A stretch of 64,000 nt of DNA from Pseudomonas fulva 12-X (GTDB lineage: Bacteria > Pseudomonadota > Gammaproteobacteria > Pseudomonadales > Pseudomonadaceae), in the NCBI RefSeq assembly GCF_000213805.1, contig NC_015556.1, forward strand, positions 4,856,770 through 4,920,769, read 5' to 3'. A program made the position numbers and the translations under genes. Position 1 is the stretch's first letter, and every line of letters begins with the position of its first letter. The notes beneath the pieces are model-generated. The model worked only from the letters and a program-made list of their open reading frames with translations. It made no database searches and was not told where the DNA came from. Below are positions 1 to 64,000 of the stretch, piece after piece.

Positions 1-733
1 TCAGCTCCTTGAGCCGCAACAACGAGGCCATGGCGCCGCCGCCCTGGACGATAAGCTGTTCGAGGATCACCACGCAATCGGTCACCTCGTAGACTTCCAG
101 CGCCGCCGCCATGTCACGTAATTCGCGGCCCAGTTCGAGGCCGGCATCGACGCGGGTCAGCACCTGGCGCAGTTCGGTGCTGAGGTTGGGCAGGATGGTT
201 TCAGCCTCCTTGGCCAGCACACGCAGACCCTGTTCGACGGTCATGCCGACATCGAAAAGGATGCGCAGCAGCGGGATGAAGGTGGTCACCTCCTCTGCCA
301 GCGCTTCCTGACGATTCTTCGCTGCCCAAGCCAGCCAGCGTTTGGGCAACAGATAGCCGATGCCCAACGCGAACACCGGCGCCAGCCAGGCCGGCTGGGG
401 CGGCCGGCTCATCAGCAACTGGACGATCAGCACCAGCGCCAGCAGAACGATCGGTGTGCCCAGCTGGATGGCCGAGAACATCGACTGCTGGCTGCGCTTG
501 CGCCAGCCCAGGCGGTTGAGCAGCTGCAAGGTTTCGCCATCCATGCTCAGGGTGCGGCGGCCCAGTGAGCTGCCGCCGATGCCGCGCATGACGCCGCCAC
601 CCGACATCCGCGACAGCGTGCCCATGCGCTGGCTGAACTGGCGCCGCGCGCGCAGATCCGCATAGGCCAGGTACAGGAACAGCAGCGCCAGGACCAATTG
701 CAGCAGGGCACTGAGCAGCAGCAGCGCGCTCAT
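1..733 (-). CDS. tadC: TadC-type inner-membrane pilus assembly protein (partial)
   Basis: This is an open frame of 244 codons running off the left edge, so the C-terminus is missing. It starts at an ATG that overlaps the TGA of tadB (ATGA), so the two are translationally coupled. The N-terminus is a hydrophobic segment (about residues 4-24), followed by a basic stretch and two more hydrophobic segments near residues 90-130. A soluble part then carries features of the type II secretion F domain (helical, with EEV-TTFIPLLRILFDVGMTVEQGLRVL). TadB and TadC are paired GspF-like platform proteins that sit in the inner membrane and transmit work from the TadA ATPase to Flp pilin polymerisation. It is last in the visible rcpC-rcpA-tadZ-tadA-tadB-tadC operon; tadD and others may follow outside the window. 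Confidence 0.9.
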   Translation of the reverse strand, partial: MSALLLLSALLQLVLALLFLYLAYADLRARRQFSQRMGTLSRMSGGGVMRGIGGSSLGRRTLSMDGETLQLLNRLGWRKRSQQSMFSAIQLGTPIVLLALVLIVQLLMSRPPQPAWLAPVFALGIGYLLPKRWLAWAAKNRQEALAEEVTTFIPLLRILFDVGMTVEQGLRVLAKEAETILPNLSTELRQVLTRVDAGLELGRELRDMAAALEVYEVTDCVVILEQLIVQGGGAMASLLRLKEL

Positions 734-1614
734 CACAGGCTCCTCAGCATGCGCCACAGCGCCAGGCTGCCGGCCGCCTGCAGCACGAACGCCAGAAACA
801 GCACCATGCGCCCCGTGGACTCATGCCACATGCCCAGCATGAACTGCGGGTTGGTGACGAAGATGTACAGGGCCAGGGCCAGCGGCAAACCGCCCATCAC
901 ATAGGCGCTGATGCGCGTCTCGCCGGTCAGCGCACGCAGGCGACGCGCGCTGTGTTCACGCTCACGAATCAGGCGGATCAGGTTGTTGAGCAGTTCGCTG
1001 CTGTTGCCGCCGTAACGCTGGTTGACCCGCACGCCCAGGGCCAGCACCTGAAATTCATCACGCTCGTAAAGGTCGGCGAAATCCTGCAGGGCATCGCCCA
1101 GGCTCATGCCCCGCTGCACGTTGCGCCGGGTGCGGGCCATGGCGCTGCGTAGCGGTTGCGGGGCCGTTTCCATGGCCAGCATCAGGGCGTCGCCCAATGG
1201 CCGGCCGGACTTGAGGCTACGAATCACATGGTCGAGAAACACCGGCAACTGCTCGATCATGCGCAGCACCCGGCGCCGGTAACGCAGGGCGATGAACAGC
1301 CGGCCAAGCAGCAGCGGGCCGAGCAGCATGATCAACAGGCCCAGCCAGTGCCCGACGATCAGCCCCAGCACGGCGCCCAGCAACCAGATGAACAGCCACA
1401 GGCGCAGGCCCTGGCTCGGTTTGCTGAAACCAGCGCGCAGCAGCAGCTTGTCCAGATGGCTGATGACCGCCGCCTGCAAGGGCTCCGGCTGGTCGGCCAA
1501 CAGACGCTGCAGCACCTGCTCCGAAGCGGCCTGGTCGCGGCTCTTGCGTAGCATCAACAGCCCCAGGCCCAGAAGCGTCAGGCAGATGATTCCCAGCAAT
1601 ATCGGTGCAGTCAT
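733..1614 (-). CDS. tadB: TadB-type inner-membrane pilus assembly protein
   Basis: The protein has 293 residues and a type II secretion F domain. It has an N-terminal membrane anchor (residues 3-22), a pair of hydrophobic segments around residues 72-110, a cytoplasmic helical domain (about 115-250, with LPVFLDHVIRSLKSGRPLGDAL and the conserved RYGGN) and C-terminal membrane helices near 240-285. Together with TadC it forms the inner-membrane platform of the Flp pilus machine. It starts 20 bases after the stop of tadA, and its stop overlaps the tadC start, which fits a single operon. Length and topology are normal for the family. Assignment as TadB rather than TadC rests on gene order. Confidence 0.92.
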   Translation of the reverse strand: MTAPILLGIICLTLLGLGLLMLRKSRDQAASEQVLQRLLADQPEPLQAAVISHLDKLLLRAGFSKPSQGLRLWLFIWLLGAVLGLIVGHWLGLLIMLLGPLLLGRLFIALRYRRRVLRMIEQLPVFLDHVIRSLKSGRPLGDALMLAMETAPQPLRSAMARTRRNVQRGMSLGDALQDFADLYERDEFQVLALGVRVNQRYGGNSSELLNNLIRLIREREHSARRLRALTGETRISAYVMGGLPLALALYIFVTNPQFMLGMWHESTGRMVLFLAFVLQAAGSLALWRMLRSL

Positions 1615-1634
1615 CAGGGCGCTCCTTGCCAGCC

Positions 1635-2876
1635 TCAGTCGCGGCGCAACTTGTGCCCGGCCGGGTTCGGCGCGTCGCGGCAGAAGGTGCCGCTGCCCGT
1701 GCGGTCGAGACGGAACAGGGTGTTGATGACGTACTGATCTTCACGCAGGCCGAGCACCTCCACCACCTCACTGACGCAGCGGCGGCCATCGGGCAGGCGG
1801 GTCAGCTGGATGACTACATCCAACGCCGCGCAGATGGTCTGCCGCAGGGTACGCTCGCCCATCTTGGCGCCGGAGAAGCCGACCAGGGTTTCCAGGCGCA
1901 GCAGGGCGTCCTGGGCGTTGTTGGCGTGCACGGTGCTCATCGAGCCGTCGTGGCCGGTGTTCATGGCGGTCAGCACGTCGAGCACCTCGGCGCCGCGGAT
2001 CTCGCCCAACACGATGCGGTCCGGGCGCATGCGCAGGGCGTTGCGTACCAGCTCACGGGCGGCGATCTGGCCGAAGCCCTCGGCATTCGGCGGCCGGGTT
2101 TCCAGGCGCACCACGTGGTCGTGCAGCAGCTCCAGCTCGGCGGTGTCCTCGATGGTGACGATGCGCTCGCGGGGGTCGATCATCTGGCTGAGCATATTCA
2201 GCAGCGTGGTCTTGCCGGTGCCGGTGCCGCCGCTGACCATGATGTTGCAGCGCCGCCGGACCATCAGCTCCAGACAGCTGAGAATCGCCTGATCCAGCGA
2301 ATTGCTGGCCAGCAGGTCGGCGCTGCGCAGCATGTCCTTGCGGAACTTGCGCACCGAGATGCACGGGCCGTCCAGCGCCACCGGCGGGATGATGGCGTTG
2401 ATACGGCTGCCATCGGGCATGCGCGCATCGACCATCGGCGAGGATTCGTCCAGGCGCCGGCCCACTGGGGCGAGAATGCGCTGGATGACCCGCAGCACGT
2501 GCTGATCATCAATGAAACGCAGGTCGCTGAGCTGCAACACCCCGCCTCGCTCGACGAACACCCGATGCGGGCCGTTGACCAGAATTTCGCTGACCGCGTC
2601 GTCCTTGAGAAGAATTTCCAGCGGGCCGAAGCCGGTGAGTTCGTCGACCAGCTCCTCGGCCAGACGATCCACCTCATAACGGGAAATGGCGATCTGCCGG
2701 CGACTGACGTATTCACTGACCTGCTCGGAGACGAACAGCGCCAGAGCGGTGCGCGTACCTTCCAGCAGGTTCTCGCCCTTGTCTTCCAGGGCATCGATCA
2801 GATAGCGGTGCAGCACCGGTTTGAGATCGTGCACGCCGATCCGCGCACTGCTACCGCCGAATGGTCCTATGGGCAT
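1635..2876 (-). CDS. tadA: TadA/CpaF secretion ATPase of the Flp pilus
   Basis: This is a 413-residue hexameric secretion ATPase of the GspE/VirB11 superfamily. The Walker A motif GGTGTGKTT lies near residue 215. The family Asp box (TIEDTAELEL), Walker B region (ILGEIRGAEVLD) and His box (HDGSMSTVHAN) follow in the expected order. It drives assembly of the Flp pilus from the cytoplasmic face. I chose the ATG at 2876, which overlaps the tadZ stop as ATGA; an in-frame upstream start would add only 10 residues lying inside tadZ. The CpaF-type N-terminal domain (LTGFGPLEILLKDDAVSEILVNG) is present. No truncation or missing catalytic residue is seen. Confidence 0.95.
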   Translation of the reverse strand: MPIGPFGGSSARIGVHDLKPVLHRYLIDALEDKGENLLEGTRTALALFVSEQVSEYVSRRQIAISRYEVDRLAEELVDELTGFGPLEILLKDDAVSEILVNGPHRVFVERGGVLQLSDLRFIDDQHVLRVIQRILAPVGRRLDESSPMVDARMPDGSRINAIIPPVALDGPCISVRKFRKDMLRSADLLASNSLDQAILSCLELMVRRRCNIMVSGGTGTGKTTLLNMLSQMIDPRERIVTIEDTAELELLHDHVVRLETRPPNAEGFGQIAARELVRNALRMRPDRIVLGEIRGAEVLDVLTAMNTGHDGSMSTVHANNAQDALLRLETLVGFSGAKMGERTLRQTICAALDVVIQLTRLPDGRRCVSEVVEVLGLREDQYVINTLFRLDRTGSGTFCRDAPNPAGHKLRRD

Positions 2877-4048
2877 CAGTTGTTCCTCAGCAGGCGGCGC
2901 CACCACGAACCGGCTGCGCCGTGGCGGGGCTCGAACAGGCCGTTGGCCAGAGCCAGCAGGCCCTGGGTCAGGCCGTCACGGGGGGCGAACTCGAACAGCG
3001 GCACGCCCTGGTTCTTGGCCTTGAGGCGGGTGACCGGGCTCAGCGGCAGGCCGGCTTCGAGCGGCAGCGCGAAGGTCTTGCTGAGCTCCGGCAACCCAGG
3101 CGCCACCGCAGGCTGGTAACGGTCGACCAGGAGCCGCGCGTGGTCGAGTTTGATGCCCTTGCTGCGCCACAGGTTGAGCAGCGCCAGGTTGCGCCGGCAG
3201 TTGGGCACGCTCTGGTCGACGCACCAGAACATGCGCTGCGCGTGGTTGACGAAGGAGCGCAGGCCATCGCAGTCCGGCTGGCCGCACAGATTAACGAACA
3301 CGTGCTGGAAATGCTGGCGCAGACTGCCCAGCAGCAGGAACAGCTCGCCGAGGCTGAAGCGCTCCAAGGCGTCGTCGTCCGGGCCGTGGGGCAACACGCG
3401 CAGGCCATCGGGATGGCGGGCGAAGGCGCTTTCGATCAGGTTGGAATCCAGACGGCGGATATGGCGCAGCGCATCGCCGAAGCAGAACGACGACTCCATG
3501 CCGAACAGCTCCAGGCTTTCGCCGCGCGGAATGCCCAGGTCGACGTACAGCGTGCGCTGACCACGGGCCTGGATCTGCAGGGCCAGATGCACGGCCAGCA
3601 GCGCCGCGTCGGCATCCGGCTGCAGGCCGTAGAGCAGCGTCAGCTCACCCTGCTCGCGGGACGGCGGCAGCTGCGGCAGGCGCTGGGTCAGACGGCGCAC
3701 GAGCCCCAGCACCTCGCTGCTGCGCGAGCCATAGGCAATGAAATCCCGTGCACCGGCGCGCATGGCGTTGAGCACCAACTGGTTGTCCAGACCGTCGCCC
3801 AGGGCTACCACCACGACCATCGGACGCATGTCGAGCAGCGCCTCGATCAGCGCGCACTGGCCGGTCTGCCCCTCACGGCTGAGGCCGACGAACACCAGGC
3901 AGCTGCCGGTCATGTCCATCAGGCCCAGCACTTCGTCGAGGGTGTCGCCGACGTTGAGCACCTGGCCCTGGCCGGCCAGCGCCGCCTGCAGCCATTCCAG
4001 GTCCTGTTTGCGACGGGTCTGCGCGAGAAAGATCTGTTCCATGACCAC
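2876..4048 (-). CDS. tadZ: TadZ/CpaE-like pilus localisation protein
   Basis: This 390-residue protein belongs to the TadZ/CpaE family, which is related to ParA/MinD ATPases and positions the Tad machine at the cell pole. The first 130 residues resemble a receiver-like domain (VVVVALGDGLDNQLVLNAMRAGARDFIAYG), and the rest a P-loop-like fold (LLYGLQPDADAALLAVHLALQIQARGQRTLYVDL). The P-loop position reads LQPDADAALLA, without the lysines of a normal Walker A motif. This suggests an ATP-hydrolysis-deficient member, as seen in several TadZ proteins. It lies 3 bases after rcpA and overlaps tadA, inside the operon. A second in-frame ATG two codons downstream is an alternative start. Confidence 0.88.
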   Translation of the reverse strand: MVMEQIFLAQTRRKQDLEWLQAALAGQGQVLNVGDTLDEVLGLMDMTGSCLVFVGLSREGQTGQCALIEALLDMRPMVVVVALGDGLDNQLVLNAMRAGARDFIAYGSRSSEVLGLVRRLTQRLPQLPPSREQGELTLLYGLQPDADAALLAVHLALQIQARGQRTLYVDLGIPRGESLELFGMESSFCFGDALRHIRRLDSNLIESAFARHPDGLRVLPHGPDDDALERFSLGELFLLLGSLRQHFQHVFVNLCGQPDCDGLRSFVNHAQRMFWCVDQSVPNCRRNLALLNLWRSKGIKLDHARLLVDRYQPAVAPGLPELSKTFALPLEAGLPLSPVTRLKAKNQGVPLFEFAPRDGLTQGLLALANGLFEPRHGAAGSWWRRLLRNN

Positions 4049-4051
4049 TCC

Positions 4052-5290
4052 CTAGCGCGACAGGCCGTCGGGGCGAAGAAAATCGCCGTTCTCGAGAAAC
4101 AGCTGGCGGAACACACCCGGATCGTAATTGCGATACTGCTCGCCCGGCAGATCCGGCAGCTGCACGTTGGCCGCCAGGGGCTGCACCAGGCGCGGGGTGA
4201 CCACCATCAGCAGCTCGCGCTCGTCGCGCTCGATGCGCGAGGAGCGAAAGAACGCACCGAGCACCGGCACGTCGCCAAGGAATGGCAACTTATCCACAAC
4301 CGAGGAGCTGTTGGTGGAAATCAGCCCGCTGATCACGAAGCTCTCGCCATCGGCCAGGGACACGCTGGTGTCGGTGCGCCGCACGTTGAGCGCCGGAACC
4401 TGGGTGCCGGCGATGGTGATGCCGGCGGTGAAATCCAGCTCGCTGACCTCGGGCGCCACCTTCAGGCTGATGCGATTGCGCCCCACCACAGTGGGCGTGA
4501 TGGTCAGGCGTACGCCGAACTCCTTGTACTCGATGGACAGCGAATCGCTGCCGCTGCTGGGCACCGGAATCGGGAATTCGCCACCAGCCAGGAAGCTCGC
4601 ACTCTGGCCGTTGAGCGCCACCAGGCTGGGCTGCGCCAGGGTGTAGGCGAAGCCGCTGTTTTCCAGGGCATCGAGGCCAAGCAGGAACTTGCTGCTGCCA
4701 CCGCCCCAAAGGATGTTGAAGCCATCGCGCGACAGCGGAAACGATGCGCCGGGGCCTACACCACTGACGCCACCGACAGGCACGGTCGCCGGCCCGGTGC
4801 CAGGCGCGCCGATCAGAAAATTGTTGGACGCGGTGCCAAAGATGCGCAGGCCCACCTCACGCAGCTTGCTGCGCCGCACTTCGACAAAGCGGATATCGGT
4901 CTGCACCTGGCTCGGCACGAGCTCTTCATCGAAGCGCACCAGCGGCTCGGCGAGCGCAGCCGTGGCGGCGCCCTGCACCAGCACCTGACTCTGCCGCGGT
5001 TCGCGGTCACAGGCCGTCCACACCAGCAGGCTGGTGCTACCGCCGCGCTTGCCGACCAGCAGGAAGCTGTCCTTGCTGTTGAGGCTGACGTCCGCCACCT
5101 CCGGGTCGCCAATCGCCAGACGGGTGATGGGCACCGCAAAGCGCAGTTCGCTCTGCATGCCCTGGGTCACCTCCAGCACCGCCGGTACCGGCTCCAGGCC
5201 GGCGCAGGAGGCGAACGCCGCACCCGGTAGCGCGAGCATGGCCGCCACCAGGCTCGTCAACAGACGGGAAATGCGCAGACCATCGTTCAT
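4052..5290 (-). CDS. rcpA: RcpA/CpaC outer-membrane secretin of the Flp pilus
   Basis: This is a 412-residue secretin-family channel through which the Flp pilus crosses the outer membrane. The ATG at 5290 opens a clear signal peptide (ISRLLTSLVAAMLALPGAAFA). An N-terminal domain of the pilus-assembly type follows (VPITRLAIGDPEVADVSL, DSFLLVGKRGGSTSLLVW), then the secretin domain with the hallmark stretch RRTDTSVSLADGESFVISGL and VPVLGAFFRS near the C-terminus. The open frame extends upstream, but that part only mirrors rcpC. It is 19 bases downstream of rcpC and 3 bases upstream of tadZ. No separate rcpB gene is present between rcpA and tadZ. Confidence 0.93.
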   Translation of the reverse strand: MNDGLRISRLLTSLVAAMLALPGAAFASCAGLEPVPAVLEVTQGMQSELRFAVPITRLAIGDPEVADVSLNSKDSFLLVGKRGGSTSLLVWTACDREPRQSQVLVQGAATAALAEPLVRFDEELVPSQVQTDIRFVEVRRSKLREVGLRIFGTASNNFLIGAPGTGPATVPVGGVSGVGPGASFPLSRDGFNILWGGGSSKFLLGLDALENSGFAYTLAQPSLVALNGQSASFLAGGEFPIPVPSSGSDSLSIEYKEFGVRLTITPTVVGRNRISLKVAPEVSELDFTAGITIAGTQVPALNVRRTDTSVSLADGESFVISGLISTNSSSVVDKLPFLGDVPVLGAFFRSSRIERDERELLMVVTPRLVQPLAANVQLPDLPGEQYRNYDPGVFRQLFLENGDFLRPDGLSR

Positions 5291-5309
5291 CGCGTTGCTT
5301 CCTTGCCGA

Positions 5310-6260
5310 TCAGGGCGTTTGCCGGGTGGCGTCATTGCCGCGGTACACCGGGATACCGGCAGGCGCCTGGCGTACCGGCTCGGGCTGGGCGACGGGCGCC
5401 GGTGCGGGGCCGCGCACGGCCAGTTGCTCGAACTGGAACAGCTGGCGTTGCACCTCGCCGACATCGGCCTGGGGCTCTTTTCCAGCGTAGTAATCCGCCA
5501 GGCGCTTTTCATCCGCGCTGCGCACCGCCAGGCGCAGGCTACCCACCTGGGTGGCGAGCATGAAACGCGTGAGCAGGGCTTCGGGAACGGCCAGTACGGC
5601 AGTGGTCGGGGCGTTGCGACGACGCCGGCGTTCTTCGTCGGCATCAGCCGGTAGCTGGGCGGCTTCGCCTTCGTTGGTAATGCCCAGGGTGTCGCCGACG
5701 CTCAGCAGGCGCAGCGCCGGAATCACCACCTGGGCAGTCTGCTCGGCATTGCCCTCGCCCTGACGCAAGTAGATCAGCACGTCGACGTAATCGCCCGGGC
5801 TCAGGTGGCCGCCGCCGCCGATCACTTCATCCACGGCCACGGCCAGAGCCCGCTCATGGGGGCGAATCATCCGTGCCAGGGGCCCGGCCATTTCGAAGGC
5901 AGCCTGGCTCAACACGGTGCCGGCCGGCATGGGCTGCCACAGGGAGCGACCGATCAATTGCTCGGGGCTGGCAAAGCTGCCTGGTGGTGCGATACGCAGG
6001 CGCTCCACGGCAAGGTCATCACGGGTGATGGGCGCCAGTGCCTGCACAGCCCTGGCCAGCACCACAACATTGACGCGCTGCTGCTCATCGACCTGGGCCT
6101 GCAACTGGCTGCCGACTGCAGCCGCTGGCGCCACAACGGGCGCAGATGGCAAGGCTGCCGGCTGTGCATGCTGCCGACCGAGGGTGATGCCCCAATAGCC
6201 GGTGATCACCGCACCCACCAGCAGCACGCCGGCCAGCACCAGCGTCAATCGACTATTCAT
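5310..6260 (-). CDS. rcpC: RcpC/CpaB pilus assembly protein
   Basis: This 316-residue protein is of the RcpC/CpaB type, a periplasmic component with an SAF (antifreeze-like, beta-clip) domain, involved in Flp pilus assembly with the RcpA secretin. A membrane anchor (LTLVLAGVLLVGAVITGYWG) is followed by a proline/alanine linker, then VVLARAVQALAPITRDDLAVERLRIAPPGSF and PHERALAVAVDEVIGGGGHLSPGDYVDVLI, both characteristic. The ATG at 6260 is preceded by an AAGGAG ribosome site; the longer open frame upstream lacks one. It is the first gene of the minus-strand Tad operon, divergent from the flp pilin gene across a 379-bp control region. Confidence 0.92.
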   Translation of the reverse strand: MNSRLTLVLAGVLLVGAVITGYWGITLGRQHAQPAALPSAPVVAPAAAVGSQLQAQVDEQQRVNVVVLARAVQALAPITRDDLAVERLRIAPPGSFASPEQLIGRSLWQPMPAGTVLSQAAFEMAGPLARMIRPHERALAVAVDEVIGGGGHLSPGDYVDVLIYLRQGEGNAEQTAQVVIPALRLLSVGDTLGITNEGEAAQLPADADEERRRRRNAPTTAVLAVPEALLTRFMLATQVGSLRLAVRSADEKRLADYYAGKEPQADVGEVQRQLFQFEQLAVRGPAPAPVAQPEPVRQAPAGIPVYRGNDATRQTP

Positions 6261-6395
6261 GACAGCACGCTCCTTGTTGCCAACTACCCGGTACAACCCG
6301 CCATGGATTTGATCGATTAAAGGCGACTTGCAAGTTCGCCTCAAGTATCGGCACGTCGTTATTTTGGTTTAGGAATTATTGTGAAACTTATGGCG

Positions 6396-6424
6396 AACCA
6401 TACCGTCAATGTAGAACATACCGT
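6396..6424. promoter_or_regulatory. Direct repeat in the rcpC-flp divergent control region
   Basis: The 379-bp, relatively AT-rich gap between rcpC and flp holds two near-identical copies of a half-site, AACCATACCGT and AACATACCGT. Their CATACCGT cores (6399-6406 and 6417-6424) are 18 bases apart. Same-face direct repeats in a divergent promoter region are typical of response-regulator operators. In P. aeruginosa the Tad genes are under the response regulator PprB, so a similar activator could bind here. I cannot identify the regulator from sequence alone. Confidence 0.35.
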
Positions 6425-6639
6425 TCGTCGCTGATAAAGTGCTCAACACCCTCGCCACAACTTTGGCACACCGAATCATAGTGCCTTAGCCATTGAATTT
6501 ATTAGAACTAATAGTTGTGATTAATACTTTGGAAGTAATACCAAGGTAAGTTTGCGAGCAACCCCTTCCCCTCTCACACTTTCCCTGCAAGCCCCTTACA
6601 CAGGCGTCCCTGCCTGCCTTGGCTACAGAGGAAGTACCC

Positions 6640-6870
6640 ATGTTCACGCTCATCATCCTTCGCGAAAAAATTCGCGCCTTCTTTAAAAACGAAGAAGGAG
6701 CGTCGGCGATTGAATACTCCATTATCGCGGCATTGATTGCTGTGGTTATGGTCGGCAGCGCCACCACTGTTGGCACCGATGTAAAAAGTGTTTTCACGTC
6801 GGTATCTACCGCATTGAAAGGCACTACAACTACCGGATCGGGGTCGGGGTCGGGCACCGGAACTAACTAA
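6640..6870 (+). CDS. flp: Flp-type (type IVb) pilin
   Basis: This is a 76-residue Flp prepilin. A short basic leader ends in NEEG, followed by ASAIEYSIIAALIAVVMV. This is the type IVb processing site (cleavage after Gly, Glu at +5, then Tyr) and the hydrophobic polymerisation helix. The ATG at 6640 follows an AGAGGAAG ribosome site; an upstream in-frame start would only extend the leader. The C-terminus is a short Thr/Gly/Ser tail (GSGSGSGTGTN) coded by hexanucleotide repeats. The mature pilin would be about 50 residues, normal for Flp. It is divergent from rcpC and probably co-transcribed with the receiver gene 21 bases downstream. FppA, the prepilin peptidase, is not in this window. Confidence 0.95.
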   Translation: MFTLIILREKIRAFFKNEEGASAIEYSIIAALIAVVMVGSATTVGTDVKSVFTSVSTALKGTTTTGSGSGSGTGTN

Positions 6871-6891
6871 CCACTATTCAGGTGCAACGGT

Positions 6892-7281
6892 ATGCGCGAG
6901 CACATCTTACTGGTAGATGACGAAACCGATGCCCTCGAAGAACTCGGCGAGTTGCTCGAGGGCGAAGGCTTTCAGTGTCATTGCGCCAACAATGTCGCTG
7001 ACGCCATGGCCTGCCTCACCACCTGGCCGGATATCGCGTTGCTGATCACCGATCTGCGCATGCCCGATGAAAGCGGCCTGCGCCTGATCCAGAATCTGCG
7101 CGCCGCGCCCCGTTATGCCACCTTGCCGATCATCGTCATGTCGGGTCACGCCGACATGAACGATGTGATCGGGCTGCTGCCGCTGCAGGTGGTGGATTTC
7201 CTGCCCAAACCCATCTACCAGGAACGCCTGATCGAAGTGCTCAATCAGCGGTTTCCGATTCCCAAGGTTGCGATCGCCTAG
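6892..7281 (+). CDS. Stand-alone response-regulator receiver protein
   Basis: This 129-residue protein is a single CheY-like receiver domain with no output domain. The acidic pair is D9-D10, the phosphorylation site D54 lies in ITDLRMPDESG, the conserved Ser is S84 (IVMSGHA), and the Lys is K106 in FLPKP. It starts 21 bases after the flp stop, so the two are likely co-transcribed. A receiver alone cannot bind DNA; it would act by protein contact, either in a phosphorelay or on the pilus machine, where TadZ also carries a receiver-like domain. The partner kinase is not in this window. The function is inferred only from the domain and from location. Confidence 0.85.
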   Translation: MREHILLVDDETDALEELGELLEGEGFQCHCANNVADAMACLTTWPDIALLITDLRMPDESGLRLIQNLRAAPRYATLPIIVMSGHADMNDVIGLLPLQVVDFLPKPIYQERLIEVLNQRFPIPKVAIA

Positions 7282-7398
7282 ACAACGTCTGCTCTTTCCT
7301 CCCTCGTTTTACCCGAGGCGACGTCATACGCAGCGATGACACCGGTGCCCCGGCAGCGGTAGAGTCGCCAGCTGATTTCTGGCCGCCACGGACCCACC

Positions 7399-10110
7399 AT
7401 GCAGGACCACGACGCACGGATTGCCCGCCTGCTGGCCTTCTACCGCAGCGCCTACCTGGCCGACAGCCGCGACCTCAATCTCGACAATCTCTCCGCACTG
7501 CCGGCAGGCCGCCTGGCCTGGCTCGATGGCCGCGAAGAGCTGGCCAGCGGCGCCCTGCCATTACTGGCGCTGCCACCGGGCATCGGCGCCGAACTGGAGC
7601 GCCAGCAGCGCCTCTATCAACGCGAACTGCAGCTGGTCTACGGCGTGTTGCCGGTATGCGGACGACTCACTGGCGAGGGCGGCCCGTCGACGGCGTTCTG
7701 CGCACCGCTGGTTTACTACGAGGCCAGCCTGAACAACGGCAGCGAAGGCGACGCCCATCTGCTGGCCATCGACCCCAGCCAGCCGCTGGCGAACTGGCGT
7801 CTGCTACGCCAGCTGATCGACGGCGACAATGCCTTGCTCGACGACCTGCCGCTGGCCGATGCACCCATCGACGCCCATGTGCTGGGCGATCTGCTGGGCT
7901 GGATAAGCCAGCGTACGAAGGTGACTGACGTACTCACCGCCAGCGGTTTCCCGGCTCTGGAAGACCAGGATTCGGTGACCAAGGCTCTGCGGCGCCGCAG
8001 CCTGTCGCTGCGCGCCGCGGCCGTCGTCGCGCTGGTGCCACGGGGCAGCGGCAGCCGCGGTATCGTTCATGAGTTGCAGCAATTGCAGGAAACCCGCGAA
8101 TGGTCGGCGCCCTTACGCCAGCTGCTCGGCGAGCCGCAGCCGCCAGCACCTCAGGGTGAAAGCTCGCCCGAAGCCCTGCCGGCCCAGCTCAGCAATGCCC
8201 AGAGCCAGGCGCTGGCCAACGCCGCGCGCTACCCGCTGAGCCAGATTTCCGGCCCGCCTGGCACCGGTAAAAGCTACACCCTGGCCGCCCTGGCGCTGGA
8301 CCGTTATCTGCACGGCGAATCGGTGCTGCTGGTCAGCCGTAGCGCCCAGGCGGTGCGGGTCATCGGCCAGAAACTGCGCGAGGATTTCGGCCTGCGCGAT
8401 GCGGTGCTGGAAAGCGACGGCGGCAGCCTGCAGCAAACCCTGCGCGACCGTCTGGCCAGCCTGCTGCAGGGGCAGGTGCCAGCCACATCGACCGATGTCG
8501 AGCAAGGCCTGCAGCGCGAATTGCGCCACCTGATCAAACTCGAACGGCGCCAGGCCAGGGATCTGGCGACCCGCTGCGGGCAGGCGCTGCGCTGGAGCCG
8601 GCTGATCCTCAAGGCCGAGCGCGGCACCCTGGATGTCGTCAGGCGTCACCTGCTACTGCCCTGGGTGCGCTGGCGTGTGCGCGACAGCGTGCGGCCCTGG
8701 GCGTTGCTCGACGAACTGCGCGACTGCCAGCAGCGTCGTGAGCGCCTGAGCCGTGACTACATCAATGCGCGTCGCGCCTCGAGCCTGGGCGGTCTGCTGG
8801 CGGGCAAGCGCCAGCTGTTCGTGCAGTACAACCAGGCAATTCGCGCCCGCCAGTCGCAACGGCAACTGGCGCTTTTCGAGGACATCAACCCGCAGACGCT
8901 GCTGGCCGCCTTTCCGATCTGGGTGGTGACCCTCGATGAGCTGCACCGCCTGCTGCCGCTCAAGGCCGGGCTGTTCGACGTGATGGTGATGGACGAAGCC
9001 ACCCAGTGCGATATCGCCTCGGCGCTACCGGCCTTCCAGCGTTGCCGCCGCGCGGTGATCACGGGTGATGCCCGGCAGCTGCGCCACCTGTCGTTCCTGT
9101 CGCGCAACCGCGAGGTTCAGTTGCTGCAGCGCAGCGGCCTGCCAAGTGAAGAACGCGAGCGCTGGAGTTACCGCGACAACAGCGTGCTCGACCTGGTGGG
9201 CCTGTACCTGCCGGAGCAGAGCGCGCTGACCTTTCTCGACGAGCATTTTCGCAGCCGCCCGGCGTTGATCCGCTTCAGCAACCAGTGGTTCTACGCCAAC
9301 CGCCTGCGGGTGATGAAGGAGCGCCCGAGCCTGGCCCACTGCGACAGCCTCCAGGTACAGCGCCTGGACGGTGAGCGCGCGCGCAATGGCGTCAACCAGG
9401 TGGAGCTCGAACGCGTGCTGCAGCTGGTCGACGAACACATCACCCGCTACGCCGACAGCCCGGTCAAGCCGAGCATCGGCGTGGTATCGCCGTTTCGCGA
9501 TCAGGTCGACGCGATCCGCCAGCGTATCGCCGATCTCGACCTGCAGCGCCTGCGCGATTTTCGTGTGCTGGTGGATACGCCCTACGGCTTTCAGGGCGAG
9601 GAGCGCGACCTGATGATCATCAGCTTCGCACTCGACGCCAATGCCAGCCAGGCCGCGGCGTACCTGAACCGCCCGGATATGTTCAACGTGGCGATCACCC
9701 GGGCCCGCGAGCGTCAGGTGCTGCTGTTCAGCGGCGACGAACGCCAGCTGCCCACCGACCATCTGCTGCGCCGTTACCTGGAAAGCGCCAGCGAAACGCC
9801 GACGGCCACTCACCAGCAACCCGAGCAGGATGCGTTCGAAACCGCCCTGTGTGCGGCGCTGCAGGCGCACGGCGTGACCACCTGGACTCGTTACCCGCTG
9901 GCTGGCCTGCTGCTCGATGTGTTCTGCCAGCGCGGCGACAAGTGCCTGGCCATTGACCTGATCGGCTTTCCCGGCGAGGGCGAAGGCTTTCTCGAACTGG
10001 AGCGCTACCGCGTGCTGGCACGCGCCGGTCTGGAAGTGTTGCCGCTGAGCTACGGGCTGTGGAGCCAGGAACCGGAGCGCGCGCTGCAGGCACTGCTGCA
10101 GCGCCTGTAG
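7399..10110 (+). CDS. Superfamily 1 DNA/RNA helicase with C-terminal nuclease-like domain
   Basis: This 903-residue protein resembles the Upf1/DNA2-type SF1 helicases. Walker A is GPPGTGKS at residues 285-292 and Walker B is DEATQ near 532. Further motifs are visible: GDARQLRHLSF (motif III), DEHFRSRPALI (IV), GVVSPFRDQVDAIR, YGFQGEERDLMIIS (V) and NVAITRARERQVLLFSG (VI). The last 90 residues (FETALCAALQAHGV ... LLLDVFCQ ... CLAIDLIGF ... LERYRVLARAGLEVLPLSY) look like the small PD-(D/E)xK-type REase domain often fused to such helicases, although the catalytic acids cannot be confirmed by eye. The first 280 residues are not recognised. It is a lone gene, 117 bases after the receiver gene. Substrate unknown; DNA repair or defence are both possible. 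Confidence 0.85.
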   Translation: MQDHDARIARLLAFYRSAYLADSRDLNLDNLSALPAGRLAWLDGREELASGALPLLALPPGIGAELERQQRLYQRELQLVYGVLPVCGRLTGEGGPSTAFCAPLVYYEASLNNGSEGDAHLLAIDPSQPLANWRLLRQLIDGDNALLDDLPLADAPIDAHVLGDLLGWISQRTKVTDVLTASGFPALEDQDSVTKALRRRSLSLRAAAVVALVPRGSGSRGIVHELQQLQETREWSAPLRQLLGEPQPPAPQGESSPEALPAQLSNAQSQALANAARYPLSQISGPPGTGKSYTLAALALDRYLHGESVLLVSRSAQAVRVIGQKLREDFGLRDAVLESDGGSLQQTLRDRLASLLQGQVPATSTDVEQGLQRELRHLIKLERRQARDLATRCGQALRWSRLILKAERGTLDVVRRHLLLPWVRWRVRDSVRPWALLDELRDCQQRRERLSRDYINARRASSLGGLLAGKRQLFVQYNQAIRARQSQRQLALFEDINPQTLLAAFPIWVVTLDELHRLLPLKAGLFDVMVMDEATQCDIASALPAFQRCRRAVITGDARQLRHLSFLSRNREVQLLQRSGLPSEERERWSYRDNSVLDLVGLYLPEQSALTFLDEHFRSRPALIRFSNQWFYANRLRVMKERPSLAHCDSLQVQRLDGERARNGVNQVELERVLQLVDEHITRYADSPVKPSIGVVSPFRDQVDAIRQRIADLDLQRLRDFRVLVDTPYGFQGEERDLMIISFALDANASQAAAYLNRPDMFNVAITRARERQVLLFSGDERQLPTDHLLRRYLESASETPTATHQQPEQDAFETALCAALQAHGVTTWTRYPLAGLLLDVFCQRGDKCLAIDLIGFPGEGEGFLELERYRVLARAGLEVLPLSYGLWSQEPERALQALLQRL

Positions 10111-10201
10111 CCGCGCCGGCACCCGGCCTTAGAAGCTGTTTACGATCCTTATGTGCCCAAATCGACAGGTAGAAGGCAGGAGCGGATATCGCTGCTTTAC
10201 C

Positions 10202-10268
10202 CGTGGGAACGGGCGGGGACGCCCAGTCCATGCCCGTGATTTTTCGCGGGCATGGCCCGCTCCCACAG
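10202..10268. repeat. REP pair (REPIN-like) after the helicase gene
   Basis: Two inverted REP-type units lie in the 235-bp gap between the helicase gene and plpD: GTGGGAACGGGC on the left and TCGCGGGCATGGCCCGCTCCCAC on the right (10245-10267). They belong to the Pseudomonas intergenic REP family (GCGGG...CCCGCTCCCAC). The same unit occurs at 31211-31233, and a degenerate one at 42853-42874. The elements can form hairpins and may stabilise or terminate the convergent transcripts. The rest of the gap shows no gene. Confidence 0.8.
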
Positions 10269-10345
10269 ATACTGCGCCGACGGCTGCTACCGCCACTTTG
10301 TTGCCAAAATCACCGGGTCTGAACTGAAAGTTCATGAACAGGCCC

Positions 10346-12529
10346 TTAGAAGCTGTGGCCAAGGTTCAGGTACAGGGCCTTCTCGTTTTCGTCGTTGAGG
10401 CCGTAGCTGAAATTCAGCGGTCCCAGCGGCGTCTCGTAGCCCAGGAATACGCTCGCCGCGTTGATGTAGCCGCTGTCGAAGGCGTTGTCGTTGTTCCACA
10501 CCCGGCCGCGCTCCAGGGAAGCGCCGAGGTAGAGCGGGAAATCCAGCGGCAGGAACGAGCGCGGCGTCATGCGCCGGTAGTACACCAGCCGCCCGAGGCT
10601 GACGTTCTGCCCGGACAGGGCGTCCTGGCGAAAACCCGAGAGCTGCCGCGCACCGCCCAGTTGGAAGCTGGAGGTGACGATTTCGGCGTCGTCTAGCGTG
10701 CGCCCATAGCGACCACCGATTACCAAGCTGTGGGGCCCATCGCTCAAGGCCTTGTCGAGGTTGACCTGCCATTGCCGGTAACGGTCGTCGGCGCCGAGGC
10801 TGGCGTCGTACTGGCGCAGCTTCACCTCGATCTGCTCGCCCTCGTGGGGGAAGTCGACGTTATCCATGGTGTCGAAGGCGTACTGCAGCTCGTAGTAGCC
10901 CTCGGTAAAGCTGAACTCGGGCTGATCGCGCTCGCCGATGCGTACCTTGGCATCGCCCCAGGCCTGGCCGACGCCAAAACGCAGCTCGCCGTTGTTGGCG
11001 ATCTGCCGGCCGATGTCGAACCCGTAGCCATAGCGCTTTACCCGGTATTCGGCGATGGGATCGTTATCCAGCACCGACTCGACGTTCCAGGCATCGACCC
11101 GCACGCTGGGCGCCACGAACCAGCGCGAGCCGACATCCAGGGGCTGGTAGAACTCGCTGAACAGCTCCTGGCGATCGCCCAACTGCACTCTGGTCAGCCA
11201 CTCGGCACCCAGGCGGTTGATGCCGTTCTTGCGAAAGCTCGCGCCCAGGTTGAAGACGCTGTCGCCGTTGAAATCGTCGGAGAGGTTCAGGCCCAGACGC
11301 AGGTAGTCGGTGCCGGTGCGTTTTTCCCGCGCATCGATCACCAGAGTGTTGCGCTCGTCGCGGCTGACCACCCGATACTGCACGCGCTCGAAGTAATCCA
11401 GGCCGTACAGGGTGCCCATGTCGCGCTGCAGCCTGGCCATGTCCAGCTGCTCGCCGATGGGCTGGCGGATGTAGTTGCGGATCACCTCGTCGCCGACCTT
11501 GGAGTCGTTGTCCACCTCGATGGCGTGGATCACCGGAGCGCGCTGCTGGGCGCTGCGTGCCAGGGTCAGCGCCGGGTTGCCGCCACCTCGACGCACCAGC
11601 TGCGCAAGGCGCGGCTGCAGCACCTTTGCAGCCTGATAACCGGCCTCGATCAGTTCCTCGCTACGGCCAAAGTCGGTGACCTCGAAGCCCGTCATGTTCG
11701 GCTGCACCAGCACGTCGCTGTCGCGCAGCGTCGCCAGCTGCTGCTCGGAATTGCGCCGCGTCATCATGGTGGTCGACTGGTTGAGCACGTCGACCACGGT
11801 GAGCAGCTCCTTGCGCGGTTTCAGCGGCGTACCGATGTCGACGACGATGACCCGGTCAACGCCCATGTCGCGCGCCACGTCGACGGGAATGTTGTCGACC
11901 ATGCCGCCATCGACCAGCAGGCGACCGTCCAGCTCGACCGGCGCGAACACTGCGGGGATCGACATACTGGCGCGGATTACCTGGGGCAGATGACCGCTGC
12001 GAAACACCACCTTCTCGTCGTTGGCGATATCGGTAGCCACGGCACGGAACGGAATCGGCAGGCGGTCGAAGTCGCGCACGTCGCTGCTGCGCACCAGCAG
12101 GCGTTCGAGCAGCAGCGCCAGGTTCTGGCCCTGGATCACGCCCAGTGGCAGGCCGAGGCTGCCGTCGTCACGAAAGCTCAGGCGCTGCTTGATCAGGAAA
12201 TCGCGGTCATCCTGCTTGCGGCGAAACGGCACGTCGGTGCGCGGCGGATCATCGGAGAGCACCTCGCGCCAGTCCATGGTCAGCGCTACCTGCTCCAGTT
12301 CAGCAACGCTGTAACCCGAGGCATACAGGCCGCCGATCACCGCCCCCATGCTGGTGCCGGCGATGGCGTCGATGCGCACGCCCTGCTCCTCGAGCGCCTT
12401 GATCACGCCGATATGCGCCAGCCCGCGCGCCGCGCCGCCAGACAGCACCAGGCCGACCCTGGGCTGGGCGTCCTGAGCGATAGCGAGCAGAGGGGTCAGC
12501 AGGAGCAGCAGAACGAGCAGACGACGCAT
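10346..12529 (-). CDS. plpD: PlpD-type patatin phospholipase autotransporter (type Vd)
   Basis: The protein has 727 residues, matching PlpD of Pseudomonas. A signal peptide (residues 1-19) is followed by a patatin lipase domain: oxyanion hole SGGAARG (30-36), nucleophile S60 in GTSMG, and catalytic Asp D207 in VDGG. A POTRA-like domain follows (about 335-410), then a 16-strand-type beta barrel (YLRLGLNLSDDF to the end) finishing in the terminal Phe (LNLGHSF) expected for outer-membrane insertion. PlpD-type proteins hydrolyse phospholipids (A1 activity) and are secreted by their own barrel. All catalytic residues are present. It is transcribed alone, towards the helicase gene and convergent with it. 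Confidence 0.95.
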   Translation of the reverse strand: MRRLLVLLLLLTPLLAIAQDAQPRVGLVLSGGAARGLAHIGVIKALEEQGVRIDAIAGTSMGAVIGGLYASGYSVAELEQVALTMDWREVLSDDPPRTDVPFRRKQDDRDFLIKQRLSFRDDGSLGLPLGVIQGQNLALLLERLLVRSSDVRDFDRLPIPFRAVATDIANDEKVVFRSGHLPQVIRASMSIPAVFAPVELDGRLLVDGGMVDNIPVDVARDMGVDRVIVVDIGTPLKPRKELLTVVDVLNQSTTMMTRRNSEQQLATLRDSDVLVQPNMTGFEVTDFGRSEELIEAGYQAAKVLQPRLAQLVRRGGGNPALTLARSAQQRAPVIHAIEVDNDSKVGDEVIRNYIRQPIGEQLDMARLQRDMGTLYGLDYFERVQYRVVSRDERNTLVIDAREKRTGTDYLRLGLNLSDDFNGDSVFNLGASFRKNGINRLGAEWLTRVQLGDRQELFSEFYQPLDVGSRWFVAPSVRVDAWNVESVLDNDPIAEYRVKRYGYGFDIGRQIANNGELRFGVGQAWGDAKVRIGERDQPEFSFTEGYYELQYAFDTMDNVDFPHEGEQIEVKLRQYDASLGADDRYRQWQVNLDKALSDGPHSLVIGGRYGRTLDDAEIVTSSFQLGGARQLSGFRQDALSGQNVSLGRLVYYRRMTPRSFLPLDFPLYLGASLERGRVWNNDNAFDSGYINAASVFLGYETPLGPLNFSYGLNDENEKALYLNLGHSF

Positions 12530-12615
12530 GGCACATCCCTGGCGTTGGGCGAAAAGGCGCCATTATAGGAGCCTCGATGCCAGGGATGCGCGCCGTGCGA
12601 ACGCCTGTGTCGCAA

Positions 12616-12804
12616 TCAGTGCAGGCGGCGCGACTCACCCGTGAAGGGATCGTGAAAGCTGGAGATTTCCGACTGCAGACGGCGATTCTCGCCATAGGCC
12701 TCGATGGCGCGGCGGTAACGCATGCGCTGCTCGTCGAGCAGCTTGCGTCGGGCTTTCACCACGCTCTGTTCCGGGTGCAACGCTTCGTCCACATGGCGCG
12801 CCAT
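12616..12804 (-). CDS. Short conserved-type hypothetical protein
   Basis: This 62-residue, very polar protein is rich in Arg and Glu (KARRKLLDEQRMRYRRAIEAYGENRRLQSE) and is probably one long helix. It has no signal peptide or membrane segment. An AACCTGGAGA ribosome site lies just before the ATG. It is 86 bases upstream of plpD on the same strand. I recall a similar small gene beside plpD in other Pseudomonas, but cannot verify this. No function can be assigned; a coiled-coil or nucleic-acid-associated role would fit the composition. Confidence 0.6.
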   Translation of the reverse strand: MARHVDEALHPEQSVVKARRKLLDEQRMRYRRAIEAYGENRRLQSEISSFHDPFTGESRRLH

Positions 12805-12945
12805 GGCAGGTCTCCAGGTTGGTTACGGGAGACCAGCTTCAGTGAAGGTGATGAAGCTTTAACGGCAAGTAGATGAAAGAACAGTGACAACCCAGCTGCC
12901 AACCTAGAACGCGTTGCCGCCCAGCCGTCTACACAGACCTTATCT

Positions 12946-13218
12946 CTACATATTCCTGTTCAATACTCGCACGCCGTCCACCGGTAACAACACGGTATCC
13001 AGCGCCATATCCACCGGCAGGGACACCAGTAAAATCGGGCATGCAAAAAACATCCAGCAGTAGAGATCGCCCGTCGCTTCCACGGTCTTGTTGGTCGCCG
13101 GGTACAAATCGGTTCTCGCATCTGATCCGAGTCGCGTCACCACGCTGCTACAACCAACCAACATGCTGATCAGGCCGATGCTTACGCCTGACCTTAAAAC
13201 CCACGTCATCCTTGACAT
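12946..13218 (-). CDS. YceK/YidQ-family lipoprotein
   Basis: This 90-residue protein has a lipoprotein signal peptide with lipobox LVGC (Cys at about residue 23). A body of the YceK/YidQ type follows: YPATNKTVEATGDLYCW, then CPILLVSLPVDMALDTVLLPVD. The family is of unknown function and sits in the cell envelope. I chose the ATG at 13218, since the TTG one codon earlier is unlikely. It begins 7 bases after the hexR stop on the same strand, so it is probably co-transcribed with hexR. Confidence 0.8.
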   Translation of the reverse strand: MSRMTWVLRSGVSIGLISMLVGCSSVVTRLGSDARTDLYPATNKTVEATGDLYCWMFFACPILLVSLPVDMALDTVLLPVDGVRVLNRNM

Positions 13219-13225
13219 CAAAACT

Positions 13226-14092
13226 CTACTCTTCCGTAGTGCGTACCGACTTGGCCGACAGGCGCAGGCTACGCAGGCTGCGTTTGACGCTTTTCAAGTG
13301 GTTGACCAGGCTCGGGCCGCGGGCCATGGCCACGCCCATGGCGAGCACGTCTATCACCACCAGGTGGGCGATACGCGAGGCCAGCGGTGTATAGATCTCG
13401 GTGTCTTCCTGCACGTCGATGGCAAGGTTCACCGTGGCCAGCTCGGCCAGCGGCGTCTGGCCCGGGCACAGCGCGATCAGCGAAGCGCCGGCCTCGCGTA
13501 CCACGTTGGCGGTGATCAGCAGGTCCTTGGAGCGCCCGGACTGGGAAATGCACACGGCCACGTCGGTCGGCTTGAGGGTGATGGCCGACATCGCCTGCAT
13601 GTGCGGATCGGAATAGGCCGCGGCATTGAGCAACAGGCGGAAGAACTTGTGCTGGGCGTCGGCGGCCACTGCGCCCGAGGCGCCGAAACCGTAGAACTCG
13701 ATACGCTGCGCCTGGGAGCAGACGGCGATGGCCTTCTCCAGCGCCACCGGATCGAGCTTCTCGCGCACCTCCATCAGCGTGTGCAGGGTGGTGTCGAAGA
13801 TCTTCATGCTGAAGTCGGCGACCGAGTCGTCCTCGTGGATCGCGAACTGGCCGAAGCTGGCACCGGCGGCCAGACTCTGCGCCAGCTTGAGCTTGAGATC
13901 CTGAAAGCCGCTGCAACCGATGGCGCGGCAAAAGCGCACGATGGTCGGCTCGCTGATGCCCACCGAGTGGGCCAGTTCGGCCATGGAGCTGTGCATGACT
14001 GCAGCCGGATCGAGGAGCACATGATCGGCCACCTTGAGTTCCGACTTGCGCAGGAGGTGACGTGACTGGGCGATGTGCTGCAACAAATTCAC
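13226..14092 (-). CDS. hexR: HexR, RpiR/MurR-family repressor of carbon metabolism
   Basis: The protein has about 288 residues, with an N-terminal HTH of the RpiR type (HSVGISEPTIVRFCRAIGCSGFQDLKL) and a C-terminal SIS sugar-phosphate-binding domain (about 120-250, with YGFGASGAVAADAQHKFFRL and CISQSGRSKDLL). In Pseudomonas HexR represses the Entner-Doudoroff and zwf genes and is released by KDPG. It is divergent from zwf with a palindromic operator between them, the classic arrangement. The start is uncertain: the homologous N-terminus (NLLQHIAQSRHLLRKSE) begins at the GTG at 14092, but the frame stays open to an ATG at 14137. Neither has a strong ribosome site. Confidence 0.93.
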   Translation of the reverse strand: MNLLQHIAQSRHLLRKSELKVADHVLLDPAAVMHSSMAELAHSVGISEPTIVRFCRAIGCSGFQDLKLKLAQSLAAGASFGQFAIHEDDSVADFSMKIFDTTLHTLMEVREKLDPVALEKAIAVCSQAQRIEFYGFGASGAVAADAQHKFFRLLLNAAAYSDPHMQAMSAITLKPTDVAVCISQSGRSKDLLITANVVREAGASLIALCPGQTPLAELATVNLAIDVQEDTEIYTPLASRIAHLVVIDVLAMGVAMARGPSLVNHLKSVKRSLRSLRLSAKSVRTTEE

Positions 14093-14190
14093 TGGCGGGG
14101 ACTCGACTGGCAAAGGATGGTAACGCCGGCTGGACATTGAAGCGCCGCGACTCGGTTATGATCGAGGGACGCCGCCGGGCTGTAGTGATC

Positions 14191-14207
14191 TTGTAGTTAT
14201 ACTACAA
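14191..14207. promoter_or_regulatory. HexR operator in the hexR-zwf intergenic region
   Basis: The perfect palindrome TTGTAGTTATACTACAA sits in the 155-bp divergent region between hexR and zwf. It fits the reported HexR pattern of TTGT and ACAA half-sites separated by a short spacer. The centre contains TATACT (14198-14203), a good candidate for the zwf -10 box, so bound HexR would block the promoter directly. The partial half-site TGTAGT occurs just upstream (14181-14186). Confidence 0.8.
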
Positions 14208-14247
14208 GCCTGGCGACCTCGCACGGACAAACCGAATCGGAGTTCCC

Positions 14248-15702
14248 ATGCAGAGCAATTGCTGCGACATGCTGGTATTCGGCGGCACGGGCGACCTCGC
14301 CCTGCACAAGCTGCTTCCGGCCCTCTATTACTTGCATCGTGGCGGTCGCCTGCACCGCGATACGCGCATCCTCGCCCTCGCCCGCAGCCCCCATACGCGG
14401 GCCGCCTACCAGGCCCTCGCCGAGCGCCATTGCCGCGCCCAGGTGGCCCGCGCCGATTTCGACGATGACATCTGGCGCAGCTTCGCCGAGCGTCTCGACT
14501 ACTTCCCGATGGACGCCTCGCAGAGCGCCGACTTCGGCCGCCTGGCCAAGGCGCTGGGTAGCGACCGGGAGCGCGTGCGGGTCTACTACCTGGCCACCGC
14601 GCCAGACCTGTTCGAAGCCATCGCCACCCACCTCAAGGTCGCTGGCCTGGCTGTCGCGGGCGCGCGTATCGTGCTGGAAAAGCCCATCGGCCATTCGCTG
14701 CAATCGGCCCAGGCGATCAACGCCGGCATTGGTGCGGTGTTCGACGAATCCCAGGTGTTTCGTATCGACCACTACCTGGGCAAGGAGACCGTGCAGAACC
14801 TGATGGCGCTGCGCTTCGCCAACGCGCTGTTCGAGCCGGTGTGGCGGGCCGGGCATATCGATCATGTACAGATCAGCGTATGCGAGACCCTGGGTGTGGA
14901 AAATCGCGGCGCCTACTACGACAACGCCGGCGCCATGCGCGACATGATCCAGAACCACCTGTTGCAGCTGCTCTGCCTGGTGGCCATGGAGGCGCCGGTG
15001 CGCTTCGATGCCGAGTCAGTGCGCAACGAGAAGGTGAAGATTCTCGAAGCCCTCAAACCCATCACCGGCCAGGACGTGCGCGACAAGACTGTGCGCGGCC
15101 AGTACACCGCCGGCAAGATTGGTGGCCAGGAAGTGCCCGCCTACTACTTCGAGAAGAACGTCGATAACGACAGCGACACCGAAACCTTCGTCGCCGTGCA
15201 GGCCGAGATCAACAACTGGCGCTGGGCCGGCGTGCCCTTCTACCTGCGCACCGGCAAGCGGCTGGCCCGCAAGACCTCGGAAATCCTCATTCAATTCAAG
15301 CCCGTGCCGCACCAGCTGTTCGGCAATGGCCAGGCCAACCAGTTGCTGATCCGTCTGCAGCCCGAAGAACGCATCAGCCTGCAACTGATGGCCAAGAACC
15401 CGGGCAAGGGCATGCGCCTGCAGCCGGTGGAACTGGACCTGAACCTGGCCGATGCCTTCAACAAGCAGCGCCGCTGGGACGCCTATGAGCGGCTGCTACT
15501 GGATGTGATCGAGGGCGACTCCACGCTGTTCATGCGCCGCGATGAGGTAGAGGCTGCCTGGCAATGGGTCGACCCGATCATCAAGGGCTGGCAGCAGCAC
15601 TACCAGAGCCCTCGCCCCTACGCAGCGGGCAGCAACGGCCCTGAACAACTCGAGCACCTGCTGGAGCGACATGGCCGACAGTGGATCGAGGAAGCTGAAT
15701 AA
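14248..15702 (+). CDS. zwf: Glucose-6-phosphate 1-dehydrogenase
   Basis: The 484-residue enzyme oxidises glucose 6-phosphate to 6-phosphogluconolactone with NAD(P)+, the entry to the Entner-Doudoroff and pentose phosphate pathways. The N-terminal Rossmann motif is FGGTGDLA (residues 11-18). The active-site signature RIDHYLGKE begins at residue 172 with the catalytic His pair partner. The EKP substrate motif (VLEKPIGHSL) and the C-terminal domain (NNWRWAGVPFYLRTGKRL) are intact. It is controlled by HexR through the operator upstream. In most Pseudomonas pgl and eda follow in the same operon, but here a hairpin and an AT-rich region follow instead. Confidence 0.97.
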   Translation: MQSNCCDMLVFGGTGDLALHKLLPALYYLHRGGRLHRDTRILALARSPHTRAAYQALAERHCRAQVARADFDDDIWRSFAERLDYFPMDASQSADFGRLAKALGSDRERVRVYYLATAPDLFEAIATHLKVAGLAVAGARIVLEKPIGHSLQSAQAINAGIGAVFDESQVFRIDHYLGKETVQNLMALRFANALFEPVWRAGHIDHVQISVCETLGVENRGAYYDNAGAMRDMIQNHLLQLLCLVAMEAPVRFDAESVRNEKVKILEALKPITGQDVRDKTVRGQYTAGKIGGQEVPAYYFEKNVDNDSDTETFVAVQAEINNWRWAGVPFYLRTGKRLARKTSEILIQFKPVPHQLFGNGQANQLLIRLQPEERISLQLMAKNPGKGMRLQPVELDLNLADAFNKQRRWDAYERLLLDVIEGDSTLFMRRDEVEAAWQWVDPIIKGWQQHYQSPRPYAAGSNGPEQLEHLLERHGRQWIEEAE

Positions 15703-15710
15703 AGCATCAC

Positions 15711-15741
15711 ATCAGCGAACTGCTATCAGCAGCTCGCTGAT
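15711..15741. terminator. Strong hairpin just after zwf
   Basis: ATCAGCGA (15711-15718) pairs with TCGCTGAT (15734-15741), and inside it CTGCT (15720-15724) pairs with AGCAG (15728-15732) around an ATC loop, with one mismatch. It begins 8 bases after the zwf stop. There is no T-run after it, so it is a hairpin with possible terminator or mRNA-stabilising function rather than a canonical intrinsic terminator. Confidence 0.55.
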
Positions 15742-16190
15742 GATGTCAGTCGGTAATACCTTCATATGGCTGTAAGTATTTAGCCATTTTCCAAGCGCTA
15801 TATAAGCGTTTTCCGACTAGATAATCTGAACTTTCTATTTCTGATTCTGCTGAAATAACTACACACCTTTTCAAGCCGATTTGAATTATTTTAATTTAAT
15901 AAAATTAATCGAATCACCTAGCCCAAAATAAAATAACTATTTAATTAAAAAACAGGCACTTGAATTTAATTAGATAACTAAAGATGAATAATTATTTTGT
16001 TTTAAATACCAAAATACGCAAATAGATCGTAATTTTTATAACTAATCGACATTAAAAATACCTTTAAAAAAAGTTCTCTCCCGCTACGTTTAAACCTTGT
16101 CGAGTTCCATCCAGCGCAATGCTGTATCGGCTTTGCCTGTGCAGAGAACGCAACTCGCCAAGTTTGAAGTCAGGTAATGGGAGATGCTTC
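15742..16190. other. AT-rich non-coding region upstream of the adhesin
   Basis: About 450 bases contain no credible gene and are far more AT-rich than the rest of the window, especially 15840-16090 (long runs of A, T and TTAA). The region probably holds the promoter and regulatory sites of the giant adhesin gene. In Pseudomonas such tracts are typical targets of MvaT/MvaU-type xenogeneic silencers. I cannot point to a specific promoter with confidence. Confidence 0.6.
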
Positions 16191-19100
16191 ATGGCAGTAC
16201 AGGCGAAAGTCGCGCCTATTGGCCAACAGGTCAATCAGGCCAGCACGCAGGTGGTCAGCAACACGCTGCCACTTTCCGAAAGCAGCCATGTTGCGCTCAA
16301 CATTCCCCCCGAAGCGGTAACCAGTTACACCCGTGAAGGCTCGGACCTGATCGTTCAGATGCAGAACGGTGAGGTGCTGCGCATCAGCAATTTCTACGCG
16401 GCCGCCGAGCAGCCCAGCCAGCTCTACCTGGTCGGCGAGGAAGAGCAGCTATTGGCTGTGGATCTGTCCCAGGCTGCAGCGTCCGATGGCATTCTCGCCG
16501 CCTCCTATGCATCGGAAGGCACCCTCTCCGGCTTTACATCGCTGACATCGGCGGCGGGCGCTGCCGGCGGGACCCTGGGCCTGGGCACCGCAGCCGTGAT
16601 CGGCGGTACGGCAATTGCGGGAGGGGTCGCCGTAGCCGACGAGGTCAATCGGCGCAACGATAGCGGCAGCAATGACAACGGAGGTGGAAGCACTCAGCCG
16701 CCTGTGGATAACCAGCCACCGGCCGTCGCGACCAACCTGCAGCTCAGCCAGGACAGCCGCTTCCTGACCGGCAATGCCGAGGCCAATGCCACCGTCAGGG
16801 TGGATGTGAACGGCACGCTGTACACCGTGACGGCCGATGCCAATGGCCAATTCCAGGTGCAGTTTCCGGTACCGCTGACCGGCGGGCAGACCATCAGCGT
16901 GGTGGTGGTCGATGCCGCCGGCAACGTCGGTCCATCGGCCTCCATCAATGCACCGCTGGTGCTACAACCTTCCTCGGTAGACCCCAGTGATGGCACGCAA
17001 CTAACCGGCTCGGCAACGCCCAATGCCACCATAGAGTTGAGGCATGCCGACGGCCGATTGCTTGCCCAGACTAATGCCGACAGCAGCGGTAACTGGTCAT
17101 GGACACCTAACCCCGCGTGGCCTGACGGCACGATCGTAGACGTCCATACCATCGCCCCTAACGGCGTTCGTCACCCCGTAATACGGATCGTCGTCGACAA
17201 GACGCCTCCAGACGCACCGACGGTGGAAGCCAGCAACGGAACACTCCTGGTCGGCACGGCAGAGCCGGGCAGTACCGTCACACTTACGATCGATGGAAAT
17301 GCACCCATTACAGTTACTGCAGCTGCAGACGGCACCTGGTCTTACCAACCGAGCACTGCCTTGGCTAACAATACGCCCATAATCATTACGGCTACCGATA
17401 GGGCAGGCAACATCAGCCAGCCAACCACGTTGAATATCGATGCTCAAGCGCCCGGTCAACCAACCGTTAGCAACAGCAATGGCACGGTGTTCAGCGGCAC
17501 CGCAGAACCAGGCAGTACCGTCATCCTGAGCAACGCCAGTGGGGTTTTCGGCCAGGCGCTGGTCGACGCCAACGGCAACTGGCATTTCACTGCCAGCCCG
17601 GCGCTTGCCAATGGCGCCCAGGTCAGCGTGGTGGCCCGGGATCCGGCGGGAAATGTGGGGCAACCCGAAACGGTGGTGGTGAATAACGCCCTGCCCAATG
17701 CCCCCGTGATCGCGACAAGCAACGGTACGGTGATTTCCGGCACGGCGGACGCCAATAGCGAGGTCATCGTCAGCGTAAACGGCACAGAGATTGGCCGCAC
17801 GACAGCCGACGCTAATGGCGCCTGGTCGATAGTGCCGTCACCCGCGCTTGCCAACGCTACCGTCATAACCGCCGTTGCCAGCACATCGGCGGGCACCAGC
17901 GCCGCCACCACGCTGATCATCGATGCCGCGCAGCCCCTGCCACCCGACGTGAACCCGAGCAACGGTAGCGAGCTGAGTGGAACCGCCGAGCCCGGCGGCA
18001 AGATCATCCTGATCTACAGCAATGGCGACCTGATCGGGCAGACCGTAGCCGATGCCGATGGCAACTGGAATTTCATCCCCACCACGCCGCTTGCCGATGG
18101 CGCGAACCTCGAAGTCGTGGTTCGCGATGCCGCCGGCAATACCAGCGACCCCGCTGCGGTGCAGATCGACCAGACACCACCTGCCGCACCGCAGATCGAA
18201 CCCAGCAATGGCACCACGCTGAGCGGCAAAGCTGAAGCAAACAGCACGGTAGTAATTGCCGGACCAGGCGGCATCGTCATCGCAGAGGTAGCAGTCGACG
18301 GTAATGGCGACTGGAGCTTCACGCCGGCAACGCCACTGGGCAATGGCACACCTCTGACCATCACCGCACGCGACCCCGCCGGCAATACCAGCCTGCCCGG
18401 CACCGTGGTGATCGACTCTCAGGCGCCAGCGGCGCCGACATTGAACCCTACCAACGGCAACCTCCTGAGCGGTACCGCCGAGCCGGGCAGCACGGTGATC
18501 ATCCGCATCGGCACATCACCCGTCACCGAGGTAAGCGTGGTCGCGGATGCTGACGGAAACTGGAGCCATAGTCCCAGCGGGCCGTTCACCAATGGCACCA
18601 CCCTCGAGGTCAGCGCCCGAGATGCCAGCGGCAACGAAAGCGGCTCCACGACGGGCAGCATAGATACTGCGGCGCCCGCGCCCCCGGTGATCAACCCCAG
18701 TAACGGCGCCCTGCTCAGCGGTACCGCCGAGCCTGGCAGCACCATCACGATCAGGGTGCCGGGCGAGGCCGACCAGACCACCATCACCAATGCCGATGGC
18801 GTCTGGAGCTTTACTCCGGCCACGCCTCTGGCCAACAGCACAACCGTGTCGGTGACCGCGACCGACGCGGCCGGCAACCAGAGCACTGCCGCAAGCCAGA
18901 CCGTCGATGCCAGCTTGCCAGCCAGCCCAACCATCGAGCCGAGCAACGGCAGCCAGTTCAGCGGTACGGCCGCGGCAGGCGCGCTGGTGGTGCTGACCGG
19001 CCCTGGCGGCGTTGCGCTGGGCCAGGCCACCGCAGACAGCAATGGCAACTGGACGATCACACCGCCCAGCCCGCAGCCAAACGGCACCATCGTCAGCGCA

Positions 19101-22100
19101 ACCGTGGTCGCCAATGGGCTTAGCAGTGCGCCGGCCACCACCGTGACCGATAACGTCGCGCCAACCGTTCCAACAATCGAACCCAGCAACGGCAGCCTGC
19201 TCAGCGGAACGGCCGAAGCCGGCAGTACGGTGATTCTGACCGGCCCAGGCGGCGCGTCTATTGGCCAGGCGATTGCCGACGCCCAGGGTAACTGGAGCTT
19301 CCAGCCGGCCACACCGCTGGCCAACGGCACGGTGGTATCGGCCGTCGCCCGCGATGCCGCCGGCAACCAGAGCGCGGCAACCAGCACCACGGTGGATCGC
19401 GTCGCGCCTCAGGCGCCGGTCGTCGAGCCAAGCGATGGCACGCTCCTGGCAGGCACCGCCGAAGCCGGGAGCACGGTAATCGTCAGCGATAGCGGCGGGC
19501 GAGTGCTCGGCCAAACGACCGCTGATGCCGACGGCAACTGGTCACTGACCCCATCACCCGCACTGGCCGACAATGTCGCCATTACCGTGGTAGCGCGTGA
19601 CGCCGCCGGCAATACCAGCGCGCCCGCCAGCCTGACCATCGATGCCGCGCCGCCCTCGACACCCATCATCGAACCCAGCAACGGCATCGTCCTGCTCGGT
19701 TTCGCCGAGCCGGGCAGCACCGTCACCCTGCGCGATGGCGCCGGCAACCTGATCGCCGAAATCACCGCAGCCGCCAACGGCACCTGGAGCACCACCCTTA
19801 ACGCCCAGCTGCCGGACGGCGCCCGTGTCACGGCGACGGCCACGGATGCCACAGGCAATGTCAGCCCTGCCGCGTCCCTGACCATCGATGGTGTACCGCC
19901 GCCCGCTCCGGCGATCAACCTCAGCAACGGTGCACAACTGAACGGTAGCGCCGAACCTTGCAGCACGGTGACTCTGACCGGCGCCAACAGCGCGCTGATC
20001 GGCCAGGTAACAGCGGACGCAGGCGGCAACTGGTCATTCACCCCGGCCAGCCCGTTGCCAAACGGCACCCAGGTCAACGCCGTGGCCCGCGATGCCGCCG
20101 GCAACACCAGCGCCTCCAGCAGCGTGACAATCGACAGCGTCGCACCGGCGGCGCCTACCATCACGCCCAGTAATGGCGAGCAGCTCAGCGGTACCGGCGA
20201 GGCCGGCAGCCTGCTGATCATCAGCGTCGGCGGTGTGGTGGTCGGCCAGGTGCAGGTCAACGCCCAGGGCACCTGGAGCTTCACACCCGACACACCGCTG
20301 GCCAACGGCGCCGCGGTCAGCATCGTCGCCCGCGACCCGACCGGCAACCAGAGCGCCCCGGTGGCCATAACGATCGATGCCGTGGCGCCCAACACGCCCA
20401 CCATCGCGCCCAGCAACGGCGGCCAGCTCAGCGGTACCGCCGAGGCCGGCAGCACCGTCATTCTCACCGGGCCTGGGGGCGTCGCCATCGGCCAGACGAC
20501 GGCCGATAGCAGCGGCAACTGGTCCTTCACGCCGCCGAGCCCGCTGCTCGATGGCACCCAGGTCAACGTGGTGGCACGCGACGCCGCCGGCAACACCAGC
20601 CAGCCTGGTAGCACCGTGGTGGATGCTCAGCCTCCCGCCACGCCGACCATCTCGCCGAGCAGCGGATCGGGTGTATTGAGCGGCACTGCCGATGCCGACA
20701 GCACACTATTGCTGACCATCGGCAGTGCCGCGCCGGTAACCGTTCAGGTCAACGCCAACGGCACCTGGAGCTACCCCATCAGCGGCCAGCTGGCCAACAA
20801 CACCCAGGTTTCCGTGGTAGCCCGTGATGCGGTCGGCAACACCAGCCCGGCTGCGACCACCAGCATCGACGCCCAGGCGCCCGCCGCGCCGGTAATCGAT
20901 CCCAGCAATGGCACGCAGGTGACCGGCACTGCCGAAGCCGGCAGCCTGATCACCATCACTGGCCCTGGTGGTTTCAGCCAGACCACAACCGCCGATGCCA
21001 CTGGCAACTGGTCGATCACACCGGCAAGTGCGCTGCCCAATGGCGCCCGGCTGACGGTGACGGCTACCGACGCAGTGGGTAACCAGAGCGCGCCGGCCAG
21101 CGTGACGGTAGATGCGACCCTGCCACCGCGCCCGACCATCGAGCCCAGCAATGGTGGCGAGCTCAGCGGTACTGCGGTACCGGGGGCCACCGTGCAGCTG
21201 ACCGACGGGACGGGCGCCTTGATCGGGCAGGCCGTCGCCGACGCCCAGGGCAACTGGACCTTCACGCCGTCATCACCGCTGGCCAACGGCACCACCGTGA
21301 ACGCCACGATCACGGTAGCCGGCCTGAGCAGCGCGCCGGCCTCCACGGTAATCGACAGCGTCGCTCCCAATGCCCCTACCATCGCCGCCAGCAATGGCAC
21401 GCAACTCAGCGGCACCGCCGAAGCGGGTGCCACGGTGATTCTCACCGGCTCGGGCGGCGTCAGCATCGGCCAGGCGACCGCGGACGCCAATGGCAACTGG
21501 AGCTTCACGCCCACGCCCGCCCTGGCCGATGGGCTGGTCGTCACCGCCGTGGCGCGGGACACCGCAGGCAACACCAGCGGCTCGGCCACCACCACCATCG
21601 ATGCACAGCCGCCGGCCACGCCAACCATCGATGCCAGCAACGGCACACTACTCACCGGCACCGCCGAAGCGGGCATTACCGTAGTAGTCACCGATGGCAC
21701 CGGCCGGGTGATCGGCCAAACCACGGCGGCAGCAGATGGAAGCTGGACGCTATCGCCATCGCCGGCCTTGGCCAATGGCACGGTGGTCAATGCGGTCGCT
21801 CGAGACACCCTCGGCAATACCAGCGGCTCGGTGAGCACCACCGTCGATACCGTGGCGCCGGTCACTCCGACCATTTCGCCCAGCAATGGCGTCGAACTGA
21901 GCGGCACGGCAGAGGCCGGCAGTACCGTGCTGATCACCGGCCCCGGTGGCACGACTATTGGTCAGGTAACAGCCGACGAGGCTGGCACCTGGAGCTTCAG
22001 GCCTTCTCCGTCCCTCGCTGACGGTACCGAAGTAACGGTGGTGTCGCGAGATGCCGCCGGCAACACCAGCCCATCCGCCAGCACCGTGATCGATGCCCAG

Positions 22101-25100
22101 GTGCCGGAGCATCCGACCATCAATCCGAGCAATGGCGTCTCGCTGAGCGGTACGGCGGAAGCCGGAGCCACCATCATTCTCACCGGAGCCGGTGGCGTAC
22201 CGATCAACACCGGACCCATCACGGCCGATGTCGACGGCAAATGGAGCGTCACCCTGAACCCGGCCTTGCCTGACGGCAGCCTGGTCACCGTGATCGCCCG
22301 CGATAACCTGGGTAATGAAAGCGCGCCGGCGAGCATTCTGATCGACGCCATCGCACCGGACGCGCCAGTGATCGCGCCAAGCAACGGCCTGGTCATCACC
22401 GGCACCGCCGAGGCGGGCAGCCTGGTGACGGTCAGCGCAGGTGGCGCTGTCATCGGGACAGCGCAGGCCGGTGCCAATGGCAACTGGACCCTCACCCCAA
22501 GCCCCGCCGTGGGCAACGCCATCAGCCTCACCGCCACGGCAACCGATGCCGCGGGCAACCCGAGCCTGGCATCGGCAGTGGTGGTCGTCGATAACCAGGC
22601 GCCGTCACGGCCAACCATCGAGCCCAGCAATGGCGTTGTTCTCAGCGGCACGGCCGAAGCGGGTAGCACCGTCATCATCACCGGTGCAGGCGGCGTCGCC
22701 ATCGGTCAGGCACTGGCCGACGGCGACGGCAACTGGTCGCTCGTGCCGCCCGTGGCACTCACCAACAACACCCAGGTCAGCGTGGTGGCCCGGGATGTGG
22801 CCGGCAACACCAGCCCGGCGGCCAGCCTGATCATCGATACCGTACCGCCTGCCGCCCCGGTGGTTCAGCCGAGTAACGGCTTACAGCTCAGCGGTACGGC
22901 TGAAGCCGGCAGCATGGTGATCATTACCGGCCCCGGTGGCGTGGTAATTGGCGAAGCCGCAGTGGGCGCAGGTGGCACTTGGACCTTCCCTGTGGGAACC
23001 CCCTTGCAGCATGGCGCGGTGATCAGCGTCAGTGCCCGTGATGCGGCCGGCAACACCGGCTCGGCCACCGCCATCACCATCGACTCAGTCGCTCCGGCGA
23101 TACCAACCATTGAGGCCACCAACGGCCTGGCGCTGCGCGGTACCGCCGAAGCCGGCAGCACGGTGACGCTCACCGCCAATGGCAACACCATCGCCACCCT
23201 GACCGCTGACAGCGGCGGCAACTGGAGCTTCACGTCCAACACCGCGCTGGCCGATGGCGTAGTGGTCACGGTACGAGCGCAGGATGCGGCCGGTAACCAG
23301 AGCCCCATCGCCAGCACCACGGTCGACAACGTCGCCCCATTCCCGCCGGTGATCGCTGCCAGCAACGGCAGCGAACTCAGCGGCACCGCGGAAGCCGGTA
23401 GCACCATTCGGTTGAGTGTGGCGGGCGTGCAGATCACCACGGTGGCCGTGGACGCCAATGGCAATTGGCATTACAAACCCACGCTGCCGTTGGCAGACGA
23501 TACCGTCGTCGAGGCGGTTGCCGTGGATGCGGCCGGCAACGTGAGCAATCCGGCCCGCGTGACCGTGGACGATACAGTGCCCGACCTGCCGACCGTGCAG
23601 CCCAGCAACGGTAGCCTGCTCAGCGGTACGGCAGAGCCAGGTAGCACCATCACCATCCGTATCGCGGGTCAGGCAGACGTACAACTGACCGCCGATCCCA
23701 CCAGCGGTGCCTGGTCACAGCCCTTCACACCCGCCATTCCCAACGGCACCTCGGTCAGCATCACCGCCACCGACGCCACCAATAACGTCAGCGCGCCGGC
23801 CATCGTGGTGATCGACAGCACGCCGCCAGCTGCACCGACCATCGAGCCCAGCAATGGCAACGTGCTAAGCGGTACGGCCGAAGCAGGCAGCACGGTGATC
23901 CTGACCGGCACCGGTGGCAACCCGATTGGCACCACCACCGCCAGTCCAGACGGTTCTTGGAGTTTCACACCCACTGCGCCTCTGGCTGACGGTACTGTGG
24001 TGAGCGTGACCGCGCGTGATGCTGCCGGCAACACCAGCGCAGTGGTCAGCATGACGGTCGATAACGTGGCGCCCTCAGTACCCACTATCCAGGCCAGCAA
24101 CGGCACGTTGCTTAGTGGCACTGCCGAAGCCAACAGCACGGTGATCCTGACCGGTCCAGGGGGCGTTCGCATAGGGACTGCAACCGCCGACGGCAATGGC
24201 GCCTGGAGCTTTACCCCAAGCCCGCCCCTGGCCAATGGCGTGGTGGTGACGGCGGTCGCTCGGGATGCGGCCGGCAATACCAGCACCTCGATCAGCACCA
24301 CGGTCGATGCCATCGCGCCCAATGCACCAACCATCCAGGCAAGCAACGGCGCCGCGCTAAGCGGCACTGCCGAGGCCGGCAGCATCGTGACCGTCACGGG
24401 CCCGAGCGGCGACGTTATAGGTCAAACGACCACCGCTGCCAACGGAACCTGGACTATTAACCCGGCTAGCACATTAGCCAATGGCACCGTCGTCACCGCC
24501 GTGGCCAAAGACGCGGCCGGCAACAGCAGCGCCTCGACCAGCACCACCATCGATAGCGTCCCGCCCAATACCCCAACCATCCAACCCACCCGAGGCACTG
24601 TGCTTACCGGCACGGCCGAGGCCGGCAGCACGCTCATCCTGACTGACGGTAATGGCGTGCAGATCGGTAGCACCACCGCTGCCGCCAACGGCATCTGGAG
24701 CTTCACGCCCGCGACGCCACTGGCTAACAACACCGTGGTCAATGCCGTGGCGCAGGATGCGGCGGGTAATAGCAGCGGTGCGGCCACTACCACAGTCGAC
24801 AGCCAGGCTCCGGGCGCACCGAGCAACCTGTTCGTCAGCGCCGACGGCACTCTGCTTACCGGGAACGCCGAAGCGGGCAGCCAGGTGCGGATCGTGGTCA
24901 ATGGCAACGTAGCCAGCCCAATCACCGTGACCGCCACTGCAGCAGGCACCTTCGCAGCGGTGCTGATTCCAGCCTTGGTGGCGGGCCAGCCGATCAGCGT
25001 GACGGCCACCGATTTGGCCGGCAACGTCAGCGTGTCGGCAGGCACCTTCGCACCCAACCTGTCGGCACCGGTCATCAGCGTGCCGGAGGCGCTCGACACC

Positions 25101-26528
25101 TACATCAACGCGGCCGAGGCCGCCGACGGCATCCAGGTGCGTGTCGGCCTGGCCACCGGTGTGCGTGCCGGCGACACGGTCACGCTCACCTACACCGGCG
25201 GCGGTGGCTATAGCTTCAACCAGACTCATACGGTAACGGCGGCCGAGGCCACCGCCGGCGCTGCCGTGGTGTCCGTGGTACCACCGGGCGGAAGTTTTCC
25301 ACAGGGCGCGGCGTCGGTTACCGCGCATATCAACAACGGCGCCAATTCCCAGGCCGCAAACTTCACGGTCGACACCATCGCGCCTACCTCTCCGGTGCTG
25401 AGCCTGGCCGGCAATTTGCTGACCATCTCCAGCGAGCCGAACAGCCAACTGACCGTGCGTATCGACCTGGGCGGCACCGTCGCCACCGCTACCGTCACGG
25501 CCAACAACGCCGGGCTGGCTTCGGTGAACCTGCTCAGTGGGCTGAATATCAACCTGACCTGGGACCAGTTGCTCAGCGCCCAGGTGACGGTGTCGGCACG
25601 GGATCAGGCCGGCAACCAGAGCAACCTCGCCGCTCTGGGCCTGGGCACCAGCCTGCTGCAGCAACCGATCACCCTCGGCAACCTCGCCGTGGATGCCAAT
25701 CTGGGCCTGACCGGATCGAAACTCGGCATCAGCGGCAAGACCGTAGCCGGCGCCGCCCTGGCAGTGGAGGTGCTGACCCCGGCAGGCTACATCGGCCTCG
25801 CGCCACTAGCTGCAGATGCCAATGGCAACTTTTCCATCAACCTGCTCAGCCCCAGCGTATTGAGCCAGCTCGGCCTGTCGCTGAGCCAGGTGCTCAACCT
25901 GGGGGCCGACCTCGCCCTGCGTATCACCGCCACTTCGGGCGGCAAGACCAGCGGCCAGTACACCGTGGATCTCGATCCGCTGGGCCTGCTCGGCCTGAGC
26001 ATCGGCACCGTGCGCGTCGATGGTACAGCGGCCGACGACATCCTCTCCGGCAGCGCCACCATCGCCAACGAGCGGATCTTCGCCGGCAACGGCAGTGACC
26101 TGATCCTCAACGTTGGCGCCGGTGATCGCGTGGATGCGGGGGCCGGCAACGACACCATCCAGATCCGTACCACCAATTTTGGCAGCGTCGACGGCGGTGC
26201 CGGCTTCGACACCGTGGTGTTCGACGGCGGTATCGACATCAATTACGGCGCCGCCGGCATCGGCACGCTGAGCAATATCGAGCGTATAGACCTGGGCACC
26301 GGTGATTCGGGCAGTACCCTGACGCTCACCGCGGCGGCGGTGGATGCGATCACCGACTCACGCAACATCCTGCAGATCACCGGGGAGAGCAACGACACCT
26401 TGCGGGTCACCAGCAGTGCCGTGAAGGGGGCTACGCAGACGATTGACGGCATCGTTTACGACGTCTATTCCTACGGGAACACCACGCTGCTTGTGGAAGA
26501 GAACACGGTACAGGTCGTGGTCAGTTGA
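16191..26528 (+). CDS. Giant BapA/LapF-like repetitive surface adhesin
   Basis: The protein has 3445 residues. The N-terminus (MAVQAKVAPIGQQ ... VALNIPPEAVTSYTREGSDLIVQ) is the BapA-prefix-type domain, ending in a Gly/Ala-rich hydrophobic stretch. About 34 bacterial Ig-like repeats of roughly 82 residues follow. A distinct C-terminal part of about 480 residues has RTX-like Ca-binding motifs (IFAGNGSDLIL, VDAGAGNDTIQI, VDGGAGFDTVVF) and the usual C-terminal secretion signal region. There is no Sec signal peptide, as expected for type I secretion; the exporter genes follow directly. No LapG-type retention module is evident. The role is biofilm and cell-cell adhesion, by family analogy with LapF and BapA. 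I chose the ATG at 16191, preceded by GGGAGA, over an in-frame start 72 bases upstream. One Cys, at about residue 1257, is the only one I noticed. Confidence 0.93.
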   Translation: MAVQAKVAPIGQQVNQASTQVVSNTLPLSESSHVALNIPPEAVTSYTREGSDLIVQMQNGEVLRISNFYAAAEQPSQLYLVGEEEQLLAVDLSQAAASDGILAASYASEGTLSGFTSLTSAAGAAGGTLGLGTAAVIGGTAIAGGVAVADEVNRRNDSGSNDNGGGSTQPPVDNQPPAVATNLQLSQDSRFLTGNAEANATVRVDVNGTLYTVTADANGQFQVQFPVPLTGGQTISVVVVDAAGNVGPSASINAPLVLQPSSVDPSDGTQLTGSATPNATIELRHADGRLLAQTNADSSGNWSWTPNPAWPDGTIVDVHTIAPNGVRHPVIRIVVDKTPPDAPTVEASNGTLLVGTAEPGSTVTLTIDGNAPITVTAAADGTWSYQPSTALANNTPIIITATDRAGNISQPTTLNIDAQAPGQPTVSNSNGTVFSGTAEPGSTVILSNASGVFGQALVDANGNWHFTASPALANGAQVSVVARDPAGNVGQPETVVVNNALPNAPVIATSNGTVISGTADANSEVIVSVNGTEIGRTTADANGAWSIVPSPALANATVITAVASTSAGTSAATTLIIDAAQPLPPDVNPSNGSELSGTAEPGGKIILIYSNGDLIGQTVADADGNWNFIPTTPLADGANLEVVVRDAAGNTSDPAAVQIDQTPPAAPQIEPSNGTTLSGKAEANSTVVIAGPGGIVIAEVAVDGNGDWSFTPATPLGNGTPLTITARDPAGNTSLPGTVVIDSQAPAAPTLNPTNGNLLSGTAEPGSTVIIRIGTSPVTEVSVVADADGNWSHSPSGPFTNGTTLEVSARDASGNESGSTTGSIDTAAPAPPVINPSNGALLSGTAEPGSTITIRVPGEADQTTITNADGVWSFTPATPLANSTTVSVTATDAAGNQSTAASQTVDASLPASPTIEPSNGSQFSGTAAAGALVVLTGPGGVALGQATADSNGNWTITPPSPQPNGTIVSATVVANGLSSAPATTVTDNVAPTVPTIEPSNGSLLSGTAEAGSTVILTGPGGASIGQAIADAQGNWSFQPATPLANGTVVSAVARDAAGNQSAATSTTVDRVAPQAPVVEPSDGTLLAGTAEAGSTVIVSDSGGRVLGQTTADADGNWSLTPSPALADNVAITVVARDAAGNTSAPASLTIDAAPPSTPIIEPSNGIVLLGFAEPGSTVTLRDGAGNLIAEITAAANGTWSTTLNAQLPDGARVTATATDATGNVSPAASLTIDGVPPPAPAINLSNGAQLNGSAEPCSTVTLTGANSALIGQVTADAGGNWSFTPASPLPNGTQVNAVARDAAGNTSASSSVTIDSVAPAAPTITPSNGEQLSGTGEAGSLLIISVGGVVVGQVQVNAQGTWSFTPDTPLANGAAVSIVARDPTGNQSAPVAITIDAVAPNTPTIAPSNGGQLSGTAEAGSTVILTGPGGVAIGQTTADSSGNWSFTPPSPLLDGTQVNVVARDAAGNTSQPGSTVVDAQPPATPTISPSSGSGVLSGTADADSTLLLTIGSAAPVTVQVNANGTWSYPISGQLANNTQVSVVARDAVGNTSPAATTSIDAQAPAAPVIDPSNGTQVTGTAEAGSLITITGPGGFSQTTTADATGNWSITPASALPNGARLTVTATDAVGNQSAPASVTVDATLPPRPTIEPSNGGELSGTAVPGATVQLTDGTGALIGQAVADAQGNWTFTPSSPLANGTTVNATITVAGLSSAPASTVIDSVAPNAPTIAASNGTQLSGTAEAGATVILTGSGGVSIGQATADANGNWSFTPTPALADGLVVTAVARDTAGNTSGSATTTIDAQPPATPTIDASNGTLLTGTAEAGITVVVTDGTGRVIGQTTAAADGSWTLSPSPALANGTVVNAVARDTLGNTSGSVSTTVDTVAPVTPTISPSNGVELSGTAEAGSTVLITGPGGTTIGQVTADEAGTWSFRPSPSLADGTEVTVVSRDAAGNTSPSASTVIDAQVPEHPTINPSNGVSLSGTAEAGATIILTGAGGVPINTGPITADVDGKWSVTLNPALPDGSLVTVIARDNLGNESAPASILIDAIAPDAPVIAPSNGLVITGTAEAGSLVTVSAGGAVIGTAQAGANGNWTLTPSPAVGNAISLTATATDAAGNPSLASAVVVVDNQAPSRPTIEPSNGVVLSGTAEAGSTVIITGAGGVAIGQALADGDGNWSLVPPVALTNNTQVSVVARDVAGNTSPAASLIIDTVPPAAPVVQPSNGLQLSGTAEAGSMVIITGPGGVVIGEAAVGAGGTWTFPVGTPLQHGAVISVSARDAAGNTGSATAITIDSVAPAIPTIEATNGLALRGTAEAGSTVTLTANGNTIATLTADSGGNWSFTSNTALADGVVVTVRAQDAAGNQSPIASTTVDNVAPFPPVIAASNGSELSGTAEAGSTIRLSVAGVQITTVAVDANGNWHYKPTLPLADDTVVEAVAVDAAGNVSNPARVTVDDTVPDLPTVQPSNGSLLSGTAEPGSTITIRIAGQADVQLTADPTSGAWSQPFTPAIPNGTSVSITATDATNNVSAPAIVVIDSTPPAAPTIEPSNGNVLSGTAEAGSTVILTGTGGNPIGTTTASPDGSWSFTPTAPLADGTVVSVTARDAAGNTSAVVSMTVDNVAPSVPTIQASNGTLLSGTAEANSTVILTGPGGVRIGTATADGNGAWSFTPSPPLANGVVVTAVARDAAGNTSTSISTTVDAIAPNAPTIQASNGAALSGTAEAGSIVTVTGPSGDVIGQTTTAANGTWTINPASTLANGTVVTAVAKDAAGNSSASTSTTIDSVPPNTPTIQPTRGTVLTGTAEAGSTLILTDGNGVQIGSTTAAANGIWSFTPATPLANNTVVNAVAQDAAGNSSGAATTTVDSQAPGAPSNLFVSADGTLLTGNAEAGSQVRIVVNGNVASPITVTATAAGTFAAVLIPALVAGQPISVTATDLAGNVSVSAGTFAPNLSAPVISVPEALDTYINAAEAADGIQVRVGLATGVRAGDTVTLTYTGGGGYSFNQTHTVTAAEATAGAAVVSVVPPGGSFPQGAASVTAHINNGANSQAANFTVDTIAPTSPVLSLAGNLLTISSEPNSQLTVRIDLGGTVATATVTANNAGLASVNLLSGLNINLTWDQLLSAQVTVSARDQAGNQSNLAALGLGTSLLQQPITLGNLAVDANLGLTGSKLGISGKTVAGAALAVEVLTPAGYIGLAPLAADANGNFSINLLSPSVLSQLGLSLSQVLNLGADLALRITATSGGKTSGQYTVDLDPLGLLGLSIGTVRVDGTAADDILSGSATIANERIFAGNGSDLILNVGAGDRVDAGAGNDTIQIRTTNFGSVDGGAGFDTVVFDGGIDINYGAAGIGTLSNIERIDLGTGDSGSTLTLTAAAVDAITDSRNILQITGESNDTLRVTSSAVKGATQTIDGIVYDVYSYGNTTLLVEENTVQVVVS
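16725..25070 (+). repeat. Tandem array of about 34 Ig-like domain repeats
   Basis: Each unit is about 246 bases and codes for a variant of PxxPxIxPSNGxxLSGTAEAGSTVxLTGPGG, then ADxxGNWSFTP, then LxNGTxVxVxARDAAGNxS. I count about 34 units by the SNG...GTAE motif. Repeat units differ from each other by many substitutions, with the central ones closest to consensus, a pattern of old duplication plus homogenisation. The period is protein-domain sized, so this is not a CRISPR array. The array is a likely site of copy-number variation between strains. Confidence 0.9.
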
Positions 26529-26548
26529 TAGGGAAATCGTCGTACCGC

Positions 26549-27799
26549 ATGGATATGTCTCATTGTCGATGGGCCGCGCGCCTGGCATTCACGCTCTGTT
26601 TGCCGGCCTCGGCCCTGGCCATGCCGCTGGATCAGGCCGTGCGCAACGGCCTGGCGATTCACCCCCAGGTACGCGCCGCGGTCGCCGAAGCGGCCCGTGC
26701 CGAGACCGAGGTGAAGATCGCCAAGGGCGGTTACTACCCGTCGCTGTCGCTGTCCGGCGGCCCCCAGGAATTCGATATCGGCGAGACCGTCTACGACGTC
26801 ACCGTCTCGCAGATGCTCTACGACTGGGGCCGCGTCGACAGCCAGGTGGACAGCGCCAAGGCGACCCAGCGCCAGCTGTCGGCCAGCGCCGAGGTGACTC
26901 GCGAAGATGCCGCCCTGGATATCGTCGAAACCTACCTGGACGTGCTGGTCGCCCAGCGCCGTATCGAGGCCGTGCGCCGGCATATTCGCCTGCTCGACGA
27001 CATCCGTGGAATGACCGAAGCGCGCGGCGCCGACGGCTATTCGGACCGCAGCGAGCAGGACCGCGCCGGCCTGGAAATCGCCCGCGCCCAGGAGCAACTG
27101 GCCCTGGAAAAAGGCGCCCTGCTCGATGCCGGCAACCAGTTCGCGCTGCTGGTCGGCGCGCCAGCGGAGGGCCTCGCCGAACCGCGCCCGCAGTCCATGC
27201 AGCGCTACCTGGCGACCCGCGATCTACCACGGCTGATCACCGGCTCGCCGCTCTACCAGCGCGCCCTGGAAGACACCAACCTGGCCCAGGCCGAACTGCG
27301 CGGCACCAAGGCGGCGCTGCTGCCGCAACTGAATCTGGAAGCCTCGGCCACACGCCGAGAAATCGGCGGGCGCCTGCAGAACGATTCGATGGTTAATCTG
27401 CGCCTGCGCATGGACACCATTCAGGGCCTGTCCAACTTTCAGCGTCCCACCGCGGCCGCCCAGCGCCTGGAGTCCGCGAGCTGGGGCCAGGATGCCATCC
27501 AGCGCGATATTCGCCGACAGCTGCAGAGCCTGTTCGACATCGGCGATTCGCTGCTCTGGCGCGAACATGCGCTGGCCGTGCAGGTACGTGATTCCGAGCA
27601 GGTCGGCGGCCTGTACCGCGAGCAGTTCGAAGTGGGCCGCCGCGACGTGATCGACCTGCTCACCGTGCAGCGCGAGCGTTTCGAAGCCGAGCGCCAGCTG
27701 ATCGTGCTGCAGGTCGAGCGCCTGCGCCTGGAATACCGCGCCGCCGCGCAGATCGGCCTGCTCGGCCCCCTGCTGGAGAACGGCCTGAATGGATCCTGA
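26549..27799 (+). CDS. TolC-family outer-membrane channel of the adhesin secretion system
   Basis: This 416-residue TolC-like outer-membrane efflux protein begins with a signal peptide (WAARLAFTLCLPASALA) followed by MPLDQAVRNGLAIHPQVRAA, a typical OEP repeat start. Long helical stretches (VREDAALDIVETYLDVLVAQRRIE-type and EQFEVGRRDVIDLLTVQRERFEAERQL) give two OEP domains. It forms the outer-membrane tunnel for type I secretion of the adhesin encoded just upstream, equivalent in role to LapE. The start is uncertain: ATG codons at 26549 and 26555 both suit the signal peptide. The gene starts 20 bases after the adhesin stop, and its 3' end overlaps the ABC transporter gene by 11 bases. Confidence 0.9.
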   Translation: MDMSHCRWAARLAFTLCLPASALAMPLDQAVRNGLAIHPQVRAAVAEAARAETEVKIAKGGYYPSLSLSGGPQEFDIGETVYDVTVSQMLYDWGRVDSQVDSAKATQRQLSASAEVTREDAALDIVETYLDVLVAQRRIEAVRRHIRLLDDIRGMTEARGADGYSDRSEQDRAGLEIARAQEQLALEKGALLDAGNQFALLVGAPAEGLAEPRPQSMQRYLATRDLPRLITGSPLYQRALEDTNLAQAELRGTKAALLPQLNLEASATRREIGGRLQNDSMVNLRLRMDTIQGLSNFQRPTAAAQRLESASWGQDAIQRDIRRQLQSLFDIGDSLLWREHALAVQVRDSEQVGGLYREQFEVGRRDVIDLLTVQRERFEAERQLIVLQVERLRLEYRAAAQIGLLGPLLENGLNGS

Positions 27800-29945
27800 A
27801 ACGCTGACCAAACCAGGCAAGAACCAGGACCCGCTGCGCCAGGGCCTGGTGCTGCTGTGCCGGCAGCTCGGTCGTCCGGTGACCGACGCCGAACTGGCCG
27901 ACGGCATCGCCCTGGAGCAGGGTCGCCTGCCGCTGCGTATGGTGCCCCGCGCCCTGCGCCGTGCCGATATCGTCGCTCAGGTCACTGAAGAAAAACTGCA
28001 GCGCATCGACGGCTACCTGCTCCCCGCTTTGCTACTGCTCAACGACGGTCGCTGCGTGGTGCTGGTCGGTCAGCACGGTGAGCAGGCCGAGATTCTCGTA
28101 CCCCACAGTGATGGTGGTGTGCAGCAGTTGCCGATTGCCGACCTGCAGCCGCTGTACAGCGGCATGGCGGTGTTCGCCAAGTGCCGCTATCGCCCGGACG
28201 GCCGTGCCGAGGAATTCGCCAGCCCGACCCGCGAACACTGGTTCTACGGCGCGCTCAAGCGCCTGCGCCGCTCTTATGTGGAAGTGGCCGTGGCAGCCTT
28301 CATCGCCAACCTGCTGGCCATCGCCGCCGCCCTGTTCGCCATGCAGGTCTATGATCGCGTGGTGCCCAACGCGGCCTTCGACACCCTGTGGGTGCTGGCC
28401 AGCGGGGTGGCCCTGGCCATCGTGCTGGAAAGCCTGCTGCGCGGCCTGCGCGCCCACCTGCTCACCACCCTGGGCAAGCGCCTGGATCTGCAGCTTTCAT
28501 CCTTGTTGTTCGAGCGCGTGCTCAATACACGGCTGGGTGCCAAGCCGGCGTCGGTGGGCGCCTTCAGCACGCAGATTCGCGAGTTCGAGTCGGTGCGCGA
28601 ATTCTTCACCTCATCGAGCGCGGCGGTGATCAGCGACCTGCCGTTCGTGTTCATCTTCCTGCTGATCATCGCCCTGATCGGCGGCCATGTGGTCTGGGTG
28701 CCGGTGGTCGCCGCGGTGCTGATGATCCTCCCCGGCCTGCTCGCCCAGGGCCGCCTGGCACGGCTGTCGCGCCAGAACCTGCGCGAAGGTTCGGTGAAGA
28801 ACGGCATCCTGCTCGAATCCATCGAGCACCTGGAAACGGTCAAGGCCAGCCGCGCCGAAGGCCGCTGCATGCACCTGTGGGAAACCCTCACCGCGCAGCT
28901 CGCCGGCAGCGCCATGAAGACCCAGAGCCTGACCTCGGCGCTCAGCTACGGGGTCAGCACCGTGCAGCAGCTGTGCTACGTGGGCGTGGTGGTATTCGGC
29001 GTGTACCGCATCAGCGACGGCTACCTGAGCATGGGCGCCCTGGTCGCCTGCTCGATCCTGGCCGCGCGCACCATCGCGCCGCTGTCGCAAATCGCCGGCA
29101 TTCTCGGCCGCTGGCAGCACACCAAGGTCGCCCTCGAAGGCCTCGACCAGCTGATGACCGGTCCGGTCGAGCGCCCGGCCGGGCAGCGTTTCGTGCGCAA
29201 GGAACAGCTGACCGGCGACTACCGCCTCGAGCAGTTGCGTCTCGCCCATGACGATGCGCCGCCCATCGTCGACATCAATGCCCTGAGCATCCGCGCCGGC
29301 GAACGGGTCGCCCTGCTGGGCGGCAACGGCGCCGGCAAATCCACCCTGCTGCGCCTGCTCGCCGGGCTGCTCGACCCCAGCGCCGGGCGGGTGATGGTCG
29401 ACGACATCAGCCTGACCCAGATCGACCCCGCCGACCGCCGCCGACATATCGGCTACCTGCCCCAGGACATCGCGCTGTTCTACGGCACCCTGCGCGATAA
29501 CCTCAACCTCGAAGGCGCGGCGGTCAGCGACGAGGAGCTGTTCGAGGCCCTCGACGGCGTCGGTCTCGGCGCCTGGGTCCGCAGCCATCCGCTGGGCCTG
29601 GACATGCCCATCCAGGGCAATGCCAGCCTGTCCGGTGGCCAGCGCCAGGCGGTCGGGCTGGTGCGCGTGCTGGTGCAGGATCCGCCCATCGTGCTGCTCG
29701 ACGAACCGACATCGTCCTTCGACCAGGCCAGCGAAAAGAACGTGGTCGAATACCTGCAACACTGGGTCAGCGGGCGCACCCTGATTCTGGTGACCCACAA
29801 GAAGGTCATGCTCTCGCTGGTCGAGCGTGCGGTGGTGATGCGCCAGGGCCGGGTGATCATGGACGGCGCCCTGGATCAGGTGGTGCAGGACAACGTCGTG
29901 AGCGCGCCGCAGGAGCCGAGAGGAGGCAACCATGCCGTCCAATGA
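27789..29945 (+). CDS. Type I secretion ABC transporter (LapB-like)
   Basis: This 718-residue fused permease/ATPase starts with an N-terminal C39-peptidase-like domain (about 1-140) that lacks an obvious catalytic Cys, as in LapB and HlyB exporters that do not cleave their substrate. A six-helix membrane domain follows (about 160-440, with FIANLLAIAAALFAMQVYDRVVPNAAFDTLWVL). The nucleotide-binding domain has Walker A GGNGAGKST near 512, signature LSGGQRQ and Walker B VLLDEPTSSFD. It powers export of the giant adhesin. It overlaps the TolC-like gene by 11 bases and the membrane-fusion gene by 14, so the operon is tightly coupled. Confidence 0.93.
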   Translation: MDPETLTKPGKNQDPLRQGLVLLCRQLGRPVTDAELADGIALEQGRLPLRMVPRALRRADIVAQVTEEKLQRIDGYLLPALLLLNDGRCVVLVGQHGEQAEILVPHSDGGVQQLPIADLQPLYSGMAVFAKCRYRPDGRAEEFASPTREHWFYGALKRLRRSYVEVAVAAFIANLLAIAAALFAMQVYDRVVPNAAFDTLWVLASGVALAIVLESLLRGLRAHLLTTLGKRLDLQLSSLLFERVLNTRLGAKPASVGAFSTQIREFESVREFFTSSSAAVISDLPFVFIFLLIIALIGGHVVWVPVVAAVLMILPGLLAQGRLARLSRQNLREGSVKNGILLESIEHLETVKASRAEGRCMHLWETLTAQLAGSAMKTQSLTSALSYGVSTVQQLCYVGVVVFGVYRISDGYLSMGALVACSILAARTIAPLSQIAGILGRWQHTKVALEGLDQLMTGPVERPAGQRFVRKEQLTGDYRLEQLRLAHDDAPPIVDINALSIRAGERVALLGGNGAGKSTLLRLLAGLLDPSAGRVMVDDISLTQIDPADRRRHIGYLPQDIALFYGTLRDNLNLEGAAVSDEELFEALDGVGLGAWVRSHPLGLDMPIQGNASLSGGQRQAVGLVRVLVQDPPIVLLDEPTSSFDQASEKNVVEYLQHWVSGRTLILVTHKKVMLSLVERAVVMRQGRVIMDGALDQVVQDNVVSAPQEPRGGNHAVQ

Positions 29946-31110
29946 CCGCCTGCGCCGGCAGCTCGACGACCCCCTGCTGAGCGCCACCCACCCGCTGTTC
30001 AGACCCTTGCTGTGGACGGTGCTGGCCACCGTGCTGCTGTTCATCGGGTGGGCCGCCTGGGCCGAGCTCGATGAAGTGACCCGCGGTGACGGCCGCGTGG
30101 TGCCCTTTACCCGCATCCAGAAGATCCAGAGCCTGGAGGGCGGCATCCTCGACCGCCTGCTGGTCGGCGAGGGCGATCTGGTCGAAGTCGGTCAGCCCCT
30201 GGTGCGCCTCGACGAGACGCGCTTTCGTACCTCCTTTCAGGAATCAGCCAACCAGTCGGCGGCCCTGCGCGCCACCATCGCGCGCCTGGATGCCGAAGTG
30301 CTGGGCAAGGACCGCATCGACTTTGCCGAGGACATCGACCCGACCAGCCCCCTCGCTCGCTCCGAGCAGGAGCTGTTCAAATCCCGGCGCGACAAGCTGC
30401 AGGACGGTGTCAGTGCGATCAACCGGCAGATCCGCCTGGCGCAGCAGCAGCTCAACCTGGTCGAGCCACTGGTGGCCAAACGCGCCGTGAGCCAGATGGA
30501 AGCGCTCAAGCTCAGCCAGGAAATCGCCACGCTCAACGGCAAGCTGACCGAGCTGCGCAGCACCTACTTCCAGGACGCCTACACCGAGCGGCAGAGCAAG
30601 AAAAGCGAGCTCAGCGCCCTGGAGCCCATCGTCGCGCAGCGCCAGGATCAGCTGCGCCGCACCGAGATCCTGTCACCGGTACGCGGCCGGGTGAACACCG
30701 TGCTGATCAACACCCGCGGCGGGGTGATCCAGCCCGGCGAGCCGATCATGGAAGTGATTCCGGTCGAGGACCAGTTGCTCATCGAAGCGCGCATCAAACC
30801 GCGCGACGTCGCCTTTCTGGTACCCGGCATGCCCACCAAGGTGAAGATCACCGCCTACGACTACAGCATCTACGGCTACCTGACCGGCACCCTGGAGCAG
30901 ATCAGCGCCGACACCATTTTCGAGGAAACGGCACAGGGCAAGGAGTTCTACTACGAAGTGCTGATCAAGACCGACGGCAGCCAGCTCAAGCGCCGCGATG
31001 AAATCCTGCCGATCATCCCCGGCATGGTCGCTGAAGTGGACATTCTCAGCGGCAAGCGCACGGTGCTGAACTACCTGCTCAGGCCGCTGCTCAAGGCGCA
31101 GCTTTATTAG
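29932..31110 (+). CDS. HlyD-family membrane fusion protein (LapC-like)
   Basis: This 392-residue periplasmic adaptor of the type I secretion system has one N-terminal membrane helix (PLLWTVLATVLLFIGWAAWAEL). Next come a beta-lipoyl half (VVPFTRIQKIQSLEGGILDRLLVGEGDLVEVGQPL), a long coiled coil (about 100-235), the second lipoyl half (ILSPVRGRVNTVL) and a beta-barrel part (MPTKVKITAYDYSIYGYLTG). The ATG follows a perfect AGAGGAGG site inside the end of the ABC transporter gene. It completes the exporter; no LapD/LapG-type release genes are adjacent. Confidence 0.93.
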   Translation: MPSNDRLRRQLDDPLLSATHPLFRPLLWTVLATVLLFIGWAAWAELDEVTRGDGRVVPFTRIQKIQSLEGGILDRLLVGEGDLVEVGQPLVRLDETRFRTSFQESANQSAALRATIARLDAEVLGKDRIDFAEDIDPTSPLARSEQELFKSRRDKLQDGVSAINRQIRLAQQQLNLVEPLVAKRAVSQMEALKLSQEIATLNGKLTELRSTYFQDAYTERQSKKSELSALEPIVAQRQDQLRRTEILSPVRGRVNTVLINTRGGVIQPGEPIMEVIPVEDQLLIEARIKPRDVAFLVPGMPTKVKITAYDYSIYGYLTGTLEQISADTIFEETAQGKEFYYEVLIKTDGSQLKRRDEILPIIPGMVAEVDILSGKRTVLNYLLRPLLKAQLY

Positions 31111-31180
31111 AGCCTGCTCACGATCTTTCTGGGCGAGCGTACGGGCAACTACAAGGCAGAACCGGCCGTTCGCCGATCTA

Positions 31181-31233
31181 CTGTGGGAGCGCGCCATGCG
31201 CGCGAAAAATCGCGGGCATGGCCCGCTCCCACG
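31181..31233. repeat. REP pair (REPIN-like) after the secretion operon
   Basis: Two head-to-head REP units, GTGGGAGCGCGCCATGCGCG and TCGCGGGCATGGCCCGCTCCCAC, are separated by a few A residues. The right unit is identical to that at 10245-10267. Weakly similar flanking sequence (ACGATC and AAGGCAG blocks) precedes both copies. It lies in the 409-bp non-coding stretch between the membrane-fusion gene and the TadE gene, which otherwise shows only a 16-codon open frame (MKTLNRFLGSKKKRLV) of doubtful meaning and one DnaA-box sequence at 31457-31465. Confidence 0.8.
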
Positions 31234-31519
31234 GGTAATCACCAGTCCATCCTGCGGGAACGAACAGCCGCTTCCGCCTTATGGCAGTCAACATGGATAA
31301 AGCCCGAGATGAAGACCCTGAACAGGTTCTTGGGCTCAAAGAAAAAACGCCTCGTCTGATTAATCACAAAGTGAGATGGAGAGCCGCCCAGACGCGTGCT
31401 ATTACAAAGCCAGTGGCGCGTGCATCAGACTCTGGGGCATTTGGCTTTCGGCCGATTTATCCACAGGCCGGTCACGCCGCCGAAACGCGCGAATTCAATC
31501 GCTTTCGGGGATCAGGGAA

Positions 31520-31981
31520 GTGCCTCATTCAGCTGGGTATGGCTCGGCTTACCGGCAGCGCGGCGCTGCCGCCGTCGAGTTCTCGATCGCCTTCATCATC
31601 TTCTTCCTGATCCTCTACGGGCTGGTCGGCTACAGCATCCCGTTTCTGCTCAGCGCCACTTATCAGGAGCTGGCCACCGAAGCTCTGCGTGACGCCATCC
31701 GCTCGCCCGACACCCGCGCCCCGACGCCAGAACAACTCGCCCTGCATGAACAGCGTGTGCAGCAGAGCGTGCGTAATTCCTGGCTGCCGCAAGCCTGGGC
31801 ACAGACCTGCGAGGGCTACGACGGCTTTCTGAAAACCGGCGCGGTGTGGAGCGTATGCGTGCGCCACGGCAACCCGGAACGCATCCTGCCGCCCTTCTCG
31901 ATCTTCGGCTGGAAGGTGCCGCAGTTGCCGGAGGAAATCCGCGGCGAAGCAAAAGTCCGCCTATATGGAGCGGGGGGCTGA
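31520..31981 (+). CDS. TadE-like minor pilin (first copy)
   Basis: The protein has about 153 residues. A short basic leader ending in RQRG is followed by AAAVEFSIAFIIFFLILYGLVGYSIPFLL, the TadE signature (pseudopilin-like, Glu at +5 after Gly). The C-terminal periplasmic part carries two Cys (QTCEGYDG, VCVRHGNPE). TadE and TadF are minor pseudopilins of the Flp system. The start is uncertain: I chose the GTG at 31520, preceded by GGGG; the frame is open further upstream to 31376. It is 2 bases from tadG and pairs with a second TadE gene downstream. Confidence 0.8.
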   Translation: MPHSAGYGSAYRQRGAAAVEFSIAFIIFFLILYGLVGYSIPFLLSATYQELATEALRDAIRSPDTRAPTPEQLALHEQRVQQSVRNSWLPQAWAQTCEGYDGFLKTGAVWSVCVRHGNPERILPPFSIFGWKVPQLPEEIRGEAKVRLYGAGG

Positions 31982-31983
31982 TC

Positions 31984-34089
31984 ATGCAGCGCCTTCGAAC
32001 GGCCCGTGACCGCCAGCGCGGCGCTTTCAGCATGCTGAGCGCCGCGACCCTGGTGATGGCCATCCTGTTTCTGGCCCTGGTGATCGACAGCGGCCGGCTG
32101 TACCTCGAACAGCGCAACCTGCAGAAGCTGGCGGACACGGCGGCGCTGGAATCCATATCCCGGCTCGCTTCCGGCAACTGCTCGCTGGATAGCGCCCTCA
32201 CCCATGTCTATGCGGTCGAGAATGCCGCGTCCTATGGTTTCGTCCAGGGCGCCGGGCGCGCGCTGAGTTCGTCCTGCGTGAGCGTTTCGATCGTCGACGG
32301 CCTGCGCGTTCCAGTCGCCGACGCCGCCAATGGACGGGCGGTTCGTGTAGTGACCAGCAACCAGGTGCCCGCCAGCATCGTGGTACGTGCCGGCAGCCTG
32401 TTCGGGCTTGCCGAGGACAGCGTGCGCCTGCAGGCGGTGGCGGTCGCTGAGAAGGACAGCGACCCACTGACGGTCTTCAGCGTTGGCGCGCAGTTGCTGG
32501 ACCTCAATACCAATGGGCTGCTGCCCCGGTTACTCACAGCGGCCGGCGTGGATGTGAACGGGCTGACGGTGCTCGATTCAGAGGGGCTGGCAAACGCGCA
32601 AATCACGCCGAGCGGCTTGCTGCAGGCGTTGGGCGTGGATATCGGCGTCAATCAGCTGCGGGCGCTGTCAGCCGAGGGGCTGGTGGATGCGTTCGACGCC
32701 CGCCTCGGGCTGGTTGGTTTGGGCGAGTTGATCACCGCGTCCGCCAAGGCGGTCAACCATGATCAGGCGCTGGCTACCGACATCTCCATGCTGGGCGACC
32801 GATTGCAGGCCAGCGAGCTGGGCAAGACTCAGCTCAGGCTGTTCGGCACGGAGGATCAACCGGGCTTGCTGAACCTGGGCACCGGCCCTGGCCAGCCACT
32901 GGGATCGGCTCTGGATGCCAGGCTGAACCTTAGCGAGCTGTTATCCACAGGCCTGATGACCGCGGTCCAGGGGCGTGGATTGCTGATCGAAGAAGCCTCG
33001 CTGTTCAACAGCAGCGCCAAGAAAACCGGTGCCCTGGCGATCAAGATGGGTGTGGTCGAGCCGCCCGCCTTCGGCATCGGCCCGATCGGCACCACGGCCT
33101 ACAACGCGCAGATCCGCCTGCAGCTGGACGTCGACAGCAGCAATCTGCCGGTACTGGGGAGTCTGCTGAATTTTCTCGGCACATCGCTAAAGCTGCCGCT
33201 GATCGTCGACCTGGCCAATGCCAAGGGCGAGCTGACCGATATCGACTGCTCGGGCGCCCAGCCGCGGGCCACCATCGAAGTTGAATCGCGCATCGGCAAC
33301 CTGTGCCTGGGCAGCATGCCGGCCAATACCCTGTGGTCGACCACCGCCAGTTGCACCGAAGCAAATCTGCAGGACGCCACGCTACTCAGGGTCGGCAACT
33401 TCGATCTGATCAGGGGCAAGGCGGCGGTACCGCTGATGAGCACCGGCAACGCGCCCATTCGTGATGTGGTGACCCTGGCCGAAGAAGAGTCTACAGAAAC
33501 CGGCCGCAACGACGTGGCACTGGGCGGCGCGGTCAACACCCTGCTGAGCAAGGTACTCGACCTGATGGCCGCCGGCGTTCCGCGCTCGGGGCCGGGCAGC
33601 AGCGCAGGGTTTTCTGCAGCCCAGGCCGGGCAGATCGCGGATCGCTATATCGCTGAAAACGGCTACGACCGAAACAAGATCCGCGCGGCGCTGTTACGAG
33701 ACAAGTTGGATTGGAAGAGACCAGGGTTTGCCGGCGTTCTCACCACCACCATGCCGGAAGAGTGGTACGGCAAGGCGCCGGTACTCACCTGCTCTGTGAA
33801 TAAAGTCAATTGTCGCACCGCCCTGGTCGATTCCCTGCAGAGCCAGGCGCAGAACGGCTTGCTGGGCAGCGTGGTAGACGGTGTTTCGCAGTTGCTGGGG
33901 GTCATCGGCGCCACCGCGCAACCCTTGCTGGTCAATGTGCTTGGCCCAATCGTGTCGCTGCTTGAGCCGCTGCTCGATGAGGTCGGCAAATCGGTCAGCA
34001 GCCTGCTTACCACTCTGGGCCTGGATCTCGGCAAAAGCGACATCACCGTACACAGCATCAGCTGCGGCATCCCGCAGTTGATCCGGTGA
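31984..34089 (+). CDS. TadG-like pilus assembly protein
   Basis: This 701-residue protein has the N-terminal Tad (TadG-like) domain: RQRGAFSMLSAATLVMAILFLALVIDSGRLYLEQRNLQKLADTAALES. The membrane helix is near residues 14-34. The rest is a large periplasmic region containing repeated LLxxLG-type segments and several Cys (DCSGAQP, NLCLGSM, ASCTEAN, TCSVNKVNC, ISCGIPQ) that may form disulfides. TadG anchors or caps the Flp machine in the envelope. The ATG at 31984 follows a GGAGCGGGGGG site, 2 bases after the first TadE stop. The frame extends upstream but overlaps TadE in another phase. Confidence 0.85.
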   Translation: MQRLRTARDRQRGAFSMLSAATLVMAILFLALVIDSGRLYLEQRNLQKLADTAALESISRLASGNCSLDSALTHVYAVENAASYGFVQGAGRALSSSCVSVSIVDGLRVPVADAANGRAVRVVTSNQVPASIVVRAGSLFGLAEDSVRLQAVAVAEKDSDPLTVFSVGAQLLDLNTNGLLPRLLTAAGVDVNGLTVLDSEGLANAQITPSGLLQALGVDIGVNQLRALSAEGLVDAFDARLGLVGLGELITASAKAVNHDQALATDISMLGDRLQASELGKTQLRLFGTEDQPGLLNLGTGPGQPLGSALDARLNLSELLSTGLMTAVQGRGLLIEEASLFNSSAKKTGALAIKMGVVEPPAFGIGPIGTTAYNAQIRLQLDVDSSNLPVLGSLLNFLGTSLKLPLIVDLANAKGELTDIDCSGAQPRATIEVESRIGNLCLGSMPANTLWSTTASCTEANLQDATLLRVGNFDLIRGKAAVPLMSTGNAPIRDVVTLAEEESTETGRNDVALGGAVNTLLSKVLDLMAAGVPRSGPGSSAGFSAAQAGQIADRYIAENGYDRNKIRAALLRDKLDWKRPGFAGVLTTTMPEEWYGKAPVLTCSVNKVNCRTALVDSLQSQAQNGLLGSVVDGVSQLLGVIGATAQPLLVNVLGPIVSLLEPLLDEVGKSVSSLLTTLGLDLGKSDITVHSISCGIPQLIR

Positions 34090-34097
34090 GGTGGGTG

Positions 34098-34646
34098 ATG
34101 AAACGGGAAGTAAGGAAAACCCAACGCGGCGCCGTGGCCATCGAGTTCGCTATGCTGTTCGCGGTGTTCTTCGTGGTGGTGTACGGGATCATCGCCTACA
34201 GCATTCCGATGCTGTTGCTGCTGACCTTCAAGCAGGTCAGCGCCGATGCCGCCCGCGCGACGTTGCAGGTCGATCCCGGCCATAGCGCCTATACCCAGCT
34301 GCTCAGCCGCGAAATAACCAGCGTGGTCGAGCGCAGCTGGCTACCGGAAAGCTGGCGCGGCGGCAATTGCCCGCCGCCCGGGCAGGATGTCGCCGGGCTG
34401 AACTGGAACCCTTTGCCAAGTCATGACGGCCAGCCATCCTACGGCAACATCGCACTGGACAACCGCAACCCGGCTGCACCGCGTTACGTGCTGCACGTCT
34501 GCCTGCAACGCGGCTATAACCACGATGGGCCAAGCGAGCAGCGGGCCATAGTGCCCACCTTGAGATTGCTGGGGATAAGTATCCCCAGCCTGCCCGAGGA
34601 CAACGGCGAAGTGGTCATCCGCGGCGCCACCACCGTCACCCTCTGA
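34098..34646 (+). CDS. TadE-like minor pilin (second copy)
   Basis: This 182-residue protein has the leader KTQRG followed by AVAIEFAMLFAVFFVVVYGIIAYSIPMLLLL. It is clearly related to the first TadE gene, sharing YGxxxYSIPxLL, the AxxEALRxxxx/ADAARATLQ-type stretch and SWLPESW versus SWLPQAW. The periplasmic half has two Cys (GGNCPPPG and VCLQRGYN). The ATG at 34098 has GAGGTG just before it; a GTG four codons earlier overlaps the tadG stop. It is last in the tadE-tadG-tadE cluster and converges on phoX with 11 bases between the stops. The two TadE copies probably play the TadE and TadF roles. Confidence 0.83.
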   Translation: MKREVRKTQRGAVAIEFAMLFAVFFVVVYGIIAYSIPMLLLLTFKQVSADAARATLQVDPGHSAYTQLLSREITSVVERSWLPESWRGGNCPPPGQDVAGLNWNPLPSHDGQPSYGNIALDNRNPAAPRYVLHVCLQRGYNHDGPSEQRAIVPTLRLLGISIPSLPEDNGEVVIRGATTVTL

Positions 34647-34657
34647 GCAGTCTCGGG

Positions 34658-36550
34658 TCAGGCGCCGATCACGCCGCCGTCATCACGGGTGATGACCACC
34701 ACCGTCGAGCGGGGATGCACGCCGGCCTGATGATCCGGGAAGCTCGAACCGCCCTCTTCGCCCGGGTGCTGAATGCCCACGAACATGCTCCTGTAGTCCG
34801 GCGAGAAGGCCAGGCCGGTTACCTCGCAGCCCACCGGGCCGACCATGAAGCGACGGATCTCACCGGATTTCGGGTCTGCGCAGAGCATCTGGTTGTTGCC
34901 CATGCCGGCGTAGTCGCCCTTGTTGCTGTACTTGCCGTCGGTGAGGATCCACAGACGGCCGCCCTCGTCGAAGCCGACGCCATCCGGGCTGTTGAACATG
35001 TTGTCGGCGTTGATCCCATGGCTGCCTGCCTGGGGCGTGCCGGCATGCACCACCGGGTTGCCGGCGACCACGAACAGGTCCCACTGGAAATCCAGGGCGG
35101 CAGCATCGTCGCCATGCTCGCGCCAGCGCAGGATCTGCCCGTACAAGTTGTTGGCCCGGGGGTTCGGACCGCCAACCGGCTGGCCTGGCTCACCGCGCTT
35201 GCTGTTGTTGGTCAGGGTGCAATAGACCTGGCCGTCCTTGGGGCTGACGGTGATCCACTCGGGGCGATCCATGCGCGTGGCGCCAACACGGGTGCCGGCC
35301 TGGCGCGCGCGAATCACCACCTCTGCCTGGTTGGCGAAGCCATTGTCGGCAGTCAGGCCATTTTTCCCTGCCGTCAGCTCGATCCACAGGCCACGGCCTT
35401 TCGGGTGATCGGCATCGCCGTTGCCCTCGTCGAAACGCGCCACATAGAGCGTGCCCTGATCGAGGATATGGCGGTTGGCCTTGGCGTTTTCAGGGTCCAG
35501 GCGGTCGCGGGTGATGAACTTGTAGATGAACTCGCCGCGCTCGTCGTCGCCCATGTACACCACCACGCGGCCATCACGGGTGGTGGTCAACGCTGCGTTC
35601 TCGTGCTTGAAGCGACCCAGGGCGGTGCGCTTGATCGGCTTGGCTTGCGGGTCGAACGGGTCGATCTCGACGATCCAGCCATGGCGGTTCAGCTCGTTGG
35701 GGTTCTTGGCGATATCGAAGCGCGGGTTGAAACGATGCCACTCGTTCTCCACGCTGGCATGCTGCACGCTGAAACGTTTCTGATCCGGGGTGAACTGCAG
35801 GTTGGCATCGCTGCTGCCAAAGCAGTCACTGAAATTTTCTTCGCAGGTCAGGTAGGTGCCCCAGGGCGTCTGGCCGCTGGAGCAGTTCTGGAAAGTGCCC
35901 AGTACTTCGACACCCAGCGGATCGGCCTGGGTCTTGAGCAGCTCATGGCCGCGGGCCGGCCCACTGAAATCGATCGGCAGGTTGCCATGCACCCGGCGGT
36001 TGTACGGCGAGCCCTGTACGAAAGCCCAGCCATCCTTGCCGCGCCGCACCTCGATCACCGTCACCCCTTCGGCGTTCTGCGCCTTGCGCACGTCCTCGGC
36101 GGATTTAGGCAGGCCGCCATGGGCCAGCAGGTAACGGTAATTCACGTATTCGTTGTTGATGGCCATCAGCGCGCGGTCGGAATCGCCGGGCCAGGGGAAG
36201 AAGCTCATGCCATCGTTGTTGTCGCCGAACTGCAGCAACTGCTCGGCTGCCGTGTTGCTACCGTCACCCTTGAATGCCGGCCCGCCGTTGTGCAACGGCT
36301 GGCCCCAGCTGATCAATGGACGGAACGAATAACCGGCCGGCAGCGTGATGGTGTCGGCGGTGGAAGCCGGCAGGTTATTGAAGCCCAGCAACGGGCTGGC
36401 GACGGCGGCGCTGATCGAATTGGCAAGCACGCTGCGGCTCAGCAGCCCACCGCCGAGAAACAGTGCTGCGCCGGTCAGCGCCCCGGCGCCGATGAAGCGG
36501 CGGCGGGAAAGGGTCAGGCGTTCGAGGTCAGTCAATTGATCGTCATGCAT
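34658..36550 (-). CDS. phoX: PhoX-type alkaline phosphatase, Tat exported
   Basis: This 630-residue protein of the PhoX family (DUF839) is a periplasmic monomeric alkaline phosphatase that uses Ca and Fe. A twin-arginine signal (SRRRFIGAGALTGAALFLGGG) is at the N-terminus. The family hallmark NCSSGQTPWGTYLTCEENF is present around residues 220-240, as is the C-terminal ITDGKYSNKGDYAGMGNNQ region. The ATG at 36550 lies 7 bases from AGGAG; a GTG codon immediately before it is less likely. A predicted PhoB box lies upstream, so it is probably induced by phosphate starvation. It stands alone, convergent with the TadE gene. Confidence 0.92.
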   Translation of the reverse strand: MHDDQLTDLERLTLSRRRFIGAGALTGAALFLGGGLLSRSVLANSISAAVASPLLGFNNLPASTADTITLPAGYSFRPLISWGQPLHNGGPAFKGDGSNTAAEQLLQFGDNNDGMSFFPWPGDSDRALMAINNEYVNYRYLLAHGGLPKSAEDVRKAQNAEGVTVIEVRRGKDGWAFVQGSPYNRRVHGNLPIDFSGPARGHELLKTQADPLGVEVLGTFQNCSSGQTPWGTYLTCEENFSDCFGSSDANLQFTPDQKRFSVQHASVENEWHRFNPRFDIAKNPNELNRHGWIVEIDPFDPQAKPIKRTALGRFKHENAALTTTRDGRVVVYMGDDERGEFIYKFITRDRLDPENAKANRHILDQGTLYVARFDEGNGDADHPKGRGLWIELTAGKNGLTADNGFANQAEVVIRARQAGTRVGATRMDRPEWITVSPKDGQVYCTLTNNSKRGEPGQPVGGPNPRANNLYGQILRWREHGDDAAALDFQWDLFVVAGNPVVHAGTPQAGSHGINADNMFNSPDGVGFDEGGRLWILTDGKYSNKGDYAGMGNNQMLCADPKSGEIRRFMVGPVGCEVTGLAFSPDYRSMFVGIQHPGEEGGSSFPDHQAGVHPRSTVVVITRDDGGVIGA

Positions 36551-36599
36551 CACGGTGCTCCTGCGTTCTTCTGATGCGCAGGCAAGCTAGGCAAAAGAG

Positions 36600-36617
36600 A
36601 TGACGATTGGATGACGA
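36600..36617 (-). promoter_or_regulatory. Predicted PhoB box upstream of phoX
   Basis: On the phoX strand the sequence reads TCGTCATCCAATCGTCAT. These are two 7-base direct repeats separated by 4 bases, the 11-base periodicity and CTGTCAT-like half-site of PhoB boxes. It ends about 50 bases before the phoX ATG. Confidence 0.7.
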
Positions 36618-36688
36618 CCGTTCCTAGCCTGGCTTCGAGCGAGGTTGTGCACTAAATACCGGCTTTTCACAATTCTTGGGGTCGAGTC

Positions 36689-36820
36689 TGTGGATAAGCT
36701 GGTAGCGGACCTTTAGAGCCCTAGTACCATGGCCATTACGGAAGGATGTTCATTATTTGAACAGCCGCAATTCCTTATGCACAGATACCTTGGATAAAAA
36801 CTTTCATCACCTGTGGATAG
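36689..36820. promoter_or_regulatory. Cluster of DnaA-box sequences upstream of the ParD-like gene
   Basis: The 415-bp gap between phoX and the ParD-like gene has no credible coding sequence. It contains TGTGGATAA (36689-36697), TTATGCACA (36775-36783) and the one-mismatch TGTGGATAG (36812-36820). The first two match TTATNCACA exactly. Three sites in 130 bp is more than chance in GC-rich DNA, but whether DnaA binds is unknown. Confidence 0.45.
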
Positions 36821-36928
36821 AACGCTGTAAGTCAGTAGCTACGCTGTCTTCGCTAAATCTGGTTATTTCTTGAACAGCACCGTTAGGTCATCAAACCGAC
36901 AACCCGACTGGGCAATTTAGATTAATAT

Positions 36929-36952
36929 ATATGATCCATATACGAATCATAT
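36929..36952. promoter_or_regulatory. Inverted repeat before the ParD-like gene, likely autoregulatory operator
   Basis: ATATGAT (36929-36935) and ATCATAT (36946-36952) form a perfect inverted repeat 12 bases upstream of the ATG. It overlaps a second palindrome, TATATGATCCATATA (36928-36942). Ribbon-helix-helix antitoxins typically bind such short AT-rich palindromes over their own promoters. Confidence 0.5.
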
Positions 36953-36964
36953 AGAGATCTATCC

Positions 36965-37174
36965 ATGGGTATCGTCAATATCGAGGATGAGTTGCACGAC
37001 CAGATCCGTCGGGCGAGCAGCGTGTCCCATCGTTCCATCAACGCCCAGGCCAGCTTCTGGATCCGTATCGGCATGCTCTGCGAGATGAACCCGACCCTGA
37101 GCTTCAACGAGGTGGTAGCCGCAGAGTTACGCGCCGCTGGTGTATCTGCGCCTGGCCTGGCGAACGCCTCATGA
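36965..37174 (+). CDS. ParD-like antitoxin-family protein
   Basis: This 69-residue protein has the pattern of the ParD-like antitoxin family (ribbon-helix-helix): MGIVNIEDELHDQIRRAS, then HRSINAQASFWIRIGMLCEMNP. The start ATG is 12 bases after an AT-rich palindrome that may be its operator. Its stop overlaps the start of the methionine aminopeptidase gene (ATGA), so the two are translationally coupled in the way of toxin-antitoxin pairs, with the aminopeptidase in the toxin position. By family it should bind DNA as a dimer. Whether it neutralises anything is unknown. Confidence 0.8.
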   Translation: MGIVNIEDELHDQIRRASSVSHRSINAQASFWIRIGMLCEMNPTLSFNEVVAAELRAAGVSAPGLANAS

Positions 37175-37938
37175 TCAAGACAGCCGATGAAATCGCCCTG
37201 ATGGCCGAAGCCGGCAGGCTACTGGCTTCGGTATTCGGCCATCTCGACGGGCTGCAGTTGTGTGGCATGTCGACCATGCAGGTCAACGATATTGTGGATA
37301 ACTATATTGTCCACAAGCTGAGCGCGCGACCGGCAAGCAAGGGCCAGTACGGATACGTCTACGCCCTAAACGCTTCGCGCAACCAGGTGGTATGTCACGG
37401 CGTGCCCAGCAAAGGCGAGATTCTGCAGAACGGCGATCTGGTGAATTTCGATATCACCCTGGAGAAGGACGGCTATATCGCCGACTCCAGCAAGACCTAC
37501 CTGATCGGCGAGGTGTCGCCCGAGGCGCAACGCCTAACCCGCGTGACCTACGAAGCACTGTGGAAAGGTATCGCTGCCGTGCGGCCCGGCGGGCGACTGG
37601 GCGACATTGGCCACGCCATCGAACGTCACGCCCGCGCCCATGGCTATACGGTGGTTCGCGAGTACTGCGGCCACGGCATCGGCAAGCAAATGCACGAGGC
37701 GCCAGAAGTGCTGCACTGGGGCAAAGCAGGAACCGGTCTGACCTTGCGCGAAGGCATGACCTTCACCATCGAGCCGATGCTCAACCAGGGCAAGGCAGGC
37801 ACCCGAACCCTAGGTGACGGCTGGACGGTGGTGACCACCGACGGCCTGCTGTCCGCACAGTTCGAGCACACCGTGGCGGTCACCGCCGATGGCGTGCGGG
37901 TGCTGACACTGCGGCCGGACGAAACACCACTGCTCTGA
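37171..37938 (+). CDS. map: Type I methionine aminopeptidase paralogue
   Basis: This 255-residue M24-family enzyme removes N-terminal Met. All metal ligands of type I MAP are visible: Asp in LVNFDITLEKDG, Asp in YIADSSKTY, His in GHGIGKQMHE, Glu in FTIEPML and Glu in FEHTVAV. The catalytic His is in VCHGVPS. It lacks the N-terminal SH3-binding-type extension. Bacteria normally have an essential map next to rpsB; this copy, fused by ATGA overlap to a ParD-like gene, is likely an accessory paralogue. Its codon use and GC look like those of its neighbours. Confidence 0.93.
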   Translation: MIKTADEIALMAEAGRLLASVFGHLDGLQLCGMSTMQVNDIVDNYIVHKLSARPASKGQYGYVYALNASRNQVVCHGVPSKGEILQNGDLVNFDITLEKDGYIADSSKTYLIGEVSPEAQRLTRVTYEALWKGIAAVRPGGRLGDIGHAIERHARAHGYTVVREYCGHGIGKQMHEAPEVLHWGKAGTGLTLREGMTFTIEPMLNQGKAGTRTLGDGWTVVTTDGLLSAQFEHTVAVTADGVRVLTLRPDETPLL

Positions 37939-38002
37939 TACGCCTTAAGCGTTCCGGGGCGGCAGCACAGTGCAAACAGCTCGAGCCTGAGCCGCTTCCC
38001 AG

Positions 38003-38649
38003 CTAGTTATCCAGCTTCACCAGCACCCACGGCAGCATCAGCTGGGTCAGCGGGCCGATGCCGAAGGCGAACAGCAGGGTGCCGAGGCCCAGCACCTTGT
38101 AGCCGGCGAGCAAGGTGCCGATCAGCAGCACTCCCAATTCGATCGCCGTACGCATGGAGCGCAGCGAGTAACCGGTGACCCGATGCAGGCCGGTCATCAG
38201 CCCATCACGCGGGCCACGGCCCAGTTGAGCACCGATATACAACGCCGAGCCGAAACCGCAGAGCAGCACGCCGCCCAGGGTCAGCAGCAGGCGCCAGATA
38301 AAGCCTTCCGGCGCCACCAACAGCTGCAGGGTGAAGTCCGCCACCAGGCCGATAACCACGGCGTTGGCGATGGTGCCGAGGCCGGGGATTTCTCGCAGCG
38401 GAATCCACAGCAACAGCACCGTGAAGGATACCCCCACCACGACCCAGCCGAAGCTCAGCGGCAACAACTTGGACAGGCCGACATGCAGCGCATCCCAGGG
38501 CGAAAGCCCCAGGTTGCCGCGAATCATCATCGCCGTGGAAATACCGAAGAACGCCAGGCCGACGAACAGCTGCAGCAGCCTCAGCGGCAGGTTGCCAGCG
38601 CGCAGTTGAGCGATCGGCCCGAGCTGGGCCAGCGTAGCTTTGCCGGCCA

Positions 38650-38650
<1 letters not shown>
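38003..38650 (-). CDS. YczE/YyaS/YitT-family membrane protein
   Basis: This 215-residue integral membrane protein has about five to six hydrophobic segments (LPLRLLQLFVGLAFFGISTAMMIRG, FGWVVVGVSFTVLLLWIPL, VVIGLVADFTLQLLV, LLLTLGGVLLCGFGSALYIGA, ELGVLLIGTLLAGYKVLGLG). The repeated LGxSPWDxLHxGL and LGRGPRDGLMTGL elements are hallmarks of the YczE family, whose function is poorly known. The ATG at 38650 overlaps the glmS stop as ATGA, so it is translated in the glmR-glmS operon. The gap to the convergent map gene shows nothing clear. Confidence 0.82.
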
Positions 38651-40488
<1,838 letters not shown>

Positions 40489-40498
40489 AGCGTTCTCC

Positions 40499-41272
40499 TC
40501 AGGATGCGTCAGTGGCCGCGCAGATCAGCTGGATCCCGCGGGCCAAGAGTTGTTCGCGCGCCTCGCTGTCGAGACGCTCGTCGGTAATCAGGGTGTGCAC
40601 GCTGCCCCAGGGCAGCTCGAGGTTGGGAATACGTCGGCCGATCTTGTCGCTCTCGACCATGACGATCACTTCACGGGCCACCTCGGCCATCACCCGCGAA
40701 AGGCCCAGCAATTCGTTGAAGGTGGTGGTGCCGCGCTGCAGGTCGATACCATCGGCACCGATGAACAGCTGGTCGAAATCATAGGAGCGCAGCACCTGCT
40801 CGGCGACCTGGCCCTGGAAGGATTCCGAATGCGGGTCCCAGGTGCCGCCGGTCATCAGCAGCACTGGTTCATGCTCTATATCGCGCAGCGCGTTGGCCAC
40901 GTTCAGGGAATTGGTCATCACCACCAGCCCGGGCTTGTGGCCCAGCTCGGGGATCATCGCCGCGGTGGTGGTGCCGCTGTCGATGATGATCCGCGCGTGC
41001 TCGCGGATGCGCGCTACACCAGCCCGGGCGATCGCCTGCTTGTAGCGGGACACCGGCTGGCTGCTTTCGACCATCATTTCCTGAGGCAGCGGCACCGCGC
41101 CACCATAACGGCGCAGCAGCAGGCCGTTGGCCTCCAGTGCGGCGAGGTCCTTGCGGATGGTCACTTCGGAGGTGGCGAAACGCTTGGCTAGGGCATCGAC
41201 GCTCACCTCGCCCTGCTCGGCGAGCAAGGCAAGAATGGTATGGCGACGTTGCGGCGTGTTGCGTTTGGACAT
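40499..41272 (-). CDS. glmR: DeoR/GlpR-family regulator GlmR
   Basis: The protein has 257 residues. A DeoR-type HTH lies at the N-terminus ([35 protein letters not shown]), followed by a DeoR sensor domain with SGTTTAAMI and a phospho-sugar-binding pattern. It is directly upstream of glmS by 10 bases and is called GlmR in P. aeruginosa, so it probably controls amino-sugar synthesis. I chose MSKRN at 41272; an upstream in-frame start adds 15 residues unlike the family. The ribosome site is weak at either start. Confidence 0.9.
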
Positions 41273-41345
41273 GCTTAAGTTTCGATTCGAAAGATAATGG
41301 TGCGAATCAAAACTCAAGGCGCTTTCGGCGTCAAGAGCAAACCTG

Positions 41346-41399
41346 CTGTGGATAACCTTTAAAGCTGCCGCTTTGCGCTGGTAGCCAGGTTATCCACAG
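41346..41399. promoter_or_regulatory. Inverted repeat of two DnaA-box sequences between glmU and glmR
   Basis: CTGTGGATAACCT (41346-41358) and AGGTTATCCACAG (41387-41399) are perfect 13-base inverted copies, each with an exact TTATCCACA. They flank 28 bases in the 134-bp gap between glmU and glmR. It could be a pair of DnaA boxes over the glmR-glmS promoter, or an RNA hairpin ending the glmU transcript. Confidence 0.6.
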
Positions 41400-41406
41400 C
41401 GTGCGA

Positions 41407-42771
41407 CTACGGCTTCATCTTGGTCGGACGCTGCCAGCCTTCGATATTGCGCTGCTTGGCACGGCCGACTGCCAGCGCATCTGCCGGCACCTCGCTGGTG
41501 ATCACAGAGCCAGCGCCGGTGGTGCAGCGGTCGCCCAGGGTGACCGGCGCAACCAGCGCACTGTTGGAGCCGACGAAGACATCCTCGCCCATCACGGTAC
41601 GGTGCTTGTTGGCGCCATCGTAGTTGCAGGTGATGGTGCCGGCGCCGATGTTGGTGCGCGCGCCGATCTCGGCATCGCCCAGGTAAGTCAGGTGACCGGC
41701 CTTGGCGCCCTCGCCCAGCACGGCGTTCTTCAGCTCCACGAAGTTACCCACATGGGCCCTGGCACCCAGCTTAGTGCCCGGACGCAAACGTGCGAACGGC
41801 CCGCAATCGGCACCTTCACCCACCTCGGCGCCTTCCAGATGGCTGTTGGCCTTGACGATCGCGCCCTTGCGCAGGGTGCTGTCCTTGATCACGCAATTGG
41901 GGCCAATCTGCACATCGTCTTCGATGATCACGCGGCCTTCGAGGATCACGTTGATGTCGATGGTCACGTCGCGGCCCACGCTCACCTCACCGCGCACGTC
42001 GAAACGGTGAGGGTCGCGCAGGGTTACGCCCTGGGCCATCAGCCGGCGGGCCGTTCGCTGCTGAAAATGACATTCGAGCTGGGCGAGCTGGATACGGTCG
42101 TTGGCGCCGAGCACTTCCATTTCGTCGGCAGCGGTAGCGGTGGCCACCACCAGGCCGTCAGCGACTGCCATGGCGATCACGTCGGTCAGGTAGTACTCGC
42201 CCTGGGCGTTGCTGTTCGACAGCCGCCCCAGCCAATCGCCAAGGCGCTTGCCGGGCACGGCGAGAATGCCGGTGTTGCCTTCACGGATCTGCCGCTGTGC
42301 CTCGCTGGCATCCTTGTGTTCGACGATGGCCTGCACGGCGCCCTGCTCGTCACGCACGATGCGGCCGTAGCCGGTCGGGTCGGCCAGCTCCACGGTGAGC
42401 AGGCCCAGCTGATTGTCGTTGACCAGCTCCAGCAGGCGTTGCAGGGTCGCCGGCTCGATCAGCGGCACGTCGCCGTAAAGAATCAATACCGTGTCGGCAC
42501 TCAGTGCCGGCTGAGCCTGGGCCACCGCGTGGCCGGTACCCAGCTGCTCAGCCTGGATGACGAAATTCAGGTCGTCGGCCGCCAGGCGCTCGCGTACCTT
42601 CTCGGCGCCATGGCCGATCACCACCTGGATGCTCTGCGGCTGCAAGCTGCGGGCGGTATCGATGACGTGGCCGAGCATGGGCTTGTGAGCGACCGGATGC
42701 AGCACCTTGGGCAGCGCCGAACGCATGCGGGTGCCCTGGCCAGCGGCGAGAATGACGATATCGAGGGACAT
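41407..42771 (-). CDS. glmU: Bifunctional GlmU (acetyltransferase and uridyltransferase)
   Basis: The 454-residue enzyme acetylates glucosamine 1-phosphate and forms UDP-GlcNAc. The N-terminal pyrophosphorylase has [18 protein letters not shown] (about residues 7-25), YGDVPLI and [12 protein letters not shown]. The C-terminal left-handed beta helix has hexapeptide repeats ([27 protein letters not shown]) and [24 protein letters not shown]. The start [13 protein letters not shown] at 42771 matches the family. It is transcribed in line with the ATP synthase operon, but a terminator lies between them. Confidence 0.98.
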
Positions 42772-42852
42772 GGCAGATCCAGATAAACGAGAGCGGAAAG
42801 AAAGAGGGTTCACAGCAATCCGTTGCGCGAGTGTCGATCAGAAAAGGGTTAA

Positions 42853-42874
42853 TCGCGGCTGAAGCCGCTCCCAC
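42853..42874. repeat. Single REP-type unit upstream of glmU
   Basis: TCGCGGCTGAAGCCGCTCCCAC is a REP-family palindrome resembling the units at 10.2 and 31.2 kb but with a different loop. It sits between the atp operon and glmU, next to a DnaA-box sequence TTATCCACA (42884-42892). Confidence 0.65.
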
Positions 42875-42915
42875 ATGATCGGGTTATCCACAACCTTGGT
42901 TAAATCGCGGGCAAA

Positions 42916-42943
42916 AAAAGGGGTAGCCAAGGCTACCCCTTTT
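42916..42943 (-). terminator. Rho-independent terminator of the ATP synthase operon
   Basis: AAAAGGGGTAGCC and GGCTACCCCTTTT pair perfectly around an AA loop, and on the minus strand the hairpin is followed by a T-run. It lies 26 bases after the atpC stop. Confidence 0.92.
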
Positions 42944-42969
42944 CCAAGCAACGATGAAGAGCGTCGGTA

Positions 42970-43398
42970 TCAGCTACCGCCGAACTTCTTGCGCATTTGC
43001 TGGACGGTGCGCAGCTGGGCTGCGGCCTCGGCCAGACGAGCAGCGGCGGAACCGTAGTCGAACTCGGCTCCCTGCTCGCTCAGCGCTTTCTCGGCAGCCT
43101 TGACGGCTTCCTGAGCGGAGGCTTCGTCCAGGTCAGCAGCGCGCTGCACGGTATCGGCAAGAACCTTGACCATGCTTGGCTGCACTTCCAGGAAGCCACC
43201 GGAGATGTAGAACACCTCGATATCGCCACCCTGCTTGACCAGACGAATCGGGCCCGGCTTGAGGTCGGTGATCAGCGGCGCGTGGCCCGGGGTGATACCC
43301 AGATCACCCAGGTTGCCATGCGCGATCACCATCTCGACCAGACCGGAGAAGATCTCGCCTTCTGCGCTGACGATGTCGCAATGGACTGTCATAGCCAT
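42970..43398 (-). CDS. atpC: ATP synthase epsilon subunit
   Basis: This is the 142-residue epsilon subunit of F1, part of the rotor stalk and an inhibitor of hydrolysis. An N-terminal beta sandwich ([39 protein letters not shown]) is followed by a C-terminal helical hairpin ([15 protein letters not shown]). I chose the ATG at 43398 (MAMTVHC), with GAGG upstream; the open frame continues 12 codons further without support. It is last in the atp operon, 42 bases after atpD, and followed by a clear terminator. Confidence 0.97.
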
Positions 43399-43440
43399 AT
43401 CTAGCCTCACGTAAGCGCCCGTTGCCGGGCGCACGGGTGA

Positions 43441-44862
<1,422 letters not shown>

Positions 44863-45723
44863 TTAAACCGCGGCAGCGCCGCCGACGATTTCCGAAATTT
44901 CCTGGGTGATCGCTGCCTGACGTGCCTTGTTGTAGATCAACTGCAGGTCTTTGATGAGATCGCCAGCGTTGTCGGTAGCGTTCTTCATCGCGATCATCCG
45001 TGCGGCCTGTTCGGCTGCATTGTTCTCGACCACTGCCTGGTACACCTGCGACTCCACGTAGCGCACCATCAGCCCGTCAAGCAGCTGCTTGGCGTCGGGT
45101 TCGTACAGGTAGTCCCAGTGGTGTTTCAGATCCTGATCCGCATCGGCCACCAGTGGAATCAACTGCTCCACGGTCGGCTTCTGGGTCATGGTATTGATGA
45201 ACTTGTTGGAAACCACGGACAAACGGTCGATGCGCCCTTCCAGGTAAGCATCGAGCATCACCTTGACGCTGCCGATCAGATCGTTGATCGACGGCTCTTC
45301 GCCGAGGTGGCTGATCGCAGCGACCACGTTGCCACCAAAGTTGCGGAAGAATGCCGCACCCTTGCTGCCAACTACGCAGAGATCGATCTCCACGCCGCGC
45401 TCGCGGTTTGCCGACATGTCCTTGACCAGGGCCTTGAACAGGTTGGTATTCAAGCCACCGCACAGACCACGGTCCGAACTCACCACCACGTAACCGACGC
45501 GCTTTACTTCGCGTTCGATCATGAAGGGATGACGGTATTCCGGGTTGGCGTTGGCCAGATGACCAATTACCTGGCGGATACGCTCCGCGTAGGGACGGCT
45601 AGCTGCCATGCGCTGTTGTGCCTTGCGCATCTTGCTGACCGCCACCTTTTCCATGGCGCTGGTGATCTTCTGCGTGCTTTTGATGCTCGCAATCTTGCTG
45701 CGAATCTCTTTTGCGCCTGCCAT
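44863..45723 (-). CDS. atpG: ATP synthase gamma subunit
   Basis: This is the 286-residue central rotor shaft of F1. It begins [36 protein letters not shown], the conserved N-terminal coiled-coil helix. [15 protein letters not shown] lies in the Rossmann-like centre, and the C-terminal helix [37 protein letters not shown] is intact. It lies 50 bases after atpA and 45 before atpD. Confidence 0.98.
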
Positions 45724-45773
45724 TTCACACCTATCGGGTTAGCAGGCGGGCGTCTCCCGACGCCCGCTGCGGC

Positions 45774-47318
45774 TTACCAGGTTTGGGTGGCTTTGAACTT
45801 CTCGATACCGGCTTTGAGCTGGCCATCGATGTCGTCGTTGAAGTCACCCTTCTCGTTGATCTTCGCCATCAGGTCGGCGTGATCACGGTTGAAGAAGGCG
45901 ATCAGAGCCTGCTCGAAGCTGATGATCTTGGCGACTTCGATGTCGGTCAGGAAACCACGCTCGGCGGCATACAGCGACAGCGCCATGTCCGCGATGGACA
46001 TCGGAGCGTATTGCTTCTGCTTCATCAGCTCGGTAACGCGCTGACCATGCTCGAGCTGCTTGCGGGTGGCTTCGTCCAGGTCAGAAGCGAACTGGGCGAA
46101 TGCCGCCAGTTCACGGTACTGAGCCAGAGCGGTACGGATACCACCGGAGAGCTTCTTGATGATCTTGGTCTGCGCAGCACCACCCACACGGGATACCGAG
46201 ATACCGGCGTTGACGGCCGGACGGATACCCGAGTTGAACATGGCCGATTCCAGGAAGATCTGACCGTCGGTGATGGAAATCACGTTGGTCGGAACGAACG
46301 CGGAAACGTCGCCAGCCTGGGTTTCGATGATCGGCAGAGCGGTCAGGGAACCGGTCTTGCCAGTCACGGCGCCGTTGGTGAACTTCTCGACGTACTCTTC
46401 GGAAACGCGCGAAGCACGCTCCAGCAGACGGCTGTGGAGGTAGAACACGTCGCCCGGGTAGGCTTCACGGCCTGGCGGACGGCGCAGCAGCAGGGAGATC
46501 TGACGGTAGGCAACGGCCTGCTTGGACAGGTCATCGTAAACGATCAGTGCATCTTCACCGCGGTCGCGGAAGTATTCGCCCATGGTGCAGCCGGCGTAAG
46601 GAGCCAGGAACTGCAGCGCAGCGGATTCGGAAGCCGAAGCAGCGACGACGATGGTGTTGGCCAGAGCGCCGGACTCTTCGAGTTTGCGAACCACGTTGGC
46701 GATGGTCGATTGCTTCTGACCAACGGCTACATAGACGCAGAAGATACCGCTGTTCTTCTGGTTGATGATGGCGTCGACGGCCAGGGCAGTCTTACCGATC
46801 TGACGGTCACCGATGATCAGCTCGCGCTGGCCACGGCCTACCGGGATCATGGCATCGACCGACTTGTAGCCAGTCTGTACCGGCTGGTCGACCGACTTAC
46901 GCCAGATCACACCTGGAGCCACTTTCTCGACAGCGTCGGTAGCGGCGGTGTTGATCGGGCCTTTGCCATCGATCGGGTTGCCCAGTGCGTCGACGACGCG
47001 GCCCAGCAGCTCCGGACCAACCGGAACTTCCAGGATGCGACCGGTGCACTTGGCGCTCATGCCTTCGGCCAGGGTGGTGTACGCACCCAGGACAACGGCA
47101 CCGACGGAGTCCTGCTCCAGGTTCAGTGCCATACCGTAGACGCTGCCCGGGAACTCGATCATTTCGCCGTACATGACGTCGGCGAGACCGTGAATGCGCA
47201 CGATACCGTCGGATACGCTGACGATGGTGCCTTCGTTACGGGCTTGGGAAGAGACGTCGAGTTTCTCGATACGTCCCTTGATGATTTCACTAATTTCGGA
47301 AGGATTGAGTTGCTGCAT
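45774..47318 (-). CDS. atpA: ATP synthase alpha subunit
   Basis: This is the 514-residue non-catalytic alpha subunit of F1. The regulatory nucleotide-binding P-loop is GDRQIGKTA. The conserved [23 protein letters not shown] and [20 protein letters not shown] (catalytic-site Arg region) follow. It begins [20 protein letters not shown]. It lies 21 bases after atpH. Confidence 0.99.
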
Positions 47319-47339
47319 AGCTCTGCTGCCCCTTCAAAC

Positions 47340-47876
47340 TCAAGATTTCAATGCTTCGGCCAGCTTCGCGATCTTGCCGCGAACTGAGCCATCGATAACC
47401 AGGTCGCCGGCGCGGATCACGACACCACCAATCAAGGCGGCGTCCTCCGCAGCGTGCAGGCGCACTTCCCGGCCGAGCCGTGCACTGAGAACCTTGGCGA
47501 GTTTGTCTTGCTGTTCATCGCTCAATGCGAAGGCACTGGTAACGTCCACGTCGATCGACTTCTCCTGCTCGGCCTTGTACAGCTCGAACAGCGCGAAGAT
47601 TTCCGGCAACAGGGCCAGACGATCATTCTCTGCGACAACGTGGATGAAATTGCGTACCTGGGCGTCGAACTTGTCACCACACACCTCGACGAAGGTGGTG
47701 GCCTTGTCTGTACTCGTCAAACGCGGGGCCTTGAATACGCTCTGCAGAGTGGCGTCCTGAGACACCGCCGCTGCCAGGCCGAGCATGGCTGACCAAGAGG
47801 CCAGCTGCTGGTGGGCCTGGGCGTATTCGAAAGCCGCCTTGGCATAAGGTCGGGCCAACGTGGTCAGTTCTGCCAT
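47340..47876 (-). CDS. atpH: ATP synthase delta subunit
   Basis: This is the 178-residue OSCP-type delta subunit that ties the peripheral stalk to F1. It begins [19 protein letters not shown], the family N-terminal motif, and ends with the signature [35 protein letters not shown]. It lies 14 bases after atpF. Confidence 0.98.
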
Positions 47877-47890
47877 GATCGCGCCCTCGC

Positions 47891-48361
47891 TTAAATTTCG
47901 GCGGCCAGTTTGGAAACCAGCTCCGCATGCGCGTTTTGGTCGATGGATGCGCCCAGGATCTTCTCGGCACCGCCGACGGCCAGGGCACCCACTTGGGCAC
48001 GCAGGGCGTCTTTGACGCTGTTGATTTCCTGTTCGATCTCGGCCTGAGCCTGAGCCTTCACACGATCCGCCTCGACGCGAGCCTGATCACGGGCTTCATC
48101 GACGATCTGGTTCGCGCGTTTCTTGGCTTGCTCAATGATTTCAGCAGCCTGTGTCTTGGCTTCGCGCAGTTGCTGACCCGCTTTCTCTTGGGCCAACTCC
48201 AGGTCACGAGCCGCACGACTGGCAGCGTCCAGACCTTCAGCAATCTTCTTCTGACGCTCTTGCAAAGCCGCAATGACCGGAGGCCATACGAACTTCATGC
48301 AGAACAGCACGAAGATGAAGAAGGCAACGGACTGGCCAATCAGGGTTGCATTAATGTTCAC
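47891..48361 (-). CDS. atpF: ATP synthase b subunit
   Basis: This is the 156-residue peripheral stalk subunit. One N-terminal membrane helix ([26 protein letters not shown]) is followed by a long charged coiled coil ([29 protein letters not shown] and onward) that dimerises and holds F1. Length is normal. It lies 58 bases after atpE. Confidence 0.98.
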
Positions 48362-48419
48362 GCCAACACCTCGCTCGTTCGTTGTCCATCACACCAATCA
48401 ACTCGATAAATTCGAGTGA

Positions 48420-48707
<288 letters not shown>

Positions 48708-48829
48708 TTAAGGTTTTTCTAAGGGTAAAGCGGTAAAGCAAAACCGTTACTTCCAGTGCCCTTGCGGGCGTTCCAGCCGAGGCCGGATCCATCGACAACG
48801 CCGCGCGTCGGTGACGCGCGACACGTCCA

Positions 48830-49723
<894 letters not shown>

Positions 49724-49730
49724 TTAAAAA

Positions 49731-50126
49731 TCATCTCTTCATCAGCAAGGGTGCGAACCAGTTGACCAATTGGGTCAGCAGGAATACGCCGAACAAGGCC
49801 GCCGCATCCAAAGGCTTCACACCTGCAAACACCAGTGCGAAAAGCACCGCTGTCAAAACCAGTTTCCCTGCTTCGCCGGCGTAGAACGACCGGACGATGG
49901 CCTGGGCTGCCCGCGCTCCGGAAAACCGGAATGCCTTATGGGCGAAATACAGATTCGGCAGCCAGGCGATCAGCCCGCCGCACAACCCGGAATAGCCGGC
50001 GGTTGTGCCCTTCCATTGCCAGCAGGCAGCGGCGAGAACCAACAGCACCAGCAGTTGCACCACGAGAATCGGAAACACCGGCAGACGATGGAGCGGCAGG
50101 CGTTTGGGCGTGCGGGTATCCATCAT
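49731..50126 (-). CDS. atpI: ATP synthase accessory protein AtpI
   Basis: This 131-residue protein has four hydrophobic segments (FPILVVQLLVLLVLAAACWQW, YSGLCGGLIAWLPNLYFAHKAF, LVLTAVLFALVFAGV, ALFGVFLLTQLVNWFAPLL). AtpI helps assemble the c-ring and is first in the atp operon. Two adjacent ATG codons (50126 and 50123) are possible starts. The promoter region of the operon should lie in the 156-bp gap before parB. Confidence 0.93.
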   Translation of the reverse strand: MMDTRTPKRLPLHRLPVFPILVVQLLVLLVLAAACWQWKGTTAGYSGLCGGLIAWLPNLYFAHKAFRFSGARAAQAIVRSFYAGEAGKLVLTAVLFALVFAGVKPLDAAALFGVFLLTQLVNWFAPLLMKR

Positions 50127-50209
50127 TTTTCCCGGGGAAACAGCTCTCAGATATCGTTGCCAAGCTAATCAATAACTTGGCACATTTTGTGCCGCCGAAA
50201 TGCGCGCAG

Positions 50210-50232
50210 AGTATAGGGGTGGTTCCCACCCC
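50210..50232 (-). promoter_or_regulatory. Hairpin and candidate -10 box between parB and atpI
   Basis: GGGGTGG (50216-50222) pairs with CCACCCC (50226-50232) around TTC, right after the parB stop. Immediately downstream on the minus strand is TATACT (50210-50215), a good -10 candidate for the atp operon. A second short hairpin, GGCACA-TTT-TGTGCC, lies at 50179-50193. There is no T-run, so the hairpin may not terminate parB transcripts efficiently. Confidence 0.4.
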
Positions 50233-50282
50233 ATTCAACTGCCCGAAAGTCTTTTCGCCGTAGTGCTCGAGGAGCAATTGTT

Positions 50283-51155
50283 TCAGCGGATGTGGGCTAG
50301 AACGCCCTGAAGTTCGTCGAGGGAATTGTAGCGAATGACCAGTTGGCCCTTGCCCTTCTGGCCATGCTTGATCTGCACGGGAGAGCCCAGCCGCTCAGCC
50401 AGGCGCTGTTCGAGCCGGCTGATATCCGGATCGACCTTGGTAGTGGCAGTTGGCCGCTCCTGGGTATTGAGCCACTGGCGCACCAGTGCCTCGGTCTGGC
50501 GCACGGTGAGGCCTCGTGCGACAACGTGTCGCGCACCTTCGGTCTGCTGATCGACCGGCAGGCCGAGCAGTGCGCGGGCGTGGCCCATTTCCAGGTCGCC
50601 ATGGGCGAGCAGGGTTTTCACTTCCTCGGGCAGGGCGATCAGGCGCAACAGGTTGGTGATGGTCACCCGCGACTTGCCGACGGCTTCGGCGACCTGCTGC
50701 TGAGTCAGCTGGAATTCCTGCTGCAGACGCTGCAGGGCCATGGCCTCCTCGATGGGATTGAGGTCTTCGCGCTGGATGTTCTCGATCAGCGCCATGGCGA
50801 TGGCGGCTTCGTCCGGCAGCTCGCGCACCAGTGCCGGGATGCGGTCCAGGCCCGCCTGCTGGGTGGCTCGCCAGCGACGCTCACCGGCAACGATCTCGAA
50901 ACGCCCTTCGCCCACCGGACGCACCACGATGGGCTGCATCACGCCGTGAGTCTTGATCGACTGGCTCAGCTCTTCGAGCGCGGTGACGTCCATATCGCGA
51001 CGCGGCTGGTACTTGCCGCGCTGAATCAGGTCCAGAGGCAGGTGCTGCAGCTCACGGGTATCGGCCTTGACCGCTTCCTGCTCGAGCGTATCGACGCTGG
51101 TGCCTCCCAGCAGGGCGTCCAGGCCTCGTCCGAGCCCACGTTTCTTGGCAGCCAT
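50283..51155 (-). CDS. parB: Chromosome-partitioning protein ParB
   Basis: This 290-residue CTP-dependent clamp binds parS and organises the origin. The N-terminus is KKRGLGRGLDALLGG. The CTPase motif region VAGERRWRATQQAGL (box II, GERR) lies near residues 95-105, the HTH is in LTQQQVAEAVGKSRVTITNLLRLIALP, and the C-terminal dimerisation part ends in GVLAHIR. It lies 11 bases after parA in the usual rsmG-parA-parB order. I found no parS site in this window. Confidence 0.98.
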   Translation of the reverse strand: MAAKKRGLGRGLDALLGGTSVDTLEQEAVKADTRELQHLPLDLIQRGKYQPRRDMDVTALEELSQSIKTHGVMQPIVVRPVGEGRFEIVAGERRWRATQQAGLDRIPALVRELPDEAAIAMALIENIQREDLNPIEEAMALQRLQQEFQLTQQQVAEAVGKSRVTITNLLRLIALPEEVKTLLAHGDLEMGHARALLGLPVDQQTEGARHVVARGLTVRQTEALVRQWLNTQERPTATTKVDPDISRLEQRLAERLGSPVQIKHGQKGKGQLVIRYNSLDELQGVLAHIR

Positions 51156-51166
51156 GCACAGTTTCC

Positions 51167-51955
51167 TTATACGGTTGCGGTGTGGGCGTTCGCGCGCTGG
51201 CGGCGAACCAGCTCGCCAGCCAGCGCCAGGTAGGCGATCGCACCACGGGATTGCTTGTCATAGACCAGCGCCGGCATGCCGAAGCTGGGGGCTTCGGCCA
51301 GTCGCACGTTGCGCGGGATCACGGTTTGATAGAGCGTGTCCGGGAAATGTTCCTTGAGCTGGGCAGACACGTCGCTGGTCAGGCTGATGCGCGGGTCGTA
51401 CATGGTGCGCAGCAGGCCTTCGATCTTCAGCGACGGGTTGAGCAGCTTGCCGATGCGCTGGATGCTGTTGACCAGATCGCTCAGCCCCTCGAGGGCGTAA
51501 TACTCGCACTGCATGGGGATGATCACCCCGTCCGAGGCGACCAGGGCGTTGATCGTCAGCATCGACAGCGCCGGCGGGCAGTCGATAAGGATGTAATCGT
51601 AGTTCTCGCGGATCGGCGCCAGGGCATAACGCAGGCGGCTCTCCTTCATCTTCATTTCCAGCAGCGACACTTCCGCGGCGGTCAGGTCGCGGTTGGCCGG
51701 CAGCAACTGATAGCCACCGTGCTCGGAGAACTGCATGGCTTCGACCAGGTTGCAGTCGCCGACCAGCACGTCGTAGATGGAGTGTTCCAGCGTCTGCTTG
51801 TCGATGCCGCTGCCCGTGGTGGCGTTGCCCTGCGGATCGAGGTCGATGAGCAGCACACGGCGTTTGGTCGCAACCAGAGACGCCGCCAGGTTGATGCAGG
51901 TCGTGGTCTTGCCCACGCCGCCTTTCTGGTTGGCGATTGCGAATACTTTAGCCAT
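51167..51955 (-). CDS. parA: Chromosome-partitioning ATPase ParA (Soj)
   Basis: The 262-residue protein is a ParA/MinD ATPase with the deviant Walker A KGGVGKTTT at residues 11-19, switch I DPQGNATTGSG and Walker B ILIDCPPALSML. With ParB it segregates the origin region. The 13 bases between rsmG and parA suggest one transcript. No N-terminal HTH is present, so this is the chromosomal short form. Confidence 0.98.
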   Translation of the reverse strand: MAKVFAIANQKGGVGKTTTCINLAASLVATKRRVLLIDLDPQGNATTGSGIDKQTLEHSIYDVLVGDCNLVEAMQFSEHGGYQLLPANRDLTAAEVSLLEMKMKESRLRYALAPIRENYDYILIDCPPALSMLTINALVASDGVIIPMQCEYYALEGLSDLVNSIQRIGKLLNPSLKIEGLLRTMYDPRISLTSDVSAQLKEHFPDTLYQTVIPRNVRLAEAPSFGMPALVYDKQSRGAIAYLALAGELVRRQRANAHTATV

Positions 51956-51968
51956 GTTGCCGTTCCCC

Positions 51969-52613
51969 CTAAACCGAGCGACGCAGTATCAACAGATGGC
52001 GCTGGCCTTGGCAACCGGGAACCTTGAGCACGTGGGTGGCGGTGAGACGGAAGTCCGCCGGCAGCGCCTGCAGCTCATCGTCCGGGTGCACGCCTTTCAT
52101 GGCCAGCCACTGGGTGTGGCCATCGCCCAGGTGGCGCGTCCAGTTGGAGAAATCTTCCAGTGAGCTGAACGCCCGCGAGCAGATACCGCTGAACGGCTGC
52201 TCGGGCGTAAAGGCTTCCACTCGACTGTGGATAACATCGAGATTGGTCAGCTTGAGCTCGAGCTTCACCTGGGTGAGGAAGCGCGTCTTCTTGCCATTGG
52301 AATCGAGCAAAGTAAAGCGCCGCTCGGGAAACAGGATGGCCAACGGGATGCCCGGCATGCCGCCGCCACTGCCGACGTCCAGCCAGTTATCCCCAGCCTC
52401 GGCGACGAAAGGCACCACGCTGAGGCTGTCGAGCAGATGGCGCGACACCATCTCGTCCGGATCGCGCACGGCGGTCAGGTTGTAGGCCTTATTCCACTTG
52501 ATCAGCAGCGCCAGGTAACCCAGCAGCTGCGTTTGCTGCTGCTCGGTCAGATCGACGCCCAGTTCACGGGCGCCTTGTTGCAGTTCTTCGGCGTGGCGAG
52601 CGGTAACGGACAT
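51969..52613 (-). CDS. rsmG: 16S rRNA m7G527 methyltransferase RsmG
   Basis: The 214-residue protein methylates G527 of 16S rRNA using SAM. The SAM site is [16 protein letters not shown] (about residues 77-92), preceded by [28 protein letters not shown], the GidB signature. The start overlaps the mnmG stop as ATGA. Confidence 0.98.
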
Positions 52614-54505
52614 CAGGCGCTCTGCTCCAGCTGGCGACCAGCGCCGCGCTTTTTCAGATGGATCAGCAGCAGCGAGATAGCCGCCGGGGTGACACCCGGA
52701 ATCCGCGAGGCCTGACCGAGGGTCTGCGGCCGAGCGTTGCCGAGTTTGTGCTGGATCTCCTTGGACAGCCCGGAAATGGTCGCGTAGTCGATATCCACAG
52801 GCAGCTCAGTTTCCTCACTGGCGCGCAAGCGGGCGATCTCGTCCTGCTGACGCTCGATGTAGCCGGCGTATTTGGTCTTGATCTCCACCTGCTCGGCGAC
52901 CTGGGGATCTTCGGCGCCTTCGCCAGTCACTTCGACCAGGCCGGCATAATCGACTTCCGGGCGCGACAGCAGGTTGAGCAGGTTGTACTCGTGGGTCAGC
53001 GGCGTGCCGAAGCGCTCGACGATGGCCTCGCCCTGGGGCGTGTTCGGGCGCACCCAGGTGCTTTTCAGGCGCTGCTCTTCCTTGGCGATGGCTTCGCGCT
53101 TTGCCTCGAAGGCTGCCCAGCGGGCGTCGTCGACCAGACCCAGCTCGCGGCCTTTCTCGGTTAGGCGCAGATCGGCGTTGTCTTCGCGCAGGATCAACCG
53201 GTATTCGGCCCGCGAAGTGAACATGCGGTACGGCTCCTGGGTACCCAGGGTGATCAGGTCGTCGACCAGCACACCGATGTAGGCTTCGTCACGGCGTGGG
53301 CACCATGCCTCTTTGCTCTGGGCGCGCAGCGCGGCGTTGGCACCGGCGAGCAAGCCCTGGGCCCCGGCTTCTTCGTAACCGGTGGTGCCGTTGATCTGGC
53401 CGGCGAAGAACAGGCCACCGATGACCTTGGTCTCGAGGCTGTACTTGAGGTCGCGCGGGTCGAAGTAGTCGTATTCGATGGCGTAGCCCGGGCGCACGAT
53501 ATGGGCGTTTTCCATGCCGCGGATGCTCTGCACGATCTGCAACTGCACATCGAACGGCAGCGACGTGGAAATCCCGTTGGGGTACAGCTCATGGGTGGTC
53601 AGGCCTTCCGGCTCGATGAACACCTGGTGGCTGTCCTTCTCGGCGAAGCGATGGATCTTGTCCTCAATCGACGGGCAATACCGCGGGCCCACGCCTTCGA
53701 TCACCCCCGAGTACATCGGCGAGCGGTCGAGGTTGGCAGCGATGATCTCGTGGGTGCGCGCATTGGTGTGGGTGATCCAGCAACTCACCTGGCGTGGGTG
53801 CTGTTCCTTGTTGCCCATGAACGACATCACCGGAATCGGCGTATCGCCCGGTTGTTCGGTCATCTGGGTGAAGTCGACCGAACGACCGTCGATGCGTGGC
53901 GGCGTGCCGGTCTTCAGGCGACCGACGCGCAGCGGCAATTCACGCAGGCGCTTGGCCAGGGAGATCGAGGGCGGATCCCCTGCACGGCCGCCAGAGTAGT
54001 TCTGCAGGCCGATGTGGATAAGTCCACCGAGGAAGGTGCCGGTGGTCAGCACCACGGAGTCGGCGAAGAAACGCAGCCCCATCTGGGTGACCACACCTTT
54101 GACTTCGTCCTGTTCGACGATCAGGTCATCGGCGGCCTGCTGGAATATCCACAGGTTGGGCTGGTTTTCCAGAATCTCGCGTACTGCCGCCTTGTACAGA
54201 ATGCGGTCAGCCTGGGCACGAGTGGCACGTACTGCCGGGCCTTTACGGCTGTTGAGCACGCGGAACTGGATGCCGCCCAGATCGGTAGCGGTCGCCATGG
54301 CGCCGCCGAGGGCGTCGATTTCCTTGACCAGGTGGCTCTTGCCGATCCCGCCAATGGCCGGGTTGCAGCTCATCTGCCCGAGGGTTTCCACGTTGTGGGT
54401 CAGCAGCAGGGTTTTCACGCCCATGCGCGCCGCTGCAAGCGCAGCCTCGGTACCGGCATGACCGCCGCCGATGACGATCACTTGAAAACGGGAAGGGAAA
54501 TCCAC
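52613..54505 (-). CDS. mnmG: tRNA uridine-34 modification enzyme MnmG (GidA)
   Basis: The 630-residue FAD enzyme works with MnmE to add carboxymethylaminomethyl groups to U34 of tRNAs. The FAD site [21 protein letters not shown] is at the N-terminus; [23 protein letters not shown] and the C-terminal [35 protein letters not shown] are intact. I chose the GTG at 54505 (reading MDFPSRF), placed behind GAGGTG; the open frame extends 50 codons upstream but does not match the family. mnmE is normally adjacent; here it is displaced by an RHS gene and a non-coding region. Confidence 0.97.
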
Positions 54506-54674
54506 CACGCACCTCGTGCCTGTTGAGAAGGGAGCTTTTAGGAAAGGGCGGCAAGTATAGGGATTTAGCAGGGCTGAAAGAAGCCTTTTGCACAAAAAAT
54601 AGCCAACTGGTCTTGCCTTCAAGAAAGGAGCGTTTGGTTGCGGACCGTTTCCCATTGGTACGTGGTGCAGGGCT

Positions 54675-55033
54675 GGGAAGTAAATAAAGAAAAAGGAATG
54701 ATTTTTTTAAAAGGCTTGTTTTTATGTTTATAAATGGTTCTCGCGACATCTGTGGATAGATCGCTACAAGCCTTTATTCATGAGATGTACAGCGATGTAT
54801 GAAAGCGGGATTATCCTGCGCGGCTCATGTGCGATGACAGTGATCAGCCTGTGCATAAAAGTTATCGTTATTCACAGAGTGGTTTATCCCTGGCTTGATC
54901 ACCGGGTTATCGGCAAGGCTCAGGCGTACTTTTCCACAGGGTTCATTTGCCCTGTGAATTCTTCTGGAGATCGATGGATTTGCTGAAGATTCGCACGACC
55001 CCCGTGGCGTCGTGGCCAAGGGGGTGTGGATAA
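54675..55033. other. Origin-like non-coding region upstream of mnmG
   Basis: The gap of about 540 bp between mnmG and the lipoprotein gene has an AT-rich stretch (54680-54740) and many DnaA-box sequences: TGTGGATAG (54751-54759, one mismatch), TGTGCATAA (54850-54858), TTATTCACA (54868-54876), TTTTCCACA (54930-54938, one mismatch) and TGTGGATAA (55025-55033). Part of it (54680-54757) aligns with the rpmH-dnaA origin region (63630-63703): both have an AT-rich stretch, then AAAGGCTTGTTTT, about 30 bases, then ATCTGTGGATA. It resembles the second oriC-like sequence reported near gidA in Pseudomonas. No gene is visible in it. Confidence 0.65.
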
Positions 55034-55044
55034 GAGGGAGGACG

Positions 55045-55500
55045 TTACTGGGGAGCGCGAGCGCCCTGCTCGATCATCTTCTTCATGAGCGTGTCGGATT
55101 TGACGTCATAGCGAAACAGCAGAGGCTTGCCGTCCACATTTTCCAGGTAAAAGGATTCGGTGCCCTCCCCCTCGGCAAAGCGGGTGTTGTACAGCAGCAG
55201 GGTAAGCGGCTGTCCGGTATCGGCCTTCACGGAAGCCTGGCTCATCAACCGTGTTTCCTGCGGTTCTCCCAAACCACGATTGACCACCGTCAGCAGGTCG
55301 ACGAATTCCTGCTCGCTGGCATTGGCTTTCAAGCCTTGCCCCGAAGCCTGGTAGATGGCCGCGTAGCGACCCTGCTGCATATCCTGATGGAATCGTTCCA
55401 CGTAGTCGTTGCCGGCGCTGGTGAAGTCATCATCACCTGCCGAGCAGCCGATCAAGAGCACGCAGCCCAGTGCCGCCAGGGCTTTGCCGATCCAGTTCAT
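55045..55500 (-). CDS. Small lipoprotein, likely immunity partner of the RHS protein
   Basis: The 151-residue protein has a lipoprotein signal peptide (IGKALAALGCVLLIGCSAGDDD, lipobox LIGC). Its helical/beta body resembles small periplasmic proteins (AAIYQASGQGLKANASEQEFVDLLTVVNRGLG, LLLYNTRFAEGEGTESFYLENVDGKPLLFRYDVKS), possibly of a DUF4019-like fold. It begins 1 base after the rhs stop, with its GAGGGATT ribosome site inside the rhs end. This is the position of immunity genes in RHS modules. Specific function is inferred only from this position; the Asp residues after the Cys could favour inner-membrane retention, though Lol rules differ in Pseudomonas. Confidence 0.7.
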   Translation of the reverse strand: MNWIGKALAALGCVLLIGCSAGDDDFTSAGNDYVERFHQDMQQGRYAAIYQASGQGLKANASEQEFVDLLTVVNRGLGEPQETRLMSQASVKADTGQPLTLLLYNTRFAEGEGTESFYLENVDGKPLLFRYDVKSDTLMKKMIEQGARAPQ

Positions 55501-55501
55501 A

Positions 55502-58500
55502 TCAATCCCTCAAACAAATCTGTTTTTGTTCACAGGCCATCACGCCGCCAGAAGCACCACCTCCGATGCTCGCGCCGCCACTTACCGTGACGTTGCTGGG
55601 TTTGCCTATTTCGGACATCACACTGCCGCCAAATTTTCCCAGGAATCCGCCACCGCCAAACACGCCGACGCTTTTTGTCGTACCACTGGTTGGAGGCGCG
55701 TTGCTTGCCGATACGTTGCCGCCGACACCGAAGGACGCACCGGGGCCAAGCGTTCCACAGGTCGTGTAATACACGCAGAGGTTGAACCACTGGTCCTTCT
55801 TCTTTTTTCCTGTGGCTATGCCGAAGGCGCCAGAGCCACCGCCACCAGCGTTACCCGCCATGCTGACATCGGCCGAAATGGAACCCTCGAAGCCTCGAGT
55901 TGGATACAGCGCCTCGCTGACCTGCTCCGGTGTCGCACCGTTCTGGTACATGTACTGAGCCAGCGAAACCTGCTGCTGTATGCCAGGGCTATTGGTGATG
56001 AAATCCCACAGCCCTAGGGGATCCACGCCCAGCGTCGGCAGCTCCGTATAGCGATAGGTGTTCACGCCGGCCAGCAGTCCCAGTGGGTCCTGGGTCAGAT
56101 AGCGCCCGGCCTGCGGATCGTAGTAGCGGAAGCGGTTGTAATGCAGGCCGCTTTCCACATCCAGGTACTGACCCTGGAAGCGAATCGGCTGATCCGTGCT
56201 GCCCTGTTCGTTACCGATGGCATGCCAATCGCTCGATTCGCCGCTCCACAGCAGGTTGCCGTGGGTGTCGGTCAGGCGCAGCGGCGTACCCAGATGATCG
56301 GTGTGGAAGAACGCCAGATGCAGATTCTCGCCCGCAGGGCGCATCTCCTCTGGTAGAGGCTGCCCTTCGTGGCCCAACTGCCGGCGGATCTCCAGAACCT
56401 CGGCACTTTCCTGCTGGCGTAGCTGTTCCATACGTAACAAAGGGACGAAGCTGTTTGGCTGATGCACGGTGGTGCGCAACCGATCTGTGTGCGCTTCAGC
56501 GCACTGACGATGGTTGTCCCAACCGTAATAAGTGCGTTGTTGCTGGCCATCGCGCCACACGTCCTTGGCGATGCGCCGCGACAGGCCGTCATAGTGATAA
56601 CGGGCCTGCAGCGTCCGACCATCGGATTCGACACGCTGTAGATGAACCAGGCGGTTGGCGCCGTCATAGCCGAACAGCATACGGGCTCCATCGGGCTCGA
56701 CGCGCTCGATCAAGTTGCCGACTCTGTCATAGCGGAACTGGTAGCCGTCCAGATGAGCGATACGGTTATCCGCGCAGTGTTGGCCAAAGTTATCCACACG
56801 GTTACCGGCCGGATCGAAGTGGTAGTAACGGGAAAGATCACCCTGCGTGCTTGCGACTAGACGGCCAGCCTGGTCGTAGCGGTACTCGATAACCGGCGCG
56901 GTAGTGTCATGGATAGAAACGAGGTCGCCCTGAGCGCCGTACTGATAGCGACGCTGCCACTGTGCTCCGCCTGAGGTTTTCAGTGCACCGGCAATCAGTC
57001 GGTTGGCCTGATCGTGTTGGCGGGACTCGCTGAACAGTACGCTGCCATCGGTTCGGCGGCGGGCATCGCGATGGATCTCCCGGTGGCCGGCATCACGTTC
57101 GAAGGCCAGCTCGACCGCGTCGACCACCACGCCGTGCAGATACCCTGATCCATAGAGTAGCCAGTTGACCCGCGGGGCATCACCGTAGCGGCTGCTTTCC
57201 CTGTTGCCCAATGGGTCGAGCTGATGCTCAACGTCGTATACCCAGTCTGTGCCGAGGGTTTGCAGCTCATGGACGATCCGACCGGCCGCGTCATACCTGA
57301 AGCGCACATCGCTGTCCTGGGATTTCACACCCAGTAGCTGACCTCCGGGGCTCCAAGTATAGCTTTCGCTGAACGCTTCGGCATGCTCGGTGGCGGGCAG
57401 ATGCCGACACAGCAACCTGCCCTGCGCATCGTATTCGAAGCGGATCAGGCGGCCTTCGTCATCACGTTCTTCCAGCAGGTTGCCGGCCGCATCGTAACGG
57501 TACTGGCGAACGCGGCCGTCGAGATCCTGCTGCTGAATCAGGCGATCCACTTCGTCGTAGGCAAAGCGAATCTGTGCGCCGTTCTCGTTCTGCACACTGA
57601 TCAGGCGCCCTGCCGGGTCATAGGCGTAGTGCTGGGTACCGCCGTTCGGGTTGGTCAGGCTGGTCAGCCTGTTGAAGCGGTCCCAGGTAAAGCTCGCCTG
57701 CTTGCCCTGGCTGGCAGCCCCAACCATGCGGCCAAGGTGATCGTAGGTGAAGTCGATCTGGGTACCATCGGGCTCGACTCGTCTGAGCGAACGGCCCATG
57801 GCGTCGCGTTGATAGCGAACGCATTGTCCGAGTGGCCCCGTTTGCGAAATCAGCCAGCCATTACTGTCGTATTCGCAGGTTGTGGTGTGCCCGGAACAGT
57901 CGGTGTAGCGCTCCAGGGCGCCAAAACGATTCCAGGCCAGGTGCCGCGTACCGCCTTTGCCATCGGTGATCGTTGTCGGGCGATCGGGCAGACGTGGATC
58001 CCGATACGCCCGTTGTGTCTGCGCACCCAGCGGGTCGATAAAGCTGATCAGATTGCCGCGCTCGTCGCGCAGCATCTGCCATTCATGGTCGTCAGCGTTG
58101 CGTATGCCGGTGACGAAGCCGTTGCCGTCATCAAGAAAGTAGCGAGTACCGGTCTTGCCGGGTTCCTCGAGCTCTGCTCGCATGCCCTCGCCATTGAAGC
58201 GCGCCTGCATGACCCGCTGCAGCGGGTCCTTGATGGTCGACAGGCGGCCGTAAGCATCGTAGGTGAATTCGATGCGACTGCCGTCGGCCCGTTCGTGGGC
58301 GACCCACTGACGATCGGCGCTTTGGCCTTCGAACAGATAGAGCTCGCGCCGGCCAAGGTTATCGACCACTTCGGTATGGTTTGGCTCGTAGTGATAGGCG
58401 CGGCTCAGGCCATCGCGTTCGATCTGCCGGATGACCTTGCCGCAAGGCTCATATCTGTCCCATTCGTAACGGACTTCGAGGCCTTCTGGCTGTGCATGAG

Positions 58501-59404
58501 CCACCAGCATATGGTTCTGCCACTCGAAGCGACGCGTCACCTGCCCCATGCGGTTACGCACTTCGATGAGATCGCCACTGTCGTTGAAGCTGTAAGTCAC
58601 CAGCCAGTCGAGCCCCGGCTGGGTTGGATCGAGGCCAACAGGCAGCGGGCCGTCCGGATTGCCGAGAATGACCCCGTACAGACGCAGCCCCGAATCGCCG
58701 GGAACCGGCTCGCCCACCTGTTGATAAATAAAGGCGTAGCTGCGCCCGGCACTGTCCCTTACGCAGGACAGGCTGCCCGAGGCATTCCAGCTGTATTCGG
58801 TGCGGTAGCCATTGCGATCGAAGCTGGCGTGCAGCAGCCAGCTCCCCTCGCCGTTACGCAGAAAGTGCAGGAACACCCGCTCGCGCAGCACCACCACCGA
58901 GCCCTCGTGCTGCTGCACGGACAGCGGCACGCCGGTCCACTTGCTGCTCCAGGGCTCAAACGACTGCTCGGGACTATTGCCACCGCGGCGAATCCACAGC
59001 AGCTCGCTACCGGAATAGAACGCAGCGCCTGGCGCCAATGCCGGGAAGCCGATACGCCGGCCCTGGGAATCGATCAGTGCTGTGTGCTCATCGCATACTT
59101 CCAGCCCCAGCCCTTCGGCGGGCAACGCCCAACCCTGGCCCAGGCTGCCGATGCGCTCATTACTGGAGACATACATTCGCATGAAGGCGAAAGGGATGGG
59201 CGCTGGCAGCGAGAAATCCACTTCACCCGGAAGAATCTTCACGCCCAGCATTGGGTTGACCGGCTGGCCGGTTGCCGGGCCACACGCCGAAGGACGGTCG
59301 GCCTTGCCGACGGCGGTGCTGCCCACGAAGACATTGGGCGAGCCGGAAACGATCACGGAACCGGCCACCTTGTGACCGATATGAGAAACCGGGAGGCCAC
59401 TCAT
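55502..59404 (-). CDS. PAAR-RHS polymorphic toxin (type VI effector type)
   Basis: This 1300-residue RHS protein has a short N-terminal PAAR-like segment (PVSHIGHKVAGSVIVSGSPNVFVGSTAVGKAD) that would cap a type VI secretion VgrG spike. Next come DUF6531/RHS beginning (GVKILPGEVDFSLPAPIPFAFMRMYVSSNER), many YD repeats (YDAAGNLLEERDDEGRLIRFEYDAQGRL) and the core closure PxxxxRYLTQDPLGLLAGVNTYRYTELPTLGVDPLGL, with the conserved aspartate of the self-cleaving part. The variable tip of 168 residues (from 1133) is Gly/Ser rich with a KKKK stretch and four Cys (VYYTTCG, NLCVYY, MACEQKQICLRD) and is not a toxin type I know. It is inserted between mnmE and mnmG. Confidence 0.9.
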   Translation of the reverse strand: MSGLPVSHIGHKVAGSVIVSGSPNVFVGSTAVGKADRPSACGPATGQPVNPMLGVKILPGEVDFSLPAPIPFAFMRMYVSSNERIGSLGQGWALPAEGLGLEVCDEHTALIDSQGRRIGFPALAPGAAFYSGSELLWIRRGGNSPEQSFEPWSSKWTGVPLSVQQHEGSVVVLRERVFLHFLRNGEGSWLLHASFDRNGYRTEYSWNASGSLSCVRDSAGRSYAFIYQQVGEPVPGDSGLRLYGVILGNPDGPLPVGLDPTQPGLDWLVTYSFNDSGDLIEVRNRMGQVTRRFEWQNHMLVAHAQPEGLEVRYEWDRYEPCGKVIRQIERDGLSRAYHYEPNHTEVVDNLGRRELYLFEGQSADRQWVAHERADGSRIEFTYDAYGRLSTIKDPLQRVMQARFNGEGMRAELEEPGKTGTRYFLDDGNGFVTGIRNADDHEWQMLRDERGNLISFIDPLGAQTQRAYRDPRLPDRPTTITDGKGGTRHLAWNRFGALERYTDCSGHTTTCEYDSNGWLISQTGPLGQCVRYQRDAMGRSLRRVEPDGTQIDFTYDHLGRMVGAASQGKQASFTWDRFNRLTSLTNPNGGTQHYAYDPAGRLISVQNENGAQIRFAYDEVDRLIQQQDLDGRVRQYRYDAAGNLLEERDDEGRLIRFEYDAQGRLLCRHLPATEHAEAFSESYTWSPGGQLLGVKSQDSDVRFRYDAAGRIVHELQTLGTDWVYDVEHQLDPLGNRESSRYGDAPRVNWLLYGSGYLHGVVVDAVELAFERDAGHREIHRDARRRTDGSVLFSESRQHDQANRLIAGALKTSGGAQWQRRYQYGAQGDLVSIHDTTAPVIEYRYDQAGRLVASTQGDLSRYYHFDPAGNRVDNFGQHCADNRIAHLDGYQFRYDRVGNLIERVEPDGARMLFGYDGANRLVHLQRVESDGRTLQARYHYDGLSRRIAKDVWRDGQQQRTYYGWDNHRQCAEAHTDRLRTTVHQPNSFVPLLRMEQLRQQESAEVLEIRRQLGHEGQPLPEEMRPAGENLHLAFFHTDHLGTPLRLTDTHGNLLWSGESSDWHAIGNEQGSTDQPIRFQGQYLDVESGLHYNRFRYYDPQAGRYLTQDPLGLLAGVNTYRYTELPTLGVDPLGLWDFITNSPGIQQQVSLAQYMYQNGATPEQVSEALYPTRGFEGSISADVSMAGNAGGGGSGAFGIATGKKKKDQWFNLCVYYTTCGTLGPGASFGVGGNVSASNAPPTSGTTKSVGVFGGGGFLGKFGGSVMSEIGKPSNVTVSGGASIGGGASGGVMACEQKQICLRD

Positions 59405-59533
59405 GCTGTAGTCCTTTACTGAAGCTATCTGAAGGCGCCGATTGTAGCTGCCGCAGGATCAGACTATCCCGCTCAGCTAGCGTTCCCGCTAGCACGCGGT
59501 GGCGGACTTATCCACAGCGCGTTCCGCGAATCC

Positions 59534-60901
59534 TTACTTACCGATGCAGAAGCTGGAAAAGATCCGGCCCAGCAGGTCATCGGAACTGAATGCCCCGGTG
59601 ATCTCGCCCAAGGCCTGCTGAGCCTGGCGCAGGTCTTCGGCAAGCAGTTCTCCGGCGCCGGCCAGGGTCAGTTGCGCGTGGCCATGGTCGAGGTGGCGTT
59701 GCGCCTGGTGCAGGGCGTCCAGGTGGCGGCGGCGGGCGCTGAAACCGCTCTCGGCGGTCTGCTGGAAACCCATGCAGGCCTTCAAGTGTTCGCGCAGCAG
59801 TTCCAGGCCTTCGCTGGATTTGGCCGAGAGCGCCAGGGTGGCCTGGCCATCGGCGGCGTTGTGCAGCGCCACCAGTTCGCCGGACAGGTCCGCCTTGTTG
59901 CGAATCAACGTAACTCGAGCCATATCCGGCCGCTGCTGCAGAAATTCGGGCCACAGGGCGAAGGGATCGGCCGCCTCCGGCGCCGTCGAGTCGACGACCA
60001 GCAGCACGCGGTCCGCTTCGCCGATGGCTTTCAGGGCGCGCTCCACACCGATGCGCTCGACCTGGTCCTCGGTATCGCGCAGTCCGGCGGTATCGACCAC
60101 ATGCAGCGGCATACCATCGATGTGGATATGTTCGCGCAGAACGTCACGGGTAGTGCCGGCGATATCGGTGACGATGGCCGCCTCACGCCCGGCGAGGGCA
60201 TTGAGCAGGCTGGACTTGCCGGCATTCGGCCGGCCGGCAATGACCACCGTCATGCCGTCGCGCAGCAAAGCGCCCTGCCCGGCTTCACGCAAAACTGTGG
60301 ATAACTGTTCACGCACGCCTTCGAGCAAGCTCAGTACGTGGCCATCGGCGAGGAAGTCGATTTCTTCCTCGGGAAAATCGATGGCGGCCTCCACATAGAT
60401 GCGCAGGGCAATCAATCGCTCGGTCAGTTCGTGCACGCGCCGGGAGAACTCGCCCTGCAGCGAGCGCACGGCATTACGCGCCGCCTCGGCCGAGCTGGCT
60501 TCGATCAGGTCGGCGATGGCTTCGGCCTGGGCCAGGTCGAGTTTGTCGTTGAGGAATGCCCGCTCGCTGAATTCACCCGGGCGCGCCTGGCGGGCACCGA
60601 GCTCCAGGCAGAGTTGCAGGAGCATGTCCAGCACCACCGGGCCGCCATGGCCCTGCAGCTCGAGCACGTCTTCACCGGTGAACGAATGGGGCCCGGGGAA
60701 AAATAGCAGCAGGCCTTCGTCGATCACTTCGCCGGCATCGTCATGCCAGGCGCCGTGATGGGCATGCCGCGGTTTGGGCTCGATGCCGCTCAGGGTGATT
60801 GCGATCATCCGCGCCCGAGGGCCGGAGACTCTGACGATACCCACGCCGCCACGCCCCTGGGCGGTGGCGACGGCGGCGATGGTTTCACGGGGGGCGGACA
60901 T
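59534..60901 (-). CDS. mnmE: tRNA modification GTPase MnmE
   Basis: This 455-residue GTPase works with MnmG on U34 of tRNA. An N-terminal tetrahydrofolate-binding domain ([18 protein letters not shown]) is followed by a G domain with the P-loop [10 protein letters not shown] (about residue 223), [13 protein letters not shown] and NKAD. It ends in the conserved FCIGK, whose Cys is essential. I chose the ATG at 60901, as [11 protein letters not shown] matches the family. A DnaA-box sequence lies just after its stop (59508-59516). Confidence 0.98.
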
Positions 60902-60976
60902 AACGTTCTCCAGACGCTGGATAGCAGAACGCCCCACGAGGGGGCGTCTGTCATGTAGCGGGTGAAGCGCGAACGC

Positions 60977-62719
60977 TTAGGCCTCGGAAGGCTTGTTCGC
61001 GGCTTCGATCTTGCGGGTAATGTACCACTGCTGGGCGATGGACAGGACGTTGTTGACCACCCAGTACAGCACCAGACCCGCCGGGAACCACAGGAAGAAG
61101 AAGGTGAAGATGATCGGCATCATCTTCATTACGCGTGCCTGCATGGGGTCCGGCGGCGTAGGGTTCAGCTGCTGCTGGATGAACATGGTGGCTCCCATGA
61201 TGATCGGCAGGATGAAGAACGGATCCTTGATCGAAAGGTCGGTGATCCACAGGATCCACGGTGCCTGACGCATCTCGACCGATTCCAGCAGGGTCCAGTA
61301 CAGGGCCAGGAACACTGGCATCTGCACCAGGATCGGCAAGCAGCCGCCCAGCGGGTTGATCTTCTCTTTCTTGTACAGCTCCATCATCGCCTGAGACATC
61401 TTCTGGCGATCGTCACCGAACTGCTCTTTGAGCGCCTGCAGGCGCGGCGACACGGCACGCATGCGCGCCATGGAGCGGTAGCTGGCAGCCGACAGCGGGA
61501 AGAACGCCAGCTTGATGATCAGCGTCAGCACGATGATCGAGAAGCCCCAGTTACCCAGCAGGTTGTGGATATGTTCCAGCAGCCAGAAGATCGGCTCGGC
61601 GAGGAACCACAGGATGCCGTAGTCGACGGTCTTGTCCAGGCCAGGCGAAAGTGCGGCCAGATCCTTCTGGATCTTCGGGCCGGCATACAACGTGGTGCTG
61701 GCTTGGCCTTCGGCACCAGCCGCAACGGTCAGTGCAGGGCCGGTGTAGCCGATGATGTAGTTGCCCTGGCTGTCCTTGCGGGTTTGTACCAGGTTGGTGT
61801 CGTCCTTGGCCGGAATCCAGGCAGTCACGAAGTAATGCTGCAGCCAGGCGACCCAGCCGCCCTGCACGGTTTCCTTGAGGTTCTGCTTGTCGATGTCCTT
61901 CATGGACACTTTGGTGTACGGCTTCTCCGGGGTCCACAGGGCAGCACCCAGGTAAGTGGCGGTGCCAGTGGCGGTGCTGGAAGACGGATCACCGCTGTTG
62001 TCGCGCTTGAGCTGGGCGAACAGGTTGCCGGTCCAGGCATTGGCGCTCTGGTTGTTGATCAGGTAGGTAACGCCGATCTCGTAACCATTGCCGGTGATGC
62101 AACCGGTTTTCTTCTGCTCCACTTCCTTGGCCGAGCAGCTGGTGTCCAGCCCGCGGTGGAAAGTGAAACGCTTGGTGTAGTTGACGCCGGCTTCGCTGAA
62201 GGTCAGGTCGACCACCAGTTGATCCTGGCCATCAGCCAGCTGGTAAACACGCTGCTCGCTGCTGTACAGCGGGCGGCCGCCGGCACGGGCGTCCGGGCCG
62301 TTGGCACCGGTCAGGCCGCTCTGGGCCAGGTACAGATGCTCGCTGCCGTTGTCGAACAGCTGGAAGGGAACGTCCGGACGGTCCTGACGACGCGGGTAGT
62401 GCGGCAGGCTCAGGCGAACCACGTCACCACCACGCGGATCGATGGCCAGATCCAGTACGTCGGTCTTGACCTGAATCAGCTCGTCGCTGACCGCAGCGGT
62501 TTCCACCGGGCTTGGCTCGGTGTTGCCGGCATTGGCGGTCGGCACGTCGTCATTGCTGGCCGCCGTCGAAGCGGTTTCCGGCAGACTCGGTGTGGGTTTG
62601 CTGGTCGAAGCGGTCTGATTCGGCAGAGCGGCCTGGCCGTAGTCCTGGTTCCATTGAAGAACCATCATGTAGGACACGACTGCCAGGGCGACGATCAGGA
62701 TCGAACGTTTGATATCCAT
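60977..62719 (-). CDS. yidC: Membrane protein insertase YidC
   Basis: The 580-residue insertase folds and inserts inner-membrane proteins. The N-terminal signal-anchor (RSILIVALAVVSYMMVLQW) precedes a large periplasmic domain (about 50-350) with ECFLQ-type beta strands. The conserved membrane core follows (WGFSIIVLTLIIKLAFFPLSAASYRSMARM with the catalytic Arg, NPLGGCLPILVQMPVFLALYWTL, and the final helices). It is 2 bases after yidD. Confidence 0.98.
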   Translation of the reverse strand: MDIKRSILIVALAVVSYMMVLQWNQDYGQAALPNQTASTSKPTPSLPETASTAASNDDVPTANAGNTEPSPVETAAVSDELIQVKTDVLDLAIDPRGGDVVRLSLPHYPRRQDRPDVPFQLFDNGSEHLYLAQSGLTGANGPDARAGGRPLYSSEQRVYQLADGQDQLVVDLTFSEAGVNYTKRFTFHRGLDTSCSAKEVEQKKTGCITGNGYEIGVTYLINNQSANAWTGNLFAQLKRDNSGDPSSSTATGTATYLGAALWTPEKPYTKVSMKDIDKQNLKETVQGGWVAWLQHYFVTAWIPAKDDTNLVQTRKDSQGNYIIGYTGPALTVAAGAEGQASTTLYAGPKIQKDLAALSPGLDKTVDYGILWFLAEPIFWLLEHIHNLLGNWGFSIIVLTLIIKLAFFPLSAASYRSMARMRAVSPRLQALKEQFGDDRQKMSQAMMELYKKEKINPLGGCLPILVQMPVFLALYWTLLESVEMRQAPWILWITDLSIKDPFFILPIIMGATMFIQQQLNPTPPDPMQARVMKMMPIIFTFFFLWFPAGLVLYWVVNNVLSIAQQWYITRKIEAANKPSEA

Positions 62720-62721
62720 GA

Positions 62722-62967
62722 TTATTCGGCCATCGAAGAGGAACGGGAGTGTTTCGCGAGGGGCACCGGATCGTAGCCTCCGGGATGCCAGGGGTGGCAG
62801 CGTCCCAGACGACGAACGGTCAGCCAGCCACCACGCAGGACGCCATGGGTTTCGATGGCTTCAAGCGCGTAGCAGGAACAAGTGGGGTAGAAACGACAAT
62901 GACTGGCCATCATCGGACTGATGGCGTACTGGTAAAACCGGATTGGAGCTTGAACCAGTTTACGCAT
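62722..62967 (-). CDS. yidD: Membrane protein insertion factor YidD
   Basis: The 81-residue protein has the YidD signature: [31 protein letters not shown], with conserved Cys, and [18 protein letters not shown]. It has a helper role in membrane insertion. It overlaps the rnpA end by 8 bases. Confidence 0.97.
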
Positions 62968-63364
62968 GGGGATTGTCGTTCACCCCGGTCTGGGCATTGG
63001 CCTGTTGGGCAGGTTTGCTGCGAGCCAGGCGCTTCCACAGTTTGCCGAACTGTTGAGCCAGCTCGGCGTTCTGCAGATCACCCAGGCCTTTACGCGCAAC
63101 GACCACGATGTCCCAGCCCACCAGGTTGTCCTGGTTGAGGCGGAACGATTCGCGGATCTGGCGTTTCAGGCGGTTGCGCTCAACGGAGAGCTTGACGCTC
63201 TTCTTGCCGATCACCAGCCCAAGGCGTGGATGATCGAGCTCATTGTTGCGCGCCAGCAGCAGGACACTCTTGCCCGGCGCTTTGCCGCTTGGAGAGTCGA
63301 AGACTGCCTTGAATTGCCGGGGAGTGAGCAGGCGCTTCTCCCGGCCGAAGCCTCGACTCACCAC
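62960..63364 (-). CDS. rnpA: Ribonuclease P protein component
   Basis: The 134-residue protein assists RNase P RNA in tRNA 5' maturation. The family motif is [15 protein letters not shown] (the RNR motif), with [13 protein letters not shown] before it. The start is a GTG at 63364, as [18 protein letters not shown] corresponds to the family. It lies 13 bases after rpmH. Confidence 0.97.
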
Positions 63365-63377
63365 AAGACTGGAAAAA

Positions 63378-63512
63378 TCAGACAGTCAGGCGAGCACGGC
63401 CCTTGGCGCGACGACGCGACAGGACGGCACGGCCGTTCTTGGTAGCCATGCGAGCACGGAAGCCGTGGGTACGAGCGCGTTTGATGGTGCTGGGTTGGAA
63501 AGTGCGTTTCAT
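63378..63512 (-). CDS. rpmH: 50S ribosomal protein L34
   Basis: The 44-residue very basic protein begins [18 protein letters not shown] and ends GRARLTV. It is the first gene of the rpmH-rnpA-yidD-yidC operon, which starts next to the origin. Its frame, read on the minus strand from 63512, is complete. Confidence 0.98.
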
Positions 63513-63589
63513 GATGCGGTTACCTGGTTATCGACAACGGACCGGAATGGTCCCCGTTTTAAGAGACCGGCGATTCTAGAGAAAGCCGC

Positions 63590-64000
63590 AGGCCAGGTCA
63601 ATTTCCAACCAGTTGTTTTGCAGATAGAGAAATATAAAGGAAAGAATCTTTTTAGAAAGGCTTGTTTTAGTATTTACAGCTTAGCTCGAGCCTATCTGTG
63701 GATAACTTCATGCGGACCAGAAATGCCGAGTGTTACGGCGATTCAAAAGTCTGTCAGAAAACCGTGCTGCGCATGTTCGCGCACTGGGCATTGCCTGGGG
63801 ATGGAATGCGGTTTTACCCACAGGGTGAATATCCAGAGAGTTTTCCACCCGCTTTTAAACGGTGCTTATGCCGCGTTATCCACAGAGTACAATCAGGCCC
63901 TTTCCGACGTGTGGCAAATTGCCTAACACCTTGATTTAACGTGCACTGATTGGTCTTCCTATGTGGATAACTCCACCTCTTGAAGCTACAATAGGCGCTG
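63590..64000. other. Replication origin region between rpmH and dnaA (partial)
   Basis: The non-coding region after rpmH up to the window edge has an AT-rich stretch (63600-63680) and exact DnaA boxes: TGTGGATAA (63697-63705), TTATCCACA (63876-63884) and TGTGGATAA (63962-63970). Near matches are at 63814-63822 (TTACCCACA) and 63841-63849. This arrangement, left of dnaA, is the Pseudomonas oriC. dnaA should start just beyond the window, so the region's right part and any dnaA promoter are incomplete here. Confidence 0.88.

Follow-up and report, generated by a model that had tools for sequence, protein, structure and literature searches.

We identified a two-gene unit in Pseudomonas fulva 12-X that encodes a Tse5-type Rhs protein with a glycine-rich C-terminal tip and, directly downstream, a lipoprotein that is probably its cognate immunity protein. 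The unit lies within a stretch of 64,000 nucleotides that was analyzed as a whole (the window), and its features are collected in Table 1. The explanation that we favor, to which we give about an even chance, takes the Rhs protein for a T6SS effector of the Tse5 type whose toxin tip is unrelated to that of Tse5 and which has an immunity lipoprotein of its own; the tip would be a Vap-like barrel that permeabilizes the inner membrane of prey.

Table 1. Features of the rhs-lipoprotein unit, in window coordinates.
Feature	Coordinates	Strand	Remarks
rhs ORF	55502-59404	(-)	1300 aa
Tse5-NT-like N-terminal piece, residues 1-47	59264..59404	(-)	matches 8cp6_A (Tse5), E 1.3e-11
Rhs shell, residues 48-1132	56009..59263	(-)	DUF6531 plug 46-120, RHS/YD repeats, Rhs core
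Aspartyl self-cleavage motif DPLG-x18-DPLG, residues 1106-1131	56012..56089	(-)	pattern; equivalent to the Tse5 motif (PMC10684867)
Tip linker, residues 1133-1173	55886..56008	(-)	mostly helical in the model
Glycine-rich toxin domain, residues 1174-1300	55505..55885	(-)	predicted eight-stranded Vap-like beta-barrel
C-x5-C (C1210, C1216), predicted strand beta3	55757..55777	(-)	5/5 tips of alignment A2 and distant L032
C-x5-C (C1291, C1297), predicted strand beta8	55514..55534	(-)	5/5 tips of alignment A2 and distant L032
Lipoprotein (predicted cognate immunity)	55045-55500	(-)	151 aa; signal peptide, lipobox LIGC19 (+2 Ser), NTF2-like domain

Both open reading frames agree with the original prediction, which was made from the sequence, and so does the junction between them, where the lipoprotein was said to begin one base after rhs with its ribosome site inside that gene. 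The junction reads GAGGGATTGATATGAAC, with the rhs stop codon TGA at 55502-55504, a single base, and the lipoprotein ATG from 55500. A GAGG stretch ahead of the lipoprotein gene falls within rhs. The pair is flanked by ORFs at 59534-60937 and 52613-54655, which we take to be mnmE and mnmG, respectively. A 679-aa open frame also runs antisense to rhs (window 57383-59422, plus strand) and is probably a by-product of high G+C.

The shell of the Rhs protein matches PF20148 (DUF6531; 2.3e-16), PF05593 and PF03527 in Pfam and TIGR03696 in NCBIfam, and the closest solved structure is that of Tse5 of P. aeruginosa (8cp6; 1172 bits for 8cp6_B). Our reference was a 1319-aa Tse5 orthologue from Pseudomonadaceae genome G126, which is 90% identical to Tse5 over a 153-aa probe. 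Identity to this orthologue is 32 of 47 residues (68%) in the N-terminal piece and 555 of 1083 aligned residues (51%) in the shell. The gene had originally been labeled PAAR-RHS. The RHS part of the label holds, but no PAAR domain was called in Pfam or NCBIfam; residues 1-47 match Tse5-NT, characterized in the literature as PAAR-like but lacking the PAAR motif (PMC9637101), and a chassis of the Tse5 type had not been foreseen. The source genome contains a TssC-family match (PF05943) at 284 kb and two VgrG-family matches (PF05954), and its one DUF6531 match is this rhs gene. With its N-terminus and DUF6531 plug, a shell with the DPxG-x18/19-DPxG motif, and T6SS and VgrG genes in the genome, the chassis is of the Tse5 type as judged from sequence.

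The core ends in DPLGL1132, as had been stated. By analogy with Tse5, self-cleavage is predicted after L1132 and a further cleavage at Q47/P48. The N-terminal piece would load the Rhs protein on the VgrG spike, and the shell would hold the 16.7-kDa tip and cut it free at L1132/W1133. The T6SS would then deliver the tip, again as for Tse5, for release in the prey envelope. Helical Region 2 of Tse5 (PMC10684867) aligns with the window shell without gaps. However, alignment to the G126 orthologue shows that Predicted Helical Region 1 of Tse5 is absent from the window shell and that the hydrophobic patch of Tse5 is not conserved, so the membrane docking proposed for Tse5 may not apply.

Such a chassis would favor another Tse5 pore tip, yet the tip is by sequence comparison unrelated to the Tse5 pore domain, a finding that the original prediction had not anticipated. 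Against the orthologue of Tse5-CT, neither BLASTP (E 0.21) nor hhalign (0.3%) finds homology, and a forced global alignment gives 35 identities in 126 positions. In the G126 orthologue the C-terminal region (149 aa) opens with one hydrophobic segment of helix length, and the 63-aa protein encoded next has two, whereas the window tip has no segment of this kind and its neighbor is a lipoprotein instead of a two-helix integral membrane immunity protein. We regard a second Tse5 pore tip as already refuted at the level of sequence, and give it almost no weight.

The tip spans residues 1133-1300 (168 aa) and, as originally described, contains four cysteines (1210, 1216, 1291 and 1297) and a KKKK patch (1200-1203); its C-terminus is CEQKQICLRD. 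Glycine makes up 25% of the last 127 residues, compared with 14% in the richest window of equal length before the tip. An alignment of five tips (A2) has 42 invariant columns, of which 21 are glycine (17) or cysteine (4), and C-x5-C occurs twice in each tip with all four cysteines invariant. The invariant polar residues include, in tip numbering, D48, K69, K70, N77, Y81, N104, Q162 and D169. The earlier statement that the tip matches no known toxin family was borne out in profile searches: none was found in Pfam or PADLOC, the one NCBIfam match is at chance level (E 3.2), and PHROGs returned one family of unknown function, on the linker (E 0.032). A plasmid search gave no match for the window tip or for the distant L032 tip described below, and a phage search with the latter gave none either. 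Among 5.8 billion proteins there are three full-length relatives that include the tip region, and a tip profile search of short proteins (7993 candidates scored) had one match, the L016 protein. Proteins P0001-P0003 carry the tip and do not enter the count of six loci given next.

The tip matched nine of 398 Pseudomonadaceae genomes at E 0.001, and four of these (G000, G336, G261, G001) were accepted as true tips, each with the lipoprotein beside it. We left out a remnant (G366), a common linker with little beyond it (G255), and matches of 54 residues at 32-34% in frames of about 500 aa (G074, G098, G112); the G112 region (L030) has no match with the tip profile. The lipoprotein was matched in seven of the 398 genomes, and its profile in three of 293 relatives (G000, G261 and G765, the last taken as the genome of L013). 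A scan of 84,980 species with two peptide patterns, which may miss records near the window's genome, matched 44 stretches, and four loci were confirmed: L013 (Pseudomonas sp. URMO17WK12:I2), L014 (P. straminea), L015 (P. dryadis) and L016 (Pseudomonas sp. RIT-PI-AD). Counting L014 and G261, and likewise L016 and G001, once each, there are six distinct loci: the window, G336 and L013 to L016.

In all six, which have a close and full tip, the lipoprotein gene directly follows. The gap is one base in the window and L013, two in L014 and L015, and 13 in L016; in G336 the two matches are 10 bases apart, and this space includes the rhs stop and codons 1 and 2 of the lipoprotein gene. This recurrence at short spacing argues that the pairing is more than chance. 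Downstream of the pair, mnmG is found in five of the six (the window, L013, L014, L015 and G336). The L015 locus has no mnmE match, and upstream of rhs (1-3037) it has what by eye is presumably an integrase-like ORF. The L013 lipoprotein is identical to that of the window at 130 of 151 residues. Co-divergence is not used as evidence, as identities to the window rank differently for tip and lipoprotein (52/72 in L014, 57/40 in L015).

Two further genomes carry the lipoprotein behind remnants of the tip. In G366 (L027, G366:C55:166000-175000) rhs is gone between mnmE and mnmG, and the interval 4942-5644 retains pieces of the tip together with an intact frame for the lipoprotein, which is identical to the P. 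dryadis lipoprotein at 134 of 159 residues; by its sequence the interval is a candidate orphan-immunity scar. In G019 (L025, G019:C12:1-14000) an Rhs island has another glycine-rich tip, downstream of which a tip-tail remnant stands directly before the lipoprotein (4694-5297). A second, divergent lipoprotein follows at 8318-8776, and the island looks like a polyimmunity array.

An antidote kept after loss of its toxin is the usual signature of an immunity gene. The proposal that the lipoprotein is the immunity partner is thus supported both by the coupling in six of six loci and by its retention behind remnants in two more genomes. The cytoplasm is where many Rhs tips act, and two lipoprotein homologues (one being the second copy in G019, the other that of G150) belong to Rhs islands that have no tip of the window kind, so that one could imagine a tip acting in the prey cytoplasm beside a bystander lipoprotein gene. 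The same coupling and retention speak against this, and the conserved cysteine pairs would better fit an oxidizing compartment; we consider such a cytoplasmic toxin very unlikely.

A linker like residues 1-37 of the tip also occurs in two copies in G255 (L028, 10090-10569; L029, 2-472), ahead of a different glycine-rich tip with two cysteines. The profile match extends to position 106 in one copy, and hhalign beyond the linker gives 0.6%. The genes that follow encode proteins of 99 and 96 aa with two and one helix-length hydrophobic segments, respectively. The arrangement suggests tip swapping behind a common linker.

A search of the class for the tip matched four of 369 genomes, its own included; G700 and G697 were set aside for internal stops and G663, from another family of the class, was kept. 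Its Rhs C-terminus (L032) aligns over 101 columns (hhalign 93%, E 2.4e-7) and keeps both C-x5-C motifs in a frame that ends at the contig edge. The gene starting 12 bases after the stop encodes 68 aa with two helix-length hydrophobic segments. The putative partner is a lipoprotein in one lineage and a membrane protein in another, from which we infer that the toxin is best placed at the outer face of the inner membrane. The periplasm or membrane had been suggested originally, and an envelope site of action is supported.

The lipoprotein is predicted to adopt an NTF2 fold (pLDDT 86; VIA-align). It scores 21.8 bits against DUF4019 (PF13211), under the gathering cut-off of 26.5, and of five relatives one scores 26.9 and the rest 17.9 to 26.1.

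Structure prediction of the tip, the check originally proposed for it, returned a Vap-like eight-stranded barrel (pLDDT 75, pTM 0.62, built on five sequences), which had not been foreseen. In VIA-align the modeled tip matches 110 of 113 residues of VapD, and the Vap rows score higher than those of meander barrels of the outer-membrane type by 3 to 6 Z units. The strands may follow the Vap order, 1-2-3-8-5-6-7-4. In the model the cysteines lie on a common face of beta3 (79, 85) and beta8 (160, 166), and 79+166 and 85+160 both equal 245, as expected for two cross-strand bonds in antiparallel register. These strands adjoin in the Vap order but would be separated in a meander barrel; such a pairing would speak for the Vap order, although the clue is only partly independent since the strand assignment was taken from the model. 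If the tip were instead an all-next-neighbor barrel like an outer-membrane protein, acting as a classical beta-barrel pore, no cross-strand bond could form between the cysteines of strands 3 and 8; given this and the Z units, we consider that arrangement unlikely. Local bonds C79-C85 and C160-C166 (C1210-C1216 and C1291-C1297) are also possible.

Other searches did not connect the tip to Vap proteins. Foldseek with the tip model gave no match at E 1e-3 or better and no Vap within the top 50, its top rows being GFP-like barrels with very poor superposition, and a viral structure library gave weak rows that superpose poorly. The Vap profile PF05526 matched none of the five tips at E up to 10 and nothing in the source genome at E 0.01; hhalign against a Pseudomonadaceae Vap homologue gave 0.3%, and a PDB search with the tip profile returned one unrelated chain and no Vap. 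The short helix described between beta4 and beta5 of Vap is missing from the model (DSSP), and the tip, though glycine-rich, lacks the C-terminal Trp. Where the VapD seam is a glycine pair (PMC4118825) the tip has cysteines, so the 'bald spot' of VapD is not reproduced. As PF05526 does not match, the tip is not classed as a Vap protein and is only predicted to be built like one.

PF05526 exceeded its cut-off in one of 268 Pseudomonadaceae genomes (G154, L044 7351-7791, minus strand, E 2.2e-37), with two sub-threshold matches elsewhere among them; in 241 genomes of the class there were no matches, in a run where the tool warned that nothing scored anywhere. The G154 homologue (146 aa) is a free-standing gene and not an Rhs tip, and by eye it presumably has no signal peptide, none being obvious. 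Homologues outside Rhodococcus equi (E. coli, Clostridium, Halomonas and others) are described as small free-standing proteins (PMC4118825), and that of E. coli has been purified (PMC10100859).

VapA permeabilizes liposomes and collapses proton gradients (PMC10100859, PMC8329714), though perhaps not by forming a classical pore. A preliminary report cited in PMC10100859 holds that it may stiffen membranes, unlike known pore formers, and according to the VapB authors how it disturbs membranes is not known (PMC8329714). In the prey envelope the tip would fold into a compact barrel of eight strands, in which beta3 adjoins beta8 and predicted cross-strand disulfides C1210-C1297 and C1216-C1291 staple the two in the oxidizing periplasm. 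It would act on the envelope, most likely by binding and permeabilizing the inner membrane, much as VapA does with phagosomal and lysosomal membranes, and the NTF2-like lipoprotein would block it on the periplasmic side of the producer. The earlier suggestion of a pore or membrane-active domain is plausible, with the Vap-like fold as a structural lead.

Alternatively, the tip could be an envelope toxin that does not permeabilize membranes, either a periplasmic enzyme without a recognized motif or a barrel that blocks an envelope enzyme. The invariant polar residues would suit this, a periplasmic lipoprotein would serve against any periplasmic toxin, and the VapD paper considers inhibition of enzymes as a possible role of Vaps (PMC4118825). 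Against it, half of the invariant columns are glycine or cysteine with no recognized catalytic constellation, and the gene after the L032 tip encodes a membrane protein with two helices, an arrangement like that of Tse5 and Tsi5 (PMC9637101). We regard this as the less probable reading, though one of some weight, and prefer a membrane-permeabilizing barrel.

The pair brings two additions to the Rhs arsenal, a beta toxin domain rich in glycine and an immunity lipoprotein of the NTF2-like kind, neither of which was found in the family libraries searched. If the Vap-like fold is true, the pair provides a genetically tractable antibacterial system, antidote included, in which to study how such barrels disturb membranes, and hints where else a fold called novel at the time of the VapD structure (PMC4118825) may serve. 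Since free-standing Vap homologues are already published, the novelty would lie in the use of this fold at the tip of an Rhs protein that has an antidote. Literature searches, mostly of papers outside subscription, returned nothing on Vap with Rhs, on DUF4019 with immunity, or on an NTF2-like lipoprotein as T6SS immunity. Further searches returned no glycine-rich beta-barrel Rhs toxin with immunity in the text available, nothing relevant beyond the VapD paper for PF05526, R_equi_Vir or Vap-like, and no bacterial killing by VapA in the titles and abstracts of the matches listed. The main text of PMC11751169, on P. aeruginosa T6SS effectors, does not contain 'lipoprotein' or 'Vap'. More speculatively, Vap-type barrels may be an interbacterial toxin fold: delivered by a T6SS Rhs cocoon, a disulfide-stapled barrel of Vap topology would make prey membranes leak, and either an NTF2-like lipoprotein or a membrane protein with two helices would restrain it. 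In that case the virulence Vaps of R. equi would be structural analogues of such toxins, or else descendants that are secreted and have no immunity partner. We hold this broader idea to be doubtful.

Compared with Tse5/Tsi5, the Rhs pore-forming effector of the P. aeruginosa H1-T6SS and its immunity protein, the window pair has in common the N-terminal piece, the DUF6531 plug, the Rhs shell, the C-terminal self-cleavage motif (DPxG spacing x18, against x19 in Tse5) and a tip of 16-17 kDa. It differs in a tip of other sequence, modeled as beta, and in a lipoprotein in place of Tsi5, a two-helix membrane protein (PMC9637101). The partner differs from the Imm-NTF2, DUF4019, DUF3887 and MecA_N NTF2-like proteins in being a lipoprotein. 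In the collection of Zhang et al. 2012, the two Imm-NTF2 families go with NucA-like and JAB-2 toxins, and Imm65 is given as the only lipoprotein immunity (PMC3482391). With the Vap proteins of R. equi (PF05526; VapA, VapB, VapD, VapG) the tip has in common a modeled eight-stranded glycine-rich barrel and a variable N-terminal region ahead of it. It differs from them in its two cysteine pairs, in lacking detectable sequence similarity, the C-terminal Trp and the beta4-beta5 helix, and in being carried on an Rhs protein with an immunity partner.
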